DNA of 64,000 nucleotides from Actinomycetospora sp. NBRC 106375 (lineage in GTDB: Bacteria > Actinomycetota > Actinomycetes > Mycobacteriales > Pseudonocardiaceae), in assembly GCF_030269665.1 (NCBI RefSeq), contig NZ_BSTS01000016.1, positions 1 to 64,000 of the forward strand, written 5' to 3'. Shown here in pieces: positions 1-64,000 of the stretch. The stretch's first letter is position 1. Every line of letters starts with the position of its first letter. Both the position numbers and the translations under genes were made by a program. The notes beneath the pieces were generated by a model. It was not told the origin of the DNA, made no database searches, and saw only the letters and a list, made by a program, of their open reading frames with translations.

Positions 1-17
1 GACCCCGACCCGCTGCC

Positions 18-40
18 TGACCAGCATCTTGACCTGGTCA
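18..40. repeat. Short inverted repeat, TGACCAG arms
   Basis: TGACCAG (18-24) and CTGGTCA (34-40) form a perfect 7-bp inverted repeat with a 9-nt spacer. The first 166 bases hold no recognisable gene, so this may be a terminator or operator left over from a gene beyond the window edge. The role is a guess. Confidence 0.3.
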
Positions 41-166
41 CTCTGGCGACGACGCCACCAAGCCCGAGCCCGCGCATGCCACTACCGCACCCGAGCCGGA
101 CGACTACAACTCAGGCTGTAGTACTAGGCTCGCCGCGACGATCACACGCGCGGGGGAGACGACCAC

Positions 167-1546
167 ATGGGCGACCGGCTGATCTTCCAGTTGGGCACCA
201 ACAACTGGCAGCGCGACGGCGAGTTCGCCCCGGGCTCGGGGATCCTCCACGAGGCCCACCACCGCGCGTACAACGAACTGCCCGGGGTGCGCGACTACTC
301 GATGTACCCGTCGCGGGTGCAGCGGACCCGGGCGGGCGAGGACGACGTGCGGGTGTTCGCCCTCGAGCACGACATCCCGATCTGCGAGTCGATCTCGCCG
401 GTCTCGAGCTACCGCTGGCACGCGATGGATCCCGACGAGGTCGCCGCCTACCGGGCGCGGCTGACCGCCGAGGTGACCGCGTTCATCGACGACGTCGAGG
501 CCGCCAGCGGCGAGCAGTTCACGCTGGCCATCGCCCACCACGCGTTCATGAACGCCGTGGTGATGCGCGACGTCATCCGCGCGCGGGTCGCCGCCGGCCG
601 CCCCCGGATCCCGCTGCTGGACTTCGCGCACGGCACCGAGCTGAAGATGTACGTCCAGGAGCAGCGCGGCGACAACCCGGCCGAGTTCCCGTGGCGGTTC
701 CTGCCGTTCATCCAGCAAGAGAAGATCTTCGACTGGTCGGCGGGCCCCGAGCACGGCGTGGACGTCGTCGCGGCGATCTCCTCGGAGCAGATCGACGCGT
801 TCTCGTCGGTGTTCCCGGAGTTCCCGCGCGAGCGCATCGTGCTGTCCCACAACGGCTACAACCAGCAGGCCTTCCACCCCGCGCCGGAGCTCTACGCCGA
901 CCGCGAGCGGGCGCTGGCGGGCTTCACGACGCAGCCGCCCGCCGGCTCCGACCGCTCGCCCGAACCGGTGGCGCCCGAGGGCGGGTTCGACGCCGTCGTC
1001 GCGTTCGTCGGGAAGTTCGCCGACTGGAAGCGCCTCGACGCGCTGCTGCGGGCCGCCGCGTCCTACGAGCGCGGGGAGCGGCGGGTGCTGACGCTGGTGG
1101 CGGGCTCGGGCCCGGTCGAGGAGCAGGTGCGGATGCACGACCTCGCCGCCGAGCTCGGTCTCGAGCGGACCTACTTCCTCGGGCCACGCCAGCAGGAGGA
1201 GCTCGCGACGATCTTCGCCTGCGCCGACGTGGGCGTCTTCCCGTCGTACCGGGAGCCGTTCGGGCTCGTGTTCCTCGAGTGCATGGCATGCGGGACGCCG
1301 GTGATCGGCGCCGACTCCGGCGGGCCGCGGGACTTCGTCACCGACGCGGTCGGGACGCTGGTGCCCGAGACCGACGACCGGCAGGCGCTCGCGGACTCCC
1401 TGACCGCCGCGGTGAACCGGTCGCTGGACGAGGGCTGGAAGCAGACCAAGGGCCCGGAGGCGGCCCGCTACGCACGCGAGGGCTTCAGCGTCGTCAAGCA
1501 GGTGTCGGACCTGCTCACCGAGGTGGACCGGCTCACCGCGGGCTAG
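167..1546 (+). CDS. Glycosyltransferase family 4 (GT-B fold)
   Basis: 459 aa. A cytosolic or membrane-peripheral sugar transferase of the GT4 type. The C-terminal half carries the family signature E363-x7-E371 inside REPFGLVFLECMACGTP, followed by IGADSGGPRDF, the nucleotide-sugar-binding region of retaining GT-B enzymes. The N-terminal half lacks a signal peptide or membrane segment. The ATG at 167 is preceded by a GGGGGAG ribosome site. The gene ends convergently with the AsnC-type regulator, sharing 4 bases. Donor and acceptor cannot be read from the sequence; no polysaccharide cluster is visible next to it. Family assignment is firm, the substrate is unknown. Confidence 0.88.
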   Translation: MGDRLIFQLGTNNWQRDGEFAPGSGILHEAHHRAYNELPGVRDYSMYPSRVQRTRAGEDDVRVFALEHDIPICESISPVSSYRWHAMDPDEVAAYRARLTAEVTAFIDDVEAASGEQFTLAIAHHAFMNAVVMRDVIRARVAAGRPRIPLLDFAHGTELKMYVQEQRGDNPAEFPWRFLPFIQQEKIFDWSAGPEHGVDVVAAISSEQIDAFSSVFPEFPRERIVLSHNGYNQQAFHPAPELYADRERALAGFTTQPPAGSDRSPEPVAPEGGFDAVVAFVGKFADWKRLDALLRAAASYERGERRVLTLVAGSGPVEEQVRMHDLAAELGLERTYFLGPRQQEELATIFACADVGVFPSYREPFGLVFLECMACGTPVIGADSGGPRDFVTDAVGTLVPETDDRQALADSLTAAVNRSLDEGWKQTKGPEAARYAREGFSVVKQVSDLLTEVDRLTAG

Positions 1547-2031
1547 ATCTGGGTGTAGCGGTCGACCAGCGCCGAGGTCGCGACCATGGTGGTGAGCCGC
1601 GCGACGCCGGGGACCCGGGCCAGGGTGCGGCGCAGCAGGACGTCGAGGGCCGCGACGTCGGCCAGGTCGACGCGGATCAGGTAGTCGACGTCGCCGGTGA
1701 CGTGGTGGCAGCTGACCAGGCCGTCGAGGTCGACGATGTGCCGCTCGAACCGGCCGACCGTGTTGGCGGTGTGGTCGACGAGCGTCACCGACAGGTGCAC
1801 GACCAGCGCGCGGTCGACGGCCTCGGGGTCGAGCACCGCCCGGTAGCCGCGCACGACCTGCTCGGTCTCGAGGCGCCGCAGCCGACGCTGCGCCGATGAC
1901 GGCGAGATCGACACGGCCTCCGCGAGGTCCGCGAGGCTCGACCGCCCGTGGTCGGCGAGGTGGTCGAGAATCCGGCGGTCGAGGCGGTCCAGCGACGGTT
2001 GGGCGGATCGTGCACGCTTCGGCGCGGTCAT
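1543..2031 (-). CDS. Lrp/AsnC family transcriptional regulator
   Basis: 162 aa. The N-terminal winged helix (about residues 12-62; LDRLDRRILDHLADHGRSS, then ISPSSAQRRLRRLE as recognition helix) is followed by a RAM/AsnC ligand-binding domain with the typical VTGDVDYLIRV strand. Such proteins sense amino acids or related small effectors and form octamers. It is divergent from an EamA-type exporter across 80 bp that contains an inverted repeat, the usual arrangement for an AsnC regulator controlling a transporter. It probably controls that gene and itself. The ATG at 2031 fits the family's normal length. Confidence 0.92.
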   Translation of the reverse strand: MTAPKRARSAQPSLDRLDRRILDHLADHGRSSLADLAEAVSISPSSAQRRLRRLETEQVVRGYRAVLDPEAVDRALVVHLSVTLVDHTANTVGRFERHIVDLDGLVSCHHVTGDVDYLIRVDLADVAALDVLLRRTLARVPGVARLTTMVATSALVDRYTQI

Positions 2032-2052
2032 GACGACATCATGCGCTGCATC

Positions 2053-2075
2053 GGCGATCGACTCCGTAGATCGCC
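2053..2075. promoter_or_regulatory. Candidate operator between lrp-type and eamA-type genes
   Basis: GGCGATC (2053-2059) and GATCGCC (2069-2075) are perfect 7-bp inverted arms separated by 9 bp, midway in the 80-bp divergent intergenic region. The position suggests a site for the AsnC-type regulator encoded at 1543-2031. Seen directly; its use as operator is inferred. Confidence 0.5.
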
Positions 2076-2111
2076 CGACATCGCCCGCGCCTCCGGGCGC
2101 AACGTGGAGGC

Positions 2112-3224
2112 ATGACGAGGCGGATGGCTCTGGCGGCGATGGTGATCGCCGGCGCGGGCTGGGGTGCGGTGTTCATCGCGCCCGAGCTGGCGCCGCTCGC
2201 GCCTGCGCTGCTGCTGGCGATGGGTCGGTTCGTGGCCTTCGGGGCGGTGTCGCTGCCCCAGGTGCGACGGGTGCTGCGGGCGGACGTCCCGTGGGCCCGC
2301 GTCGTGGCGCACGCCCTCACGGGCTCGGTCGTCTACTACGGCCTCGTCGCCCTCGCCGTCCGCCTGGCCGGCCCGACCATCGCCGTCGCGACGATCGGCA
2401 TCGTGCCCGTGGTCATGGCGCTGATCTCCGCCCGGCACCGGGGGCGCGCGGGCCTGGTGGCCCTCGCGCCGGCGCTCGTGCTGGTCGGTGTCGGGCAGGT
2501 GCTCGTGCACACCACCCCGACCCCGGGCCCGGGTGGGTGGTCCGCGCTGGTCGGCACGGCGCTCGCGCTCGTCGCGGTCGCCTCCTGGAGCTGGTACGGG
2601 CTCGACTCGCACCGTCTGCTGCACGACCGCCCCGACCTCGGCCCGGTGCTCGCGGGCGCCCAGGGGCTGGCCGCCGGCGTGCTGGCCCTGCCGATCGGCG
2701 CCTGGCTCGTCGCGACCCAGGGCGTGCCCGCCGAGCCGGTGCGCGCGCTGCTCGTCGTGCTCTTCCTCGGCCTCGTGTCGTCGTGGCTCGCGGTGCGCCT
2801 GTGGCACGCCGCGGCCGCGCGGCTCTCGCCGGTGCTCGTCAGCCAGCTGATGGCGCTGGAGACCGCGTGGGGCTTCGTGTTCGCCGCGGTGCACGCCGGC
2901 GCGATCCCCGGCCCGCTGGCCCTGCTCGGCGAGGTGGCCCTCGTCGCGGGCGTCGCGCTCGCCGTCGTGACCGACGGGCACCGGGAGCGGCGGGCGGAGC
3001 GGGCGCAGCGGGCGGACGGGGCTCGCGAGGACGATCAGCCTGGCGTCCACGCTGACACCGAACGTCAGGAATTCCCCCGCGGTCACGAGCCGGTACCCGG
3101 CTCGTCGGCGAGCACCGCCCGCGCCGCACGCAGTGCGGCGTCGCGGATGCGGGAGGTGCGCGCGTCCTCGGAGGTCGCGTGCGCGACCGCCTCGAGCAGC
3201 GCGCACACCTCGAACCCGGCGTAG
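2112..3224 (+). CDS. EamA/DMT family transporter
   Basis: 370 aa. About ten hydrophobic segments spread over residues 1-295 in two EamA halves (for example LAAMVIAGAGWGAVFIAPEL at the N terminus), as in drug/metabolite exporters of the inner membrane. The ATG at 2112 follows GGAGG. After residue about 295 the protein becomes hydrophilic and Arg/Ala-rich for some 75 residues; family members normally end near 290-300 aa. That tail overlaps the opposite-strand gene at 3083-3346 by about 140 bp, so it may be a read-through extension after loss of the original stop, or a frameshift. Control by the adjacent AsnC-type regulator is likely. Confidence 0.85.
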   Translation: MTRRMALAAMVIAGAGWGAVFIAPELAPLAPALLLAMGRFVAFGAVSLPQVRRVLRADVPWARVVAHALTGSVVYYGLVALAVRLAGPTIAVATIGIVPVVMALISARHRGRAGLVALAPALVLVGVGQVLVHTTPTPGPGGWSALVGTALALVAVASWSWYGLDSHRLLHDRPDLGPVLAGAQGLAAGVLALPIGAWLVATQGVPAEPVRALLVVLFLGLVSSWLAVRLWHAAAARLSPVLVSQLMALETAWGFVFAAVHAGAIPGPLALLGEVALVAGVALAVVTDGHRERRAERAQRADGAREDDQPGVHADTERQEFPRGHEPVPGSSASTARAARSAASRMREVRASSEVACATASSSAHTSNPA

Positions 3225-3346
3225 TCGCCGGCGAGACCGGCGTAGCGGCCGAGCGCGACCCGCCGGCGCAGCACCGCCGCGGCGCGGTCGATGGTCTCGG
3301 CGTCGAGCCGCGCGCGGGCGCGGCGATGGTCGGCGTGGGTGGTCAC
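3083..3346 (-). CDS. Small hypothetical protein, 87 aa
   Basis: A GTG start at 3346 sits just behind a GAGGGGAG ribosome site, giving 87 residues rich in Ala, Arg and acidic residues and predicted almost wholly helical (AETIDRAAAVLRRRV, then FEVCALLEAVAHATSEDART). There is no signal peptide, membrane segment or motif I recognise. Opposite-strand extensions upstream run through palindromic repeats and are not credible coding sequence. It lies downstream of the histidine kinase gene on the same strand, separated by two repeat units, and overlaps the hydrophilic tail of the EamA gene. Function unknown. Confidence 0.55.
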   Translation of the reverse strand: MTTHADHRRARARLDAETIDRAAAVLRRRVALGRYAGLAGDYAGFEVCALLEAVAHATSEDARTSRIRDAALRAARAVLADEPGTGS

Positions 3347-3457
3347 GGCGGCTCCCCTCGGGCAGGACGGACGCTGCGCCGCGGGGGAAGCGCGACACCG
3401 ACCAGTGTGCCCGCGACCCCCGACAACGGCGCCCGTTCGAGGTCGGCGGGCGGGGGA

Positions 3458-3510
3458 GGAGCGAGGGCGTCCCTGGCTGCGTGCGAGGCAGCGAGGGTGA
3501 CCCTCGCTCC
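3458..3510. repeat. Nested palindromic element, tandem copy 1
   Basis: A 53-bp unit bounded by GGAGCGAGGG and its exact complement CCCTCGCTCC; inside, CCCTGGCTGC and GGCAGCGAGGG form a second stem. A nearly identical unit lies at 3544-3596. Family members with other outer arms occur at 11619, 15462, 44730 and 51130. Confidence 0.85.
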
Positions 3511-3543
3511 TCCCGAGTCCAGGCGACCGGCGCGGCTCCGAAG

Positions 3544-3596
3544 GGAGCGAGGGCGTCCCTGGCTGCGTGCGATGCAGCGAGGGTGACCCTCGCTCC
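3544..3596. repeat. Nested palindromic element, tandem copy 2
   Basis: A 53-bp unit almost identical to the one at 3458-3510 (the visible difference is T for G in the central GCGAGGCAG/GCGATGCAG segment), same orientation, 33 bp apart. It sits 3' of the histidine kinase gene. Two direct copies of a self-complementary unit suggest a miniature REP-like element rather than an ordinary terminator. Confidence 0.85.
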
Positions 3597-3628
3597 CACC
3601 ACCGAGGCAAGGAGGCGCGTCGCGGGGC

Positions 3629-4936
3629 TCAGGCCGCCGGCCAGCGCACCACCAGCCGCGTCCCGCCGTCCGGCGACGTCGTGGCCCGGGTCGTCCCGTC
3701 GCGGCCCGCCACCAGCCGGGCGACCAGGGCCAGGCCCAGGCCGCTGCCGTCCCCGGCCTCCGGCCGCAGGCGGGTGAAGCGGTCGAACACCCGGTCGCGG
3801 TCCTCCGGTGCGATGCCCGGCCCGTCGTCGTCGACGAGCAGCCGCACCCACCGGCCCGCCGGGACCACCGACACGTGCACCACCGTGGCGGCATGACGCC
3901 GGGCGTTGGCGAGCACGTTGTCCAGCACGATCGCGACCTCCGCGGGCGTCGCGGCGACCGCCACCGGCATCGGCGCCCACAGCGTGGTCGCTATCGCCGT
4001 GTCGTCGGGCAGGCGGGCGAGCGCCTCGCCGACCGCGTCGACGAGATCCACCGACCGGGCCGGCACCCGCTCGCCCGCGTCGGCGCGCGCCAGCGCGAGC
4101 AGGTCCGCGACCAGCGCCGACAGCCGTTCGGCCTCCCGGGCGACGGATCGCCAGGTCTCCTCGCCGCCCGCCCGGTCGGGGTGTGCGACGGCCACGTCGG
4201 CCTGGGCGCGCAGGGCGGCGATGGGGGAGCGCAGCTCGTGGGCCGACTCGCTGGTGAAGCGCTCGAGGCGGGCCACCGCGTCGTCACGTCGGGCGAGCAG
4301 GGCGTTGATCTCCACGGCGAGAGCGGCGAGCTCGTCGCGGGCGGGCGGGACCGGCAGGCGCTCGCCGGGCGGGAGCGAGGCGGCCGCGGCGCGCATCCGG
4401 TCCACCGGGCGCAGCGCCACCCGGGTCGCGACCCACGCGGCGGCGCCGACCCCCACGGCGCCGAGCAGGGCCGTGACCACGAGCCCGCGGGCCGCGTCGG
4501 CGAACAGGGCGGCGACGCCGTCCAGGTCCCGCGACGCGAGGACAAGGCGCGGGGACCCGTCGGGCGCCGGGACCGGCACGGCGACCCAGCGCCGGGGCCC
4601 GGGATCGCCGACGGCCACGACGGGCTCCCCGGCGGCGAGGCGCCGCACGGCGTCGGGCCCCACCGGTCCCGGCCCCCGCCCGTCGACCGGGGCGCCCGCG
4701 ACGTCGACGACCCGCACGTCGCCCGGCACCGCGGTCCCGGCGGCCACCGCCCGGGCGGCCTCGGCGGCGCGGTCGGTGAGGGCGGCGTCCCCGCTCGAGA
4801 CCAGCGCGGAGAACAGCAGCCCGCCCGCCACCCGCCCCAGCGCGAGCAGGGCGACGACCGCGACCACCCCGACGACGAGCGTGATCCGCGTCCGCAGGCT
4901 GCGCCGCGTCCACCAGCCGCGGACCGACGGGCTCAC
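3629..4936 (-). CDS. Sensor histidine kinase of an OmpR-type two-component system
   Basis: 435 aa inner-membrane sensor. A first membrane helix (about residues 17-40) and a second (about 148-172) bracket a roughly 105-residue extracytoplasmic sensor region. Then come a HAMP-like linker, a HisKA domain with the phospho-acceptor His in SESAHELRSPIAALR, and an HATPase domain with N box LDNVLANARRHA, G1 box DDDGPGIAPEDRDRVFDRF and G2 box GSGLGLALV. The start at 4936 overlaps the stop of its response regulator by 4 bases, so the two are co-transcribed. The signal is not identifiable; the divergent secreted protein/ABC exporter operon is the likely target or sensed function. Confidence 0.92.
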   Translation of the reverse strand: MSPSVRGWWTRRSLRTRITLVVGVVAVVALLALGRVAGGLLFSALVSSGDAALTDRAAEAARAVAAGTAVPGDVRVVDVAGAPVDGRGPGPVGPDAVRRLAAGEPVVAVGDPGPRRWVAVPVPAPDGSPRLVLASRDLDGVAALFADAARGLVVTALLGAVGVGAAAWVATRVALRPVDRMRAAAASLPPGERLPVPPARDELAALAVEINALLARRDDAVARLERFTSESAHELRSPIAALRAQADVAVAHPDRAGGEETWRSVAREAERLSALVADLLALARADAGERVPARSVDLVDAVGEALARLPDDTAIATTLWAPMPVAVAATPAEVAIVLDNVLANARRHAATVVHVSVVPAGRWVRLLVDDDGPGIAPEDRDRVFDRFTRLRPEAGDGSGLGLALVARLVAGRDGTTRATTSPDGGTRLVVRWPAA

Positions 4937-5607
4937 GCTCCGGCGCCCAGCCGGTAGCCGCGGCCCCGCTCGGTGCGCACGAGGTCGCCGGCCCCGACCG
5001 CCGCGAGCTTGCGACGCAGGTAGCCGACGTACACCTCGACGACGTTGCGGCTCGCCGACCCGCCCCCGCCCCAGACCGCGGTGAGCAGCTCGTCCTTCGT
5101 CAGCGCGGCGTCCGGGCGCAGCGCGAGCGCGTGGAGCACGTCGAACTCGCGCGCCGACAGCTCGACCTCACGGCCGTCCCAGCTCACCGAGCGCGTCGCG
5201 GGGTCCAGGCTCAGCGCGCCGCGCACGATCCGGGCGGTCGCCGGACCCGAGCGTCGCAGCAGCGCCCGCAGCTGGGCCACGAGCACGACGAAGGAGAACG
5301 GCTTGACCAGGTAGCCGTCCGCGCCGAGGTCGAGACCGTCGGCCTGGTCGACCTCGCCGTCCTTCGCCGAGAGCAGCAGCACGGGGGTGGTGACCGCTTC
5401 GGCGCGCAGCGCCTCGAGCACCCGGTAGCCCGACAGGCCCGGCAGCATGATGTCGAGGACGACGGCGTCGTAGGCGCCGGTCGCCGCCTCGCGCAGGCCC
5501 TCGTCGCCGTGGGCGACGGCGTGCACCTCCATGCCCTCGGCGCCCAGCCCGCGGGTCAGGGCGTCGCGCACCCCGGGCTCGTCGTCGACCACCAGCACCC
5601 GCGGCAC
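4933..5607 (-). CDS. OmpR-family response regulator
   Basis: 224 aa from the GTG at 5607. The receiver domain begins PRVLVVDDEPGVRDAL, with acceptor Asp in AVVLDIMLPGLSGY and the conserved Lys in YLVKPFS; the C-terminal Trans_Reg_C winged helix ends GRGYRLGAGA. It pairs with the kinase at 3629-4936. A GTG at 5643 (adding VSVAAERPTVEG) is an alternative start lying on a CTGAGAC palindrome. It faces a secreted LolA/RseB-like protein and ABC transporter, which it probably regulates. Confidence 0.9.
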   Translation of the reverse strand: MPRVLVVDDEPGVRDALTRGLGAEGMEVHAVAHGDEGLREAATGAYDAVVLDIMLPGLSGYRVLEALRAEAVTTPVLLLSAKDGEVDQADGLDLGADGYLVKPFSFVVLVAQLRALLRRSGPATARIVRGALSLDPATRSVSWDGREVELSAREFDVLHALALRPDAALTKDELLTAVWGGGGSASRNVVEVYVGYLRRKLAAVGAGDLVRTERGRGYRLGAGA

Positions 5608-5642
5608 GCCCTCGACGGTAGGGCGTTCCGCGGCGACGGACA

Positions 5643-5657
5643 CTGAGACCGTCTCAG
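5643..5657. promoter_or_regulatory. Candidate operator, CTGAGAC palindrome
   Basis: CTGAGAC-C-GTCTCAG is a perfect 15-bp palindrome at 5643-5657, between the divergent response-regulator gene and the secreted-protein gene at 5681. Its location fits a site through which the two-component system controls both directions. The binding partner is inferred. Confidence 0.45.
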
Positions 5658-5680
5658 CGGGCCGCGTCCATGATGGAGCC

Positions 5681-6727
5681 ATGGGACGCAGGAGCTGGGT
5701 CGGGGCAGGGCTGGGGGCGGCGCTCGTGGGGGCCGTCGGCGTGGGTCTGCTCGTCGCCCCCGCCGGTGCGGCGGCCGCACCCCCGCTGCCGCCGGTCAGT
5801 CCGGAGGACCTCGTCTCGTCGGTGATGACGGCGCGGCCGGGCGCGTTCGCCGGCGAGGTCGACGTCGACAACGCCCTCGGTCTGCCGGCCGTCCCCGGGG
5901 TCCCGCAGCTCGCGAACGGCACCTCGACGATCCGGGTGTGGTCCGGCGGCGAGGGACGCGGCCGGGTCGCGATCCCGTCGGGCGACAGCGAGCGCACGCT
6001 CGTCTCGGACGGGACGACGCGCTGGTCGTACGACTCCCGCGACCGCACGGCGACCCGCGCGCCCGCCGGCGGCGGCCGCGGCGGGCCGCCGGGCGACGCC
6101 GGGGCCCAGGACCCGACGGCCGCGGCGACGCAGGCCGTGGCCACGCTGCGCCAGTCGAGCACGGTCACGGTCGACGGCACGGCCGAGGTCGCGGGGCGGG
6201 CGGCCTACCAGCTCGTCCTGACGCCGCTGCCCACCGAGCGCACGCTGCTGCGGGAGGTCCGCGTCGCGGTCGACGCCGAGACGCGCCAGCCCCTGGAGCT
6301 CACCGTCCTCGCCCAGGGCTCCGGGGAGCCCGCGCTGCAGGTCGGCTTCTCGCAGATCACCTACGGCCCGCAGGACCCGGCGCTGTTCACCTTCACGCCG
6401 CCGCCGGGCACGACGGTGCGGGGAGCGCCCGGCCCTGACGGCCAGCACCGCGACGGGCAGCGGCCGGGCGGCGACGGGCAGCGGCCCACCCGCGTCGGCG
6501 ACGGCTGGGACACGGTCCTGATCGGCCGGGCGCCCCAGCCCCAGCAGGGCCAGCAGCGTCCCGACGGCGCGCCGGACCTCTCGACGCTGGGCACGCCGGT
6601 CAGCGGGCCCTGGGGCGCCGGCCGCGTGATCACCACGGCGGTCGCCACGGTGATCGTCACCGACGACGGCCGGATCGCCGCGGGCGCCGTGCCGCAGCAG
6701 GTGCTCACCGAGGCCCTCGCCCGGTGA
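5681..6727 (+). CDS. Secreted LolA/RseB-like protein
   Basis: 348 aa. The ATG at 5681 gives a classical signal peptide: GRR, then a hydrophobic core GAGLGAALVGAVGVGLLVAP and an AAAAP cleavage region. The mature part reads like the LolA/RseB superfamily: strands such as GRVAIPSGDSERTLVSDGTTRWSYDSR, then DGTAEVAGRAAYQLVLTP and FSQITYGPQDPALFTFTPP. In actinobacteria such proteins are extracytoplasmic, possibly binding lipids or sensing envelope stress. The tail (about residues 245-300) is rich in Gln, Arg and Pro. Its stop overlaps the GTG start of the ABC ATPase gene by 4 bases, so the three genes form one operon divergent from the two-component system. Confidence 0.78.
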   Translation: MGRRSWVGAGLGAALVGAVGVGLLVAPAGAAAAPPLPPVSPEDLVSSVMTARPGAFAGEVDVDNALGLPAVPGVPQLANGTSTIRVWSGGEGRGRVAIPSGDSERTLVSDGTTRWSYDSRDRTATRAPAGGGRGGPPGDAGAQDPTAAATQAVATLRQSSTVTVDGTAEVAGRAAYQLVLTPLPTERTLLREVRVAVDAETRQPLELTVLAQGSGEPALQVGFSQITYGPQDPALFTFTPPPGTTVRGAPGPDGQHRDGQRPGGDGQRPTRVGDGWDTVLIGRAPQPQQGQQRPDGAPDLSTLGTPVSGPWGAGRVITTAVATVIVTDDGRIAAGAVPQQVLTEALAR

Positions 6728-7680
6728 CGGCGGCGACCTCGGCCCCGCAGCCGGTGACGGCGGCGCCGGGCGATGCGGTGGCGGCGCGGGTCCGCGGGCT
6801 GCGCAAGACCTTCGGCGCGACCGTCGCGATCGACGACGTCGATCTCGACGTCCCCGCCGGGGCGGTGCTCGGGATGCTCGGGCCGAACGGGTCGGGCAAG
6901 ACCACGCTCATCCGGATGCTGCTCGGGCTGACCCGCCCGACCGCCGGGACGGTCGAGCTCCTCGGGCACACCGGATGGGACCTCGCGGCCGCCCTGCCCG
7001 ACGTCGGGGCGCTCGTCGAGGGCCCCGGCTTCCACCCGTTCCTCACCGGGCGCGACAACCTGCTGCGCTGCGCGGCCGCCGAGCCCCGCCTGGTCGGCGA
7101 CGCGCGCGGTCCCGTCGACGCGGCCCTCGAGCGGGTCGGGCTCGCGGACGCCGCGCGGCGGCGCTACCGCGGTTACTCGCTGGGCATGAAGCAGCGCCTC
7201 GGGCTCGCCGCCGCGCTGCTGGTCCCCCGGCGCCTGGTCGTGCTCGACGAGCCGACCAACGGGCTCGACCCGGCCGGCACCCGCGACGTCCGGCGGGTCG
7301 TCGCCGAGCTGCGGGACGCCGGGGCCACGGTGCTGCTCTCCTCGCACCTGCTCGCCGAGGTCGAGGCGGTCTGCAGCCACGTCGCGGTGCTGCAGACCGG
7401 CACGCTGCTCGTCGCCGGCGAGCTCGCCGCCCTGCTCGACGCCGACGCCGGCGGGCTGGTCGTCAGCACCCCCGACGTCGACGACGCGATCGCCGCACTG
7501 CGGGCCGCCGGGGCACCGGCGCACCGCGCGGAGGGCGGGGTCGCCGTCCCGCCCGGGCCGCTGGAGGCGCCGCAGATCGTGGCGGCCCTCGTCGGGGCCG
7601 GGGTCGCGGTGTGGGAGGTCCACCGCCGACGTGCCCACCTCGAGGAGCTGTTCGCCCGGCTGACCGAGGAGGACGCGTGA
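6724..7680 (+). CDS. ABC transporter ATP-binding protein
   Basis: 318 aa. Walker A is GPNGSGKTT (residues 53-61), the signature is YSLGMKQRLGLA, Walker B is RLVVLDEPTNGLDPAG, and the switch His lies in LLSSHLLAEVEAV. The single nucleotide-binding domain with a C-terminal extension matches the CcmA/NatA-type exporters that pair with an ABC-2 permease. Its GTG start overlaps the upstream stop, and its own stop overlaps the permease start. It drives export of an unknown substrate; context suggests envelope or antibiotic stress. Confidence 0.93.
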   Translation: MTAATSAPQPVTAAPGDAVAARVRGLRKTFGATVAIDDVDLDVPAGAVLGMLGPNGSGKTTLIRMLLGLTRPTAGTVELLGHTGWDLAAALPDVGALVEGPGFHPFLTGRDNLLRCAAAEPRLVGDARGPVDAALERVGLADAARRRYRGYSLGMKQRLGLAAALLVPRRLVVLDEPTNGLDPAGTRDVRRVVAELRDAGATVLLSSHLLAEVEAVCSHVAVLQTGTLLVAGELAALLDADAGGLVVSTPDVDDAIAALRAAGAPAHRAEGGVAVPPGPLEAPQIVAALVGAGVAVWEVHRRRAHLEELFARLTEEDA

Positions 7681-8528
7681 CGACGGTCGAGCAGGCCCGC
7701 ACCACGGCGCCGTTCGGCAGGCTGGCCGCCGCCGAGGTCCGCTGGGTCCTGCGCCGTCCCCGCACGCTGGTCCTGTTCGCGCTCCTGGCGCTGGTCCCCG
7801 TGGCGATCGGGGTGGGTATCGCGCTGACCGGCGGCCCGGGCGGGGGCGACCGGGACGGCCCGGGCCTGGTGGCGGCCGTGGCGGGCAACGGCCTGGTGCT
7901 CCCGATCGCGGCGCTCTCGCTCGCCCTCGCGCTGCTGCTGCCCCTCACCGTGGCCACCGCGGCCGCCGACGCGCTGGCCGGCGAGGCCGCGCACAGCACG
8001 CTGCGCGGGCTGCTGCTGGCACCCGTCGGGCGGACGCGGCTCGTCGCGATGAAGGGCGTCGGGGTGCTCACGGTCGCGGTCGTCGCCGTCCTCGCCGTCG
8101 CCGTCGTCGGCGTGGTGACGGGATGGATCGTGGTCGGCGGGCCGAGCGGCACGATGATCACCTTGTCCGGCACCACGCTCGGGCTCGGCGAGGCGCTCGG
8201 CCGGGTGGCGCTCGTGGCCGGGTGGACGATCGTCCAGCTCCTCGCGGTCGCGGCGGTCGCCCTCGCGGTCTCGGCGTTCACCGAGCACCCGCTCGTCGTG
8301 CTCGCCGCGGTCCTCGGCGGGCTGATCGTCTTCGGTGTCCTCGCCGCGATCCCGTCGCTGGAGTGGCTCCAGCCCCTCCTGCTGACCTCGGGCTGGGGCG
8401 CGGGCACCGACGCCCTGCGCGATCCGCTGCCTCTCGACGGGCTCGCCTCGAGCACGCTGCGCGCGCTGGTCTACCTCGTCCTCGGCGCCGCGGTCACCGT
8501 GTGGCGGATGCGACGGCGCGACGGATAG
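7677..8528 (+). CDS. ABC-2 type transporter permease
   Basis: 283 aa from the GTG at 7677, which overlaps the ATPase stop. There are six hydrophobic segments: LVLFALLALVPVAIGVGIAL; IAALSLALALLLPLTVATAA; VAVVAVLAVAVVGVVTGWIV; VALVAGWTIVQLLAVAAVAL; LVVLAAVLGGLIVFGVLAAI; and the C-terminal LRALVYLVLGAAVTVW. The arrangement (N-terminal cytosolic stretch, six helices) is that of ABC-2 permeases partnering the ATPase just upstream. Substrate unknown. Confidence 0.88.
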   Translation: MTTVEQARTTAPFGRLAAAEVRWVLRRPRTLVLFALLALVPVAIGVGIALTGGPGGGDRDGPGLVAAVAGNGLVLPIAALSLALALLLPLTVATAAADALAGEAAHSTLRGLLLAPVGRTRLVAMKGVGVLTVAVVAVLAVAVVGVVTGWIVVGGPSGTMITLSGTTLGLGEALGRVALVAGWTIVQLLAVAAVALAVSAFTEHPLVVLAAVLGGLIVFGVLAAIPSLEWLQPLLLTSGWGAGTDALRDPLPLDGLASSTLRALVYLVLGAAVTVWRMRRRDG

Positions 8529-8538
8529 GGCCCGCCCG

Positions 8539-9369
8539 TCAGGCGAAGGCGTCGCGGTGGTCGTGCGCCCACTGCGCGAAGGTCCGCCCGGGCCGGCCCA
8601 GGATCGGGGTCACGTCGTGGACCGGCTGGGGCACCCCGTCCGCGGGCGCCCACAGGTGCAGCAGCGAGTCGGCGACCCACGCCGGGGCGTACCGGCTCAT
8701 CCGCTCGCGGTACTCGTCCTCCGCGAGGCCCACGACCTCCACGTCGCGGCCGACCTCGGCTGCGATGGTGGCCACCTGGTCCCGGAACGACAGCGACGCC
8801 GGCCCCGAGAGGGTCGGCGCGGTGCCGCGCACGGCCCCGCCGGCCAGGGCCGCCACCGCGACGTCGGCGATGTCCGCCTCGTGGATCGGGGTGACGTGGC
8901 TGTCGGGGTAGGGCAGCTCGACGACGCCGGCGCGCACGCCCGCGGCCCAGTCGAGGGTGTTCGCCGCGAAGGCCCCGGGCCGCAGCAGCGTCGCGGTCAG
9001 GTCGGCGTCGACGAGGGGCTTCTCGGCCTCCCGGTGCATCTCGCCGATCCGGTCGGCGGGGTCGTGGTGGGTGCTCGACATCGACGACAGCAGCACCACG
9101 TGCTCGACACCGGCCGCGTCCGCGGCGTCGGCGAGACCGGACGTGTCGCCCTGCGCGTAGAGGAGCACCTGCTCGACGCCGTCGAGCGCGGGCACCAGCG
9201 TGGCGGGGTCGGTGAGGTCCACCGCGACGGGCTCCACTCCGGGCGGCAGGTCGAGCCGGCTCGCGTCGCGGCCCGCGCCGCGGATGTCCCCGGCGGGGAC
9301 CCCGGTCGCGAGCAGGGCGTCGATGACGGCGCGGCCGACGCGGCCGCGGGCTCCGGTCACCAGGATCAC
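8539..9369 (-). CDS. NAD(P)H-binding NmrA/SDR-a family protein
   Basis: 276 aa. The GTG start at 9369 has a strong AGGAGGT site 5 bases upstream. The N terminus VILVTGARGRVGRAV is the Rossmann dinucleotide loop (TGxxGxxG). The remainder matches NmrA-like atypical SDRs (VEHVVLLSSMSS, TLLRPGAFAANTL, HEADIADVAVAAL), as in quinone-reductase-2-like or redox-sensing proteins. It lacks the classical YxxxK catalytic pair. It diverges from a TetR regulator across a 15-bp palindrome and is almost certainly repressed by it. Substrate unknown. Confidence 0.85.
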   Translation of the reverse strand: MILVTGARGRVGRAVIDALLATGVPAGDIRGAGRDASRLDLPPGVEPVAVDLTDPATLVPALDGVEQVLLYAQGDTSGLADAADAAGVEHVVLLSSMSSTHHDPADRIGEMHREAEKPLVDADLTATLLRPGAFAANTLDWAAGVRAGVVELPYPDSHVTPIHEADIADVAVAALAGGAVRGTAPTLSGPASLSFRDQVATIAAEVGRDVEVVGLAEDEYRERMSRYAPAWVADSLLHLWAPADGVPQPVHDVTPILGRPGRTFAQWAHDHRDAFA

Positions 9370-9382
9370 GGGTACCTCCTTG

Positions 9383-9397
9383 ACGAACGTCGTTCGT
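9383..9397. promoter_or_regulatory. TetR-type operator, ACGAACG-T-CGTTCGT
   Basis: A perfect 15-bp palindrome with 7-bp arms directly upstream of the NmrA-type gene, followed by additional ACGAAC half-sites near 9400 and 9414, in the divergent region shared with the TetR gene. Typical of autoregulated TetR pairs; binding inferred. Confidence 0.65.
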
Positions 9398-9438
9398 GAC
9401 GAACACCGTACGCCACGAACACCGATCGTCAAGCTAGG

Positions 9439-10140
9439 GTGGTGGCCGTGCCCGCGAGCCCCCGCACCCGCCCCGCGAAGTCCGCGCTGAGCCGCGAGGC
9501 CGTCGTGGCGGCGGCGCTCGCGGTCGTCGACGAGGTCGGGGTCGACGCCGCGAGCATGCGGCGGGTCGCCGCGGCGCTGGACACGGGCCCGGCGTCGCTC
9601 TACGTCTACGTCGCCGACCGGCGCGAGCTCATGGAGGCCGCGCACGACCTCGCGCTGGCCGGGGTGGAGCTGCCGACCGCGGGCGACTGGCGCGACCGCC
9701 TCGAGCAGCTGGTCGCGCGGGTCGTCGCGGCGCTCGCGGAGCACGGCGATCTCGCCATGGCGGCCATCGCCGCCGTACCGCTGGGGCCGCACTTCCTGCG
9801 GATCACCGAGGAGATGCTGCGCCTCCTGCGCGAGGGCGGGATCGCCGATCCCGCGTGCGCCTGGGCGGTCGACCTGCTCGTGCAGTACGTCGCCTCCTCG
9901 GCGCTCGAGCAGGGCCCGTGGAACCGCGCGCAGCGCGAGATCGCCGACCCGGCGCGGGCCACCGTCGAGGCGATGGGTGCCGACTTCGCCGGCCGGATCG
10001 ACGCCGTCTACGCGGGCCTCGACCCGGAGGCGTTCCCGGCGATCACCGCGCTCCGCCCGCTGCTGACCACGGGCGGCGGGGACGAGCGTGACGCGTGGAA
10101 GCTGCGCGTCGTCGTCGACGGCCTCCTCGCCCAGGGGTAG
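9439..10140 (+). CDS. TetR/AcrR family transcriptional regulator
   Basis: 233 aa from the GTG at 9439 (9448 is an equally possible start). The helix-turn-helix spans about residues 15-65: LSREAVVAAALAVVDEVGVD, then SMRRVAAALDTGPASLYVYV. The C-terminal region resembles the TetR_C class found in tetracycline-like repressors, with a variable all-helical ligand pocket. It faces the NmrA-type oxidoreductase and probably represses it and itself, released by a small molecule or reactive compound. It ends 29 bp before the acyl-CoA ligase gene. Confidence 0.9.
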   Translation: MVAVPASPRTRPAKSALSREAVVAAALAVVDEVGVDAASMRRVAAALDTGPASLYVYVADRRELMEAAHDLALAGVELPTAGDWRDRLEQLVARVVAALAEHGDLAMAAIAAVPLGPHFLRITEEMLRLLREGGIADPACAWAVDLLVQYVASSALEQGPWNRAQREIADPARATVEAMGADFAGRIDAVYAGLDPEAFPAITALRPLLTTGGGDERDAWKLRVVVDGLLAQG

Positions 10141-10169
10141 ACGCGCGGGCCGTCCGAGCCACGCTCATC

Positions 10170-11603
10170 ATGGGCGCCATGACGCTGCTGGCTGCGCTGC
10201 TCGACGGGGCCCTCGACGAGCCCGAGGCGATCCGGGTCGGCGACACCACGATGTCCGGTCCCGAGCTGCTCGGCGCCGCGGCGGTCGTGGCCGACCAGAT
10301 CGCCGAGCGGCCCGACGAGGGCCCGGTCGCGGTGCTCGCCGAGCCGACGGCGCAGACGGTCGTGGCGATGGTCGGCGGCCTGCTCGCCGGCGCGCCCGTC
10401 GTCCCCGTCCCGCCGGACACCGGACCCGGCGAGCGCGGCCACGTCCTGGCGGACTCGGGTGCCTCGTTGTGGATCGGGGAGCGGCCGCCGGAGATCACGC
10501 TCCCGGTCCGCAAGGTCGACCTGACCCGCCGCAGCGGCGACGTCGCCCGCGAGGCCCCGCACGACGGCCCGGCCCTCGTGCTCTACACCTCGGGCACGAC
10601 CGGACCGCCCAAGGGCGTGCTCCTGTCCCGGGCGGCGATGGCCGCGGGGCTCGACGGTCTCGCCGACGCGTGGGAGTGGACGCCCGGGGACACGCTCGCG
10701 CACGGCCTGCCGTTGTTCCACGTCCACGGGCTCGTGCTCGGGGTGTTCGGGGCGTTGCGGGTCGGGTCGCACCTCGTGCACGTCGGGCGCCCGAGGCCCG
10801 AGGCGTACGCCGCCGCCGTCCGCGACCACGGCGCCAGCCTGCTCTTCGGCGTCCCGACGGTGTGGTCGCGCGTCGCCGCCGACCCCGACGCCGCCGCCGT
10901 GCTGCGCTCGGCCCGGCTGCTCGTCTCCGGCAGCGCGCCCCTGCCGGTCCCGGTGTTCGAGAAGATGCGCGAGCTCACCGGGCAGGCGCCGATCGAGCGC
11001 TACGGCATGAGCGAAACGATGATCACCGTGTCGGTGCGGGCCGACGGCGAGCGCCGCCCGGGCTGGGTCGGCGTCCCCGTCGCGGGGTTCGAGACCCGCC
11101 TGGCGTCGACGGACGAGGAGACCGAGGGCGAGCTCCTCCCGCACGACGGCGAGACCATCGGCGAGCTGCAGGTGCGGGGGCCGGGCCTGTTCTCGGGCTA
11201 CCTCGGGCGCCCGGAGGCGACTGCCGCGACGTGGACCGACGACGGCTGGTTCCGCACCGGCGACGCCGCGGTGATCGACGCCGGCGGCTACCACCGCATC
11301 GTCGGCCGGCGCAGCGTCGACCTCATCAAGACCGGCGGCTACCGGGTCGGGGCGGGCGAGATCGAGACCGCGCTGCTCGAGCACGGCGGCATCAGCGAGG
11401 CGGCGGTGGTCGGCGAGCCCGACGACGACCTGGGCCAGCGGATCGTCGCCCACGTGGTCGTCAGCGGCGCGGCCGTCGATCCCGACGAGATCATCGCCTT
11501 CGTCGCCGAACGCCTCTCGGTGCACAAGCGCCCCCGCGAGGTCCGCGTCGTCGACGCCCTGCCCCGCAACGCCATGGGCAAGGTGCAGAAGGCGCGCCTC
11601 TAG
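10170..11603 (+). CDS. AMP-dependent acyl-CoA ligase, malonyl-CoA synthetase (MatB/FadD36)-like
   Basis: 477 aa from the ATG at 10170 (474 aa from the ATG at 10179). Adenylate-forming enzyme that activates a carboxylic acid as acyl-AMP and transfers it to CoA. P-loop: LYTSGTTGPPKGVLLSR; A5: YGMSETM; A7/A8: WFRTGDAAV and GRRSVDLIKTGGYRVGAGEIE; catalytic Lys near the C terminus in PRNAMGKVQK. Short overall length and the DLIKTGGYRVGAGEIE segment match the MatB/FadD36 group acting on malonate or methylmalonate rather than long-chain FadD. Methylmalonyl-CoA mutase genes lie a few kb downstream, which would suit such a substrate. The precise acid is inferred. Confidence 0.85.
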   Translation: MGAMTLLAALLDGALDEPEAIRVGDTTMSGPELLGAAAVVADQIAERPDEGPVAVLAEPTAQTVVAMVGGLLAGAPVVPVPPDTGPGERGHVLADSGASLWIGERPPEITLPVRKVDLTRRSGDVAREAPHDGPALVLYTSGTTGPPKGVLLSRAAMAAGLDGLADAWEWTPGDTLAHGLPLFHVHGLVLGVFGALRVGSHLVHVGRPRPEAYAAAVRDHGASLLFGVPTVWSRVAADPDAAAVLRSARLLVSGSAPLPVPVFEKMRELTGQAPIERYGMSETMITVSVRADGERRPGWVGVPVAGFETRLASTDEETEGELLPHDGETIGELQVRGPGLFSGYLGRPEATAATWTDDGWFRTGDAAVIDAGGYHRIVGRRSVDLIKTGGYRVGAGEIETALLEHGGISEAAVVGEPDDDLGQRIVAHVVVSGAAVDPDEIIAFVAERLSVHKRPREVRVVDALPRNAMGKVQKARL

Positions 11604-11618
11604 CCGCCGGTTTCGCAG

Positions 11619-11663
11619 CGAACGGGTATCTCGCTGCCTCTATGCGTCCGAACTCCCCGTTCG
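11619..11663. repeat. Nested palindromic element (CGAACGGG arms)
   Basis: CGAACGGG at 11619-11626 and CCCGTTCG at 11656-11663 are perfect inverted arms; TCTCGCTGC lies inside, as in the copy at 51130. It sits 16 bp after the ligase stop codon, where it could also act as a terminator. Confidence 0.6.
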
Positions 11664-11771
11664 TGCCCTCTCGCCGTCGGTGACCGAGTACCGACGTACT
11701 CATGACCTTCCCTTTGCCTTCGCCGATCCTCGGGTGAGATCACCCGGCTCCGGCGTCGAAGGGACCCATCC

Positions 11772-13202
11772 GTGAGCGAGACGACCGCACCTGCGGAGGA
11801 GGGAACGGCCCCCGGCAGCGCGGAGACCGTCGAGCCGGCGCCGGGGTACTGGTGCGCCGACCACCTCCAGGCGTGCCCGCCGCTGTGCCCGACGCTGATC
11901 GGGTGGCGGGAGACGCACGGGCTCCCCGACGACTGGCAGCCCGGCGGGGACGACGGGACGGATCCGTGGCAGTGGCACCCCCGGGACAGCCCGCACTGCT
12001 GGGAACCGGTGCACAACCCGTGCGGCTACCACCCTGAGTACCAGCCCGACTGCTGGCACCCGGACGGCAACCCGGACGGCTACCACCCGGACTACAACCC
12101 GGACTGCTGGCACCCCGACTACAACCCCTACGGCTGGCATCCCGAGGTGCAGCCGTACTGCTACCACCCGACCGCACAGCCCTACGGCTGGCACCCGATC
12201 GCCCAGCCCTACGGGTGGCACCCCGTCTTCTCCCCGTGTGGTTACGACCCGCACGTCAACCCGGGCGGCTACCACCCCGTGGAGAACCCCGACGGCGACG
12301 CCGACCCCGACGGCCCGTACATGCCCGACGATGCGACCGGGACCGAGCCGCCCTCACCGGAGCCGGAACCCGAGCCGGAGCCGGAGCCGCGGTCGATCGA
12401 GGACATCGAGAGCGAGCTCGCCGAGCAGCTGGCGATCGCGGAGCGAGCACGGTCGTACGGGCTCGACTCGCTCGGCGAGGAGACCGAGACCCGGATCCGC
12501 GAGCTGGAAGCGGAGCGGCAGGAGGCGCAGGACCGCCAGGCGGCGACCCCGGAAGCGATCCGCGCGGACCTCGACCACCGTCTGGAGGGGCTGGAGCAGG
12601 ACCGGCGGGTCGCGTCCGACCTCGGGGACGAGGACGCGGTCCGGGCGATCGACGACCGCATCCGCGAGCTGGAGGACCGGGCTCGGGAGCTGGGGCCCCC
12701 GGCCGACCCGGCGGACCCGGCCGATCCCGACCCGGCCGATCCCGACCCGGCGGATCCCGACCCGGCGGATCCCGACCCGGCGGAGCCGGAGGACCGGGCG
12801 GGCACGGAGGAGGAGACCCCGGAAGAGATCATCGAACGGCTCCACCGGGAAGGCAGCGGCGAGCCCGAGGCAGGAGCCGAGCCCGAAACCGAGCCCGAGC
12901 CCGAGCCCGACGCCGAGCCCGATGTCGACGACGCGGCGTCCCAGGTCGAGTTCGCCGGCACGCGCAGCACACCGTCCGAGGACGCGGAGGCCGATCGGAG
13001 CGCCGACGACGACACCGCGGGCGACACCGCCGAGGACACGGCTCGCGACACCGACGCTGCCGAGGAGGCCCAGCCCGCGGAGCGCGAGTCCTCCGCGAGC
13101 GAGGCCACCGCCAGCAGCGCGGACGACAGCGGCGGCGACTCCGGCGGTGGCTCCGACGGCGACGACTCCGGCGGGGACGACGGAGGCTCGCTCACCGGCT
13201 GA
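11772..13202 (+). CDS. Acidic repeat protein with twelve [CG][YW]HPxxxPx nonapeptides
   Basis: 476 aa, not recognised. Residues 1-66: a Cys-containing head (GYWCADHLQACPPLCPTL). Residues 67-174: twelve tandem nine-residue units, for example GYHPEYQPD, CWHPDGNPD, GYHPDYNPD and GWHPIAQPY, supplying 10 His in position 3 plus Cys and aromatic residues. Next an EPEPEP linker (about 192-205), two helical coiled-coil-like stretches (about 207-250 and 258-310), an ADPADPDPADP repeat and an extremely acidic Asp/Ser/Gly C terminus. No signal peptide or membrane helix. The GTG at 11772 follows a repeat-bearing leader. The His/Cys/aromatic array suggests metal or ligand binding, or a phase-separating scaffold; this is inference only. 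Confidence 0.8.
   Translation: MSETTAPAEEGTAPGSAETVEPAPGYWCADHLQACPPLCPTLIGWRETHGLPDDWQPGGDDGTDPWQWHPRDSPHCWEPVHNPCGYHPEYQPDCWHPDGNPDGYHPDYNPDCWHPDYNPYGWHPEVQPYCYHPTAQPYGWHPIAQPYGWHPVFSPCGYDPHVNPGGYHPVENPDGDADPDGPYMPDDATGTEPPSPEPEPEPEPEPRSIEDIESELAEQLAIAERARSYGLDSLGEETETRIRELEAERQEAQDRQAATPEAIRADLDHRLEGLEQDRRVASDLGDEDAVRAIDDRIRELEDRARELGPPADPADPADPDPADPDPADPDPADPDPAEPEDRAGTEEETPEEIIERLHREGSGEPEAGAEPETEPEPEPDAEPDVDDAASQVEFAGTRSTPSEDAEADRSADDDTAGDTAEDTARDTDAAEEAQPAERESSASEATASSADDSGGDSGGGSDGDDSGGDDGGSLTG
11970..12293 (+). repeat. Coding tandem repeat, 12 x 27 bp
   Basis: Twelve contiguous 27-bp units encode residues 67-174 of the protein at 11772. The protein-level consensus [CG][YW]HPxxxP[DYCG] is kept better than the DNA, so the array is old and under protein-level selection rather than a recent slippage product. 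Unit 2 has Glu and unit 11 has Asp instead of the consensus His. Confidence 0.85.
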
Positions 13203-13227
13203 CATCGACCGCGGCGGCCCCGCCCAT

Positions 13228-13267
13228 GTGAGCCAACTTCGGTGCTGTAGCACCGAAGTTCGCTCAC
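13228..13267. terminator. 40-nt GTGAGC hairpin, bidirectional terminator
   Basis: Arms GTGAGCCAACTTCGGTGC and GCACCGAAGTTCGCTCAC (18 nt, one mismatch) flank loop TGTA. It lies between convergent genes and contains the methyltransferase stop codon (TCA at 13264-13266 on the plus strand). No T-tract, as is common for actinobacterial terminators. Confidence 0.7.
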
Positions 13268-13899
13268 GTCGGACGGCGAGCGCGCAGGACCGCGTCGGAC
13301 AGGAAGGCGGGGCGGCCGTCGGGCTGGACGCCGGTGCGGGCGCGGCGCTCGGCGACCTCGATGGTCCAGCCGTCCAGGGCGTCGCCGAGCTCGGCGACCA
13401 GCTGCTCGGCCGTCGCGAAGAACTCCGGCGGGTGGTGGTGGGCGAACTCCTCGGGCATGCCCTCCGGGTCGTGCCCGACGAGCAGCAGCCGCCCGCCGGG
13501 TGCCACGGCTCCGGCGAGCCCGGCGAAGATCGTCGGGCGCACCGCGGTCCACAGCTGCATGAAGTGCGCGGTGACGAGGTCGTAGGAGCCGGGGACGTCG
13601 TCGTGGAGGAGGTCGACCACGGTCGTCGTCACCCGGTCCGCGACGCCGTCGGCCGCGGCGCGGGCCTCCACCCGGGAGAGCCCGACCTCCGACACGTCGA
13701 TCGCCGTGACGTGCCAGCCGCGGGTGGCGAGCCAGACCGCGTCGCCGCCTTCACCGCTGCCGACGTCGAGCGCGGTACCCGGCGTCAGCCCCGCGGCCTC
13801 CTGCACCAGCACGGCGTTGGGCTCGCCGCTCCAGAGCTTCTCGCTCGTGCGGTAGCGCTCGTCCCAGAACGCGGCGGTGAACTGGTCGTGGGTGCTCAT
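13264..13899 (-). CDS. Class I SAM-dependent methyltransferase (TehB/thiopurine-type)
   Basis: 211 aa. Rossmann-fold methyltransferase: motif I is ALDVGSGEGGDAVWLA, followed by VTAIDVSEVGLSRVEARA (ribose-binding acidic end of strand 2), YDLVTAHFMQL (motif IV region) and APGGRLLLVGHDP. N-terminal FWDERYRTSEKLWSGEPN is typical of the TehB-like methyltransferases that methylate small molecules. Its ATG at 13899 overlaps the stop of the upstream flavoprotein gene, so the two are co-transcribed under the operator at 14891. Probably part of a detoxification or redox-stress pair; acceptor unknown. Confidence 0.88.
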   Translation of the reverse strand: MSTHDQFTAAFWDERYRTSEKLWSGEPNAVLVQEAAGLTPGTALDVGSGEGGDAVWLATRGWHVTAIDVSEVGLSRVEARAAADGVADRVTTTVVDLLHDDVPGSYDLVTAHFMQLWTAVRPTIFAGLAGAVAPGGRLLLVGHDPEGMPEEFAHHHPPEFFATAEQLVAELGDALDGWTIEVAERRARTGVQPDGRPAFLSDAVLRARRPT

Positions 13900-14849
13900 G
13901 CGAGCGCTCCTTCCCGGTGGCGTGCGACGGCGCGGGCGATGTCGTCCTCGACGAGGTCGGCGTTGATGCGCGCCCCCGCGAGGGTGCCCTCGGCCGCGGC
14001 GGCGACGACCTGCGCCGACAGGTTGCCGACGTTGCCCGCCACCCACACCCCGGGCACGGCTGTCTGTCCGCTGATGTCGACGGTCGCGACGTATCGCCCG
14101 AGGGGGTTGTCGAGGACCTCGACACCGAGATCCTCCAGCACCGCGCTGCGGGCGACGAAGCGCGGTCCGACCACGAGGGTCTGGCGCGCCACGACCCGGC
14201 CGTCGACCAGGCGCGCGCCGACCAGGCGGCCGTCCGCGATCTCCAGCGCGGTCACCTCCTCCTCGATCACCGCGACGTCGAGCGCCGCGAGCTGCTCGGC
14301 CTCCGCGTCGGTCAGCGCCGGAGCGTGGTGGCGCAGGTAGACGAGGTCGTCGGTGAGCTGCGAGAAGAGCTTCACCTGGTGCAGGGCGTTCGGCCCGGTG
14401 CCGAGCACCGCGATCGCCCGGTCGCGGACCTCCCACCCGTGGCAGTACGGGCAGTGGATCACGTCGTGACCCCAGAGCTCGCGGACGCCGGGGACGTCGG
14501 GCAGCTCGTCGACCAGGCCGGTGGCGACGAGCAGGCGGCGCGCGCGCAGGGTCGTGCCGTCGTCGGTGTCGACGGCGAACAGGTCGCCCTCGCGACGGGC
14601 GGCGACGGCCGTGCCGGATCGGATGCGCCCGCCGTACGACTCGACCTCCGCGCGCCCCAGGCGCACGAGCTCGGCGGGCGGCAGGCCGTCACGGGTGAGG
14701 AACGCGTGCACGCCGTCGGCCGGCGCGTTGCGGGGCTCGCCGGCGTCGAGCACGAGCACGTCGCGGCGGGAACGGGCGAGGGTCAGCGCACCGGACAGGC
14801 CGGCCGCACCGCCCCCGAGGACGAGGACGTCGAGGGGTTCTGGTGACAT
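13896..14849 (-). CDS. Thioredoxin-reductase-like FAD/NAD(P) oxidoreductase
   Basis: 317 aa. The FAD loop is GGGAAGLSGALTLARSRR near the N terminus; the NAD(P) loop is AVLGTGPNALHQVK; a CPYCHG redox motif has Cys133 and Cys136 where TrxR has CATC; the C-terminal FAD motif is VWVAGNVGNLSAQVV. This is the low-molecular-weight TrxR-like group (HcaR/YpdA relatives) that reduces small disulfides or acts alone. The ATG at 14849 is 42 bp from a perfect TTGCCA palindrome shared with the divergent XRE-cupin regulator. It is translationally coupled to the methyltransferase. Electron acceptor unknown. Confidence 0.88.
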   Translation of the reverse strand: MSPEPLDVLVLGGGAAGLSGALTLARSRRDVLVLDAGEPRNAPADGVHAFLTRDGLPPAELVRLGRAEVESYGGRIRSGTAVAARREGDLFAVDTDDGTTLRARRLLVATGLVDELPDVPGVRELWGHDVIHCPYCHGWEVRDRAIAVLGTGPNALHQVKLFSQLTDDLVYLRHHAPALTDAEAEQLAALDVAVIEEEVTALEIADGRLVGARLVDGRVVARQTLVVGPRFVARSAVLEDLGVEVLDNPLGRYVATVDISGQTAVPGVWVAGNVGNLSAQVVAAAAEGTLAGARINADLVEDDIARAVARHREGALA

Positions 14850-14890
14850 GCCACGAGCCTGCTCCGGCCGCCACCACGCGGCGAGGATTC

Positions 14891-14905
14891 TTGCCAGAAT
14901 GGCAA
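14891..14905. promoter_or_regulatory. Operator TTGCCA-GAA-TGGCAA
   Basis: A perfect palindrome (6-bp arms, 3-bp spacer) midway between the flavoprotein gene (start 14849) and the XRE-cupin gene (start 14908). Only 2 bp separate it from the regulator start codon, so binding would block both promoters. Assigned by position. Confidence 0.68.
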
Positions 14906-14907
14906 GC

Positions 14908-15486
14908 ATGGACGACGTCCTCGAGGGCCTCGGGGTCCGGCTGGCCACCCGGCGGAAGCGAGCAGGCCTCGGGCTCGCCGAGCTGTCCGCGTCGACCGGC
15001 ATCTCGATCAGCACGCTCTCCCGCCTCGAGACCGGCGGGCGGCGCGCCACCCTCGAGCTGCTGCTGCCCCTGGCCACGGTCTACGGCACCGGGCTCGACG
15101 AGCTCGTCGGCCTGCGCGAGAGCGCCCCGGCCCGCGACGAGCCGGTGTCGCGCACCGCGGACACCGTCATGTACCGGCTCTCGCGCAGCCCCGGCCAGCC
15201 CGCCGCGTACAAGTTCGTCTTCTCGCCCGCCCGCAGCCGGCCGCCGGACGACCTGCCGACCCACCTCGGCTGGGAGTGGGTCTACGTCCTCGCCGGCCGC
15301 CTCCGTGTGATCAACGGCGACGACGACCTCCTGCTGCGCCCCGGCGAGGCCACCGAGATCGACACCCGCCGCCCCCACTGGCTGGGCAGCACCGGCGACG
15401 GCCCGGTCGAGGTGCTCGCGCTCTTCGGGCGCCAGGGCGAGCGCGTGCACATGCGGGGAACGCGAACGGGGACTTCGCGCGCCTAG
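14908..15486 (+). CDS. XRE family regulator with C-terminal cupin domain
   Basis: 192 aa. Helix-turn-helix at about residues 8-62 (LATRRKRAGLGLAELSASTG, then ISTLSRLETGGRRATLELLLPLA), linker, then a cupin_2 barrel (about 95-185; LGWEWVYVLAGRLRVINGDD, LLLRPGEATEIDTRRPHWLG). Such proteins sense a small ligand or metal in the cupin. It is divergent from the flavoprotein-methyltransferase pair and surely controls it through the TTGCCA palindrome. The last residues (RGTRTGTSRA) are encoded by a repeat element that overlaps the stop, so the C terminus may have been rewritten by repeat insertion. Confidence 0.92.
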   Translation: MDDVLEGLGVRLATRRKRAGLGLAELSASTGISISTLSRLETGGRRATLELLLPLATVYGTGLDELVGLRESAPARDEPVSRTADTVMYRLSRSPGQPAAYKFVFSPARSRPPDDLPTHLGWEWVYVLAGRLRVINGDDDLLLRPGEATEIDTRRPHWLGSTGDGPVEVLALFGRQGERVHMRGTRTGTSRA

Positions 15487-15508
15487 AAGCAGCGAGCGCC
15501 ACGTTCGC
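15462..15508. repeat. Nested palindromic element overlapping a gene end
   Basis: GCGAACG (15462-15468) and CGTTCGC (15502-15508) form the outer arms, with AGCAGCGAGCG inside, as in related copies. The left half is the last coding stretch and stop of the XRE-cupin gene; the right half is intergenic before mutA. Confidence 0.55.
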
Positions 15509-15611
15509 TGCAACCCCGAGGGCGCCTTCTCGAACGATTCCGGTCGCTCGCGGTGGTGGTCTGTCGCACGGAGCGAAACCGGTCGGGGCTGACCGCTCTA
15601 CGATCCCGCGC

Positions 15612-17489
15612 ATGGCATCGGGCACCACGGATCTGGACGAGGCCCCCGACGAGCTGACCCTGGCGGCCGAGTTCGAGACCCCGACGCGCGAGCAGTGGCG
15701 CGAGCTGGTCGCGGGGGTCCTGGCGAAGTCGGGCCGCGAGGTGTCGCCGGACGAGGCCGAGGCGGCGCTGGCCACGGTCACCGACGACGGCATCGCGATC
15801 GGCGCGCTCTACGCCGCCGAGGACGCACCGCCGGCCGCGACCGGGGTGCCCGGCCTGTCGCCGTTCGTGCGCGGCGCGCGGCCGGAGGGCCAGGTCGCCG
15901 AGGGATGGCTGGTCCGCCAGCGCCACGCGTTCGCCGCCGACACGGACGCCGCCGACGCCCACGACGTCCTCATGGCCGAGCTCGAGGGCGGGGTCTCGTC
16001 GCTCTGGCTGGTGCTCGGCGACGCCGGCGGCCCGCCCGTGGCGGCCCTCGACGGCCTGCTCGAGGGCGTGTTCGTCGACCTCGCCCCGATCGCGCTCGAG
16101 GCCGGCCGCGACACCCCCGAGGCCGCCGCGGCGCTCCTGAAGATCGCGGAGCAGGCCGGGTCCGGCGCGATCCCCGGGTCGCTCGGCTACGACCCGGTCC
16201 TCGACCGCGCCCAGGGTGGGGCGGCGCTCGAGCAGGGGTACACCGACGCCCTGGTCGAGCACAGCCGGACCGCCGCGCAGCACCACCCGCAGCTGCGCAC
16301 CGTCGTCGCCGACGGGCTGCCCTACCACCGCGCGGGCGGCAGCGACGCCCAGGAGCTGGGCGCGGCGCTCGCCGCCGGGGTCCACGCCGTGCGCCTGCTG
16401 ACCGAGGCCGGCCTCGGCACCGACGAGGCCTTCGCGAGGATCGAGTTCCGCTTCGCCGCCACCGCCGACCAGTTCGCCACCCTCGCCAAGCTCCGGGCCG
16501 CACGCCGCTGCTGGGACCGCATCGGCGAGGTCAGCGGCGCCTCCGAGCAGGCGCGGGGGATGGTCCAGCACGCGGTCACGTCGCCGGCGATGATCACGAA
16601 GCGCGACCCCTGGGTGAACATGCTGCGCACGACGGTCGCCGCCGTCGGTGCCGGGCTGGGCGGGGCCGACGCGGTCACCGTCCTGCCGTTCGACAGCGAG
16701 CTCGGCCGCCCCGACGAGGCCGCCCGCCGGCTCGCGCGCAACACCCAGGCGCTGCTGCTCGAGGAGTCGCACCTCGCGCACGTGATCGACCCGGCCGGGG
16801 GCTCCTGGTACGTCGAGTCGCTCACCGACGCGCTGGCGCACGCCGGGTGGGACCAGTTCACGCGCATCGAGCGCGACGGCGGGATCGCCGCCGCCCTCGA
16901 CGGGGGCAGCCTCGCCGCCCGGCTCGAGGAGACGTGGGAGCAGCGCTCGCGGCGCCTGGCACACCGCCGGGACCCGATCACCGGCGTCAGCGAGTTCCCG
17001 AACCTCGCCGAGGAGCTCCCCCGCCGCGACCCACGCCCGGACACCGACCACGAGGGCGGCCTGCCGCGCCGGCGCTATGCGGAGGTCTTCGAGACGCTGC
17101 GCGACCGCGCGGACGCGGTCGCGAGTCGACCGACCGTCTTCGTCGCCTCGATCGGCACGCTCGCCGAGTACACCGCGCGCGTCTCGTTCGCCGCGAACCT
17201 GTTCGGCGCCGGCGGCATCGCCACCACCGACGGCCCCGGCGGCACCGACCCGCAGGAGATCGCCGCGGCCTTCCGCGAGGCCGGGACGTCGGTCGCGGTG
17301 ATCGCGTCGTCGGACAGGAACTACGACCAGCACGCCGCCGACGTCGCGGCCGCCCTGCGCGAGGCGGGGGCGAGCCGCATCCTGCTGGCGGGGACGAAGG
17401 ACGTCGACGGCATCGACGGCACCCTCTACGCCGGGTGCGACGCCGCCGCCGTCCTGCAGGACACCCTCGACGCCCTGGAGGTCCGATGA
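15612..17489 (+). CDS. mutA: Methylmalonyl-CoA mutase small (beta) subunit
   Basis: 625 aa, the usual size. Non-catalytic partner of MutB in the heterodimeric adenosylcobalamin enzyme interconverting methylmalonyl-CoA and succinyl-CoA. It keeps the TIM-barrel homology ([69 protein letters not shown]) but its C-terminal domain lacks the DxHxxG cobalamin motif, as expected for this subunit. ATG at 15612; its stop overlaps the mutB ATG (ATGA). It links propionyl-CoA, odd-chain, branched-chain and methylmalonate metabolism to the TCA cycle or supplies methylmalonyl-CoA for lipid or polyketide synthesis. Confidence 0.97.
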
Positions 17490-19693
17490 GCATCCCGAAC
17501 TTCGGCGACGTCGAGCTCGGCACGCCCGAGGGTCCGTCGGGCGACTGGGAGGCCGCGCTCGAGGCGGCGACCGGCAAGGGCGCCGAGGACCTCGTGTGGG
17601 AGACACCGGAGGGCATCGGCGTCAAGCCGCTCTACACCGACGCCGACCTCGAGGGCCTCGACTTCCTGCGGACCTACCCGGGCATCACGCCGTTCCTGCG
17701 CGGGCCCTACCCGACGATGTACGTGACGCAGCCATGGACGGTGCGCCAGTACGCCGGGTTCTCGACCGCCGCGGAGTCGAACGCCTTCTACCGCCGCAAC
17801 CTCGCCGCCGGGCAGAAGGGACTCTCGGTCGCGTTCGACCTGCCCACCCACCGCGGCTACGACTCCGACAACCCCCGGGTCTCCGGCGACGTCGGCATGG
17901 CCGGGGTGTCGATCGACTCGATCCTCGACATGCGCCAGCTGTTCGACGGGATCCCGCTGGACCGCATGTCGGTGTCGATGACCATGAACGGGGCCGTGCT
18001 CCCGGTGATGGCGCTCTACGTGGCCGCCGCCGAGGAACAGGGGGTGTCGCCGGAGCAGCTGGCCGGGACCATCCAGAACGACATCCTCAAGGAGTTCATG
18101 GTCCGCAACACCTACATCTACCCGCCCAAGCCGTCGATGCAGATCATCTCGGACATCTTCAGCTACACCTCGGAGAAGATGCCGAAGTTCAACTCGATCT
18201 CCATCTCCGGCTACCACATCCAGGAGGCCGGCGCGTCCGCCGACCTGGAACTGGCCTACACGCTGGCCGACGGGGTGGAGTACCTGCGGGCCGGGAGCAA
18301 CGCCGGGCTGGACGTGGACAGGTTCGCGCCGCGCCTGTCGTTCTTCTGGGGCATCGGCATGAACTACTTCATGGAGATCGCCAAGCTCCGCGCCGCGCGG
18401 CTGCTGTGGGCGAAGCTCGTGTCGTCGTTCGGCGCGACCAACCCCAAGTCGCTGTCCCTGCGCACGCACAGCCAGACGTCCGGCTGGTCGCTGACCGCCC
18501 AGGACGTCTACAACAACGTCGTCCGCACCTGCGTCGAGGCGATGGCCGCGACCCAGGGCCACACGCAGTCGCTGCACACCAACGCCCTGGACGAGGCCCT
18601 GGCGCTGCCGACCGACTTCTCCGCCCGCATCGCCCGCAACACCCAGCTGCTGCTGCAGCAGGAGTCGGGCACGACGCGCACCGTGGACCCGTGGGGCGGC
18701 TCGGCGTACGTCGAGCGGCTGACCCAGGAGCTGGCGCAGCGGGCGTGGGCCCACATTCAAGAGGTCGAGTCCACCGGCGGCATGGCCCAGGCGATCGACG
18801 AGGGCCTGCCCAAGATGCGCATCGAGGAGGCCGCCGCGCGCACGCAGGCGCGGATCGACTCCGGCCGCCAGCCGCTGATCGGCGTCAACAAGTACCCGCT
18901 GACCTCGGGCGAGGACGTCGACGTCCTCAAGGTCGACAACGCCGACGTGCTGCGCCAGCAGGTGGAGCGGCTGAAGGAGCTCCGCGCCGACCGGGACGAC
19001 GACGCCGTCCGCTCGTCGCTGGAGGCCCTGACGAACGCCGCCCGCGCCGCGTCGGAGGGGACCCGAGGCAACGACCTCGACAGCAACCTCCTCAAGCTCG
19101 CCATCGACGCCGCGCGGGCCAAGGCGAGCGTCGGCGAGATCTCCGACGCGCTCGAGGAGGTCTACGGCCGGCACCGCTCGGACGTCCGGACGATCTCCGG
19201 TGTCTACCGTGACGAGGTGGGCGAGAACTCGGCGGTGGAGAACGCGCGCGCGGCGGCGCAGCGCTTCGAGGAGGCCGAGGGCCGCCGCCCGCGCATCCTC
19301 GTCGCGAAGATGGGCCAGGACGGGCACGACCGCGGCCAGAAGGTCATCGCCACCGCGTTCGCCGACCTCGGCTTCGACGTCGACGTGGGCCCGCTGTTCC
19401 AGACGCCCGGCGAGGTCGCGCGGCAGGCGGTCGAGTCGGACGTGCACGTCGTCGGCGTCTCGTCGCTCGCGGCCGGCCACCTCTCGCTGGTTCCGGCCTT
19501 GCGCGACGAGCTGAAGGAAGCGGGTGCCGAGGAGATCCTCATCGTCGCCGGCGGCGTCATCCCGCCCGGGGACCACGAGGAGCTGCTCGCCAACGGCGCC
19601 GCCGCGATCTTCGGGCCGGGCACGGTGATCGCCGACGCCGCGACCCAGCTGCTGGAGACCCTCGCGAAGCGCCTGGGGCACGCGAAGTCCTGA
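17486..19693 (+). CDS. mutB: Methylmalonyl-CoA mutase large (alpha) subunit
   Basis: 735 aa. Catalytic subunit: substrate and radical-handling barrel ([66 protein letters not shown]) followed by the C-terminal cobalamin domain with [11 protein letters not shown], in which His614 is the lower axial cobalt ligand (DxHxxG), and GGVIPPGD near the end. Full length, no anomalies. Start codon overlaps the mutA stop. In most actinobacteria meaB follows immediately; here a toxin-antitoxin pair intervenes. Confidence 0.98.
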
Positions 19694-19695
19694 CT

Positions 19696-19712
19696 TGACC
19701 AGGTCTGACCAG
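19696..19712 (+). promoter_or_regulatory. Direct repeats TGACCAG upstream of the TA pair
   Basis: TGACCAG occurs at 19696-19702 and 19706-19712, one helical turn apart, only 13 bp before the antitoxin start. The spacing fits a site for an autorepressing antitoxin-toxin complex. The pair therefore probably has its own promoter within the mut operon. Confidence 0.5.
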
Positions 19713-19725
19713 ATAGACTGCCGTC

Positions 19726-19995
19726 GTGGCCGACCAGGTGAACGTCTACGAGGCGAAGACGCAGCTCTCGAAGCTGCTCGAACGCGTCGAGGCGGGCGAG
19801 GAGATCGTCATCGCCCGCAACGGGCGGCCGGTCGCGCGGTTGGTGCCGTCGCAGCGGAGCGGTCAGCAGGAGCCGCGACGGCTCGGCGGACTCGAAGGAA
19901 AGATCTTCTACTCTGGCGACATCAATGACGGCGACGACGAGATCGAGGCGCTGTTCTATGCCGAGCCCATCGAGCCGCCCGGCCTCTCTGAATGA
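19726..19995 (+). CDS. Type II antitoxin, Phd/YefM family
   Basis: 89 aa. The N-terminal half is the Phd/YefM DNA-binding fold (VNVYEAKTQLSKLLERVEAGE, then IVIARNGRPVARLVP). The C-terminal part (KIFYSGDINDGDDEIEALF) is the acidic toxin-neutralising segment. GTG start at 19726 lies just after TGACCAG direct repeats. The stop overlaps the ATG of the PIN-domain toxin. It is expected to repress its own promoter and block the RNase partner. Confidence 0.93.
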   Translation: MADQVNVYEAKTQLSKLLERVEAGEEIVIARNGRPVARLVPSQRSGQQEPRRLGGLEGKIFYSGDINDGDDEIEALFYAEPIEPPGLSE

Positions 19996-20378
19996 GATTG
20001 CTCCTCGACACCCACGTGGTTCTGTGGTCGGTGGAGGCGCCGCAACGACTCGGTCCAGCCGTGCGTGCTGATCTCTCCGATCGCTCTCACGAGGTCCTGG
20101 TCTCGGTCGTCTCGCTGTGGGAGCTCGCCACGAAGCGCGCGATCGGGAAGCTGCAGGTCGATGTCTCCGAGATGGTGGAGGAACTGCGTTCACAGGACAT
20201 CGACCTCCTTCCTGTCCGCCCGGAGCACGCCCGGACTGTCGCCGACCTCCCCCTCCACCACCGCGACCCGTTCGACCGGATGCTCGTGGCGCAGGCTCGC
20301 CACGAGGGCCTCACGCTGGTCACGGCCGACCGGCGACTCGAGGCCTACTCCGTGGCGGTCCTGCGTGCGGACGCGTGA
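19992..20378 (+). CDS. vapC: PIN-domain ribonuclease toxin, VapC family
   Basis: 128 aa. PIN fold with the metal-binding acidic residues: Asp6 in LLLDTHVVLW, Glu in SVVSLWELATKRAIGK, Asp in HHRDPFDRMLVAQA and the C-terminal LVTADRRL. Members of this group cleave RNA (often tRNA) when freed from antitoxin. All active-site acids are present, so it should be functional. Translationally coupled to the antitoxin. The pair interrupts the otherwise standard mutAB-meaB order and probably arrived by horizontal transfer. Confidence 0.93.
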   Translation: MRLLLDTHVVLWSVEAPQRLGPAVRADLSDRSHEVLVSVVSLWELATKRAIGKLQVDVSEMVEELRSQDIDLLPVRPEHARTVADLPLHHRDPFDRMLVAQARHEGLTLVTADRRLEAYSVAVLRADA

Positions 20379-20391
20379 GGAGGGAGATTCC

Positions 20392-21378
20392 GTGAGCGAC
20401 ATCGACCTGGAGCCCTACGTCGAGGGCGTCCGGTCCGGGTCGCGGCTCTGGATCGGCCGGGCGATCACGCTCGTCGAGTCGACGCGCCCCGACCACCGCG
20501 ACGCCGCACAGGAGCTGCTCGTCGAGCTGCTGCCGCACGCGGGTGGCGCGCGGCGGATCGGCATCTCCGGGGTGCCCGGAGTGGGGAAGTCGACGTTCAT
20601 CGGCGCCCTGGGCTCGACGCTGACGGCGTCGGGGTCGAAGGTCGCGGTGCTCGCCGTCGATCCGTCGTCCACCCGCAGCGGCGGCTCGATCCTCGGCGAC
20701 AAGACCCGCATGGACGAGCTGGCGACCGACGACGACGCCTTCATCCGACCCTCCCCGACGGCCGGGACGCTGGGCGGGGTCGCCAAGGCGACGCGCGAGA
20801 CCATGGTCGTGATGGAGGCGGCGGGCTACGACGTCGTCATCGTCGAGACGGTCGGCGTCGGCCAGTCGGAGACCACCGTCGCGCAGATGGTCGACTCGTT
20901 CCTCTTCCTGACGCTCGCGCGCACCGGCGACTCCCTGCAGGGCATCAAGCGCGGCATCCTCGAGATCGCCGACGTCATCGCCGTGAACAAGGCGGACGGC
21001 CCGCACGCCCGCGAGGCGAAGCGGGCGGCGCGCGAGCTCGGGCAGGCGCTGGCGATGCTCCGCGGGGAGCGGGAGACGTGGAAGGTCCCGGTGCTGACGT
21101 GCAGCGCCGCGGAGCGGACGGGTCTCGACGACGTGTGGTCGGCGCTCGTGCGGCACCAGGAGCACCTCGAGGCCGAGGGCGGCCTGGCCGGGAAGCGCGC
21201 CCGCCAGCAGGTCGACTGGACCTGGCAGATGGTGCGCGACCGCCTGCTCGGCCGGCTGCAGGACCACCCGGCGGTCAAGGGGATGCGCGGCGAGCTGGAG
21301 CACGAGGTCGAGGCGGGGGAGCTGACCCCGGCGCTGGCGGCCGACCGGATTCTCGGAGCGTTCCTCGACGGTGTTTGA
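20392..21378 (+). CDS. meaB: Methylmalonyl-CoA mutase chaperone GTPase MeaB
   Basis: 328 aa. G3E P-loop GTPase: Walker A GVPGVGKST, LAVDPSSTRSGGSILGDKTRM (switch region), VIVETVGVGQSE (Walker B/switch II) and VNKADG (base recognition). MeaB gates adenosylcobalamin loading into MutB and protects the enzyme from inactivation. GTG start at 20392 with GAGGAGGGA just upstream. It follows the toxin gene by 13 bp; if it lacks its own promoter its expression depends on transcription through the TA pair. Confidence 0.97.
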   Translation: MSDIDLEPYVEGVRSGSRLWIGRAITLVESTRPDHRDAAQELLVELLPHAGGARRIGISGVPGVGKSTFIGALGSTLTASGSKVAVLAVDPSSTRSGGSILGDKTRMDELATDDDAFIRPSPTAGTLGGVAKATRETMVVMEAAGYDVVIVETVGVGQSETTVAQMVDSFLFLTLARTGDSLQGIKRGILEIADVIAVNKADGPHAREAKRAARELGQALAMLRGERETWKVPVLTCSAAERTGLDDVWSALVRHQEHLEAEGGLAGKRARQQVDWTWQMVRDRLLGRLQDHPAVKGMRGELEHEVEAGELTPALAADRILGAFLDGV

Positions 21379-21386
21379 TGAGTATT

Positions 21387-21400
21387 GGCTTATATAAGCC
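21387..21400. promoter_or_regulatory. AT-rich palindrome GGCTTATATAAGCC
   Basis: A perfect 14-bp palindrome, conspicuously AT-rich for this chromosome, 20 bp before the SRPBCC gene start and 8 bp after the meaB stop. It looks like a regulator operator overlapping the promoter; no regulator gene for it lies in the window. Confidence 0.5.
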
Positions 21401-21420
21401 GGTCTCGTAGGTTCTCGGGC

Positions 21421-22053
21421 ATGGACGTCCAGTACGAGGTCACCGCCACCCGCCGTGTCGTCGGCACCCGCACGCTCGCGGCCGGGGAGGCGGCCGTCGT
21501 CACCCTGAGCCGCGCGTTCCCCACCGACGTCGACGACCTGTGGTCCGCGTGCACCGAGGCCGACCGCATCGCCCGCTGGTTCCTCCCGGTCAGCGGCGAG
21601 CTGCGCCTGGGCGGGCGCTACCAGCTCGAGGGCAACGCGGGTGGCGAGGTTACCGCCTGCGACCCGCCGCGCGGCTTCGACGCCACCTGGGAGTTCGGCG
21701 GCGGGGTGAGCTGGATCGAGGTGCGGCTGACGCCCGAGGGCGCCGACGGCGCGCGCTTCACTCTCGCCCACATCGCGCACGTCGACGACGACCACTGGCG
21801 CACCTACGGCCCGGGCGCCGCGGGGATCGGCTGGGACCTCGGGCTGCTCGGGCTGGGGCGCCACCTCGGGTCGGGCGCCGGCGTCACGCCGGAGGACGCC
21901 GAGGCGTGGTCGGCGTCCGACGAGGGACGGGACTTCATCACGCGGTCGGGGCGGGCGTGGGCCGCGGCGAGCGCCGCGTCGGGCCTGGACGCCGCCGACG
22001 CCGAGGCCCGGGCGGACCGGACGATCGCGTTCTACACCGGCGCGGAGGTCTGA
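21421..22053 (+). CDS. SRPBCC (AHSA1-like) domain protein
   Basis: 210 aa. Single START/SRPBCC helix-grip domain: AVVTLSRAFPTDVDDLWSACTEADRIARWF, LGGRYQLEGNAGGEVTACDPP, FDATWEFGGGVSWIEVRLTP, ending with a C-terminal helix. These proteins bind hydrophobic ligands or act as co-chaperone-like or polyketide-processing domains; no catalytic residues are identifiable. ATG at 21421 under the GGCTTATATAAGCC palindrome. In other actinobacteria the type often accompanies an ArsR regulator, but none is present here. Confidence 0.82.
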   Translation: MDVQYEVTATRRVVGTRTLAAGEAAVVTLSRAFPTDVDDLWSACTEADRIARWFLPVSGELRLGGRYQLEGNAGGEVTACDPPRGFDATWEFGGGVSWIEVRLTPEGADGARFTLAHIAHVDDDHWRTYGPGAAGIGWDLGLLGLGRHLGSGAGVTPEDAEAWSASDEGRDFITRSGRAWAAASAASGLDAADAEARADRTIAFYTGAEV

Positions 22054-22070
22054 GACGGTCGCGGGACGGG

Positions 22071-22934
22071 TCAGCCGAGCTCGCGCAGGGCCGCGAGGAC
22101 GACGTCCGGCGCCTCTTCGGGCAGGAAGTGCCCGGCGTCGACGGGGCCGCCGCGGACGTCGTCGGCCCACTGCCGCCACACCGCGAGCGGGTCGTACCAG
22201 GCCTCGACCGCGCCCGTCGCGCTCCAGAGCACGTGCACGGGACAGCGCAGGTTCCCGGCGCCCCGGTCGGCCTCGTCGTGCTCGACGTCCGCGGTCGCCG
22301 CCGCGCGGTACTGCGCGCAGATCGCATGCACGCGCCCGGGGTCGCGGAACGTCGCCGCGTAGCGCTCGCGCAGCCACGGCGGGAAGGCGGCGGGGTCGTC
22401 GGACCAGGAGTCGAGCATGTGGTCGACGAGGACGTCCGGGGCGCCGAGCACGAGGCGCTCGGCGACGGGCTCGGGGGCCGCGAGCATCGACCAGACCCAG
22501 TAGCCCAGCGCGAACTCGCGGTCGGCGCGGGCGAACGCCTCCGCGGTGGGGACGACGTCGAGCACGGCGAGCGCCGTCACGTGGTCGGGGTGGTCGAGGG
22601 CCAGGCGGTAGGCGCAGCGGGCGCCTCGGTCGTGGCCGGCGACGGCGAAGCGCTCGTGGCCCAGCGCCCGCATGACGGCGAGCTGCTCGGCGGCGAGCGA
22701 GCGCATGCTGTGGTCGTCGCCCGTCCCGACGCCGCTGCCGCCGTAACCCCGCAGGTCGGTGACGACGACGGTGTGGTCGGCGGCGAGCGCGGGCGCGACG
22801 TCACGCCACATCAGGTGGGTCTCCGGGATGCCGTGCAGGAGCAGCAGCGGGGGCCCGGTGCCGCCCACGCGGCCGTGGATCGTCGTGCCGCCGACGGTCA
22901 CGTCGACGACGTCGAAGCCGGGAAAGAGGGACAC
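22071..22934 (-). CDS. Alpha/beta hydrolase, haloacetate-dehalogenase/epoxide-hydrolase type
   Basis: 287 aa; GTG start at 22934 behind GGAGGAGG. Oxyanion motif HGIPETHLMW, then TDLRGYGGS, and the nucleophile elbow AGHDRGARCAYRL, with Asp102 as nucleophile and Arg103/Arg106 placed like the carboxylate-binding arginines of fluoroacetate dehalogenase. The general base is in DAGHFLPEEAPD. The fluoride-binding His of that family (His-Trp pair) is Val147-Trp148 here, so activity on fluoroacetate itself is doubtful; chloroacetate-type or epoxide substrates are open. It stands alone, convergent with the SRPBCC gene. Confidence 0.85.
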   Translation of the reverse strand: MSLFPGFDVVDVTVGGTTIHGRVGGTGPPLLLLHGIPETHLMWRDVAPALAADHTVVVTDLRGYGGSGVGTGDDHSMRSLAAEQLAVMRALGHERFAVAGHDRGARCAYRLALDHPDHVTALAVLDVVPTAEAFARADREFALGYWVWSMLAAPEPVAERLVLGAPDVLVDHMLDSWSDDPAAFPPWLRERYAATFRDPGRVHAICAQYRAAATADVEHDEADRGAGNLRCPVHVLWSATGAVEAWYDPLAVWRQWADDVRGGPVDAGHFLPEEAPDVVLAALRELG

Positions 22935-23110
22935 GCGCGACCTCCTCCGGTGGACGAGGCCAGGAGGAGCTCTCCGGGACGCGGCGTCCAGCACGCCCGC
23001 CCGTGACCTTACGGGAGCGGGGCGTTGACAGGGTTCTCGGCGCGTCCCGACCCTGGTCGCACGCCGCCGCGTCACCCCAGGGGCGGTCGGACCCCCGGGA
23101 GGTCGTGCCG

Positions 23111-24298
23111 ATGTCCTCCGTCGCGCCCACCGCCGACTGGGTCGATCCGCCGGCCATGCTGCGGGACCCCTACGAGACCTACGCGCGGTTGCGCGCGCTC
23201 GGGCCGGTGGTCCGGGTGCCGGCGATGGGGCGCTACCTCGTCACCGGGTCCGCGGCCTGCCGGGCCGTCGAGGCCGACCAGGCCACCTACTCGGCCGACG
23301 TCAGCGGCGGCGGCGCGACGATGGCCCGGGCGCTCGGCGCGAAGCCGATGTTGCGCAAGGACGACCCGGAGCACGCGGTGGAGCGGGCCCCGGTCAACGC
23401 GGGCCTGCGCGCGAAGAGCGTCCGCGCCGCCTGGGCGCCGCGGTTCGAGCACAACGCGCGGACGCAGCTCGACGTCCTGCGCGGGCAGGGGCCCGAGCGC
23501 GCCGAGCTGAACCGCGACTACGCCGCACCCGTGGCCGCGCGGAACCTCGTCGACCTGCTCGGGCTGCCCGAGGCCACGCCCGAGGCGATGGAGCGCTGGT
23601 CGCACGCCTTCATCGCGGGGATCGGCAACCTGCACGACGACCCGGACATCTGGGCGCGCTGCGACGCCGCGCAGCGGGAGGTCGACGACCACCTCGACGC
23701 GCTGCTCCCGCAGCTGCGGCGCCATCCCGACGCCTCGATGACGTCGGCGCTGGTCACCAGCGGGCTCCCCGAGCCCGCGGTGCGCGCGAACGTGAAGCTG
23801 ACGATCTCCGGGGGCATGAACGAGCCCCAGCACATGATCACCAACATGGTCTGGGCGCTGAGCCGGCATCCCGAGCAGCGCGACCGCGTCCTCGCCGATC
23901 CGTCGCTCTGGCCGGTGGTGTTCGACGAGGCGCTGCGGTGGCTCCCGCCGATCGGGATGTACCCGCGGGAGACGACGCGCGCGACCGTCCTCGACGGCGT
24001 CGCGCTGCCGGGCGGCGCGATCCTCGGCGTCGTGATCGGCGCGGCCAACCGCGATCCCGCCGCGTTCGACCGTCCCGAGCACTTCGACATCGCCCGGACG
24101 CGGCGCGCGCACCTCGGGTTCGGGAGCGGGGTGCACCTCTGCGTCGGCCACTGGGCGGCGCGCATCGCGATCGGCGAGATCGCCGTCCCGCGGCTCTACG
24201 ACGCCCTGCCCGGCCTGCGGACCGACACCCGCCGCGACGAGGCGTGGTTCGGCTGGGTGTTCCGGGGCCTGACCGACCTCCCCGTCACCTGGGACTAG
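23111..24298 (+). CDS. Cytochrome P450
   Basis: 395 aa soluble bacterial P450. Heme-binding loop FGSGVHLCVGHW with Cys344 as thiolate ligand; K-helix FDEALRWLPP (ExxR); I-helix ISGGMNEPQHMITN, where the usual acid-Thr pair is replaced by Glu-Pro-Gln, a variant seen in some CYP families with altered oxygen activation. ATG at 23111 preferred, GTG 23105 possible. No ferredoxin or reductase gene adjoins it, so it must share redox partners. Substrate unknown. It ends convergently, overlapping the next gene's stop. Confidence 0.92.
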   Translation: MSSVAPTADWVDPPAMLRDPYETYARLRALGPVVRVPAMGRYLVTGSAACRAVEADQATYSADVSGGGATMARALGAKPMLRKDDPEHAVERAPVNAGLRAKSVRAAWAPRFEHNARTQLDVLRGQGPERAELNRDYAAPVAARNLVDLLGLPEATPEAMERWSHAFIAGIGNLHDDPDIWARCDAAQREVDDHLDALLPQLRRHPDASMTSALVTSGLPEPAVRANVKLTISGGMNEPQHMITNMVWALSRHPEQRDRVLADPSLWPVVFDEALRWLPPIGMYPRETTRATVLDGVALPGGAILGVVIGAANRDPAAFDRPEHFDIARTRRAHLGFGSGVHLCVGHWAARIAIGEIAVPRLYDALPGLRTDTRRDEAWFGWVFRGLTDLPVTWD

Positions 24299-24933
24299 TT
24301 GCTGATCGCGGGCGCCGCGCCGACGAAGCGGTCGTCGGTGAGCTGGTCGACGAGGAACGCGGCGACGTCGGTGCGCGCCATCGGCGTCCCGACGCGGTCG
24401 CGGCCGAGGAACCCGGCGCGCAACGTGCCGTTCGAGGGGATGTCGATCGGTGCGGTCATGCGCGCGAGCGTCCAGTCCAGGTCCGACGTCGTGACGACCT
24501 CGCTCATGCCCTGGACCTCGCGCAGCGCCCCCGGGATGAGCAGGCCGATCCCGACGGGGACGAGGCGGTCGAACAGGCTCGGGCGGTCGCGCGGGTCGGG
24601 GACGCTGACGGTGGCGAGCGCGATCAGGCGGCGCACCCCGGACTCGTGCATCGCGTCCACGATGGTCCGCGTCGCCGCCGTGAGCGGGCCGCTGCGCAGG
24701 AACGGGTCGATCGGCGGGCCGAGCGCGCTGATCACCGCGTCGGCACCGTCGACGGCCTTGCGGATCGCGGGCGCGTCGTCGAGCTCGGCGACGATCACCT
24801 CGAGGTCGTCGTCGGTGACCTCGAGCTTGTCGGGCGAGCGGACGAGCACGGTGACGTGGTGCCCGGTCGCGAGCAGCTGCCGCACCACGTGCCGGCCGAT
24901 CTTGCCCGTGCCCCCGAACACCGTGACGTCCAT
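24295..24933 (-). CDS. NAD(P)-binding atypical SDR (NmrA/BVR-B-like)
   Basis: 212 aa. Starts MDVTVFGGTGKIGRHVVRQL (TGxxGxxG dinucleotide loop), then VTVLVRSPDKL, DAVISALGPP and TLARMTAPID; ends FVGAAPAISN. This is the short biliverdin-reductase-B/NmrA-like SDR form, which lacks the YxxxK catalytic pair and binds NAD(P)H for redox or sensing roles. Convergent with the P450, sharing 4 bp. A 40-nt hairpin lies upstream at 24997, insulating it from the catabolic operon beyond. Confidence 0.85.
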   Translation of the reverse strand: MDVTVFGGTGKIGRHVVRQLLATGHHVTVLVRSPDKLEVTDDDLEVIVAELDDAPAIRKAVDGADAVISALGPPIDPFLRSGPLTAATRTIVDAMHESGVRRLIALATVSVPDPRDRPSLFDRLVPVGIGLLIPGALREVQGMSEVVTTSDLDWTLARMTAPIDIPSNGTLRAGFLGRDRVGTPMARTDVAAFLVDQLTDDRFVGAAPAISN

Positions 24934-24996
24934 CCGGCCGGATACCCCGCGTGCGGGCACCCGGTCCGTGGCGGCGCTCACGTCTCCGCTGCCCAT

Positions 24997-25036
24997 GTGA
25001 GCGAACTTCGGGGCTATAGGCCCGAAGTTCGCTCAC
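24997..25036. terminator. 40-nt GTGAGC hairpin at the end of the catabolic operon
   Basis: Arms GTGAGCGAACTTCGGGGC and GGCCCGAAGTTCGCTCAC with loop TATA; one mismatch near the loop. The stop codon of the acyl-CoA dehydrogenase at 25033 is inside the right arm. Terminates the leftward operon 30069-25033. Confidence 0.75.
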
Positions 25037-26091
25037 GTACCGGTGCGGACCCCGCGGGAGAGGGTCGGCCAGAGCGCGTCGGGGCCGCCGGCGGCGAGCG
25101 TGCGACCGAGGTCGGTGGCCCAGGCCCGCTCGCCGCCCCACTCGTCGCGCCAGGACCACAGCCGGCGGGTGAGCACGCCGAGCGCGAACTCGCGGGTCAC
25201 GCCCATCGCGCCGGTGGCCTGGTGCGCGGCGGCGGCGACGAGCCCCGCCGCCTCGGACGCGACGGCGGCCGCCGCGGCGACGTCGAGGGCGTCGGGTTCG
25301 CCCTCCCCGGCGCCCACGGCGGCCGACCGGGCGGCCATCGCGGCCATCTCGGTCTGCTCGGCGATGCGCACGAGGTGGTCGGCCACGGCCGGGAACCGCG
25401 ACACCGGGCGGCCGAACTGCACCCGCTCGCCGGTGTAGGTCACGGTCACCTCGAGGACCCGGCGGGCCGCCCCGGCGATCAGGGCGGCGCGGGCCAGGGC
25501 CCCGCGCCGCGCCAGCAGCTCGCGGGTGTCCGGCGGGACGGACGCGATCGCCTCGGGGACGACGCCGTCGAGGTCGACGGACTCCCGGGGCTCGCCGGCG
25601 AGGTTGTGGCCGGGGGCGATCCGCGTCGTGGTCGGGTCGACCAGCGCCACCACGGCCCCGTCGGGACCGTCGGCCAGCACGGCGATCCGGGTCGCCGCGG
25701 ACGCCCACGCCACGCGGGCGAGCTGGCCGCTCAGCGCGCCGCCGGTCAGGGTCACCGCGCCCGTGCCCGTCGTCAGCGGCCCGTCGGGGAGAGGGAGGCC
25801 GGCGGCGGCGAGGAGGCGCCCGGCGAGCAGGCCCGTCTCGGCGAGCGGGACGGGCGCCGCGGCCGCACCGGCCGCCTCGAGCACCGAGCACGCCTCGGCC
25901 ACCGAGCCGCCCGCGCCCCCGGCGGCCTCGGGCACCCCGACCGTCGTGAAGCCCCCGGCGTGCAGCGGCTCCCAGACGGTCGCGGCCCAGCCGTCGCGCT
26001 CGGCGGCCTCGAGGATCTCGGGCGTGACGCGATCGGTGAGCAGGTCGGCGACGGCGTCACGGACCTCGGCCAGATCGTTCGTCGCCGTCAT
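25033..26091 (-). CDS. Acyl-CoA dehydrogenase, smaller subunit of a pair
   Basis: 352 aa acyl-CoA dehydrogenase-fold protein with divergent N-terminal and middle domains (VGVPEAAGGAGGSVAEACSVLE; VALVDPTTTRI) and a C-terminal helical domain (VTYTGERVQFGRPVSRFPAV, HQATGAMGVTREFALGVLTRR). Its ATG overlaps the stop of the partner dehydrogenase (ATGA). Short plus longer adjacent dehydrogenases resemble the alpha2beta2 FadE28-FadE29 type enzymes of actinobacterial steroid side-chain breakdown, where FAD sites form between subunits. It probably dehydrogenates a bulky or branched acyl-CoA. Last gene of the operon. Confidence 0.86.
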   Translation of the reverse strand: MTATNDLAEVRDAVADLLTDRVTPEILEAAERDGWAATVWEPLHAGGFTTVGVPEAAGGAGGSVAEACSVLEAAGAAAAPVPLAETGLLAGRLLAAAGLPLPDGPLTTGTGAVTLTGGALSGQLARVAWASAATRIAVLADGPDGAVVALVDPTTTRIAPGHNLAGEPRESVDLDGVVPEAIASVPPDTRELLARRGALARAALIAGAARRVLEVTVTYTGERVQFGRPVSRFPAVADHLVRIAEQTEMAAMAARSAAVGAGEGEPDALDVAAAAAVASEAAGLVAAAAHQATGAMGVTREFALGVLTRRLWSWRDEWGGERAWATDLGRTLAAGGPDALWPTLSRGVRTGT

Positions 26092-27236
26092 CAGGACCCC
26101 TTCGTGAGCGCCTTGGCCGCGATCCCGCGCAGCACCTCGGTCGTGCCGCCGCGCAGCGTCCACGTCGGTGCGTTCAGCACGCACTCGGCGAGCAGCCGGT
26201 CGAACATCGTCGGGCCGTCGGGGTCGATCTCCCCGCCCGCCGCGTCGCGGAGCGCCTCGACCACCTGCTGCTCGAACGTGGTGCCGATGTCCTTGACCAG
26301 CGAGGCCTCGACGGCGGGCGCCTCGCCCTGGTCGAGCGAGCGCGCGACGGCCAGGGACAGCTGGCGGATCGTCCAGAGCTGGGCGCCGATCCGCCCGATC
26401 GCGGCGGCGCGGGCGTCGTCGGGATCCCGGCCGTAGACGTCGACGAACGCGCGGTAGAGCCCGAGGATCGACAGGTAACGGTCCGGCCCCGAGCGCTCGT
26501 GCGCGAGCTCGGCTGTCACCTGCGCCCAGCCCTGCCCGACCTCGCCGAGCACGCGCTCGTCGGGCACGAACACGCCGTCGAGCACGACCTCGTTGACATG
26601 CTCCTCACCGTCGATCAGCGGGATCGGGGAGACGTGCACGTCCTCGTCGGCGAGGTCGACGATGAGCTGCGAGAGGCCCGCGTGCCGGTCGCCGGCCTCG
26701 GCCTGGGGCGTGGTCCGGCACAGCATCGCGGCGAAGTGGTTGAGGTGCGCGTTCGTCGTCCACACCTTGGTGCCGGACGCGCGCCATCCGCCCTCGACGG
26801 GGGTCGCGGTCGTGCGCACCGAGGCGAGGTCGGAGCCGGCGTCGGGCTCGCTCATGCCGAGCGAGAACCAGCACTCGCCGGCGGCGATCCGCGGCAGGAA
26901 CCACTCCCGCTGCTCCTCGGTGCCGAAGCGCAGGAAGGCGGGCGCGGACTGGCGCTCGGCGATCCAGTGGGCGGCGATCGGGGCGCCGGCGGCCAGCAGC
27001 TCCTCGATGACGACGAACCGGCGCACCGTGCTCGCGCCGGCGCCGCCGTAGCGCGTCGGGATCGACATGCCGACCCAGCCGCGCTGCGCGAGCGTGCGGG
27101 TGAACTCCGGGTCGTGGCGGCCGCCGAGGCCCAGACCGGGGCGGAAGTCCGGCGGGAGGGTCTCGGCCAGGAAGCCGCGGACCTCGTCGCGCAGCTTCTC
27201 CTCGTCGGCGGACAGGGCCGTGGGTTCGAAGATCAC
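26091..27236 (-). CDS. Acyl-CoA dehydrogenase, larger subunit of a pair
   Basis: 381 aa. Complete ACAD architecture: N-terminal helices (DEEKLRDEVRGFLAETLP), beta domain with FSLGMSEPDAGSDLASVRT (FAD/substrate loop) and GTKVWTTNAHLNHFAAMLCR, C-terminal helices ending APTWTLRGGTTEVLRGIAAKAL. The TLRGGTTEVLR segment is the FAD-binding region near the C terminus. GTG start at 27236 overlaps the enoyl-CoA hydratase stop. It likely works as a heteromer with the neighbour at 25033. It catalyses alpha,beta-desaturation in the CoA-ester pathway of this operon. Confidence 0.9.
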   Translation of the reverse strand: MIFEPTALSADEEKLRDEVRGFLAETLPPDFRPGLGLGGRHDPEFTRTLAQRGWVGMSIPTRYGGAGASTVRRFVVIEELLAAGAPIAAHWIAERQSAPAFLRFGTEEQREWFLPRIAAGECWFSLGMSEPDAGSDLASVRTTATPVEGGWRASGTKVWTTNAHLNHFAAMLCRTTPQAEAGDRHAGLSQLIVDLADEDVHVSPIPLIDGEEHVNEVVLDGVFVPDERVLGEVGQGWAQVTAELAHERSGPDRYLSILGLYRAFVDVYGRDPDDARAAAIGRIGAQLWTIRQLSLAVARSLDQGEAPAVEASLVKDIGTTFEQQVVEALRDAAGGEIDPDGPTMFDRLLAECVLNAPTWTLRGGTTEVLRGIAAKALTKGS

Positions 27237-27970
27237 TGGGTCCCCCTGCGTCGCTGGCTCCACATCTGGGTGGCGCGTTCGAACTCCACCGCCGCGTCCC
27301 ACGGCAGGCCCGGCGGCCCGGTCTCGGTGCGGAACGAGCGGACGGCCTCGCGGGCGAGGTCGGGGTCCTTCGCCGGGACGGCGGCCAGCGCGAGGGCGGT
27401 GTCCTCGACCTCGGCGTCGTCGACCGCGCGCCACGCCAGGCCCAGCTCGGCGGCGCGCGTGCCGTCGATCTCCTCGCCGAACAGGCCCAGCGCCGACGCC
27501 GCCTCGCGCCCGGCGGTGCGGTGCGCGATCGTGAAGAAGCCGCCGCCGGGGTGCAGGCCGATGCGCAGGAACCCCGCGATCAGGCGCGCGTTGCGGGCGA
27601 CCACCCGCAGGTCGGTGGCCAGCATGAGGTTGAGGCCCGCCCCGACCGCGGCGCCGCGGACGGCGGCGATCGTCGGGACCGCGAGCGTGCCGACGCGGCG
27701 GAAGGCGCCGTAGACCGCGCCGGTGTCGCGGAACGCGCCGTCCTCGGCCTGGTCGGCGCCGGGGTTCCAGGTGCGGCGGTCGGCGCCGCTGCAGAACGTC
27801 CCGGCGGCGCCGCGGACCACGGCCGCGCCGACGCCGCGGTCGGCGTCGACGGTGTCGCACGCGTCGGCGAGCTCGCGGCCCATCGCCGGCGTGAGGCCGT
27901 TGCGGACCTCGGGCGCGTCGACGGTCAGCACCGCGACGCCCTCGCTGATCTCGAGACCGATGCTGCCCAC
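27233..27970 (-). CDS. Enoyl-CoA hydratase/isomerase (crotonase) family
   Basis: 245 aa crotonase-fold protein: VAVLTVDAPEVRNGLTPAMG, AAVVRGAAGTFCSGADRRTW (first oxyanion strand) and AAVRGAAVGAGLNLMLATDL (second oxyanion loop). Hydrates or isomerises an unsaturated acyl-CoA produced by the dehydrogenases downstream in the same operon. GTG start at 27970 overlaps the CoA-ligase stop. The catalytic acid positions vary in this family and were not assigned, so hydratase versus isomerase is open. Confidence 0.9.
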   Translation of the reverse strand: MGSIGLEISEGVAVLTVDAPEVRNGLTPAMGRELADACDTVDADRGVGAAVVRGAAGTFCSGADRRTWNPGADQAEDGAFRDTGAVYGAFRRVGTLAVPTIAAVRGAAVGAGLNLMLATDLRVVARNARLIAGFLRIGLHPGGGFFTIAHRTAGREAASALGLFGEEIDGTRAAELGLAWRAVDDAEVEDTALALAAVPAKDPDLAREAVRSFRTETGPPGLPWDAAVEFERATQMWSQRRRGTQ

Positions 27971-30069
27971 TATCTCTCCGTCCTCAGCACGTCGACGGCG
28001 ACGGCGTGTCGCGGATCCGAGCGTGTGGCGATCCTGGCCTCAGACGCCAGGAAAGCCGCATTGCTCGAACTCCCGGGCGGCAGGAGGACCAACGGGTTGA
28101 CCTCCAGTTCGCCGAGCCCGGGGACGGTGGCCGCCCGGGAGATGCGCACGACCGCGTCGACGGCCGCGTCGAGGTCCACCCCGGGCGCCCCGCGGAGGCC
28201 GGCGAGCAGCGGCCAGCAGCGCAGCGAGCGGAGCAGGGCCCGTGCGGTTGCCTCGTCGACCGGGGCGAGGGCGTGCGCGACGTCGTGGTGGACCTCGGTC
28301 GCCGTGCCACCGTGCCCCACCGTGAGCACCGGGGGCCAGCCCTCGCGCCCGCCGTCGACGGCGACGAGCAGTTCGACCCCGGACGGGACCTGCTCCTGGA
28401 CGAGCACCCCGGTGACGCCGGGCAGGCCGGTGAGCTCGGCGTGCACGGCGGCGGCGTCGTCGCTCCGGACGCCGAGGCGCACCGCGCCGGCCTCGGTCTT
28501 GTGGTCGAGTCCCTCGGCCTTGAGGACGGCGAGACCGCCGAGCTCGTCCACCGCGGCGGTGACGTCGGGCGAGCGCGACGACCGCGGCCGCGCGACCCCC
28601 AGCGCGTCGAGCAGCGCCCAGCCGTCGCCGGGCACGGGGTCGCGGGCGTCGGCGGGAGCCGGGCCCGGCGCGGGCTCCCGGGCGACGGCGTCGAGGACAC
28701 GGACCGCGAGCGTGATCGAGGAGAACACCGGGATGCCCGCATCGCGGAGCACGGTGCGCGCCGGTCCGGTGCCGTCCTCGCCGGCCATCCAGGCCACGGC
28801 GACGGGCGGGGCGTCGGGACCCTGCTCGGCGACGGTCGCGACCAGGTCGCGGGCGAGCGCGGTGGCGGTGTCGCCGACGAGCATGGTCAGCAGCACGAGC
28901 ACCGCGTCCACGGCGCCGTCCGCGCGCACGAGCCCGCAGACCTCCCCGAAGCCCCCGCCGACGTTGAACAGCTGGGCCGTGACGTCCACCGGGTTGCCGA
29001 CCGCGCCGAACGCCGGGACGAGGCGGGTGAGCTTCTCCTGGGTCTCGGCGGTCAGCTCCGGGACCTCGAGCCCGGCCTCACTGGCCCGGTCGGCGGCGAG
29101 GATGCCCGCGCCGCCGGAGCTGGTCACCAGCCCGAGGCGCCGCCCCGCCGGTGCGCGACGCCCGCGGAGCAGGACGGCCGCGGCGAGCAGCTCCTCGACG
29201 TCGTCGACGAGCACGACGCCGTGGCGGCGGGACACGAGCGTGAACGCGGTGTCGTCGCCGAGCATCGCCCCGGTGTGCGAGACCGCCGCCCGTCGGCCCG
29301 GCGCCGAGCGCCCGGAGCGCAGCACCACCAGTGCGGTCCCGTGCGCGGCGGCCTCGGCGGCGAGCGCGGCGTAGTCGTCCGGGTCGGGCAGCGACTCCGC
29401 GTAGACCGTGAGGACGTCGACCGCGGGGTCGGCGACGAGGTGGCGGCCGACCTCGGTGAGGCCCACGTCGGCCTCGTTGCCGGTGGAGACCCAGGCGGTG
29501 AGGTCGAGCCCGCGCTCGGCGGCCGCGTCGAGCACCGAGCCACCGATCGCCCCGCTCTGGCCGACGTAGGCGATGCCGCTCGAGCCGGTCAGCGGGCGCT
29601 CGCCGGCGCTGGTGAACGTCGCGAACAGGCGGCTGCGGGCGTCGTAGATCCCCTGGCAGTTCGGGCCGAGGACGCGGGTGCCCGCGGCCCGGGCGGCCAC
29701 GACGAGCTCGTCCTGGAGCGCGCGGCCCTCCGGGCCCACCTCGGCGAAGCCCGACGCGAACACGATCACCAGGGCCGCCCCGGCGGCGCCGGCCTCGGTG
29801 ACCGCGGCGACCGCGCGCTCCGCGGGCACCAGGGCGAGCACGAGGTCGACCCCGCCCGGGATGTCGGCCAGCGACGCGGCGCACGGGACGCCGCCCAGCT
29901 CGGCGTACTTGGGGTTGACGGGGTGCACGGCGCCCGTGAAGCCGCGCTCGACGAGCCAGCGCAGCGGGCGGGCCATCGGGTTGTCCGCGCGGCCCGTGGC
30001 GCCGACGAGGGCCACCGAGCGCGGCGCCAGGACGCGTGCCCAGTCGGTGGGCGCCGGTGCATCCGTCAC
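27970..30069 (-). CDS. ADP-forming acyl-CoA synthetase (acetate-CoA ligase family), fused subunits
   Basis: 699 aa. N-terminal CoA-binding domain (PRSVALVGATGRADNPMARP), succinyl-CoA-synthetase-like domains (GTRVLGPNCQGIYD, GIAYVGQSGAIGGSVLD, VSHTGAMLGDDTAF with the phospho-acceptor region) and C-terminal ATP-grasp (GLAVLKAEGLDHKTEAGAVR, GLGELEVNPLVLLP). Such enzymes activate acids such as acetate, propionate, aryl or pimelate-like acids with ATP to give ADP. First gene of the leftward operon, controlled from the region with TTGGTATCCAA. The last about 18 codons before the final stretch lie within a 52-nt dispersed repeat (28018-28069), so the C terminus (SNAAFLASEARIATRSD...) is repeat-derived. 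Confidence 0.9.
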   Translation of the reverse strand: MTDAPAPTDWARVLAPRSVALVGATGRADNPMARPLRWLVERGFTGAVHPVNPKYAELGGVPCAASLADIPGGVDLVLALVPAERAVAAVTEAGAAGAALVIVFASGFAEVGPEGRALQDELVVAARAAGTRVLGPNCQGIYDARSRLFATFTSAGERPLTGSSGIAYVGQSGAIGGSVLDAAAERGLDLTAWVSTGNEADVGLTEVGRHLVADPAVDVLTVYAESLPDPDDYAALAAEAAAHGTALVVLRSGRSAPGRRAAVSHTGAMLGDDTAFTLVSRRHGVVLVDDVEELLAAAVLLRGRRAPAGRRLGLVTSSGGAGILAADRASEAGLEVPELTAETQEKLTRLVPAFGAVGNPVDVTAQLFNVGGGFGEVCGLVRADGAVDAVLVLLTMLVGDTATALARDLVATVAEQGPDAPPVAVAWMAGEDGTGPARTVLRDAGIPVFSSITLAVRVLDAVAREPAPGPAPADARDPVPGDGWALLDALGVARPRSSRSPDVTAAVDELGGLAVLKAEGLDHKTEAGAVRLGVRSDDAAAVHAELTGLPGVTGVLVQEQVPSGVELLVAVDGGREGWPPVLTVGHGGTATEVHHDVAHALAPVDEATARALLRSLRCWPLLAGLRGAPGVDLDAAVDAVVRISRAATVPGLGELEVNPLVLLPPGSSSNAAFLASEARIATRSDPRHAVAVDVLRTER
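28018..28069 (-). repeat. 52-nt dispersed repeat, copy inside the CoA-ligase gene
   Basis: On the plus strand this runs CGAGCGTGTGGCGATCCTGG ... GCATTGCTCGAA; it matches the complement of 58849-58900 at 50 of 52 positions. The core is a near palindrome CCTGGCCTC-A-GACGCCAGG. Here it is translated as the near-C-terminal part of the ligase; the other copy is intergenic. Confidence 0.88.
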
Positions 30070-30120
30070 GACCCGAACCTAGGTCGGCGGGTCGGCGAGA
30101 CACAACCGATCGAACATCAT

Positions 30121-30133
30121 TTGGTATCCAATC
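30121..30133. promoter_or_regulatory. GntR/FCD operator candidate TTGGTATCCAATC
   Basis: TTGG-TAT-CCAA (30121-30131) is a short palindrome of the type bound by FadR/FCD regulators, in the 135-bp divergent region between the CoA-ligase operon and the GntR gene. Its core GTATCCAATC recurs exactly at 30888-30897 before the MFS gene, which supports a shared regulator. Confidence 0.62.
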
Positions 30134-30204
30134 CCCGCGACGGCGGGACGGAACTCCCGCGGCACGCGTGCGCCACTACGCTCGGCGCCCGGGGGTGGTG
30201 CGCC

Positions 30205-30879
30205 GTGACCGGGACCGACGTCGAGCCCGCGCGCCGGGCGACCAGCGTCCAGCGCGCCGTGTCGGAGATCCGCCGGATGCTGCGCTCGCGCGAGCTCGTG
30301 CCCGGCCAGCAGGTGCGCCAGGAGACCCTGGCCGCGCGGCTCGGGGTCAGCCGCATCCCGGTGCGCGAGGCGCTCAAGACGCTCGAGGCCGAGGGCGTCA
30401 TGCGCCACGAGCCGCACGTCGGCTACGCCGTGGCCCGGCTCAACGCCGACGAGCTCGCGCAGGTCTACCTCATGCGCCGCGCGCTCGAGACCGAAGTGCT
30501 CCGCGCCCTGCCCCGGCTCACCGGCGACCAGCTCCGCCACCTCACGACCCTCAACGAGGCGATCACCGAGCAGGTCGAGAACGTCGACGTCGCCGGCATC
30601 GTCGCGGCCAACGTGGCCTTCCACTTCGCCATGTTCCGGCTCTCCGGCCTCGACCTGGTGGTCGACGAGATCGACCGGCTCTGGCGGCGCAGCGAGCCCT
30701 ACCGCACGGTGCACCTCTACGACTCCGCCGGGCGTGCCCGCGTCGTCCGCGAGCACCGCAAGATGATCACCGCGCTGCGGCGGGGAGACAACGCCGCGGT
30801 GGTCGCGCTGATGGACGCCCACCGCGAGGTGACGGTGGCCGACCTCCACGCGGCGCTCGGCCTCCCGCCCCACGCGTAG
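30205..30879 (+). CDS. GntR family regulator, FCD (FadR) subfamily
   Basis: 224 aa from the GTG at 30205. Winged HTH (about residues 12-78): VQRAVSEIRRMLRSRELVPG, then LAARLGVSRIPVREALKTLE. The all-helical FCD domain follows (LMRRALETEVLRAL, FHFAMFRLSG, VREHRKMITALRRGD), with Asp/His residues that usually bind a metal and a carboxylate effector. It sits between the leftward CoA-catabolic operon and the rightward MFS/selenoprotein operon, both carrying GTATCCAATC, and most likely represses both until a pathway acid accumulates. Confidence 0.93.
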   Translation: MTGTDVEPARRATSVQRAVSEIRRMLRSRELVPGQQVRQETLAARLGVSRIPVREALKTLEAEGVMRHEPHVGYAVARLNADELAQVYLMRRALETEVLRALPRLTGDQLRHLTTLNEAITEQVENVDVAGIVAANVAFHFAMFRLSGLDLVVDEIDRLWRRSEPYRTVHLYDSAGRARVVREHRKMITALRRGDNAAVVALMDAHREVTVADLHAALGLPPHA

Positions 30880-30887
30880 CCGAGATC

Positions 30888-30897
30888 GTATCCAATC
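30888..30897. promoter_or_regulatory. Second GTATCCAATC site, upstream of the MFS gene
   Basis: Exact 10-bp copy of the site at 30124-30133, 8 bp after the GntR stop and 80 bp before the MFS start. Suggests the importer-selenoprotein operon has its own GntR-controlled promoter here. Confidence 0.58.
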
Positions 30898-30977
30898 TTC
30901 TCTGGACTTCCGCCGTGTGACCCACCTAACCTCCGCCGGGTGACGGCGTGACGACGCGCGGTCACGGGGAGGAACCC

Positions 30978-32273
30978 ATGACCACCGAGCAGGACCGCCC
31001 GGACGCGCCCGTCGGCACGGCGACCGCCGCGCCGCCGGAGTACACGCCGGGCGACCGGCGGCGGATCCTCGGCGCCGCCTGCCTGGGCTGGGGCATGGAG
31101 TACTTCGACTTCATGCTCCCGACGCTGCTCGCCGGCGCGATCATGAAGTTCTACGGCGTCTCGGCCGGGGTGTTCGGTGTCGCGATCGCGGGCCAGCTCG
31201 TCGGCTCCGCGATCGGCGGCGTGCTCTTCGGCTGGCTCGGCGACCGCTACGGGCGCCGGCGCACGCTGATCTGGTCGATCCTCATCTACTCCGTCGCCAC
31301 CGGGCTCGTGTTCCTCGCGCCGAACTTCGCCGTCTTCCTCGTGCTGCGGATCCTCGCAGGCGTCGGCACGGGCGGCGAGTGGGCGGTCGGGTTCGCCTGG
31401 CTCAACGAGGCGTGGGCGCCGAAGCGCCGCGGGCTCGGCGGCGGCCTGGTGCAGGCGTCGCTGTGGCCGGCCTACGCGCTCGCGGTGCTCGTCGCCCAGG
31501 TCGTGGTCGACTGGCGGTGGGCGTTCCTGGTCGGCGTCGTGCCCGCCCTGGCGTGCGTGTGGATCCGCTACGCGTGCCGGGAGTCGCGCCAGTGGGAGGA
31601 GCTCCAGGCGCGCAAGGCGGCGGGGCTGCTCACCGAGGCCACCGCGGCGAAGGCCAACCGGTCGACGTGGCGTCAGTTGGTGTCCCGGGACTCGCTGCCG
31701 ATCGTGCTCGTCGGCCTCGTCGTCGCCTTCGGTGCGCAGTGGGTGCCCTACACCGCGACGGCGTGGATGCCCTCGATGCTCAAGAGCGACCTCGGCTTCG
31801 ACGCGGGCTCGGCGAGCCTCGTGCTCTACATCGCGTCCGCGGTGTCGTTCGTCGGCTTCATCCTCGCGGGCTGGCTCTCGGACCGCTGGGGTCGCCGGCC
31901 GGTGTTCGTCGCGTTCGCGGCCCTGCAGACCGTGACGTTCGCGGTGATGCTCGCCCTCGCCCTCGGCGGCACCGGCCTCGGGAACTTCGTCTGGCTCTAC
32001 CTCGCCTCGAGCCTGTTCCTCGGCTACTTCGGCATCTTCGGGGTCTGGTTCGGCGAGCTGTTCCCGACGCGCATCCGCTCGCTCGGCTCGGCGTCGGCCT
32101 ACAACATCGGCCGGGGCCTCTCGGGCATCGGGACGATCATCGGCGGCGTCGTCGCGACGAGCGCGGGCTACGGGATCGCCGTCGGCATCGCCGTCGTGGG
32201 CGCCGCGATCGTCACCGTCGCCGCCCTGTTCCTGCGCGACCGCGCCGGCCGCGTCATCACCGCCGACGAGTGA
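30978..32273 (+). CDS. MFS transporter, probable organic-acid importer
   Basis: 431 aa with about 12 membrane helices. MFS signature motifs appear after helix 2 (GWLGDRYGRRRTL) and at the symmetric position after helix 8 (GWLSDRWGRRPVF); LRILAGVGTGGEWAVGFAW marks helix 4. The GWGMEYFDFMLPTLL start and GGEWAVG resemble the sialate/aromatic-acid:H+ symporter groups that import carboxylates. ATG at 30978 behind GGGGAGG. It is 14 bp upstream of the first selenoprotein gene, so it should bring in the substrate of the cluster. Confidence 0.92.
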   Translation: MTTEQDRPDAPVGTATAAPPEYTPGDRRRILGAACLGWGMEYFDFMLPTLLAGAIMKFYGVSAGVFGVAIAGQLVGSAIGGVLFGWLGDRYGRRRTLIWSILIYSVATGLVFLAPNFAVFLVLRILAGVGTGGEWAVGFAWLNEAWAPKRRGLGGGLVQASLWPAYALAVLVAQVVVDWRWAFLVGVVPALACVWIRYACRESRQWEELQARKAAGLLTEATAAKANRSTWRQLVSRDSLPIVLVGLVVAFGAQWVPYTATAWMPSMLKSDLGFDAGSASLVLYIASAVSFVGFILAGWLSDRWGRRPVFVAFAALQTVTFAVMLALALGGTGLGNFVWLYLASSLFLGYFGIFGVWFGELFPTRIRSLGSASAYNIGRGLSGIGTIIGGVVATSAGYGIAVGIAVVGAAIVTVAALFLRDRAGRVITADE

Positions 32274-32287
32274 GGGAGACCGGCACC

Positions 32288-34027
32288 GTGCCCGAGCCGC
32301 ACTACGAGGTCCTGGGTCCGCTGGGCCCGCGCACCGTCGGCGAGGTCGCCGAGCACGAGCGCCCGGCGTCGCTGGCCGGCCGCCGCGTCGCGTACCTGTG
32401 GGACGAGCTGTTCCGCGGCCCCGAGATGTTCGAGGTGATCTCCGAGGTCGCCAGGGAACGCCACGGCGACGTCGCGTTCGTCGGCTGGGAGGAGTTCGGC
32501 AACTTCCACGCCTCCGCGGCCGAGGAGCGCCGGGTGCTCGAGGCCCTGCCCGAGCTGCTGCGCGCCCACCGCGTCGACCTCGTCGTCGCCGCGGTGGGCG
32601 CTTGAGGCTCCTGCATGCCTGCCGTGATGCGGGCAGCGGCAACCGCCGAGCGCGCCGGGGTCCCGGCGACCGCGATCGGCGGCGCGGGGTTCGAGGGCAT
32701 GGGACGCGCCGTCGGGAAGTCCCTCGGTGTGGGGCACGTGCCGATCGTCAGCTACCCGGGCGTGATCCTCACCGACCCCACCGAGGTGTTCCGGACCAAG
32801 ATGCGCGAGCAGGTGGCCCCGGCGGTGGTCGACGCGCTCGTGGCGGGGGACGGCGCGCGGGAGCAGGCCGGCACGCGGTCGTCGTCGGGCGACGCGCCGG
32901 CCACGGAGCCCGTCGAGCACGGGGCCACCGAGATCGTCGCCCGCGGCGAACTCGAGGAGATCACCGACCACTTCGAGGCCCGCGGCTGGACCGACGGCCT
33001 GCCGGTCGTGCCGCCGACCCCGGAGCGCGTCGCGGCGTTCCTCGCGCACACCGGCCGGGACCCCGACGACTCCCTCGGTGAGCTCGCCCCCGACCTGCGC
33101 CGGGCCACGGTGCGCAGCGTCGCGGTCAACGGGGTCATGGCCGGCTGCCGTCCCGAGGACATGCCGGTGCTGGTCGCGATCGTCGCGTGCGTCGCCGACC
33201 CGGTCTTCCGGGTGCAGGACGCCGGGTCGACGCCCGGCTGGGAGTCCCTCGTGGTGCTCTCGGGCCCGGTCGTCGAGCGGCTCGGGTTCCACAGCGGCAC
33301 CGGTGCGATGCGGGTCGGGCGGCGGGCGAACACCGCGGTCGGACGGTTCCTGCGGCTCTATCTCCGCAACGTCGCCGGCCTGCGCATCCCGCCCGGGGAG
33401 ACCGACCAGGGCGCGATCGCGTCGACGTTCCACGTCGCCCTCGCCGAGGACGACGCCGCCGTGCGGGCGCTGGGCTGGCCGTCGTTCCGGGCCGACCGCG
33501 GCTTCGCCGACGGCGACAGCGTCGTCACCGTCCAGAGCGTCGTCGCCGTCAGCGCACCGATCTACTCCGGCGGCGAGTCCGCCGCGGACCACCTCGACGC
33601 GCTGACGACGATCTTCGGCAACGCGATCGGGCCGTGGGCCTACACCGGCCTCGAGTTCGGCGCCTTCCACCCGCTGCTCGTGCTCGGGCCGGCCGTGGCC
33701 CGGGCGCTCGCGGGCTTCGGGGTCGACAAGGACGCGCTGCGGGCGCACCTCGCCGAGCACATGCGGGTGCCGGTGCGCCAGCTCCAGGCCTGTGCCTGGA
33801 ACGTCGGCTCGACGAGCTTCGACCTCGACGCCGCCGTCGCGGCCGGCGAGCTCGACGAGCGCTACGCGGGCACCGACCCGGACCGTCTCGTGCCGATGGT
33901 GCCGCGCGCGGGCGACATCGGGATCGTGCTCGCGGGCAACCCGAGCCGGAACCAGTCGCGCGGCTTCGTGCAGAACCACGTCCAGGGCGTGCCGGTGAGC
34001 CGGCGGATCGAGGAGGACCCGCAGTGA
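32288..34027 (+). CDS. UGSC-type selenoprotein fused to a UGSC-associated domain (in-frame TGA = Sec106)
   Basis: 579 aa if the TGA at 32603-32605 is read as selenocysteine. GTG at 32288 follows AGGGAGA. Residues 1-105 run RRVAYLWDELFRGPEMFEVI to LVVAAVGA; then Sec106-Gly-Ser-Cys, and the frame continues unbroken: MPAVMRAAATAERAGVPATA, GHVPIVSYPGVILTDPTEVF. This VGxUGSC context matches the described UGSC selenoprotein family. After a variable linker (about 195-215) comes a second domain (ARGWTDGLPVVPPTPERVAA, GVMAGCRPEDMPVLVA, RRANTAVGRFLRLYLRNVAG) paralogous to the genes at 35470 and 36489. A GU-containing hairpin follows the TGA. Stop overlaps the flavoprotein start. Likely redox-active selenol/thiol protein; substrate unknown. 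A conventional reading would split it into two ORFs. Confidence 0.87.
32606..32640 (+). promoter_or_regulatory. Candidate bacterial SECIS hairpin 1
   Basis: Immediately 3' of the TGA at 32603, CTGCC (32619-32623) pairs with GGCAG (32632-32636) around an 8-nt loop GTGATGCG that contains GU. Bacterial SECIS elements lie within the coding sequence just downstream of UGA with a GU in the loop. The stem is shorter than in the second gene, so this is a moderate assignment. Confidence 0.5.
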
Positions 34028-34860
34028 CAGCCGTGACGACCGACTGGGACGTGGCCGTAGTGGGCGCCGGTATCGCCGGCCTCACCGCCGCGCGCGCGTG
34101 CGCCGAGCGCGGGCTGCGGGTGGTGGCCCACGACGCGCTCGCCCCCGGCGGGCAGCTGATCAACCTCGGGACGCTCGCCGACTGGCCCGGCCCGGCGACG
34201 ACCGGCCCGGACCTCATGAGCGCGCTGCTCACCGACGTCATGGAACGCGGCGTCGAGATCGCCTACGGCGAGGTCACCGGCCTGCGCACCGACCCGCTCA
34301 CCGTCGACGCCGCCGAGGGGCCGGCGTCGGCGCGGGCGGTCGTCGTCGCCACCGGCCGGGGCCCCGGGCGCCTCGACGTCCCGGACGCCGAGGGCTGGGA
34401 GGGCCGCGGGCTCTCCCACTGCGCCACCTGCGACGGGCCGCTGCACGCCGGGCGCGAGGTGGTGGTCGTCGGCGACGACGAATGGACCGCCCACGAGGCG
34501 CTCGAGCTCGCCGGGATCGCGAAGCGGGTCACGGTGGTGAGCGCGTCGCCGACCTGGCCGGCGGCGCTCGACCGCCGGCTCACCGACGCGGTGGACGTGC
34601 GCCGCGGGACGGTCGCGTCCCTCGCGGGCGAGGGCACCCTCGCCGCCGTGCATCTCGCCGACTCCGACGTGCTCGAGGCCTCCGGGATCTTCGTCTACAC
34701 CCACGCCGAGCCCCGCACGGCGCTGCTCGACGGGCTGCCCGCCGGCGCGCCGGTGTGGTCGGCAGGCGACGTCACCGGCGCCGACCGCCACCTGCTCACC
34801 GCCGCCGCGGACGGCCTGCGCGCCGGCCACGCCGTCGTCGCCCACCTCGAGGAGAGCTGA
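34024..34860 (+). CDS. Thioredoxin-reductase-like flavoprotein (CATC centre)
   Basis: 278 aa from the GTG at 34024, which overlaps the selenoprotein stop. FAD loop DVAVVGAGIAGLTAARACAE; GGQLINLGTLADWPGPATTG as in thioredoxin reductases; redox motif SHCATCDGPLH, the exact CATCDG of TrxR; NAD(P)-domain VVVVGDDEWTAHEALELA, in which the usual GxGxxA loop is altered (GDDEWTA), so cofactor use may differ; FAD motif VWSAGDVTG. Its own stop overlaps the ATG of the second selenoprotein. Position between two UGSC selenoproteins suggests it reduces or oxidises their selenenylsulfide, as TrxR does for glycine reductase systems; that role is inferred. Confidence 0.9.
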   Translation: MTAVTTDWDVAVVGAGIAGLTAARACAERGLRVVAHDALAPGGQLINLGTLADWPGPATTGPDLMSALLTDVMERGVEIAYGEVTGLRTDPLTVDAAEGPASARAVVVATGRGPGRLDVPDAEGWEGRGLSHCATCDGPLHAGREVVVVGDDEWTAHEALELAGIAKRVTVVSASPTWPAALDRRLTDAVDVRRGTVASLAGEGTLAAVHLADSDVLEASGIFVYTHAEPRTALLDGLPAGAPVWSAGDVTGADRHLLTAAADGLRAGHAVVAHLEES

Positions 34861-35438
34861 TGCGCATCGTCGACCCGACGTCCGGGGCAACGTCCGAGGA
34901 CACGACCGTCGCCGCGGCGGCGGGGACCACGCCGGCCGGAGCTGTATCCGGCCTTCGGCGCGGCAGCTCCGCTGCGCTGCGTGCCGCCCTGTGCGGCCTG
35001 TCCAACTCCAAGCCCGGCGCCCACGACCTCCTCGACGCGATCGGGCGGCGCCTGGCCGACGAGCACGGGCTCGGCCCGAACGGCCTGGAGGCGAAGCCGA
35101 GCGCCGCGGTCGGCGCCGACCCGGCGCTGCTCGACCACCTCGCCGCGCAGTACCGGCTCGCCGTCGTCGCCATCGGCGATTGAGGCTCGTGCTCGTCGTG
35201 GAGTCTCCACGACTCGCTCGAGCTCGAGCGCCGCGGCGTGCGCTCGATCCTCGTGGTGACCTCGTCGTTCCTGCCGCTGGTCACCGCCCAGGCGAAGGCG
35301 CGCCGTGCCGACCCGCGGCTCGTCGTCGTCGACCACCCGATCGGCGGGCTCTCGCCGGCGGAGTTCGCCGGACGCTCCGACGCCGCGTACGCCGGGGTCG
35401 TCGCCGAGCTGCGGTCGATGGGGGAGCTCGCACCATGA
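34860..35438 (+). CDS. UGSC-family selenoprotein (in-frame TGA = Sec108)
   Basis: 192 aa if the TGA at 35181-35183 is selenocysteine. ATG at 34860 overlaps the preceding stop. N-terminal MRIVDPTSG and SNSKPGAHDLLDAIGRRLAD match the family; the sequence around the TGA is YRLAVVAIGD-Sec-GSCSSWSLHDSLELERRG, then VRSILVVTSSFLPLVTAQAK and VVVDHPIGGLSPAEF, in unbroken frame to 35438. The family pattern GDUGSCSSxSxHD is thus complete. A perfect 8-bp hairpin with GUC loop follows the TGA. Residues about 31-43 (GLRRGSSAALRAA) are encoded by a dispersed repeat, an in-frame intrusion. A 12-codon ORF overlaps its end before the next gene. Function: redox-active selenoprotein of unknown substrate. Confidence 0.92.
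34951..34987 (-). repeat. About 35-nt dispersed repeat, copy inside a selenoprotein gene
   Basis: The complement contains AGCGGAGCTGCCGCGCCG, shared exactly with copies at 39145-39182 and 58948-58981, with the flanks (GCGGCACG..., AGGC) also similar to the 58948 copy. Here it is translated in frame as part of the second UGSC protein, just before its conserved SNSKP segment. Confidence 0.75.
35195..35213 (+). promoter_or_regulatory. Candidate bacterial SECIS hairpin 2
   Basis: Eleven nt after the TGA at 35181-35183, GTCGTGGA (35195-35202) pairs perfectly with TCCACGAC (35206-35213) around loop GUC. The distance from UGA and a GU at the apex agree with SelB-binding SECIS hairpins of bacterial selenoprotein mRNAs. 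Confidence 0.78.
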
Positions 35439-35469
35439 CGGGAGACGAAGCGGAGCCGGAGCTCGACCC

Positions 35470-36492
35470 ATGACCTCTGACGTGATCGACCTGCCCGACG
35501 TCGACGACGCCTGGGCGTGGGCGGCGGCCTGCGAGGAGCGCGGGTGGGGCGACGGGCTGCCGACGGTCCCGCCGACCGAGGAGCGGGTGGCGGCGATGCT
35601 GGCGGCGACGCCCACCGCGGTCGACCTCGGGCCCCTGCCGCCGCGCGGTGTCACGCCGACCCCGCGCTCGGTCGCGGCGAACGCGGTGATGGCCGGGTGC
35701 CGGCCCGCGGACATGCCGGTGCTGCTCGCCGCGCTCGCCGCGGTGCAGGACGAGGCCTACAACCTGCACGGCACGCTCGCGACGACTCACCCGTGCGCGC
35801 CGATGGTGATGGTCTCCGGTCCGGCGCGCGCCGCGCTGGGGTTCAACGCCGGGGGCAACTGCCTCGGGCAGGGCACGCGCGCCAACGCCGTGGTCGGCCG
35901 GGCGCTGTCGCTGGTGCTGCTGCACGTCGGCGGGGCGACCCCGGGCGTCCTCGACCGCAGCACCCAGGGTTCGCCGGCGAAGTACACGTTCTGCTTCGCC
36001 GAGTCCGACGAGTCGCCCTGGCCGTCCTCCGCGGTGCGGCGCGGGTTCGGTGCCGAGCAGAGTGTCGTGTCCGTCATGGCCGCCGAGCCGCCGCACAACG
36101 TCAACGACCACGGCAGCACCACCGGCGCGGAGATCCTGCTGACGATCGCCGGGACGATGGCCCAGCCGGGGTCGAACAACGTCTACGTCCGGGGCCCGCA
36201 CCTGCTGCTGCTCGGTCCGGAGCACGCCGCGACGCTGCACCGTGACGGCTGGACGCCCGACAGCATCCGCGCGCACCTCTGGGAGCACGCCCGCATCCCC
36301 GTCGACCACGTCTCGGACGGCAACCGGCGGCAGTTCGTCGAGTGGGGCGTCGAGCCCGACGGCGACGCGTACACCGTCAGCGACGCGCCGGGGAACCTGC
36401 ACATCGCCGTGGCGGGCGGCGCGGGGAAGCACTCGGCGTGGATACCGTCGTTCGGGGGGACGGAGCTGGTGTCGCGGGTCGTGCCGGGGTGA
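35470..36492 (+). CDS. UGSC-associated domain protein (stand-alone paralogue B)
   Basis: 340 aa. No named domain recognised. It aligns along its length with the C-terminal domain of the fused selenoprotein: ERGWGDGLPTVPPTEERVAA, NAVMAGCRPADMPVLLAALA, GQGTRANAVVGRALSLVLLH and DESPWPSSAVRRGF. The Cys in AGCRP is conserved between the two copies. Other Cys occur at HPCAP, GNCLG and YTFCFAE. No signal peptide. ATG at 35470; ends overlapping the next gene. Expected to act in the same complex or on the same metabolite as the selenoproteins; the family often sits beside UGSC genes in my inference from this cluster alone. Confidence 0.85.
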   Translation: MTSDVIDLPDVDDAWAWAAACEERGWGDGLPTVPPTEERVAAMLAATPTAVDLGPLPPRGVTPTPRSVAANAVMAGCRPADMPVLLAALAAVQDEAYNLHGTLATTHPCAPMVMVSGPARAALGFNAGGNCLGQGTRANAVVGRALSLVLLHVGGATPGVLDRSTQGSPAKYTFCFAESDESPWPSSAVRRGFGAEQSVVSVMAAEPPHNVNDHGSTTGAEILLTIAGTMAQPGSNNVYVRGPHLLLLGPEHAATLHRDGWTPDSIRAHLWEHARIPVDHVSDGNRRQFVEWGVEPDGDAYTVSDAPGNLHIAVAGGAGKHSAWIPSFGGTELVSRVVPG

Positions 36493-37415
36493 GCGACGAG
36501 GAGGACGTCGGTGACGGGCTACCGGTCGTGGCGCCGACCCCGGCGCGGGTCGCGGCGATGCTGGGGTCCACCCCGGACCCGGACGACGTGCTCGGTCTCG
36601 TGCCGCCGCTGTTCGGGGAGCTGACACCGCGCGGCGCGGCCACCGCGTGCGTGCTCGCCGGCGCCCCGGTCGGTGCGCTGCCCGTGGTCGTCGCCGCCGC
36701 CCGGGCCGCGCTGGCGTCCGAGCTGAACCTGCTCGGCGTGGCCACGACGACGGGGACGCCGGCGGTCGCGCTCGTCGTCGCCGGGCCCGTCGCCGACCGG
36801 CTCGGTCTGACCCACGGCACCGGCCTGCTCGGGCCCGGCCCGCACACCAACGGCTCGGTCGGCCGCGCGCTCGCGCTCACCCTCGCGACCGCCGGCGGCG
36901 TCCGGCCCGGCGAGACGACGATGGCCACGACGGCCCAGCCGGCCCGCTACACCTGCTGCCTCGTCGAGGACCCCGCCGGGCCGTGGGGCACGCTCGCCGC
37001 CCGCCGGGGCGCCGGCGCGGGGGACGCCGTCACCGTGGTCCCGGTCGGCGGCACGGCGGAGGTGCTGCCCCGCGACGACCTCGCCGACCCGGACGCCCTG
37101 CTCGTGCCGCTGGGCGACGCCCTCGCCGGCGCGGTCCTCGCGGCCGGCGACCTCACCCGGGGCCGCACGATGACCCAGGTGCTCGTGCTCCCGCCCGAGG
37201 TCGCGACCCGGCTGGCGCCGTCCCTGCCGACCGACGACGACCTCACCGCGGCGCTGCGGGACCGGGGCGACGCGGCGCTGCGGGCCCGCACCGGCCGCGA
37301 GGACCTGGGCGTGGCCGCCGAGATCGCCCCGGTCGTTGCCGGCGGCCCCGGCGTCAAGATGCTCCATCTGCCCGGCTGGATCGGCGGCAGCCAGGCGGTC
37401 ACCGTGCCCATGTGA
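36489..37415 (+). CDS. UGSC-associated domain protein (stand-alone paralogue C, Cys-less motif)
   Basis: 308 aa from the GTG at 36489, overlapping the previous stop. Same fold family as the protein at 35470: VGDGLPVVAPTPARVAAML, GPHTNGSVGRALALTLATAG and VEDPAGPWGTLAARRG. The AGCRPxDMPVL motif of the other two copies has become AGAPVGALPVV, losing Cys and the acidic/Arg residues, so it may be a structural rather than catalytic subunit. It ends ...KMLHLPGWIGGSQAVTVPM, and its TGA stop lies inside a 44-nt perfect palindrome. Last gene of the operon. Confidence 0.84.
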   Translation: MSDEEDVGDGLPVVAPTPARVAAMLGSTPDPDDVLGLVPPLFGELTPRGAATACVLAGAPVGALPVVVAAARAALASELNLLGVATTTGTPAVALVVAGPVADRLGLTHGTGLLGPGPHTNGSVGRALALTLATAGGVRPGETTMATTAQPARYTCCLVEDPAGPWGTLAARRGAGAGDAVTVVPVGGTAEVLPRDDLADPDALLVPLGDALAGAVLAAGDLTRGRTMTQVLVLPPEVATRLAPSLPTDDDLTAALRDRGDAALRARTGREDLGVAAEIAPVVAGGPGVKMLHLPGWIGGSQAVTVPM

Positions 37416-37453
37416 GCGAAATTCCCGGCTATAGCCGGGAATTTCGCTCACAT
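37410..37453. terminator. Perfect 44-nt palindrome (GTGAGC hairpin family), bidirectional terminator
   Basis: ATGTGAGCGAAATTCCCGGC followed by TATA and the exact complement; 20-bp arms. It contains the stop codon (37413-37415) of the last gene of the selenoprotein operon and separates it from the convergent phoD gene. The most perfect of the five family members. Confidence 0.8.
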
Positions 37454-37458
37454 ACGGG

Positions 37459-39012
37459 TCAGGCGCGGGCCGCCGGGTCGCGGGCGGGGACGACGACGGT
37501 GGCGGCGGTGTGGGCGGGGGCGCCGCGGACGCTGACCCGGTCGACCACCTGGAAGTCCGCGCGCCAGTCGGTCGGCGTGACGGTGCTGCGGACGTAGCCC
37601 CGCCGGCGGTCGAGCACCGTGATGTGCGGGTTCTCGGCGAGCAGCGCCGCGTCGCCGGGCTCGCGGGCGCGGCCGTCGCCCCCGGAGCTGATCGAGGTGG
37701 TCACGAGCTCGGTCGCGACGACCGGGGACGCCGGGTCGCTCGGGTCGGCGTGCAGGGCGCACGCGTGGTGGGCGTGCACGTCGCCGGTGACGATCACCGG
37801 GTTGGACGTGCCCGCCGCGATGAGGTGGTCGCGCAGGGCGTCGCGCTCGACCGCGCAGTCGTCCCACGAGTCCTCGTCGAGACCCACCGCCGCGCCCGCG
37901 GTGAGGTCGCGCGGGGAGAAGAACACCTGCTGGGCGAGCACGTTCCAGCGTGCGGTCGGGCCGGCGAGCCCGTGCCACAGCCAGGCGCGCTGCTCGGCGC
38001 CGAGCATCGTGCGCGACGGGTCGCGCGGGTGCTCCGGGTCCTGGTCGCTGCGGTACTGGCGGGTGTCGAGCAGGTGGACGTCGAGCAGGTCGCCGAACGT
38101 GAGCCGGCGGTGCATGCGCATGGCCGGCCCGTCGGGTCGCTGGGTCCGGCGCAGCGGCATGTGCTCCCAGAACGCCCGGAACGCGCCGGCGCGCCGGGCC
38201 CGGAACACCGCCGGGTCGTTGTCGGGCTCGTCGTCGACCTGGGAGACGTCGGCGGCCCAGTTGTTCTCGACGTCGTGGTCGTCGAGCGTGATCGCCCACG
38301 GGAACGCGGCGTGCGCGGCCTGCAGATCGGGGTCGGTGCGGTACTGGCCGTGGCGCACGCGGTAGTCGGTGAGGGTGCTGACCTCGCGGTTCGGCAGGTG
38401 GGCCCGCCCCGGCACGCCGGTCGACGCGCTCTCGTAGATGTAGTCGCCGAGGAACGCGACGAGGTCGAGGTCGTCGCGGGCCATCGCGGCGTAGGCGGTG
38501 TAGAAGCCGTCGGGACGGCACTGGCAGCTCGCCGTCGCCATCGCGAACCGGTCGACCCGCGCCCCGGGCGCCGGGGCCGTACGCGTCCGCCCGACCGGGC
38601 TGATCTGCGGACCGGCGCGGAAGCGGTACCAGTGGTCGGCGGCCGGGTGCAGTCCCGACACCTCGACGTGCACCGCGTGCGCCTCCTCGGGCCGCGCGAC
38701 GGCTGTGCCCCGGGCGACCACCCGGCGGAACGCGGCGTCCTCGGCCACCTGCCAGTCGACGAGGACGGGACGCCGGCTCATCCCGCCGCGCCCGTCCGGG
38801 GCCACCGGGTCGGGGGCCAGCCGTGTCCAGAGCACGACACCGTCGGGGACCGGGTCGCCCGACGCCACGCCGAGGGTGAACACCGCCGGCGCCGCGGGGT
38901 CGACGGCGTCGGCGGCCGCGACCCAGGGAGCGCCGAGGACCACCGCCGTGCTCGTGAGGGCCGCCGCGCCGCCCAGGAAGGTCCGGCGCGTCACCCTCGC
39001 GGGGTCGCTCAC
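37459..39012 (-). CDS. phoD: PhoD-type alkaline phosphatase/phosphodiesterase, Tat-exported
   Basis: 517 aa. A twin-arginine signal TRRTFLGGAAALTSTAVVLG opens the protein, so it is exported folded. The mature part has the PhoD N-terminal fibronectin-like region (FTLGVASGDPVPDGVVLWTRL) and metallophosphatase core: VAFLGDYIYE, ITLDDHDVENN and NPVIVTGDVHAH, the Fe/Ca ligand motifs. PhoD enzymes release phosphate from mono- and diesters, including teichoic acids, outside the cell. GTG start at 39012. It stands as a single gene between a terminator palindrome and a two-component system, and phosphate control is plausible but no Pho box was identified. Confidence 0.95.
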   Translation of the reverse strand: MSDPARVTRRTFLGGAAALTSTAVVLGAPWVAAADAVDPAAPAVFTLGVASGDPVPDGVVLWTRLAPDPVAPDGRGGMSRRPVLVDWQVAEDAAFRRVVARGTAVARPEEAHAVHVEVSGLHPAADHWYRFRAGPQISPVGRTRTAPAPGARVDRFAMATASCQCRPDGFYTAYAAMARDDLDLVAFLGDYIYESASTGVPGRAHLPNREVSTLTDYRVRHGQYRTDPDLQAAHAAFPWAITLDDHDVENNWAADVSQVDDEPDNDPAVFRARRAGAFRAFWEHMPLRRTQRPDGPAMRMHRRLTFGDLLDVHLLDTRQYRSDQDPEHPRDPSRTMLGAEQRAWLWHGLAGPTARWNVLAQQVFFSPRDLTAGAAVGLDEDSWDDCAVERDALRDHLIAAGTSNPVIVTGDVHAHHACALHADPSDPASPVVATELVTTSISSGGDGRAREPGDAALLAENPHITVLDRRRGYVRSTVTPTDWRADFQVVDRVSVRGAPAHTAATVVVPARDPAARA

Positions 39013-39144
39013 GGGCAGTCCTCCGTCCGGGCTCAGACGGGGGCGCCGGCGGGCCGGCGTCGCATCCCCCGCCCCACCAACGCATGACCCGGTGTCACCG
39101 GTTCGGACGTTCCGTGACCGGACTTCCGCGCACGGTCACCGGTC

Positions 39145-39182
39145 GGCGGCCGCAGCGGAGCGGAGCTGCCGCGCCGGAGGCG
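39145..39182 (+). repeat. About 35-nt dispersed repeat, intergenic copy
   Basis: GCAGCGGAGCGGAGCTGCCG continuing CGCCGGAGGCG at 39152-39182; same core as 58948-58981 and the complement of 34951-34987. It lies in the 251-bp region between phoD and the response regulator, which otherwise holds only a leader with CCACCC/GGGTGG arms ahead of the regulator. Confidence 0.72.
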
Positions 39183-39263
39183 CGTCACGGCGATGCCGCC
39201 GCACAGCGGACACACAGGAACCACCCAGCCGGGACCTGTGGGTGGCTGGGAGGGTGCTGTGTC

Positions 39264-39998
39264 ATGAACGCCGCGACCCGTGCCGACCTGCGGCGTCCGG
39301 ACGGGACACCGGTCCGGGCGCTGGTCGTCGACGACGAACCCACGCTCGCCGAGCTGCTGTCGATGGCCCTGCGCTACGAGGGCTGGGACGTGCGCAGCGC
39401 TTCCGACGGGCTGGGTGCCGTACGCCAGGGCCGCGACTTCCGCCCCGACGTCGTGGTGCTCGACGTGATGCTCCCCGACATCGACGGGTTCGAGGTGCTG
39501 CGCCGGCTGCGCGCCGAGAGCCCCGAGGTCCCGGTGCTGTTCCTGACCGCGCGCGACGCCGTCGAGGACCGGGTCGCCGGCATCACCGCAGGCGGCGACG
39601 ACTACGTCACCAAGCCGTTCAGCCTCGAGGAGGTCGTCGCCCGGCTGCGCGGACTGCTGCGCCGGGCCGCGGTCGCGACCGCGGTGCGCGGCGACGCCAC
39701 CCTCGCCGTCGGGGACCTCACGCTCGACGAGGACAGCCACGAGGTCGTCCGCGGCGGCGAGCAGGTCGAGCTGACGGCCACCGAGTTCGAGCTGCTGCGC
39801 TTCCTCATGCGCAACCCGCGCCGGGTGCTGTCGAAGGCACAGATCCTCGACCGCGTCTGGAACTACGACTTCGGCGGCCAGTCGAACATCGTCGAGCTCT
39901 ACATCTCCTACCTGCGCAAGAAGATCGACGCGGGCCGCGCGCCGATGATCCACACCGTCCGGGGCGCCGGCTACGTCCTCAAGCCGGCCGCCGAATGA
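39264..39998 (+). CDS. OmpR-family response regulator
   Basis: 244 aa. Receiver domain: VRALVVDDEPTLAELLSMAL, phospho-acceptor in DVVVLDVMLPDIDGFEVLRR, FLTARDAVEDRVAG, Lys in DDYVTKPFSLEEVVARL. The effector winged helix: VELTATEFELLRFLMRNPRR, IVELYISYLRKKID, HTVRGAGYVLKP. Closest in style to the TrcR/PrrA-like regulators of actinobacteria. ATG at 39264. The stop overlaps the kinase start (ATGA). Together with the kinase and the DUF1707 protein it forms a three-gene unit probably answering envelope conditions. Confidence 0.94.
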   Translation: MNAATRADLRRPDGTPVRALVVDDEPTLAELLSMALRYEGWDVRSASDGLGAVRQGRDFRPDVVVLDVMLPDIDGFEVLRRLRAESPEVPVLFLTARDAVEDRVAGITAGGDDYVTKPFSLEEVVARLRGLLRRAAVATAVRGDATLAVGDLTLDEDSHEVVRGGEQVELTATEFELLRFLMRNPRRVLSKAQILDRVWNYDFGGQSNIVELYISYLRKKIDAGRAPMIHTVRGAGYVLKPAAE

Positions 39999-41593
39999 TC
40001 ATGCCCCAGGTCGATGTGCGTGGCCCCGCCCGGCGCGCGCTGCGGCGCGTGCCGTCGCTGCAGAGCCGGCTGGTGCTGACGACCGTGCTGCTGCTGACCG
40101 TCGTCTTCCTCGTCGTCGGCGTGGGCGCGGCGCTGTCCCTGCGCGGCTACCTCTACCGCCAGCTCGACGACCAGGTCACCGAGGTGGCCCGCTTCCGCAG
40201 CAACCCGCCGCAGGGCGACCCGGACCGGCGCCCGCCCCCGCCCGACGCGGGCGGCGGCTTCGTCGGCGGCGGCCCCGACCGGCCGGCCAACACCCTCGAG
40301 GTCACCGTCGACGACGGGCGGATCGTGCGGGCGGTGCTGCTCGGTCGGCCGGGCACGAGCACGCCGGTGCCGGTCGAGGAGGTGGCGCCGGCGATCGCGA
40401 CGACGCCGGGCCAGCGCCCCCAGACGCTCGACCTCGACGGGCTCGGCAGCTTCCGGCTCGCGGCCGCGCAGGGCGACGACGGGACGGTCACGGTGATCGG
40501 GCTGTCGACCGACGCGCTCGAGAACACCGTCGACGAGCTGGTGCTCCGCGAAGCGATCATCTTCGGGATCGGCGTCGTGCTCGCGGGCGTCACGGCGGCG
40601 TTCACCACGCGGCTGACCCTGCGCCCGCTGCACCGGATGTCCGCCACCGCCCGGCGGGTCTCGGAGCTGCCGCTCTCGTCGGGGGAGGTGGAGCTCGCCG
40701 AGCGGGTGCCCGACGCCGACGCCGACCCGCGCTCGGAGGTCGGCCAGGTCGGGGTGGCGCTCAACCGGATGCTCGGGCACGTCGGCGCCGCGCTGGCCGC
40801 CCGCCAGGACAGCGAGACCCGGCTGCGGCGCTTCGTGGCCGACGCGAGCCACGAGCTGCGCACCCCCCTGGCCGCGATCCGCGGCTACAACGAGCTCGCC
40901 GCCCGCCGCACCGGCGAGCTCCCGGACGAGGTCGCGGGCCTGCTCGACCGCATGGGCTCGCAGACCGAGCGGATGACGGCGCTGGTCGAGGACCTCCTGC
41001 TGCTCGCCCGCCTCGACGCCGGTCGCCCGCTGGCCCGCGAGCCGGTGGACCTCGCCCGTCTCGTCGTCGACGCCGTCACCGACGCGCACGTCGCCGCGGC
41101 CGGGCACCGGTGGTCGATCGACCTGCCCGGCGACGACTCCGTGGACGACTCCGTGGAGATCGACCGCGCCCCGCTCGAGGTGATCGGCGACCCCGAGCGG
41201 CTGCACCAGGTGCTCGCGAACCTGCTCGCCAACGCCCGCACCCACACCCCGCCCGGCACCCTGGTCACCGTCACGCTGCGGCCCACGACCGGCGAGGACG
41301 GGCGGGCGGTGGTGCGCCTCGACGTCGTCGACGACGGGCCCGGCATCCCGCCCGACCTCCTGCCGCACGTCGCCGAGCGCTTCGCCCGCGGCGACACCGG
41401 GCGCGCCCGCGCCACCGGCAGCACCGGCCTCGGGCTCTCGATCGTCTCGGCCGTCGTCGCCGAGCACGGCGGCACGCTGCGGATCACCAGCCGGCCGGGC
41501 GAGACGCGGTTCACGGTGGACCTCCCGGCCGCGAGCAGGACGGCCGACGGTGCTGACCTCGGTCCGGGGCTCGGCCTATCCTCCCGGCCATGA
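39995..41593 (+). CDS. Sensor histidine kinase
   Basis: 532 aa inner-membrane kinase. Helix 1 (about residues 20-50; LVLTTVLLLTVVFLVVGVGA), a Pro-rich extracytoplasmic region (about 50-180; PDRRPPPPDAGGG), helix 2 (AIIFGIGVVLAGVTAAFTTR), HAMP (about 210-275), HisKA with ADASHELRTPLAAIRGYNELA, and HATPase: VLANLLANARTHTPPG, DDGPGIPPDLLPHVAERFAR, GSTGLGLSIVSAVVAEHGG. Start overlaps the regulator stop and its stop overlaps the DUF1707 gene. The ligand is unknown. Confidence 0.94.
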   Translation: MIMPQVDVRGPARRALRRVPSLQSRLVLTTVLLLTVVFLVVGVGAALSLRGYLYRQLDDQVTEVARFRSNPPQGDPDRRPPPPDAGGGFVGGGPDRPANTLEVTVDDGRIVRAVLLGRPGTSTPVPVEEVAPAIATTPGQRPQTLDLDGLGSFRLAAAQGDDGTVTVIGLSTDALENTVDELVLREAIIFGIGVVLAGVTAAFTTRLTLRPLHRMSATARRVSELPLSSGEVELAERVPDADADPRSEVGQVGVALNRMLGHVGAALAARQDSETRLRRFVADASHELRTPLAAIRGYNELAARRTGELPDEVAGLLDRMGSQTERMTALVEDLLLLARLDAGRPLAREPVDLARLVVDAVTDAHVAAAGHRWSIDLPGDDSVDDSVEIDRAPLEVIGDPERLHQVLANLLANARTHTPPGTLVTVTLRPTTGEDGRAVVRLDVVDDGPGIPPDLLPHVAERFARGDTGRARATGSTGLGLSIVSAVVAEHGGTLRITSRPGETRFTVDLPAASRTADGADLGPGLGLSSRP

Positions 41594-42345
41594 CCCAGCC
41601 GGCGCCCCACGAGCAGGGAGACGACGACCAGGGAGCCTCGGCCGAGCGCCTCCCGGCGCCACCCGACCCGCCGCCGATCCGGGCCTCCGACGCCGAGCGC
41701 GAGCAGGTGGCCGAGGTCGTGCGGCAGGCGGTGTCGGACGGCCGGCTCACGATCGTCGAGGGTGACGAGCGGCTGCGTGACGTCTACGCCGCGCGGTTCC
41801 GTCGCGACCTCACGCCCGTGACCGCCGACCTCGGGCCCGTGCCGTCGGGGGAGACCGCCCCGGCGCGGCGCCCGCTCGGCCGCCTCGACCGGCCCTCGTC
41901 GACCACGTCGGTGGCGGTCCTGTCCGGGGTGCAGAAGCGGGGGGACTGGACGCCGGGGCACACCCACCGCGTCCTCGCGTTCTGGGGCGGCGCGGACCTG
42001 ACCTTCCGCGACGCCCGCCTCGACGACGCCGGTCTGGTGATCGGCGCGATCGCGATCATGGGCGGCGTCAACCTGGACCTGCGCGGCATCCCCGCCGGCG
42101 TCGAGGTCACCGTCCAGGCCGTGGCGATCATGGGCGGCGTCGACGTCACGGTGGACCCGGAGACCACGGTCGTCGAGGACGGATTCGGCTTCATGGGCGC
42201 GTTCGACGACGGCTCGGGTCCGCCGCGCGGCAGCGACGGGCCCCGCGTGCGCGTCACGGGCCTGGCCTTCATGGGCGGGGTGTCGGTGTCGCGCAAGCCG
42301 CTCGCGCTCGACGGCCGCGACGACCCCGACCAGCTCGAGCGCTGA
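41590..42345 (+). CDS. DUF1707 and LiaF-like C-terminal domain protein
   Basis: 251 aa. The N-terminal DUF1707 (SHOCT-like) segment is IRASDAEREQVAEVVRQAVSDGRLT with EGDERLRDVYAAR. The C-terminal half has the repeated beta-solenoid of the cell-wall-active-antibiotic response/LiaF family: LVIGAIAIMGGVNLDLRGIP, VQAVAIMGGVDVTVDPET, FGFMGAFDD and LAFMGGVSVS, i.e. recurring IMGG turns. No membrane helix is visible, unlike many relatives. It overlaps the kinase gene by 4 bases and probably modulates the two-component system or senses envelope damage. Confidence 0.88.
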   Translation: MTQPAPHEQGDDDQGASAERLPAPPDPPPIRASDAEREQVAEVVRQAVSDGRLTIVEGDERLRDVYAARFRRDLTPVTADLGPVPSGETAPARRPLGRLDRPSSTTSVAVLSGVQKRGDWTPGHTHRVLAFWGGADLTFRDARLDDAGLVIGAIAIMGGVNLDLRGIPAGVEVTVQAVAIMGGVDVTVDPETTVVEDGFGFMGAFDDGSGPPRGSDGPRVRVTGLAFMGGVSVSRKPLALDGRDDPDQLER

Positions 42346-42348
42346 GGC

Positions 42349-42822
42349 CTACTTCTCCAGCAGCCGGTCGAGCTTCTCCTCGATCCGCGCCATCCGCTCG
42401 CCGAGCTCGGTGAGCGTCCGGAACGCCGTCGCGTCGGTGTTGAGGAGCGCGTCGAGCCCCGACATGCGCACCGGCGACCCGGCCACGCGCGAGGGGTGCC
42501 GCTCGGGCTCGAGCACGGCCGCGTGCAGCTCGGTGACGCGGAAGTCCAGCCACGACAGCAGGTCGCCGACGTCCATGGTGCGCCCGAAGCGGGTGCGCAC
42601 CCGCTGGTGCAGGACGTCCCCTGGTCCCACCCCGCCGTGCGTGGTGCGGTGGGTCCGGTGCCGGTGGTGGTCGTCGCCGTCGAAGAGCTCGGAGACGAAG
42701 CCGTCCTGTTCCTCGTGGTGGTGGTGCACGTGGTGCTCCACCGGCGGGGGCGGAGGCGGTGGAGGTCCGGGTGGTGGTCCGGGTGGCGGCGGCTGGCCCC
42801 AGGGCTCGGTCACGATCGTCAC
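42349..42822 (-). CDS. Proline-rich, His-rich hypothetical protein
   Basis: 157 aa, GTG at 42822 (42813 is also possible). It opens with a polyproline tract (GQPPPPGPPPGPPPPPPPP), continues with a charged His cluster (VEHHVHHHHEEQDG), then a second His/Arg patch (DDHHRHRTHRTTHG) and a C-terminal helical domain (LLSWLDFRVTELHAAVLE; ERMARIEEKLDRLLEK, a short coiled coil). No signal peptide or membrane helix. Metal binding through the His clusters is possible. Convergent with the DUF1707 gene with a 3-bp gap. No family recognised. Confidence 0.68.
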   Translation of the reverse strand: MTIVTEPWGQPPPPGPPPGPPPPPPPPVEHHVHHHHEEQDGFVSELFDGDDHHRHRTHRTTHGGVGPGDVLHQRVRTRFGRTMDVGDLLSWLDFRVTELHAAVLEPERHPSRVAGSPVRMSGLDALLNTDATAFRTLTELGERMARIEEKLDRLLEK

Positions 42823-43090
42823 TCTATGTGAGCGGCAGCCGGTGATCGAGAGGTCCGGACGGGTGAGAAGTAGGGCTGTCCCGCGCTCCGGGTAGGGCGC
42901 ACGTGATCGTCGGGTGCGGCGGTGCCGCGGAGGCTTCTCGGTGCCCGGCCGCAGCGGTCGGGCCCGACCCGCCGAGGAGCTCCGACGATGCGCACGACCC
43001 CCCAGCCCACCCGCCCCCTCGGTGCGCCCGGTGGCCGGCAGTCGGCCCGCGTCGCCGCCGGTACCGCCGCCTCGGCGCGGGGCGTCGGTC

Positions 43091-44236
43091 GTGACGTCGG
43101 GGGTGACGCGGACGCGCGGGGCCGGGCGGATCGCCACGTGGGCCGTGGCCGCGGTCGCGACCGTCGTCGTCGGCGGGGCGATCGGCGGTGCCGTGGCCCT
43201 CGCGTCGAACAGCTCCTCGACGCCCGACGGCACCCAGGGGCCGATGGTGTGCGGGCCGACCGCCGCGATCGCCGCGTCCGGGTGCGCGCGGCCCGTGTCG
43301 GTCGACGGGGCGGGACCCGTGTCGGGGCCCGACGGTGGCGCGGGTGGCCCCGGCGGCGGCGTGCCCGGTGCGGGCGGCGGTGATGCGGTCGTGAGCGGCG
43401 GTTCCGTGGCGGGCGGTGGCTCCGGCCCGGGTGGCGGCGCCGGTCAGCCGGCGACGCCCGGCGGGCACGCGGAGCCCGTGACAGGCCGTTACAACTACGA
43501 CGGCACGATCCTGCTGTCCGACGGGCGCGTCGTCGGGGCCGACGGTGTGGAGCGTGCGCCCGCGACGGCCCTGCCCGCCGGCGCCCACCGGGGTCCCGAC
43601 GGCTCGATCGTCCTGGCCGACGGCACGGTCCGGAACGCCGACGGCACCCCGCGGACGGCGATCGTGATCCCGCCGAGCACCGTCTCCACGCCCTACGGCG
43701 GCGACGTCGCGGTCCCCGGCTTCACGATCAACCCCGACGGCACCGTGACGCCGGCCAACCCCGACCTGCGGGTCGTCTTCAACTACGACGGCACGGCCAC
43801 GCTCATCACCCCGGGCGGGCACGTCGACGTCTGGCGCGAGGACGGCACCTTCGCGTCCCGCTACGACGCGAAGCCGGGCGAGACCGTCAACGACGACGGC
43901 TCGATCACCCGCGCGGACGGCACCGTCGCGAACCCCGACGGAGCCACGAGCCGCGAGCCGGTGCACCTGCCCGGCGGCGTCGCCGTCGACCCCACGCACC
44001 CCCACCCCGCGGCCCCGGAGCACGGGACCGGGACGACGACGGGCACCGACCCGGCGGACCCGACGGACCCGGCCGACGGGACCGTCGTCACCGAGCACGG
44101 CCCGACGCCCGATTCGGACGCCGGGCACCACGACCACGGCACGGCGACCGGGACGGACACAGGCACCTCGTCCGACACGGGCGCGGGCAGCGGGACCACC
44201 TCCGGCGCGGGCACCGGGTCGAGCAGCGGTCACTGA
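43091..44236 (+). CDS. Membrane-anchored Gly-rich protein with DG-type beta repeats
   Basis: 381 aa from the GTG at 43091; the same frame is open from a GTG at 42914. A membrane helix lies near the N terminus (ATWAVAAVATVVVGGAIGGA), then a Gly/Pro-rich spacer and a region of repeated DG motifs: YNYDGTILLSDGRVVGADGV, GPDGSIVLADGTVRNADGTP, INPDGTVTPAN, FNYDGTATLITPGG, NDDGSITRADGTVANPDG. The tail is rich in Thr, Gly, Ser, Asp. This suggests a surface-exposed beta-strand repeat stalk. A well-placed GAGGAG site precedes an out-of-frame ATG at 42988, so either the start is atypical or a frameshift lies between 42990 and 43090. Function unknown. Confidence 0.68.
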   Translation: MTSGVTRTRGAGRIATWAVAAVATVVVGGAIGGAVALASNSSSTPDGTQGPMVCGPTAAIAASGCARPVSVDGAGPVSGPDGGAGGPGGGVPGAGGGDAVVSGGSVAGGGSGPGGGAGQPATPGGHAEPVTGRYNYDGTILLSDGRVVGADGVERAPATALPAGAHRGPDGSIVLADGTVRNADGTPRTAIVIPPSTVSTPYGGDVAVPGFTINPDGTVTPANPDLRVVFNYDGTATLITPGGHVDVWREDGTFASRYDAKPGETVNDDGSITRADGTVANPDGATSREPVHLPGGVAVDPTHPHPAAPEHGTGTTTGTDPADPTDPADGTVVTEHGPTPDSDAGHHDHGTATGTDTGTSSDTGAGSGTTSGAGTGSSSGH

Positions 44237-44285
44237 CCCCGGGTGCCGCCTCCCCGGCGAGGTGTCGCCGCCCGGCTCCGCGGCC

Positions 44286-44328
44286 TACTGGCTGGTATCC
44301 CTCGCCAGGCGAGTGATACCAGCCAGTA
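44286..44328. terminator. Bidirectional terminator hairpin
   Basis: TACTGGCTGGTAT pairs exactly with ATACCAGCCAGTA, and the inner CTCGCC pairs with GGCGAG around a single A; only two 2-nt mismatched positions interrupt a 43-nt palindrome. It separates convergent genes ending at 44236 and 44347. Confidence 0.8.
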
Positions 44329-44346
44329 ACCGCCGGGGCACGGGAC

Positions 44347-44682
44347 TCAGCGCTCGAAACGCTTCGCGACGTCGTCGGCGATCCCCGCCACGGCCCGCGC
44401 CGCGGTGCCGGCAGCCTCGCCGGCCTTCTCGCGGGCGGCGTCGGCGACCTCGCTCGCCGTCTCCCCGGCCCGCTCCGCGGCGACACCGAGCTTGTCCGAC
44501 ACGGACCCGGTCTCGATCGTCGCGTCCGGGCCGGGCGTCACGATGGTCTCCTCGCCGCTGTCGAACCGGACGCGGTAGGGCGGCCCGTCCTCGCCGAGCA
44601 CGGCCACCACGGTGCCGACGCGGTCGGGGACGTCGGTGGTGTTGGCGTGCAGGCGGATGCGGTCGCCGACGGACGCGCTCAC
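44347..44682 (-). CDS. DUF1918 domain protein with amphipathic helical tail
   Basis: 111 aa from the GTG at 44682, preceded by GAGGAGGAACC. The first about 60 residues are a DUF1918 domain (SASVGDRIRLHANTTD, VGTVVAVLGEDGPPYRVRFD, then GEETIVTPGPDA), a small SH3-like barrel found widely in actinobacteria. The remainder (LGVAAERAGETASEVADAAR and onward) is an Ala/Glu helical tail reminiscent of stress (LEA-like/YtxH) proteins. It lies 3' of the Clp unfoldase on the same strand, separated by a palindromic repeat, hinting at a shared stress response. Confidence 0.82.
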   Translation of the reverse strand: MSASVGDRIRLHANTTDVPDRVGTVVAVLGEDGPPYRVRFDSGEETIVTPGPDATIETGSVSDKLGVAAERAGETASEVADAAREKAGEAAGTAARAVAGIADDVAKRFER

Positions 44683-44729
44683 AGGGGTTCCTCCTCCTCG
44701 GACGGTGTCGTCGGGCAGGTACCCGGAAC

Positions 44730-44780
44730 GAGCGAAGGGCACCTTCGCTCGATCTCCTCGATCGAAGGTGCCCTTCGCTC
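44730..44780. repeat. Palindromic element, 18-bp perfect arms
   Basis: GAGCGAAGGGCACCTTCG (44730-44747) pairs perfectly with CGAAGGTGCCCTTCGCTC (44763-44780); spacer 15 nt. It lies 3' of the clp gene and may terminate it, but belongs by sequence to the GAGCGA-type element family. Confidence 0.75.
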
Positions 44781-44795
44781 AGAACGGGCCGTGCG

Positions 44796-47360
<2,565 letters not shown>

Positions 47361-47447
47361 GTAGCTCCTCATCAGGGTCTAGCAGAAGTTCGAGCCGGCG
47401 GTGATGCCGGCACTGACCTGGTCAGCAACATCAGCCGGACATTCATT

Positions 47448-47468
47448 CCTGAGTCAGGTGGACTCATG
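47448..47468. promoter_or_regulatory. HAIR-like HspR operator
   Basis: CCTGAGT-N7-ACTCATG matches the HAIR consensus CTTGAGT-N7-ACTCAAG at 12 of 14 defined positions, about 90 bp upstream of the clp start. HspR represses dnaK and clpB operons through HAIR in actinobacteria; its presence here places the unfoldase in the heat-shock regulon. Recognised by pattern. Confidence 0.7.
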
Positions 47469-47558
47469 TCACACCGTGGGGGGTGAGTCACCGTGGCTCA
47501 AGTCGAGGGCTACCCGCGTCACGGCGTCGCCACCCCTGCGCGTGGGAAGCCTGGCCGC

Positions 47559-48581
47559 ATGAGCACCGCGACCGTCACCGCCCGCGAGGTCCACCTCGTC
47601 CGCCGCCCCCACGGCATGCCCGAGCCCGACGACTTCGCGCTGGTCGACCGCGACCTCGGCGAGGCCGGGGACGGCGAGGTCCTGGTGGCCGTCCACGACT
47701 TCTCCGTCGACCCCTACATGCGGGGACGGATGAACGACGTCCCGTCCTACGTCGCCCCGTTCGCGCTGGACGAGCCGATGGACGGGCGGGCGGTCGGCGA
47801 GGTGATCGCGAGCAACAGCGGCGACGTCGCGGCGGGCGACATCGTGGTGTGCAACCTCGCCTGGCGCACCCACGGCATCGCGCCCGCGAAGCAGGTGCAG
47901 AAGGTCGCCCCGCCCGACGGCGTGAGCCACCGCGCCTACCTCGGCGTGCTCGGCGTGCCCGGCCTCACCGCCTGGGTCGGGCTGCTGGACAAGGCGTCGT
48001 TCCGCGAGGGCGACGCCGTGTTGGTCTCCGGGGCAGCCGGGGCGGTCGGCAGCCTCGTGGGCCAGCTCGCGAAGCTCAAGGGCGCCTCGCGTGTCGTCGG
48101 CAGTGCGGGGAGCGCCGAGAAGGTCTCCTGGCTCACGGGCGAGCTCGGCTACGACGCGGCGTTCAACTACAAGGACGGCCCGGTCGTCGACCAGCTCCGC
48201 GCGGCCATGCCCGACGGCCTCGACGTCTACTTCGACAACGTCGGCGCCGACCACCTCGAGGCCGCGATCGCCTGCGCCCACGACTTCGCCCGTGTGGCCG
48301 CGTGCGGGGCGATCGCGCACTACAACGACACCGACGAGGACCCGACCCCCGGGCCGAGCAACCTCTTCCAGATCGTCAAGAAGCGCCTGCGCATCGAGGG
48401 CTTCATCGTCACCGACTCGATCGACCGGATGCGGCCGTTCCTCGAGGAGGTCACGCCCTGGGTCGCCGACGGTCGGGTGACGTTCGCCGAGACCGTCGTC
48501 GAGGGCATCGACCACGCCGTCGAGGCGTTCCGCGGCATGCTCCGCGGTGAGAACACCGGGAAGATGATCGTCTCGGTGTAG
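47559..48581 (+). CDS. NADP-dependent MDR oxidoreductase (leukotriene-B4-dehydrogenase type)
   Basis: 340 aa zinc-free medium-chain reductase. N-terminal FSVDPYMRGRMNDVPSYVAPF and PMDGRAVGEVIASNS are signatures of the PTGR/LTB4DH group; YLGVLGVPGLTAWVGLLDKA and VLVSGAAGAVGSLVGQLAKL form the substrate/NADP region; FIVTDSIDRMRPFLEEV lies near the end. Such enzymes reduce activated double bonds of enones with NADPH. ATG at 47559. No zinc ligands are present. It is 41 bp upstream of a zinc-dependent MDR gene in the same direction. Confidence 0.92.
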   Translation: MSTATVTAREVHLVRRPHGMPEPDDFALVDRDLGEAGDGEVLVAVHDFSVDPYMRGRMNDVPSYVAPFALDEPMDGRAVGEVIASNSGDVAAGDIVVCNLAWRTHGIAPAKQVQKVAPPDGVSHRAYLGVLGVPGLTAWVGLLDKASFREGDAVLVSGAAGAVGSLVGQLAKLKGASRVVGSAGSAEKVSWLTGELGYDAAFNYKDGPVVDQLRAAMPDGLDVYFDNVGADHLEAAIACAHDFARVAACGAIAHYNDTDEDPTPGPSNLFQIVKKRLRIEGFIVTDSIDRMRPFLEEVTPWVADGRVTFAETVVEGIDHAVEAFRGMLRGENTGKMIVSV

Positions 48582-48622
48582 CGCACTGTTTCGGGGCACG
48601 GCGGCGTCGGGGAGCCGAAGCC

Positions 48623-49804
48623 ATGCGAGCACTCACGTGGCAGGGCCCCGGCGACGTCCGCGTCGAGACCGTGCCGGACCCGACCATCCAGGCGCCGACC
48701 GACGCGGTCATCCGGGTCACGAGCAGCGCGATCTGCGGGTCCGACCTGCACCTCTACGAGGTCCTCGGGCCGTTCCTCGCCCAGGGCGACATCCTCGGCC
48801 ACGAGCCGATGGGCGTCGTCGAGGAGGTCGGCTCCGAGACCGGTGACCTGCAGGTGGGCGACCGCGTCGTCGTCCCCTTCACCATCTCCTGCGGGCACTG
48901 CTGGATGTGCGAGCGCCAGTGGTTCGCGGCCTGTGAGACGACCCAGAACCGCGACCAGGGGATGGGCGCGTCGCTGTTCGGCTTCACGAAGCTCTACGGG
49001 CAGGTCGCGGGCGGGCAGGCCGAGTACCTGCGCGTCCCCCAGGCGCAGTTCGGGCCGATCAAGGTCCCGGACGGCCCGGCCGACGAGCGCTTCCTCTACC
49101 TCTCCGACGTGCTGCCGACCGCGTGGCAGGGCGTCGAGTACGCGCGCGTCCCCGACGGCGGCAGCGTCGCGGTCTTCGGGCTCGGCCCGATCGGGCAGAT
49201 GGCCGCCCGGATCGCCCGCCACCGCGGCTACCGGGCCATCGCCGTCGACAGCGTGCCGGAGCGCCTCGCCATGGCCCGCCGGCACGGCATCGAGGTGATC
49301 GACTCCGGCCGCGTCGACGACGTCACCGCCGCGATCCGCGACCTCACCGACGGCCGGGGCACCGACTCCGCGATCGACGCCGTCGGCATGGAGGCCCACG
49401 GCGGCTCCGCGATCCCGGAGATCGCGCAGAAGGTCGTCAACAGGCTCCCGGACGCGATCTCCGCGCCGATCATGCAGGTCGCGGGCGTCGACCGCACCGC
49501 CGCGCTCGTCGGGGCCGTCGACGCGGTGCGCCGCGCCGGCGTCGTCTCGCTCTCGGGCGTCTACGGCGGGACCGCCGACCCGATCAACATGCTGAAGATC
49601 TTCGACAAGGGCATCTCGCTGCAGATGGGCCAGGCCCACGTGAAGCGCTGGATCCCCGAGATCCTGCCGCTGCTCACCGAGGACGACCCGCTCGGCGTGC
49701 ACGACCTGGAGACCCACCGCCTGCCGCTCGAGTCCGCGGCGCACGGATACGAGATCTTCCAGAAGAAGCAGGACGAGTGCATCAAGGTCGTGCTCGCGCC
49801 CTGA
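48623..49804 (+). CDS. Zinc-dependent alcohol dehydrogenase, formaldehyde-dehydrogenase-like
   Basis: 393 aa MDR. Catalytic zinc region SSAICGSDLHLYE and ILGHEPMGVVEEVG; structural zinc loop with four Cys (CGHCWMCERQWFAAC, spacing C-x2-C-x2-C-x7-C); NAD loop VAVFGLGPIGQMAARIARHRG. The long insert (NRDQGMGASLFGFTKLYGQ) and GVEYARVPDGGSV match the glutathione-independent formaldehyde dehydrogenase/threonine-type subgroup. ATG at 48623. Followed by the 40-nt hairpin at 49821. Substrate likely an alcohol or aldehyde; not determinable. Confidence 0.92.
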   Translation: MRALTWQGPGDVRVETVPDPTIQAPTDAVIRVTSSAICGSDLHLYEVLGPFLAQGDILGHEPMGVVEEVGSETGDLQVGDRVVVPFTISCGHCWMCERQWFAACETTQNRDQGMGASLFGFTKLYGQVAGGQAEYLRVPQAQFGPIKVPDGPADERFLYLSDVLPTAWQGVEYARVPDGGSVAVFGLGPIGQMAARIARHRGYRAIAVDSVPERLAMARRHGIEVIDSGRVDDVTAAIRDLTDGRGTDSAIDAVGMEAHGGSAIPEIAQKVVNRLPDAISAPIMQVAGVDRTAALVGAVDAVRRAGVVSLSGVYGGTADPINMLKIFDKGISLQMGQAHVKRWIPEILPLLTEDDPLGVHDLETHRLPLESAAHGYEIFQKKQDECIKVVLAP

Positions 49805-49820
49805 GGTGCGCTCCGCGCTC

Positions 49821-49860
49821 GTGAGCAGTTCGGAGTGCTCAGGCACTCCGAACTGCTCAC
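49821..49860. terminator. 40-nt GTGAGC hairpin, bidirectional terminator
   Basis: GTGAGCAGTTCGGAGTGC, loop TCAG, then the exact complement: 18-bp perfect stem between convergent genes ending at 49804 and 49868. Same length and outer hexamer as the copies at 13228, 24997, 37412 and 62956. Confidence 0.8.
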
Positions 49861-49867
49861 ATGCGCG

Positions 49868-51040
49868 TCAGCGCACCCGCAGGTCGAACGAGACGAAGTC
49901 GCGGCTCGACGGCGTCTCGTAGTGCGTCGGGGCGACCTGCTCGTCCGGGAAGAGGCGGAACGCGGGCGGGTGGGGCCCGCCGGTCGGGCGGAACCAGGAG
50001 CCCGAGACCCAGTTCGGGTTGATGTCGAGCTCCATGCCGCGCACGACGCCGGCGGAGCGGAGCAGGTCGCCGAGCGTGCACACCGACAGCGCCGGCCCGC
50101 CGACGTAGACCTCCGCGCCGTCGGCGGTGACCCCGAACGCGGAGCGGTGGATGAACGCGGCCTGCCCGACCGTGGAGCCCCACTCGGCGGTCCCGCCGGT
50201 GGCGCAGGTCGGGTTCACCGCGCCGTCGTCGACAAGCATCACGAGGTTCTGCCGCACGGCGGCGACGTCGGGACCGGAACGGACCTCGTCGCCCCAGGTC
50301 CCGACGTCGGCCGATCCGTCCGCGCGGATCACGAGGCTCGCCGCCCCGGGCACCAGCGGCCGGGCCGCGCGGCCCTCGGCGAACCAGCCGCCGTGGCTGT
50401 CGCCCTGCAGCCGGAAGCCGGCGGAGAACGCGGCGACGACGCTGCGCTGCTCGGCCGACGCGATCACGTCGGGGGTGCGCCAGGCGCCGCCGGGGTCCTC
50501 CGAACCCGGGTGCAGGACGCCGCGGACGAGGCCCGGGTCCATCCACAGCACGCCCGCGACGAGCGAGGTGTGGGCCGCGTCGGGGCGGACCGAGGCCACG
50601 CGCACCGCGTCGCCGTGCGGTGTCGTGACGACGGTCTGCCACTGCCCCTCGCCCGGCAGCGGCGCGAGTCCCGCCGGCGGCGGCAGGCGCGGCGGCACCG
50701 GACGGGTCCCGGCGCGCAGCGTCCCGGTGCCGTCCGCGCGCGGGATGCCGCCGGGCGGTTCCCCGCCCACCGGCGGCGGGTGCGCGTCGTACTCCCGGGC
50801 CTCCAGCCACGTCACCACCCCGCCGAGCCCGTGGTCCCGCCCCCACTCCGCGAGGCGCGCCGCGACCCCGTCGCTACCGGGCCGCGTCAGGGCGTGCGCG
50901 AGCGACGGGGCGGTGACCGCCGCGAGCACGAGCACCAGGACGAGCAGGACCGCCGCGACCCGGCCCAGGACGCGGAGCACCGGGCGCGGACGGGCGTGCC
51001 GCCGACGTGCCGGAGCGGGCGCGGGGTCGGCGAGGGGCAC
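49868..51040 (-). CDS. Membrane-anchored phosphodiester-glycosidase-like (NAGPA fold) protein
   Basis: 390 aa, GTG at 51040. An Arg-rich start is followed by one membrane helix (VAAVLLVLVLVLAAVTA), so the domain faces outward. The C-terminal half reads like the NAGPA/DUF2233 fold: VVAAFSAGFRLQGDSHGGWF, ASLVIRADGSADVGTWG, RSAFGVTADGAEVYVGG and RGMELDINPNW. The canonical NGGFF and LDGGGS catalytic motifs are degenerate (SAGFR; LDINPNW), so activity on phosphodiester-linked sugars is uncertain. A canonical relative is encoded at 59951-61165. Probably an envelope protein acting on or binding glycopolymers. Confidence 0.75.
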   Translation of the reverse strand: MPLADPAPAPARRRHARPRPVLRVLGRVAAVLLVLVLVLAAVTAPSLAHALTRPGSDGVAARLAEWGRDHGLGGVVTWLEAREYDAHPPPVGGEPPGGIPRADGTGTLRAGTRPVPPRLPPPAGLAPLPGEGQWQTVVTTPHGDAVRVASVRPDAAHTSLVAGVLWMDPGLVRGVLHPGSEDPGGAWRTPDVIASAEQRSVVAAFSAGFRLQGDSHGGWFAEGRAARPLVPGAASLVIRADGSADVGTWGDEVRSGPDVAAVRQNLVMLVDDGAVNPTCATGGTAEWGSTVGQAAFIHRSAFGVTADGAEVYVGGPALSVCTLGDLLRSAGVVRGMELDINPNWVSGSWFRPTGGPHPPAFRLFPDEQVAPTHYETPSSRDFVSFDLRVR

Positions 51041-51535
51041 GGGTACCGAGGCTCACCGCGTCCCGGTGAGCGCCCGGTGTGGGCGTCCGGTCCGTGCCGG
51101 ACGTCCCGTCCCGGGGGCCTCGCTGGGAAACGAACGGAGCTCTCGCTGCCTCGGAAGCAGCGAGAGCGCCGTTCGTTCGTCCACCGCTGGCGCAGACGGC
51201 GCAACAGTGGGGTCCGGGTGGCCGTGACTCGTTCGGACTGCCTCTGGGCGTCACGAACCGACCGCCCGGCGATCGCACGACGTCCGGCGCTCAAGGCGGA
51301 CCCGGCCCCACACGGGAGGGGCGACGTCGTCTGCGTCACCGCGACGCCTCGACGAGGCCCCGTCAACGATCATGCCGAGGCGACGGCACTCACTCGTTCG
51401 GGCGGTCCGGGTGTCGCCGATCCTCACGTTCCGCCGATCTCGGGGCCGGATCCCCGGCGGTGGTGTCGTCCCGACGGTGCACCGGGACCTGGCTAGCTTT
51501 CACTCCGAGATCACGCGAGGACCGGGGGAGGGGAT
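51041..51535. other. 495-bp intergenic region without a credible gene
   Basis: Divergent region between the NAGPA-like gene and the sortase-fold gene. It contains a palindromic repeat at 51130-51176. No ORF here has ribosome site and plausible composition; frames through it are repeat-derived. A GGGGGAGGGG ribosome site for the downstream gene lies at its right end. Confidence 0.5.
51130..51176. repeat. Nested palindromic element (CGAACGG arms)
   Basis: Outer ACGAACGG / CCGTTCGT and inner CTCTCGCTGC / GCAGCGAGAG with loop CTCGGAA give a stem of about 20 bp with one internal mismatch. It lies between divergent promoters, so it is unlikely to be a simple terminator. Confidence 0.78.
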
Positions 51536-52375
51536 GTGGCGGCAGGTTCGATGCTGGACCGGTCGGGCACGACCGCGGAGACCCGCGTCCGCTCGCTGGT
51601 CGTCGACGAGATCGTCCGTGTTCCCGACGCCGACGAGGTCGTCGACCGCGGCCGCCACCGCTTCGGGGGCGAGGAGGCCAAGGAGCGGGCCCGCCGCCGC
51701 GAGCGCACGCTGAGCGTCGTCGCGGGCGCGCTCGTGGTCCTCGCGCTGCTGGCCGCCGCCGTCGTGCTCCTCGACCTGCGGGCGGCGCCGGCGCGGGCCG
51801 TGAACAAGGCGCAGCTGGCTCTCGGCGCCGAACTGACGCGGACCTGGGCCGCGCCCGGCCCCGACCCCGCGCTCGCGCGCGACGAGAGCCCGCTGAGCGA
51901 GCTGCCCGGCGACGTCCCCGCGAGCGCCGCCGCGAGCCTCGCCGTCCCCGGCGCGGCGGTCGCCCCGGTGCTCCAGCTGAGCGCGCCCCGGCTGGGCCGG
52001 ATGTGGACGGTCGCCCGCGGGGTCTCGCCGGCCGCGCTGGCGGCGGGCCCCGGGCTCTACCCGGGGATGGCGCCGATCGGAACGCCCGGCAACACCGCGA
52101 TCGCCGGGCGCCGGCTGCCCGCCCTGTTCGGGGACCTGCCCCGCCTCCTGCCGGGCGACGAGCTCGCGGTCCGGACCCGGACCACGGAGCTCACCTACCG
52201 GGTCCTGACCAGCGAGGTCGTCCTGCCGACCGACCTGGGCATCCTCGACTCGCGCCCCGTCGACCGCCGGCCGCAGGGCACGTCGACGCTGACGCTGACG
52301 ACCCCGACGACCGTGGCCGACGAGGACCGCCGGTTCGTGGTCTACGCCGAGCTCACGGGCAGCCGGCCCCGCTAG
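51536..52375 (+). CDS. Sortase-fold (class E-like) protein lacking catalytic His and Cys
   Basis: 279 aa from the GTG at 51536. A charged cytosolic start (about 1-57), one membrane helix (SVVAGALVVLALLAAAVVLL, 60-80) and an outward sortase barrel: GLYPGMAPIGTPGNTAIAGR, LLPGDELAVRTRTTELTYRV, then TSTLTLTTPTTVADEDRRFVVYAEL. In active class E sortases the motifs are AGHR (catalytic His) and LTTC (nucleophile Cys); here they are AGRR (Arg192) and LTTP (Pro257), while the third residue, an Arg in RRFVVYAEL, remains. So the fold is kept but transpeptidation should be impossible. Perhaps a binding or regulatory pseudo-sortase. No pilin or LPxTG genes nearby. Confidence 0.82.
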   Translation: MAAGSMLDRSGTTAETRVRSLVVDEIVRVPDADEVVDRGRHRFGGEEAKERARRRERTLSVVAGALVVLALLAAAVVLLDLRAAPARAVNKAQLALGAELTRTWAAPGPDPALARDESPLSELPGDVPASAAASLAVPGAAVAPVLQLSAPRLGRMWTVARGVSPAALAAGPGLYPGMAPIGTPGNTAIAGRRLPALFGDLPRLLPGDELAVRTRTTELTYRVLTSEVVLPTDLGILDSRPVDRRPQGTSTLTLTTPTTVADEDRRFVVYAELTGSRPR

Positions 52376-52376
52376 C

Positions 52377-53234
52377 TCACGCCTCGCGGAGGGTGAGCAG
52401 GAGGTGGTCGCGGCCCTTCGGGCTCACCAGCTTCGCGTCCCAGCCGCCGTCGGCCGCGGCCGTGTGGAACCACGCCGTCGACGGCGCGCGGACCGGGGCC
52501 TTGAACACGACGTCGACGGTGAACGCGGGCCCGTACCGGCCGGCGAGGGCGGCCAGCGCGCGGGCCTTGGTCCACATGCCGTGGGCGATGGTGCCGGGCA
52601 TCCCGAACGCCTTCGCCGCGAGGCCGTTGACGTGGATGGGGTTCACGTCGCCGGACACCGCGGCGTAGCGCCTGCCGATGTCGCCGGGGACGGTCCAGAC
52701 CGCGTGCGGGAGGCGACCGACGTGCGGGTCGGGCTCCGGCGGCGCGCTGGGCTGGTCGCCGTCCGGGGCCGTGGCGCCGCGCACGAAGTAGGTGCTGCGC
52801 GAGCCCCAGATCTCCGCGCCGTCACCGTCGGTGACCGCCGTGACGAGGTCGACCTGCGCGCCCTTGGGGTGCGCGGCGAGGCGCTCGGCGTGCACGGCGA
52901 CGCGCAGGGGCTCACCGACCAGCGGCGGCCGCACCTGGGTGATGACGTTGCGCAGGTGCACCATCCCCGGGGCGGGCAGGGGGAACTCGCGGTCGGTCAT
53001 CAGCCGCATCTGCAGGGGGAACGCCAGCATGTGCGGGTAGGTCGGCGGCACGTCGCCGCCGACGGCGAACCCGCAGACGTGGTCGTAGTCGGCGACGAGC
53101 GAGGCGTCGATGCGCACCCCGGCGAGCTCCAGCTGCCGGTCGGGCAGGGTCTGCCCGCCCGACCGGGCCGTGAGCAGCGCGCGCCCGTAGAGCACGCCGA
53201 GGGTGGGCGACGCGTCGAGGGTCTCGGTGCCCAT
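52377..53234 (-). CDS. htdX: MaoC-like (R)-3-hydroxyacyl dehydratase, HtdX type
   Basis: 285 aa double hot-dog protein. Active-site motif of R-hydratases appears in AVSGDVNPIHVNGLAAKAFG, with Asp and His as catalytic pair, followed by GTIAHGMWTKARAL. The N-terminal hot dog (GGDVPPTYPHMLAFPLQMRL, LVGEPLRVAVHAERL) is non-catalytic. Gene order MaoC-FabG4-FadA2 mirrors Rv0241c-Rv0242c-Rv0243 of Mycobacterium. It dehydrates 3-hydroxyacyl-CoA/ACP in fatty-acid elongation or reverse beta-oxidation. It starts 2 bp after the fabG4 stop region; the three genes form one leftward operon. Confidence 0.9.
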   Translation of the reverse strand: MGTETLDASPTLGVLYGRALLTARSGGQTLPDRQLELAGVRIDASLVADYDHVCGFAVGGDVPPTYPHMLAFPLQMRLMTDREFPLPAPGMVHLRNVITQVRPPLVGEPLRVAVHAERLAAHPKGAQVDLVTAVTDGDGAEIWGSRSTYFVRGATAPDGDQPSAPPEPDPHVGRLPHAVWTVPGDIGRRYAAVSGDVNPIHVNGLAAKAFGMPGTIAHGMWTKARALAALAGRYGPAFTVDVVFKAPVRAPSTAWFHTAAADGGWDAKLVSPKGRDHLLLTLREA

Positions 53235-53236
53235 TC

Positions 53237-54610
53237 CTACGCCCCCAGGAAGTTCTGGCCGTCGACGCGCAGCACCTGCCCGTTGACCGCGTACGAGGCG
53301 CCCTGCGCGAACCAGGCGATCGTCTCGGCGACGTCGACCGGCAGCCCGCCCTGCGTCATCGACGAGAGCCGGCGGCCGGCCTCGCGGGTGCCGACGGGCA
53401 TCGCGGCGGTCATCGCCGTCTCGATGAAGCCCGGCGCGACGGCGTTGATCGTCGCGTCCTTCTCGACGAGCAGCGGGGCGGTCGCGTCGACCATGCCGAT
53501 GACGCCCGCCTTCGAGGCGCCGTACGCGGTCTGGCCGCGGTTACCGGCGATGCCGGCCATCGACGAGACGGTGACGATGCGCCCCCCGCGGTGGAACACG
53601 TCCGACGCCAGCAGCGCGTCGTTGATCGCGAGCTGGGCGTTGAGGTTGACGTCGATGACCGAGTTCCAGCGGTCGCGGTCCTGGTTGGCGAGCAGCTTGT
53701 CGCGGGTGATGCCCGCGTTGTGCACGACGATGTCCAGGCCGCCGTGGCGTCCGGCGTGGTCGAGCAGCGTCGCCGGCGCGTGGTCGGCGGTGATGTCGAG
53801 CTGCAGCGCGCTGCCGCCGACGTCGTTGGCCGTGCGGGCGAGCGCGTCGCCCGCGGCCGGAACGTCGACGCAGATCACCGTCGCGCCGTCACGGCGCAGC
53901 GTCTTCGCGACGGTCGCGCCGATGCCCCGCGCGGCACCGGTGACGACGGCGGTGCGCCCGGCGAGCGGCCTGTCCCAGTCGACGCCCTGGCTGGAGCCCG
54001 AGAACCCGGGCACCGTGCCGACGTCGAGGCGCTGGCCGTCGACGAAGGCAGAGCGCGAGGACAGGAAGAAGCGCAGCGTCGACTCGAGGTCGTTCTCCGC
54101 ACCGTCGGCGACGTGGAGCAGGTTGACCGTCGCCCCGTAGCGGGCCTCCTTGCCCGCCGAGCGCACGAGGCCCTCGAGGGACCGGCGGGCCGCGCGCACG
54201 GCCGGGGACGTGGCCTCGCCCGGCACGTCGCCGATCACGAGGATGCGCCCGGACGGGCCGATGCGGCGCATCACCGGGGTCAGGAAGGCCTGCACCTCGG
54301 CGAGGTCGGACGGCGACGACAGGCCGGTCGCGTCGACGATGCCGGCGGCGACCTTGGACGTGGAGCTGCCGCCGCCGATGGCCGCGTGCGGGTCGTCGTG
54401 GACCTCGACGCCGACGTCGGTCAGCAGCGAGCGCACGACCTTGGCGACGCGGCCGTCGGCGGTCGCCGTGCCGAGCAGCGCGGCACCGGAGAGCAGCGGC
54501 TGCCCGGGCTCGTAGCGGCGCAGCCGCGGGACGGGCGGCAGGCCGACGGTGCCGGCGATCGACCTGCCGACACCGGAGTTGACGAAGTCGGAGTACCAGT
54601 CGTTGCTCAT
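53237..54610 (-). CDS. fabG4: High-molecular-weight 3-oxoacyl-ACP/CoA reductase FabG4
   Basis: 457 aa, the two-domain FabG type. The N-terminal half (to about residue 205) is a flavodoxin-like, catalytically silent Rossmann-like domain (PLLSGAALLGTATADGRVAK). The C-terminal half is a classical SDR: TAVVTGAARGIGATVAKTL (cofactor loop), VHNAGITRDKLLAN, RIVTVSSMAG and AYGASKAGVIGM (catalytic YxxxK), then NAVAPGFIETAMT. Reduces 3-oxoacyl chains with NAD(P)H. Matches Rv0242c in length and architecture. Downstream neighbour is htdX, upstream is fadA2, giving three consecutive steps of one cycle. Confidence 0.94.
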   Translation of the reverse strand: MSNDWYSDFVNSGVGRSIAGTVGLPPVPRLRRYEPGQPLLSGAALLGTATADGRVAKVVRSLLTDVGVEVHDDPHAAIGGGSSTSKVAAGIVDATGLSSPSDLAEVQAFLTPVMRRIGPSGRILVIGDVPGEATSPAVRAARRSLEGLVRSAGKEARYGATVNLLHVADGAENDLESTLRFFLSSRSAFVDGQRLDVGTVPGFSGSSQGVDWDRPLAGRTAVVTGAARGIGATVAKTLRRDGATVICVDVPAAGDALARTANDVGGSALQLDITADHAPATLLDHAGRHGGLDIVVHNAGITRDKLLANQDRDRWNSVIDVNLNAQLAINDALLASDVFHRGGRIVTVSSMAGIAGNRGQTAYGASKAGVIGMVDATAPLLVEKDATINAVAPGFIETAMTAAMPVGTREAGRRLSSMTQGGLPVDVAETIAWFAQGASYAVNGQVLRVDGQNFLGA

Positions 54611-54613
54611 GTC

Positions 54614-55933
54614 TCAGGCCTCCAGGATCGCGACGACGCCCTGGCCGCCGGCCGCGCAGATCGAGATGAGGCCCCGGACTGTGTCCGATCCTTCCTGGGC
54701 CGACTTCTCCGCCAGCAGCTTCGCCAGGGTCGGGACGATGCGGGCGCCGGTGGCCGCGAACGGGTGGCCGGTGGCCAGCGACGACCCGGCGACGTTCAGC
54801 TTCGACTTGTCGAACGTGCCCAGCGGCCCGTCGAGGCCGAGGCGCTCCTTGCAGAACTTCGGGTCCTCCCACGCCGCGAACGTCGCGAGGATCGTCGAGG
54901 CGAACGCCTCGTGGAACTCGTAGAAGTCGAAGTCCTGCAGCGTGAGGCCCTGGCGCTCGAGCAGGCGCGGCACGGCGTAGGTCGGGGCCATGAGCAGGCC
55001 CTCGTCGCCGTGCACGTAGTCGACGGCGGCGGTCTCGGCGTCGACGAAGTGCGCGAGTACCGGCAGGTTGCGCTCGGCGGCCCACTCGTCGCTGGCCAGC
55101 AGGACGGTCGCGGCGCCGTCGGTGAGCGGGGTGGAGTTGGCCGCGGTCATCGTGGCCTCGGAGTCGGGGTAGCCCTTGGGCCGGAACACCGGCTTCAGCT
55201 TGGCCAGGCCCTCGAGGGTCGAGTCGGCGCGCAGGTTGTTGTCCTTCGTCAGCCCCAGGTAGGGCGTCATGAGGTCGTCGAAGAACCCGCGGTCGTAGGC
55301 CTCGGCCAGGTGGCGGTGGCTGGCCACCGTGATCTCGTCCTGCGCGGTGCGGCTGATGCCCCAGGCGGCGGCGGTCTGGGCGGCGTGCTCGCCCATCGCC
55401 ATGCCGGTGCGCGGCTCCCGGTTCGCCGGGATCTCGGGGACGATCTGCCCGGGCCGCAGGCCACCGAGGGCCTTGAGCACGCCCGCGGTCGACTTCGCGC
55501 GGTTGGCCGCGAGCAGCACGCGGCGCAGGTCGTCGTTCACCTCGATCGGGGCGTCGCTGGTGGTGTCGACGCCCGACGCGACACCGCTCTCGATCTGGCC
55601 GAGCGCGATCTTGTTGGCGACCTGGAGCGTGGTCTGCAGGCTGGTGCCGCACGCCTGCTGGAGGTCGTAGGTCGGCGTCGCGGCCGACAGGCGGCTGCCG
55701 AGCACGGCCTCGCGGGTGAGGTTGAAGTCCCGGCTGTGCTTGAGCACGGCGCCGGAGACGACCTCGCCGAGGCGCTCGCCGGCCAGCCCGAACCGCGCGA
55801 CGAGGCCGTCGAGCGCGGAGGTGAGCATGTCCTGGTTGGACGCCCGGGCGTAGGCGCCGTTGGAGCGGGCGAAGGGGATCCGGTTGGCACCGACGATCGC
55901 CGCGCGGCGGGGCAGTGGTGATGCGGAGGGCAC
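54614..55933 (-). CDS. fadA2: Acetyl-CoA acyltransferase (thiolase) FadA2-like
   Basis: 439 aa thiolase. Nucleophile Cys in TYDLQQACGTSLQTTLQVAN; second-half signatures FHEAFASTILATFAAWEDP, GSSLATGHPFAATGARIV (His) and ISICAAGGQGVVAILEA (second Cys and Gly-rich end). Catalyses thiolytic cleavage of 3-oxoacyl-CoA or the reverse condensation. First gene of the operon, 3 bp before fabG4. The 108-bp promoter region shared with the TetR gene has a GTTACC/GGTAAC inverted repeat. Length and order match mycobacterial Rv0243. Confidence 0.94.
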   Translation of the reverse strand: MPSASPLPRRAAIVGANRIPFARSNGAYARASNQDMLTSALDGLVARFGLAGERLGEVVSGAVLKHSRDFNLTREAVLGSRLSAATPTYDLQQACGTSLQTTLQVANKIALGQIESGVASGVDTTSDAPIEVNDDLRRVLLAANRAKSTAGVLKALGGLRPGQIVPEIPANREPRTGMAMGEHAAQTAAAWGISRTAQDEITVASHRHLAEAYDRGFFDDLMTPYLGLTKDNNLRADSTLEGLAKLKPVFRPKGYPDSEATMTAANSTPLTDGAATVLLASDEWAAERNLPVLAHFVDAETAAVDYVHGDEGLLMAPTYAVPRLLERQGLTLQDFDFYEFHEAFASTILATFAAWEDPKFCKERLGLDGPLGTFDKSKLNVAGSSLATGHPFAATGARIVPTLAKLLAEKSAQEGSDTVRGLISICAAGGQGVVAILEA

Positions 55934-56009
55934 GATTCCTCCCGATGTCGCAGGATGGCGGGGGTCCGCTGGGCGAAGGCCGCGGCGTGAGATGCGCTGC
56001 GGAGCCGTG

Positions 56010-56041
56010 GTTACCCGAAAGTATCAGGTACCGTCGGTAAC
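56010..56041. promoter_or_regulatory. Candidate TetR operator (GTTACC...GGTAAC)
   Basis: GTTACC (56010-56015) and GGTAAC (56036-56041) flank 20 bp with further partial symmetry (CCGA/TCGG). The right arm touches the GTG of the TetR gene, and the region is shared with the divergent fadA2 operon. Likely site of autoregulation and control of lipid genes; inferred. Confidence 0.52.
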
Positions 56042-56779
56042 GTGAGCCGCCGTTCCACACATCACTCCGACGCGGGCCGGGGGTCCGGGCCGGGTGTCGG
56101 CCGGGACGGCGAGCGCGATGGTGCGTCCGGGTCCCGGCCTCGCCGCGATCGGCGGTCGAGCCGCTGGGACGAGCACCGTCGGGCCCGGCGCCACGAGCTG
56201 ACGGCGGCCACGATCGTGGCGATCCGCGCGCACGGCGCTGACGTCGGCATGAGCCAGGTGGCGGCGCAGGCGCGGACGAGCAAGACCGTCGTGTACCGCC
56301 ACTTCGCCGACAAGAACGACCTCTACCTGGCGGTCTGCGACTGGGTGGCCGCCGTGCTCGTCGGCCAGCTGCAGGGCGCGATGCGCGACGCGGCCGAGAA
56401 CCCCCGCCGCACGCTCGTGGCCGGCATCGACGCCTACCTCGGGCTGATCGAGGCCGATCCCGAGGTCTACCGCTACGTCATGCGCCCCCCGAAGCTGGAC
56501 AGGCCGGAGAACGAGGACCCCGTCTCCGACCTGTGCACGGTCATCGGCGACCACATCGCAGAGATCATCTCCACCGAGCTGCGCCGTCAGAACCGCGACG
56601 CCGCCCCGGCCCAGACGTGGGGTCACGCCCTCGTCGGCATGGTCCGCGCCGCGGGCGACCAGTGGCTGGCCAACCGCCCCGAGCTGGACCGCGAGGGACT
56701 CGCCGAGCAACTCGCCGACCTCGCCTGGTCGGGTCTGTCTCGCACGGTGACGCCCGCCGCGGCGTCCTCCGCCTCCTGA
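56042..56779 (+). CDS. TetR family regulator of the fadA2-fabG4-htdX region
   Basis: 245 aa, GTG at 56042 with no room for a leader, so the mRNA may be leaderless. A basic, Arg/Ser/Gly-rich N-terminal extension (about 1-42) precedes the HTH (HELTAATIVAIRAHGADVGM, QVAAQARTSKTVVYRHFADK). The C-terminal TetR domain is all-helical (VCDWVAAVLVGQLQGAMRDA, ALVGMVRAAGDQWLANRP), resembling lipid-metabolism TetRs that bind acyl-CoA. It faces fadA2 and precedes the acyl-CoA oxidase gene by 43 bp, so it likely controls both. Confidence 0.9.
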   Translation: MSRRSTHHSDAGRGSGPGVGRDGERDGASGSRPRRDRRSSRWDEHRRARRHELTAATIVAIRAHGADVGMSQVAAQARTSKTVVYRHFADKNDLYLAVCDWVAAVLVGQLQGAMRDAAENPRRTLVAGIDAYLGLIEADPEVYRYVMRPPKLDRPENEDPVSDLCTVIGDHIAEIISTELRRQNRDAAPAQTWGHALVGMVRAAGDQWLANRPELDREGLAEQLADLAWSGLSRTVTPAAASSAS

Positions 56780-56822
56780 CGGGGCACCCGGTGATCACTT
56801 TCCGCTCCTGACGGAGGATTCC

Positions 56823-58829
56823 GTGACCACCCGTTCGTCCGACGTCACCGACGTCACCCCCGCCACCGTCGCGGCCGTGCAGCGCACCCTCGACGGCCGC
56901 TGGCATGCCCTCCGCGACGAGATCCGCGCCCGCGACGACTTCGCCACGCTGCGCGTCGACCCGGGCACCGACGTCGAGAGCTACCGCGCCGCGATCGGGG
57001 AGATGCTCGCCCGCCTCGCCGACGACGGGCACGCCGTGCACGGCTTCCCGACGGCGGTCGGCGGGCGTGGCGACATCGGCGGGTCGGTGGTGTCGTTCGA
57101 GATGCTGGCCTTCGCGGACCTGTCGCTGCAGGTCAAGAGCGGGGTGCAGTGGGGTCTGTTCGGCGGGGCGATCCAGGCGCTGGGCAACGCCGAGCAGCAC
57201 CAGCGGTACCTGCCCGCCGTCATGGACCTCTCGCTCCCCGGCTGCTTCGCGATGACCGAGACCGGCCACGGCTCGGACGTCCAGTCGGTGCACACCACCG
57301 CGACCTACGACGCGGCCACCGGCGAGTTCGTCGTCGACACCCCGACCGAGTCGGCCCGCAAGGACTACATCGGCAACGCCGCCCGCGACGGGCGGATAGC
57401 GGCGGTGTTCGTGCAGCTCTACAGCCGGGACGAACGCCACGGCGTGCACGCCGTGCTCGTGCCGCTGCGGGACCCCGACGGCACCGTGCTGCCCGGCGTC
57501 GAGATCACTGACGACGGGCACAAGGAGGGCCTCAACGGCGTCGACAACGGGCGCCTGGCCTTCCACGGCGTCCGGGTCCCGCGCGAGAACCTGCTCGACC
57601 GCTACGGCACCGTCGCCGAGGACGGCACGTACTCGAGCTCGATCGAGAGCGAGAACCGGCGGTTCTTCACGATGCTCGGCGCCCTCGTGCGCGGACGCGT
57701 GAGCGTCTCGGGCAGCGCGGTCGGCGCGGCGTCGCTGGCCCAGACGATCGCCGTGCGCTACGGCGAGGCCCGCCGGCAGTTCGCGGCGCCGGGCAGCGAC
57801 GACGAGATCGCGGTGCTCGACTACCTCGCCCACCAGCGCAAGCTGCTGCCCGGGCTGGCGCGGACCTACGCGCTGCGGTTCGCGCAGAACGAGCTCGTCG
57901 AGATGCTCCACGACATCCAGACCACCCGCGAGGCCGGCGGCGACGTCGACGAGAAGCGCCAGCGGGAGCTCGAGTCGCGGGCGGCGGGCACCAAGGCGCT
58001 GACCACCTGGCACGCCACCGCCACCATCCAGGCCTGCCGCGAGGCGTGCGGCGGGCAGGGCTACCTGTCGGAGAACCGGCTGGGCCAGCTGCGCGCCGAC
58101 ACCGACGTCTTCACGACCTTCGAGGGCGACAACACCGTCCTGCTCCAGCTCGTCGCCAAGGGCCTGATCTCGGGCTACGCCGACGACTTCGGCCACCTCG
58201 ACACGCTGGGCACCGTGCGGTTCGTCGCCGACCAGGTGCTCGACACCGTCGCCGAGCGCACCTCGCTGCGCCAGCTCACCGAGCGGCTGCGGGCCGTGGC
58301 GCCCGGGCGCGACGAGGACGACGTGCTCGACCGCTCGTGGCAGGTCAAGCTCCTCGACGACCGCGAGGAGCACACCCTCGACTCGCTCGTGCGCCGCCTG
58401 CGTCGCGCCCGCGAGAAGGGGATCAGCGCCGAGCGCCAGTTCGCGATCTTCAACAACGCCCAGGACCACCTCCTGCGCGCCGCCCGCAGCCACCTCGACG
58501 GCCTCGTGCTGGACGCCTTCGTGCGGGCGATCGACGCGTGCGTCGACCCGTCGGCGCAGCGGCTCCTGGGCCAGGTGTGCGACCTCTACGCCCTGTCCCT
58601 GATCGAGGAGGACAAGGGCTGGTTCCTCGAGCACGGGCGCATGTCCGCCGCGCGCGCCAAGGCCGTCACCGCCGAGGTCAACCGCCTCTGCCAGGCCCTG
58701 CGCCCCCACGCCCGGGCGCTCGTCGACGCCTTCGGCATCCCGGAGAGCTGGATCGGCGCCCCCATCGCCACCGGCGCCGAGACCCGCCGCCAGGACGAGG
58801 CCCGCGCCCACGCCGCCTCCCTGCGCTGA
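56823..58829 (+). CDS. Acyl-CoA oxidase/dehydrogenase, ACOX-like
   Basis: 668 aa, the length of acyl-CoA oxidases rather than the roughly 380-610 aa of usual acyl-CoA dehydrogenases. Signatures: LPGCFAMTETGHGSDVQSVH (FAD/substrate loop), RKDYIGNAARDGRIAAVFVQ, GLNGVDNGRLAFHGVRVPRE, ACGGQGYLSENRLGQLRAD and FTTFEGDNTVLLQLVAKGL with the catalytic Glu. A C-terminal helical extension (about 440-668) matches the ACOX tail. GTG at 56823 behind GGAGG. It performs the first desaturation of acyl-CoA; whether O2 or an electron-transfer flavoprotein is the acceptor cannot be read. Adjacent to the thiolase operon, completing a beta-oxidation set. Confidence 0.92.
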   Translation: MTTRSSDVTDVTPATVAAVQRTLDGRWHALRDEIRARDDFATLRVDPGTDVESYRAAIGEMLARLADDGHAVHGFPTAVGGRGDIGGSVVSFEMLAFADLSLQVKSGVQWGLFGGAIQALGNAEQHQRYLPAVMDLSLPGCFAMTETGHGSDVQSVHTTATYDAATGEFVVDTPTESARKDYIGNAARDGRIAAVFVQLYSRDERHGVHAVLVPLRDPDGTVLPGVEITDDGHKEGLNGVDNGRLAFHGVRVPRENLLDRYGTVAEDGTYSSSIESENRRFFTMLGALVRGRVSVSGSAVGAASLAQTIAVRYGEARRQFAAPGSDDEIAVLDYLAHQRKLLPGLARTYALRFAQNELVEMLHDIQTTREAGGDVDEKRQRELESRAAGTKALTTWHATATIQACREACGGQGYLSENRLGQLRADTDVFTTFEGDNTVLLQLVAKGLISGYADDFGHLDTLGTVRFVADQVLDTVAERTSLRQLTERLRAVAPGRDEDDVLDRSWQVKLLDDREEHTLDSLVRRLRRAREKGISAERQFAIFNNAQDHLLRAARSHLDGLVLDAFVRAIDACVDPSAQRLLGQVCDLYALSLIEEDKGWFLEHGRMSAARAKAVTAEVNRLCQALRPHARALVDAFGIPESWIGAPIATGAETRRQDEARAHAASLR

Positions 58830-58848
58830 CCCGGATCGAGCACGGGTG

Positions 58849-58900
58849 TTCGAGCAATGCGGCTTTCCTGGCGTCTGACGCCAGGATCGCCACATGCTCG
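58849..58900 (+). repeat. 52-nt dispersed repeat, intergenic copy
   Basis: TTCGAGCAATGCGGCTTTCC ... CACATGCTCG, the complement of 28018-28069 with two differences. The core CCTGGCGTC-T-GACGCCAGG (58867-58885) is a perfect 19-nt palindrome, and GAGCA(A)TG/CATGCTC ends are also complementary. It lies 20 bp after the ACOX stop. Confidence 0.88.
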
Positions 58901-58947
58901 CTCGCGGGACACGCCGGCGGAGTTGCCAGCCTGGCGTCCACGGGCGG

Positions 58948-58981
58948 CACGGAGCGGAGCGGAGCTGCCGCGCCGGAGGCG
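58948..58981 (+). repeat. About 35-nt dispersed repeat, second intergenic copy
   Basis: CACGGAGCGGAGCGGAGCTG continuing CCGCGCCGGAGGCG; shares its core with 39145-39182 and the complement of 34951-34987. It sits 47 bp after the 52-nt repeat, so two repeat families lie back to back in this 290-bp gap before the DUF4190 gene. Confidence 0.75.
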
Positions 58982-59119
58982 GACGACCGCGTCCAGCGTC
59001 AGGAAATCCGCCCGCTCGATGGACGTCCTGTTCGGTGGACTCCGACCGGAACGGGTACCGGTGGCACGATGGCCGCCCCCGGCGGCGGGCCGGACGTTCG
59101 AAGGCGAGAGGACTGTCAC

Positions 59120-59704
59120 GTGAGCACTCCGGGCGAGGGCTACGGCCAGCAGGGACAGGGCTACGGCCAGCAGCCGGGCTACGGGCAGCAGCAGTACGGC
59201 GAGCCCGCGTACGCCGGGCCCGACGGCGCGGCACCGGGCTGGGGTCAGCCGGCCGGCGGGCCGCCGCCCGCCCCGAAGAACGGCATGGGCGTCGCGGCCG
59301 TCATCTTCGGGATCCTCGCGGTCCTGTCGTTCTTGATCGTGTGGGTGCCGTTCCTCGGCATCCTCACGATCGTCCTGGGACTCCTCGCGATCATCTTCGG
59401 GATCGTCGGCCGTCGGCGAGCGCGAGCCCTCCGTGCCACGAACGGCGGCGCCGCCATGGCGGGCCTCGTTCTCGGCTGGATCACGCTGATCATCGGCATC
59501 ATCGTCCAGGTGCTCGTGGTCATCTTCGCCGTCGCGTTCCTGAACTTCGGCGGCGGGAACTCGATCCAGCAGTTCCAGGACTGCATCTCGAACGCGTCGA
59601 ACCAGCCGAACCCGGCGGCGGTGCAGCAGGCGGCCGAGCAGTGCGGCCAGCAGTTCGGGCAGCAGCTCCCGGGCAGCACGCAGCCCGAGGGCGACGGCGG
59701 CTGA
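59120..59704 (+). CDS. DUF4190 membrane protein with Gln/Gly/Tyr-rich N terminus
   Basis: 194 aa from the GTG at 59120. Residues 1-50 are low-complexity (YGQQGQGYGQQPGYGQQQYG), followed by a DUF4190 two-helix membrane domain (VAAVIFGILAVLSFLIVWVP; FLGILTIVLGLLAIIFGIVG; then LVLGWITLIIGIIVQVLVVI) and an outward or periplasmic Gln-rich tail with Cys in FQDCISNASNQ and EQCGQQFG. Common in actinobacteria, role unknown. A strong terminator follows at 59720. Confidence 0.88.
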   Translation: MSTPGEGYGQQGQGYGQQPGYGQQQYGEPAYAGPDGAAPGWGQPAGGPPPAPKNGMGVAAVIFGILAVLSFLIVWVPFLGILTIVLGLLAIIFGIVGRRRARALRATNGGAAMAGLVLGWITLIIGIIVQVLVVIFAVAFLNFGGGNSIQQFQDCISNASNQPNPAAVQQAAEQCGQQFGQQLPGSTQPEGDGG

Positions 59705-59719
59705 CCCACGTCACGCACG

Positions 59720-59759
59720 ACGACGGCCCCCGCACCGGAGCTGGTGCGGGGGCCGTCGT
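59720..59759 (+). terminator. Strong hairpin terminator after the DUF4190 gene
   Basis: ACGACGGCCCCCGCACC pairs perfectly with GGTGCGGGGGCCGTCGT (17 bp) around loop GGAGCT, 16 bp after the stop codon. No U-tract, as usual in high-GC actinobacteria. Confidence 0.85.
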
Positions 59760-59859
59760 GTGTCGAAGGTGTCCGGACCGGGCGATGAGCCGCCTCGCGG
59801 CGCGTGGCACACCAGGGCTTCAGCCGAACGATCGTCCCTGGCGGCTCTTTGTTATTGAG

Positions 59860-59929
59860 ACCCGGGGGCACATGGCGCCCGGCCCGGACACCCCATTGAA
59901 CCGCATGGGGGCCCGCCGTGTTCCCGGGT
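59860..59929. other. Possible structured RNA or palindromic element, nested stems
   Basis: ACCCGGGGGCAC (59860-59871) pairs with GTGTTCCCGGGT (59918-59929) with a short internal mismatch, and inside CCCCAT (59891-59896) pairs with ATGGGG (59905-59910). The flanking TCTTTGTTATT (59847-59856) is the most AT-rich run nearby. It lies 3' of both neighbouring genes (59704 and 59951). It does not match SRP RNA, tmRNA or RNase P. Could be a small RNA or another repeat type. Confidence 0.35.
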
Positions 59930-59950
59930 GGGGGTCGTGAGAGATCGCAC

Positions 59951-61165
59951 TCAGCGGGAGACGACGGCGAGGGCGTCGGTGACGGGGCGCAGCGCGCCCG
60001 CGGGGCTGCTGACGACCGCGAGGTCCTCGCCGCGGCCGCGTCGCACCATGGTCGTCGAGCCCCCGCCGTCGAGCGATGCGGCGACCGGGGCGCCGAGGTC
60101 GGTGACCAGGCGCCCGAGCTCGGCGAGGGTGGTGCCGATGCTCGCGTCCTGGCGCCCGTCGACCGTGACGAGCCAGAGCCGCCGCCCGTCGGCGGCGAGG
60201 CCGACCGCGGTGCGCGGCGCGCGCTCGGAGTCCTGCAGGCCGGGCAGGACGCGCCCGTCGCGGGCCAGGGGCAGGGCGCCGAGGGCCTCGCGCAGCGGCG
60301 GTGCCCCGACGGTGTCGAGCCCGTAGTCGACCGACACCGCCGACCCCACGGGCAGGCCCCGCAGCGCCGCCGCGCCCCGGTCGCGCCCGACCAGCGCCAC
60401 CGTCCCGGCGGGCAGGCGTCCCGTCCCCGGCGGCCCGACCGCGACGACGCGGCCCCGCGCCACCCGGACCTCGACGGCGTCGGGACTGCACGGGGCGTCG
60501 GCGTCCGTGTCGCTGCCGCACACCGCGCGGTGACGGGCCACGTCGCCCCACGCCGGATCGAAGACCCCGACGCCGTCCACCGGCACCGCGTACCCGTCGA
60601 GGCCGGCGAGCGGGATCGACCGGCCCCGCCCGGCGACCCGCCCGCGGAACGTCGAGCGCGCGAGGTGCGCGCGGCCCGCGGCGTCGACGCCCACCACCGT
60701 GTCCGAGGGCTCGCCCGGTGGGTGCGGCGGGGCGGGTCGGCGGCCCACGGGCACCCCGGAGGCGCGCGGGCGGCCGTCCACGACCTCGACGCCGACCGGC
60801 GCGCCGGTGCCGCCCTCGTCGAAGAAGCCGCCGTTGACCGCCGCGATCGCGTCGCCCCGCCCCGCCAGCTCGGGAACCGGCGCGACGGCGGCCACGGCCG
60901 GCGGCGTCAGGAGGGCCACGCGCACGGCCGGCGAGGCGAGGTCGACCTCGACGACGTCACCGCGCACCGGGCCGCCGCGCGGGTCGGGGATCGTCGTCGT
61001 GAACTCCCGGTACGTCGTCCCGGGCAGGTCCGGCGCCCCGCGGGGGTCGAGCAGGGCGTCGAGCACCCGCCCGTCCCCGGGTGGCACCGGTGGCGGCGGG
61101 GCGGCGGCCCCCAGCGTCAACACCCCGACCAGGGCGAGCACGAGCGCGGCCCGGCCAGAGCCCAC
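59951..61165 (-). CDS. Secreted phosphodiester glycosidase family (NAGPA) protein
   Basis: 404 aa, GTG at 61165. Signal peptide GRAALVLALVGVLTLGAAA. The NAGPA fold is complete: DAIAAVNGGFFDEGGTGAPVG (NGGFF motif), RTAVGLAADGRRLWLVTVDG and APVAASLDGGGSTTMVRRG (LDGGGS motif). Enzymes of this family hydrolyse GlcNAc-1-phosphodiester-type linkages of exported glycopolymers. An insert (about 205-260) has two Cys (VCGSDTDADAPCS) that could pair outside the cell. Single gene, convergent with DUF4190, divergent from TerC. Confidence 0.9.
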   Translation of the reverse strand: MGSGRAALVLALVGVLTLGAAAPPPPVPPGDGRVLDALLDPRGAPDLPGTTYREFTTTIPDPRGGPVRGDVVEVDLASPAVRVALLTPPAVAAVAPVPELAGRGDAIAAVNGGFFDEGGTGAPVGVEVVDGRPRASGVPVGRRPAPPHPPGEPSDTVVGVDAAGRAHLARSTFRGRVAGRGRSIPLAGLDGYAVPVDGVGVFDPAWGDVARHRAVCGSDTDADAPCSPDAVEVRVARGRVVAVGPPGTGRLPAGTVALVGRDRGAAALRGLPVGSAVSVDYGLDTVGAPPLREALGALPLARDGRVLPGLQDSERAPRTAVGLAADGRRLWLVTVDGRQDASIGTTLAELGRLVTDLGAPVAASLDGGGSTTMVRRGRGEDLAVVSSPAGALRPVTDALAVVSR

Positions 61166-61426
61166 ACCTGCCTCCCCGCGCCCGACGTCCCCGGCACGCC
61201 GACGGGTGACCGGACGAGCCTCAGGGGTGCCGGATCACCGCCGGAGGTCGACACTCCGGAGGCGGGGCCACCGTGACCGGTCGGGTGAGGAGCCGGTCAA
61301 AACGGACAAGAACGGCGGAATCGCCCGAGGTCGGTATCGTCACAGCGGGGAACCCTCGCGGAGGGGCATCCGTTGGCGGACCGCGAGTGCTTGGTAAAGC
61401 GACGGCAAAGCGGTGGAGGAGCAGGC

Positions 61427-62494
61427 GTGACGGTCCCCTTCTGGGTCTGGGCGGCCACGGTCGGTGGGATCGCCGTCCTCGTGGCCATCGACATCTGGCA
61501 CGCCCGCTCGCCGCACGAGGTCAGCTTCCGCGAGGCCACCCTCTGGTCGGTCATCTACATCGTCGTCGCCGTGCTGTTCGGGCTCGGGGTCTTGATCGTC
61601 GGCGGAACCCAGTCGGGCACCGAGTACTTCGCCGGGTACCTGGTCGAGAAGAGCCTCTCGGTCGACAACCTCTTCATCTTCGCGGTGATCCTCGGCCAGT
61701 TCGCCGTGCCGAAGCGCCACCAGCAGAAGGTGCTGCTCTGGGGTGTCATCGGCGCCCTGGTGATGCGCGCGATCTTCATCGCGATCGGCGCCGCGGTGAT
61801 CTCGGCGTTCGCGTTCGTCTTCGTCATCTTCGGGGCGTTCCTGCTGTACACGGCGTGGACGCTGATCCGCCAGCACGGTGCGGAGCCGAAGGACATGCAC
61901 GACAACCGGGCGGTCAGGCTCGTCCGCCGGTTCGTCACCGTGCACGAGGACGCGGGCGACCACGAGGGTCACTCCGACGACGGCAAGCTGCAGGCGCGTG
62001 TCAACGGCAAGTGGGGCGTGACGCCGCTCTTCATCGTCGTCGCGGTGATCCTCTCGGTGGACCTCGTGTTCGCCCTCGACTCGATCCCGGCGATCTTCGG
62101 CATCACGCAGAACGCGTACATCGTCTTCACCGCCAACGCGTTCGCGCTGCTCGGCCTGCGGGCGCTGTACTTCCTGCTCGTCGGCCTGCTCGACCGCCTC
62201 GTGCACCTGTCCTACGGCCTGGCGTTCATCCTCGCCTTCATCGGCGTCAAGCTGATCCTTCTCTATCTGCACGAGGACGTCTCGACCTCGATCCCCGAGG
62301 TGCCGACCTGGCTCTCGCTGGTCGTCATCGTCGTGACGCTGGCGGTGGTGACGGTGACGAGCCTGCGGGCGACCCGCAAGGCCCCGGACGACGCCCCCGA
62401 GGCGACGCCCGAGCTCGAGACCGGCGCGCAGGACGCGTCGCCGGAGCCGCCCGCCTCCGGCAGCACCGAGCAGGAGTCGCGCTCCTCGTCCTAG
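61427..62494 (+). CDS. TerC/Alx family integral membrane protein
   Basis: 355 aa from the GTG at 61427 with GGAGGAG upstream. Eight to nine membrane helices and the TerC signatures EKSLSVDNLFIFAVILGQFA and VAVILSVDLVFALDSIPAIF, whose paired Asp-Asn/Asp-Ser residues are the presumed metal-binding intramembrane acids. Alx/TerC proteins export Mn2+ and support secreted-protein metallation. A cytoplasmic loop (VTVHEDAGDHEGHSDDG) is His/Asp-rich, fitting metal sensing. The C terminus is an acidic Pro/Glu/Ser tail. It lies 9 bp upstream of DUF309. I could not find a clear Mn riboswitch in its 261-bp leader. Confidence 0.94.
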   Translation: MTVPFWVWAATVGGIAVLVAIDIWHARSPHEVSFREATLWSVIYIVVAVLFGLGVLIVGGTQSGTEYFAGYLVEKSLSVDNLFIFAVILGQFAVPKRHQQKVLLWGVIGALVMRAIFIAIGAAVISAFAFVFVIFGAFLLYTAWTLIRQHGAEPKDMHDNRAVRLVRRFVTVHEDAGDHEGHSDDGKLQARVNGKWGVTPLFIVVAVILSVDLVFALDSIPAIFGITQNAYIVFTANAFALLGLRALYFLLVGLLDRLVHLSYGLAFILAFIGVKLILLYLHEDVSTSIPEVPTWLSLVVIVVTLAVVTVTSLRATRKAPDDAPEATPELETGAQDASPEPPASGSTEQESRSSS

Positions 62495-62503
62495 GGTCGG
62501 GTC

Positions 62504-62959
62504 ATGGCCGACCGGGACCGGGACGAGGCAGGGCGGGCGCGCAACGCGCGTCCCCGCGACGCGTCCGGCCGCCCGCTCCCGCGGAGGGCCACGGGGGTCA
62601 CGCGCCCCGACGAGGAGGAGGACCTCACGCCCGACGAGGCGTTCGCCCGGGCACAGGCCCTGCTCGACGACGACCGCCCGTTCGACGCGCACGACGTCCT
62701 CGAGGGGCGGTGGAAAGCCGCGCCGGAGGAGGAGAAGCTCCTCTGGAAGGGCCTCGCCCAGCTCGCGGTCGGCCTCACCCACGAGCAGCGCGGCAACGCG
62801 CGCGGCGCGTCGGCCCTGCTGCGGCGCGGCGCGGCGACCGTGAGCGAGGCGCCCGACGCCGCCGCCCGCTACGGCGTCGACCCGACGGCGCTCTCCGGCT
62901 GGGCGACCGCCCGCGAGGCGTCGGGCCCCAGCGCTCCGGGTCTGGTGCTGCGCACGTGA
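62504..62959 (+). CDS. DUF309 domain protein
   Basis: 151 aa. After an Arg-rich start of about 35 residues comes the DUF309 helical domain: AFARAQALLDDDRPFDAHDV, LEGRWKAAPEEEKLLWKGLA and QLAVGLTHEQRGNARGASAL. The conserved pattern FxAHxVLExxW is present. Members are small helical proteins of unknown function. The gene is 9 bp after terC and probably in its operon. The TGA stop is inside the outer GTGAGC of a 40-nt hairpin. Confidence 0.9.
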   Translation: MADRDRDEAGRARNARPRDASGRPLPRRATGVTRPDEEEDLTPDEAFARAQALLDDDRPFDAHDVLEGRWKAAPEEEKLLWKGLAQLAVGLTHEQRGNARGASALLRRGAATVSEAPDAAARYGVDPTALSGWATAREASGPSAPGLVLRT

Positions 62960-62995
62960 GCACGTCGAGGTGCCGGAGCACTCCGAGGTGCTCAC
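62956..62995 (+). terminator. 40-nt GTGAGC hairpin (imperfect copy)
   Basis: GTGAGCACGTCGAGGTGC, loop CGGA, GCACTCCGAGGTGCTCAC: two mismatches in 18 bp. The first hexamer carries the DUF309 stop. Unlike the other four it separates two genes in the same direction, 26 bp before the lyase start. Confidence 0.65.
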
Positions 62996-63020
62996 GAGCC
63001 CGAAGGGCACACTGCTCGAC

Positions 63021-64000
63021 GTGACCACGCCGGGCCTGTTCGACGCCGTGCTCGCCCGCGGCGGTGCGCGGGACGCGACGAGCGACCGGGCGTGGGTGCG
63101 GGCGCTGCTCGACGTCGAGGCCGCCCTCGCCGCGGCCGCCGCGGACGTCGGCACGCTCGACCGCGACGACGCCGACGCCATCGCGGCGGCCTGCGAGCAG
63201 GCACCCGATCCCGGCGAGCTCGGCGAGGCCGCCGCGGCGTCGGGGAACCCCGTGGTGCCGCTGGTCGCCCAGCTCCGTCAGCGACTCGAGGGGTCCGCCG
63301 CCTCCGGGGTCCACCGCGGCGCCACCAGCCAGGACGTGCAGGACACCGCGGCGATGCTGGTGGCCCGCGACGCGGTCGGCGTCGTCGTCACCGATCTCCG
63401 CGCCGCCGCCGACGCCACGGCCGCTCTCGCCGCGGCCCACCGCGACCGCCCCGCGGCCGGCCGGACCCTGCTGCAGCAGGCCGCCCCGATCACCGCCGGG
63501 CTGCGGGCCGCGGGCTGGACGGCCGGTCTGGACGCGGCGGCCGAGGCGCTCGACGCCTGGCGCCCGGCCGTGCAGCTCGGCGGCGCGGTCGGGAACCTCG
63601 CCGCGTTCGACGGTCACGGACGGGCGGTCCGCGCCGCGCTCGCCCGGCGGCTCGGTCTCGTCGAGCCGGTGCTCGCCTGGCACACCGAGCGCGGGCGCGT
63701 CGCCGAGCTCGCCGGCCTCCTCGGCCGTGCCGGCGCCGCGACCGGGTCCGTCGCCACCGACCTCGTGCTGCTCGCGCAGACCGAGGTCGGGGAGGTGCGC
63801 GAGGACGTCCCGGGCCGCGGCGGGTCGTCGACCCTGCCCCACAAGCGCAACCCGGTCGCGGCGGTCTCCGCGCGGGCGGCCGCGATCGCCGCGCCGGGCC
63901 TCGTCGCCTCGGTGCTCACGGCGGCGTCGCTGCACGAGCACGAGCGCGCGGCCGGCCCGTGGCACGCCGAGTGGCGCCCGCTCACCGAGCTGCTGCGCAC
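63021..64000 (+). CDS. Lyase_1 family, 3-carboxy-cis,cis-muconate cycloisomerase-like (cut by window end)
   Basis: First 326 codons; no stop before the window ends. GTG at 63021 (VTTPGLFDAVLARGGARDAT) follows a repeat-bearing leader. Fumarase/aspartase fold: GVHRGATSQDVQDTAAMLVA carries the catalytic-helix Ser/Thr-His-Gln region as in PcaB, and GGSSTLPHKRNPVAAVSARA is the family signature loop (GSSxxPxKxNP). PcaB closes 3-carboxymuconate to the muconolactone in the protocatechuate branch of the beta-ketoadipate pathway. Full-length PcaB proteins are about 350-450 aa, so little is missing. Other lyases of this family (adenylosuccinate lyase-like) are less likely. Downstream pca genes outside the window would confirm it. 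Confidence 0.87.
   Translation, partial: MTTPGLFDAVLARGGARDATSDRAWVRALLDVEAALAAAAADVGTLDRDDADAIAAACEQAPDPGELGEAAAASGNPVVPLVAQLRQRLEGSAASGVHRGATSQDVQDTAAMLVARDAVGVVVTDLRAAADATAALAAAHRDRPAAGRTLLQQAAPITAGLRAAGWTAGLDAAAEALDAWRPAVQLGGAVGNLAAFDGHGRAVRAALARRLGLVEPVLAWHTERGRVAELAGLLGRAGAATGSVATDLVLLAQTEVGEVREDVPGRGGSSTLPHKRNPVAAVSARAAAIAAPGLVASVLTAASLHEHERAAGPWHAEWRPLTELLR

What the first reader, a model, noticed from the sequence alone, without database searches (positions are those of the whole stretch)
30205..37415. Candidate undescribed Sec/flavin-dependent catabolic system under GntR control
GntR-FCD regulator, MFS importer, UGSC-fusion selenoprotein, TrxR-like CATC flavoprotein, UGSC selenoprotein and two paralogous helper proteins are packed with 0-30 bp gaps and 4-base overlaps. 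The layout parallels glycine/proline reductase systems (selenoproteins regenerated by TrxR) but with unrelated proteins in an aerobic-type actinobacterium. The substrate is presumably an imported carboxylate whose product becomes a CoA ester in the divergent operon. Pathway role is inferred.
Basis: inference. Interest (0 to 1): 0.92.

Follow-up and report, generated by a model that had tools for sequence, protein, structure and literature searches.

The report
Selenium enzyme pair with dedicated reductase
An actinobacterium carries a conserved gene block for a two-part selenium-containing enzyme of unknown reaction, with its own electron-feeding flavoprotein, importer and fatty-acid-type degradation genes, and the enzyme pair itself turns out to be widespread in bacteria and salt-loving archaea.

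Summary
In detail: GntR, MFS importer, UGSC-partner fusion, TrxR-like flavoprotein, a second UGSC protein and two more partner proteins. Both UGSC genes have an in-frame UGA, and the genome has selA, selB and tRNA-Sec. Sec-type UGSC genes share a hairpin after the UGA that Cys-type genes lack (85 of 109 versus 2 of 39). The six core genes keep their order in 12 of 12 relatives, which were chosen for having both UGSC genes.

UGSC is a known selenoprotein family without a known function. New here: (1) the "helper" is a near-obligate partner (36 of 38 UGSC loci opened) with no meaningful Pfam, NCBIfam or PDB match, so the unit is a two-protein enzyme; (2) UGSC is a remote relative of the Sec-bearing end of glycine-reductase GrdB (HHalign 91%), so "unrelated proteins" is wrong; (3) the flavoprotein keeps CxxC but has lost both NADPH motifs, as in ferredoxin-dependent reductases.

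Best model: Sec-dependent reductive cleavage of an imported carboxylate, recharged by the flavoprotein, with the product going to CoA ligase and beta-oxidation. Reaction and substrate are inferred; across all UGSC loci most catabolic genes are not enriched nearby.

The parts
30205..30879 (+). GntR-FCD regulator
   Evidence: Pfam FCD 76.8 bits and GntR 52.7 bits; tblastn hit over 200 bits in 9 of 12 syntenic loci
30948..32273 (+). MFS importer of the metabolite/organic acid:H+ symporter type
   Evidence: Pfam MFS_1 165.8 bits; best NCBIfam hits are sialate, aromatic acid and metabolite:H+ symporters, all below cut-off; 12 of 12 syntenic loci
32288..34027 (+). UGSC1-partner fusion selenoprotein: UGSC domain about residues 8-185, partner domain (H3) from about residue 222; Sec codon 32603-32605
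   Evidence: PF24696 84.2 bits; partner HMM 313.5 bits; fusion frame open for 458-480 codons after the UGA in 13 of 13 loci, window included
32603..32650 (+). UGSC1 Sec codon and predicted SECIS-like hairpin (weaker evidence than for UGSC2)
   Evidence: MFE -20.8 kcal/mol, z -1.3; not in the set (score 84, threshold 90); third codon base variable at 3 of 9 codons just after the UGA against 36 of 59 elsewhere
34024..34860 (+). TrxR-like flavoprotein with FAD motif GAGIAG and CATC, without NADPH motifs
   Evidence: motif alignment; CxxCDG in 13 of 13 loci, window included
34860..35438 (+). UGSC2 selenoprotein, Sec codon 35181-35183
   Evidence: PF24696 119.1 bits; AlphaFold2 model pLDDT 87
35195..35213 (+). 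SECIS hairpin of UGSC2 (8-bp stem, AGTCT apex with GU in the loop)
   Evidence: z -3.1; at least 7 of the 8 pairs in 85 of 109 Sec-type and 2 of 39 Cys-type UGSC genes
35470..36492 (+). UGSC partner protein h1
   Evidence: partner HMM 410.7 bits; no Pfam/NCBIfam family; AlphaFold2 model pLDDT 92
36489..37415 (+). UGSC partner paralogue h2 (lacks the MAGC cysteine)
   Evidence: partner HMM 248.9 bits; alignment A2; tblastn match in 12 of 12 syntenic loci
27970..30069 (-). acyl-CoA synthetase of the Succ_CoA_lig/ATP-grasp type, divergent operon
   Evidence: 9 of 12 syntenic loci, in 2 of them moved downstream
27233..27970 (-). enoyl-CoA hydratase
   Evidence: 8 of 12 loci
26091..27236 (-). acyl-CoA dehydrogenase 1
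   Evidence: 8 of 12 loci
25033..26184 (-). acyl-CoA dehydrogenase 2
   Evidence: 3 of 12 loci, several fetched stretches end before it

Best explanation
The block encodes a multi-subunit selenoenzyme built from a widespread two-protein module: a UGSC protein, carrying Sec-x-x-Cys at the start of a helix on a flavodoxin-like fold, and a partner protein of unknown fold that probably holds the substrate site. Here the module is expanded to UGSC1-H3 fused, UGSC2, h1 and h2. I propose that it works like the GrdB/PrdB part of glycine and proline reductases. The selenolate attacks an imported carboxylate and reductively removes a substituent (C-N, C-O or C-S). The Sec is left as a selenenylsulfide with the UGSC cysteine, and the co-encoded CxxC flavoprotein reduces it again. 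That flavoprotein probably takes electrons from ferredoxin or another carrier rather than NADPH. The product acid is then made a CoA ester and beta-oxidised by the divergent operon, and GntR controls both. Shown by sequence: Sec encoding, the near-obligate pair, block conservation, remote GrdB homology and loss of the NADPH motifs. Inferred: redox chemistry on Sec-Cys, and the flavoprotein as reductant of UGSC. Speculative: reductive cleavage and a carboxylate substrate.
For: Sec: one TGA in each of four UGSC matches of the genome; selA, selB and tRNA-Sec; a hairpin with a swapped base pair (73 G-C, 32 C-G) and a GU loop in Sec-type but not Cys-type genes. Third codon base variable at 5 of 18 codons just after the UGA against 67 of 99 elsewhere, both UGSC genes together. 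All 24 Sec-UGSC genomes tested have tRNA-Sec above cut-off. Pair: 36 of 38 UGSC loci opened have the partner next door; 151 of 178 partner genes have a UGSC within 500 bp on the same strand. Unit: core order kept in 12 of 12 genomes; CoA genes within the stretch in 10 of 12, relocated but linked in 3 of these. GrdB link: HHalign 91%, E 9e-7, Sec on Sec, against 0.1-0.8% for reversed, GrdE, TrxB and partner controls. GrdB and PrdB belong to reductive deaminases (PMC13188914 passages), and glycine reduction uses TrxR and Trx (PMC3091704 passage). Reductase link: TrxR-like genes adjacent to the pair or within about 2 kb in 6 of 17 plasmid loci, one of them trxB-trxA-partner-UGSC.
Against: No GrdE/PrdA pyruvoyl partner (PF09338) and no GrdB (PF07355) match in this genome, so the pyruvoyl chemistry of Grd cannot be copied directly. 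GRDB is not among the Pfam families shown for 56 UGSC proteins (25 of 28 shown). Most UGSC loci have no TrxR gene nearby: 2 of 119 near, the window being one, and 0 far, so a dedicated reductase is not essential to the family. ACAD, ECH, SDR, CoA-transferase and TctC genes are not enriched near the pair over the 4-10 kb background (ratios 0.6-1.4). CoA genes were not found in the stretches of 2 of 12 syntenic loci (L235, L237). HHalign was run on chosen families, not against a database. I saw no experimental work on UGSC or its partner in the listings and passages.
Confidence: 0.42

Rival explanations
1. The module is a selenol-dependent peroxide or electrophile scavenger (a peroxidase or detoxifying reductase) kept beside catabolic genes to protect them, with the flavoprotein as its recycling enzyme.
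For: Sec-x-x-Cys plus a TrxR-like recycler is a usual peroxidase arrangement (recalled). A cited title reports peroxidase activity of GrdB (reference list of PMC3091704). The 2008 paper thought UGSC likely had a thioredoxin-like fold (PMC2398784 passages).
Against: The AlphaFold2 model is an alternating strand-helix fold, not a thioredoxin fold. The near-obligate 340-residue partner with many conserved positions suggests a specific substrate. The genes are tied to an importer in 12 of 12 and to the acyl-CoA synthetase in 9 of 12 syntenic loci.
Confidence: 0.17
2. The pair catalyses a non-redox reaction (dehydration, hydration, isomerisation or C-X elimination) in which Sec is a nucleophile or metal ligand; the flavoprotein only keeps the Sec reduced in air.
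For: Weak Foldseek resemblance of the partner to fumarase and cyclic amide hydrolases. Aconitase X and DUF126 beside two partner proteins of fusion length. MmgE/PrpD, CoA-lyase and isocitrate lyase family genes near others.
Against: The Foldseek hits have probability 0.25 or less and TM about 0.2, so they may be noise. A second Cys sits three residues after Sec in at least 90% of 56 members, which points to redox.
Confidence: 0.2
3. The reaction runs in the oxidative direction: the pair dehydrogenates or couples thiols of the substrate and the NADPH-less flavoprotein acts as electron acceptor, passing electrons on, for example to oxygen or a ferredoxin.
For: The flavoprotein has lost both NADPH motifs, and an aerobic genome has no shortage of acceptors (recalled).
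Against: FFTR-type enzymes with the same loss act as reductases (PMC12796991 passages; PMC10880999 passages). The Arthrobacter locus has trxA and a TrxB that keeps its NADPH motifs.
Confidence: 0.13
4. The UGA codons are ordinary stops and the reading frames are broken or separate genes.
For: No protein data in hand; UGA is the commonest stop in GC-rich genomes (recalled).
Against: A single TGA at the same place in four paralogous matches of the genome and in UGSC1 and UGSC2 of all 12 relatives, with conserved protein on both sides and a hairpin after it.
Confidence: 0.02

Closest known systems
UGSC family (seleno)protein, Pfam PF24696 / NCBIfam NF041046; UGSC-containing protein of Zhang and Gladyshev 2008 (PMC2398784)
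   Same: Both UGSC genes belong by the Pfam cut-off and the UGSC motif; a UGSC fused to an unknown domain was already reported in 2008 (passages).
   Different: The 2008 text suggested a thioredoxin-like fold, and in the passages I saw there was no function, partner, operon or reductase. Here the near-obligate partner family, the GrdB link and the dedicated flavoprotein are added. Both window proteins fall below the stricter NF041046 cut-off.
Glycine/sarcosine/betaine reductase component GrdB and proline reductase PrdB (PF07355)
   Same: Sec at the same place in the profile alignment, an E-L-E-x-x-G-x-P stretch and a C-terminal P-H-P type turn; grd operons with trxA/trxB (PMC10880999 passages).
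   Different: UGSC is a stand-alone domain of about 190 residues; GrdE/PrdA is absent from the genome; the partner protein is different; the setting is an aerobic-type genome.
[quoted passage not shown]
   Same: TrxR family, CxxC, loss of both NADPH motifs, short length (277 aa; the 288-aa PDB chains 6gna/6gnd also match; that these are FFTR-type is recalled).
   Different: Not shown to cluster with FFTRs; carries its own G-x-D-x-W-x-A signature instead of the NADPH loop; electron donor unknown.
Low-molecular-weight NADPH thioredoxin reductase (TIGR01292)
   Same: 133-bit match, CATCDG, FAD motifs.
   Different: Far below the 343-bit cut-off, and NADPH motifs GGGxxA and HRRxxxR absent.

Membership tests
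UGSC family PF24696 | Pfam gathering score 25 bits | tested here: met
   84.2 bits (UGSC1), 119.1 bits (UGSC2)
UGSC family NF041046 (equivalog) | curated cut-off 125 bits | tested here: not met
   42.8 and 105 bits
UGSC selenoprotein | in-frame UGA in UGSC with SECIS downstream | tested here: met
   UGSC2. UGSC1: UGA met; its hairpin is weaker (z -1.3) and was not in the set
UGSC selenoprotein | Sec machinery in the genome | tested here: met
   tRNA-Sec 74.8 bits, selB, selA; selD not searched
GrdB/PrdB | match to Pfam GRDB PF07355 | tested here: not met
   not among the families shown for 56 UGSC proteins at E up to 10 (25 of 28 families were shown)
GrdB/PrdB | homology of the Sec-bearing C-terminal region | tested here: met
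   HHalign 91.4%, E 9.1e-7, Sec aligned to Sec; controls 0.1-0.8%
Glycine/proline reductase system | pyruvoyl proprotein GrdE/PrdA (PF09338) present | tested here: not met
   0 matches in the window's genome
Glycine reductase system | GrdA and the acetyl-phosphate-forming GrdC/GrdD | not tested
   not searched
NADPH thioredoxin reductase | GGGxxA and HRRxxxR NADPH motifs | tested here: not met
   absent in 13 of 13 block proteins, present in the Arthrobacter, Roseovarius and Variovorax SRS16 TrxBs
FFTR | FAD motif and CxxC kept, NADPH motifs lost | tested here: met
   CxxC 13 of 13; first FAD motif seen whole in 12 of 13, the stretch of L228 being cut; NADPH motifs lost in 13 of 13
FFTR | clusters with known FFTRs in a tree | not tested
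   no tree with known FFTRs was built
FFTR | uses ferredoxin | not testable with these tools
   needs enzyme assay

The most novel reading that the evidence does not exclude
UGSC plus its unnamed partner is a new, very widespread class of selenoenzyme: a stripped-down, pyruvoyl-free cousin of glycine/proline reductase working in aerobic bacteria and, with Cys, in haloarchaea. It reductively cleaves diverse imported organic acids, and in some lineages is fed by an NADPH-independent flavoprotein.
Probability: 0.3. Interest if true: 0.93.

Novelty: new variant of a known kind. Interest (0 to 1): 0.78.

Why it matters
UGSC was among the major selenoprotein families of the GOS metagenome (PMC2398784 passages) and was still listed without a function in the 2026 review I saw in passages (PMC13188914). 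Recognising that it is half of a two-protein enzyme, that it is a remote GrdB relative, and that some operons carry a flavoprotein likely to reduce it, turns an orphan selenoprotein into a testable enzyme system. If the GrdB-like model holds, Sec-dependent reductive cleavage is not confined to anaerobic amino-acid fermenters but is used by aerobic bacteria, and its Cys form by archaea, on organic acids.

Tried and rejected
Chance or mis-annotation: rejected by synteny and the hairpin. UGA as a plain stop: rejected. Partner as GrdE/PrdA or as part of GrdB: profile comparison gave 0.2% probability each. Partner homologous to UGSC: 0.1%. Partner fold: no PDB sequence match up to E 1 and no fold match at E 0.001. 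UGSC fold: two Foldseek matches at E 0.001 (a mitoribosomal structure and a flavodoxin-like domain), TM 0.5 or less among the 50 shown, so only a generic flavodoxin/Rossmann-like class; three weak PDB sequence matches at E 0.1-0.74. Guilt by association across 119 loci (within 4 kb against 4-10 kb): ACAD, ECH, SDR, CoA-transferase, TctC and MFS ratios were 0.6-1.4 and an SsuB-type ATPase 0.4; the few with an excess rest on small counts (LysR 4 to 0, GMC 4 to 0, DUF6282 3 to 0, acyl-CoA synthetase 2 to 0), so I do not use them to name a substrate. TrxA, aconitase X, DUF126 and ComA were found in 0 of 119 near stretches of that set. Downstream genes: the response regulator at 39084 and the ORF at 39971 were found in 4 of 12 syntenic loci, so I leave them out of the unit; my query for 37448-39085 probably used the wrong frame, so I claim nothing about it.

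Rows dropped and limits: of 48 UGSC matches, two are the window's and 8 others were not opened. One search left out UGSC hits under 90 bits (the window's UGSC1 among them), stretches with N and duplicates. One search used 12 loci, window included, leaving out L234, whose tblastn numbers equal those of L233. One search left out L233 in the distance correlation (r 0.84, n 149), which shared ancestry inflates. In one search, a set of four short GRDB-like stretches gave 0.3%, but they were cut at the Sec codon or out of frame and say nothing. Among its 38 decoys two scored above GrdB (47); both aligned to the N-terminal half of UGSC over 91 and 94 columns, so I judge them UGSC-containing frames. 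The third scored 35, the rest 23.4 or less. The 12 syntenic genomes were chosen because both UGSC genes were listed about 2.5 kb apart, and that list was truncated. Of 24 plasmid records found, 17 were opened.


Full report
What is there. The 7.2-kb stretch holds seven genes on the + strand: GntR-FCD, an MFS importer, a UGSC-partner fusion, a TrxR-like flavoprotein, UGSC2 and two paralogous proteins h1 and h2. Pfam names the first five but nothing in h1 or h2; NCBIfam has nothing for h1 or h2 either. Divergently lie an acyl-CoA synthetase, an enoyl-CoA hydratase and two acyl-CoA dehydrogenases.

Selenocysteine. The window's genome has four UGSC matches, each with one TGA in an otherwise open frame. 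It has tRNA-Sec at 74.8 bits, selB and selA beside formate dehydrogenase genes; selD was not searched. I compared the DNA after the Sec codon in 109 distinct Sec-type and 39 Cys-type UGSC genes. An 8-bp stem at a fixed distance has at least 7 pairs in 85 of 109 Sec-type genes and 2 of 39 Cys-type genes. One pair is G-C in 73 and C-G in 32. The loop starts with GT in 100 of 109 against 1 of 39. Folding energies agree (mean z -1.63 against -0.63). The window's UGSC2 has all 8 pairs; its UGSC1 scored below the threshold of that set and has a different, weaker hairpin (z -1.3). In 12 loci, window included, codons with an invariant amino acid vary in the third base at 5 of 18 just after the UGA and 67 of 99 elsewhere (UGSC1 3 of 9 and 36 of 59; UGSC2 2 of 9 and 31 of 40). 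Of 63 family genomes tested for tRNA-Sec above cut-off, the counts are 24 of 24 with Sec-UGSC, 19 of 19 with only TGA-free UGSC listed and 11 of 20 without UGSC. The machinery is there whenever needed, but it also occurs without UGSC.

The partner. h1, h2 and the C-terminal domain of the fusion are one family. I opened 38 loci chosen only because they encode UGSC (L040, L041, L044-L079; 8 further matches were not opened). In 36 the partner is next door (in L079 the UGSC is the 29-bit Pfam match). The two exceptions, L074 and L075, lie about 735 and 128 bp from a contig end. In 80 loci chosen only by the partner from the genome collection, 76 contain a UGSC, one of them a weak 42-bit match. Over all loci, 151 of 178 partner genes have a UGSC on the same strand within 500 bp, 102 with UGSC first and 49 with the partner first. 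Five of 39 UGSC genes parsed, the window's UGSC1 among them, are fused to it. Of 31 partner proteins scanned, Pfam and NCBIfam gave only hits to single members, best E 9.5e-4. AlphaFold2 gives a confident model (pLDDT 92) with no PDB fold match at E 0.001. The GOS paper had noted a UGSC fused to an "Unknown_1" domain (passages of PMC2398784); it may be this family, but I did not see its alignment.

The block as a unit. In 390 genomes of the family, 79 have a UGSC match. Twelve listed genomes in two genera have two UGSC genes about 2.5 kb apart. All 12 have MFS, UGSC1, its fused partner domain, the flavoprotein, UGSC2, h1 and h2 in the same order and strand; two of the 12 gave identical numbers and may be near-duplicates. 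GntR was a good match in 9. The acyl-CoA synthetase lay within the fetched stretch in 9, the hydratase in 8 and dehydrogenase 1 in 8; at least one CoA gene in 10, none in L235 (cut by a contig end) and L237. In three genomes CoA genes had moved to the other side yet stayed linked. The fused partner domain forms its own clade, whose nearest rows are from two Chloroflexota loci and then one more distant actinobacterial locus. One of these (L169) also has a UGSC run into a partner domain, a second UGSC and a separate partner in one run, with metallo-beta-lactamase-fold, DUF6282 and amidohydrolase genes. So the multi-copy arrangement is not peculiar to these genera.

Relation to glycine reductase. 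The UGSC profile (56 sequences) against the C-terminal region of 13 actinobacterial GrdB proteins gives HHalign 91.4%, E 9.1e-7, with the two Sec columns aligned; against whole GrdB 86.3% (earlier, smaller alignments gave 58-63%). Reversed sequences, GrdE, TrxB and the partner gave 0.1-0.8%. The AlphaFold2 model of UGSC2 (pLDDT 87) is an alternating strand-helix fold with residue 108, the Sec, just before a helix. That fits a flavodoxin-like rather than a thioredoxin fold, against the guess in the 2008 paper. GrdB and PrdB belong to reductive deaminases (passages of PMC13188914); [quoted passage not shown] trxA3/trxB3 lie in the grd operon of Clostridioides (passages of PMC10880999). This genome has no GRDB or GrdE/PrdA match.

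The flavoprotein. Sequence searches place it in the thioredoxin-reductase family. All 13 block versions, window included, keep CxxCDG. In the motif alignment the NADPH loop GGGxxA is replaced by GxDxWxA and HRRxxxR is gone in all 13. Of the other TrxR-like genes found near UGSC pairs, those of Arthrobacter, Roseovarius and Variovorax SRS16 keep both motifs, while those of Haloterrigena (with the same DEW signature), a second Variovorax, Neorhizobium and L076 have lost one or both. FFTRs cannot use NADPH (passage of PMC12796991), and loss of the NAD(P)H motifs is used to recognise clostridial FFTRs (passage of PMC10880999). TrxR-like genes lie adjacent to the pair or within about 2 kb in 6 of 17 plasmid loci I opened, out of 24 records found. 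In the larger set of 119 loci only the window and one other have one.

What it does. The evidence supports a Sec redox enzyme of two protein types with, here, its own flavoprotein. That it acts on an imported carboxylate rests on the MFS type and the linked CoA operon, and only in this block; across 119 loci most such genes are no more common near the pair than 4-10 kb away. Other UGSC loci sit beside different importers: ABC, TRAP and TctC. A further UGSC pair in this genome lies on the same strand as a LysR gene and an NMT1/THI5-type ABC transporter. I read this as one enzyme family adapted to many substrates.

Literature. Searches for UGSC with selenoprotein, UGSC phrases, selenoprotein with Pseudonocardia, and NF041046/PF24696/DUF6282 listed surveys that include UGSC. 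I read passages of five of them; they give no function, partner or biochemistry, and three others I saw as listings only. Active Sec use in an aerobic actinobacterium is documented for formate dehydrogenase in Actinomycetospora chiangmaiensis (abstract and passages of PMC7176365). Whether the window is from that genus I cannot tell.

Verdict. Observation confirmed; interpretation partly supported and sharpened. The selenoprotein is known; the two-protein enzyme, its GrdB kinship and the NADPH-less flavoprotein are, as far as these searches go, not described. The reaction remains a hypothesis.

Noticed in passing
L040 (own genome, contig C12:1-20000), about 7859-14784: A further UGSC-partner pair with Sec, on the same strand as an ABC transporter with an NMT1/THI5-type binding protein and a LysR gene: probably another substrate for the same enzyme type.
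   Followed up: partly
L042 (own genome, contig C23:5000-24900): selA, selB and tRNA-Sec lie together with formate dehydrogenase alpha and beta genes.
   Followed up: partly
L240, L241 (G676) and other same-family genomes: Several genomes of the family carry TGA-free UGSC genes, often two copies about 15 kb apart; the region between them was not annotated.
   Followed up: no
L190, L133, L072, L169, L251-L253: DUF6282 (its sequence looks amidohydrolase-like to me, recalled) recurs near UGSC pairs or the partner in haloarchaea, Actinomycetota and Chloroflexota.
   Followed up: partly
L191 and L253: A gene annotated phosphosulfolactate synthase lies near UGSC pairs in Arthrobacter and in Natrinema, hinting at sulfonate substrates in some lineages.
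   Followed up: no
L194, L195: Partner proteins of fusion length in Vibrio europaeus and Sporomusa sit beside aconitase X and DUF126 genes; the UGSC part was weak (Sporomusa) or not detected (Vibrio) by my profile.
   Followed up: no
L140, L172, L148; G436 and G437: Tandem or multiple copies of the pair in one genome (up to 7-8 UGSC matches), in G436 and G437 with one copy about 3 kb from the tRNA-Sec gene: paralogue expansion.
   Followed up: no
L248: In Paracoccus ferrooxidans the partner gene lies a few genes from selB.
   Followed up: no
L118, L137, L138, L152, L174: Metagenome-assembled records titled Bordetella parapertussis carry the pair; the titles look to me like automatic labels on environmental betaproteobacteria and should not be read as that species.
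   Followed up: no
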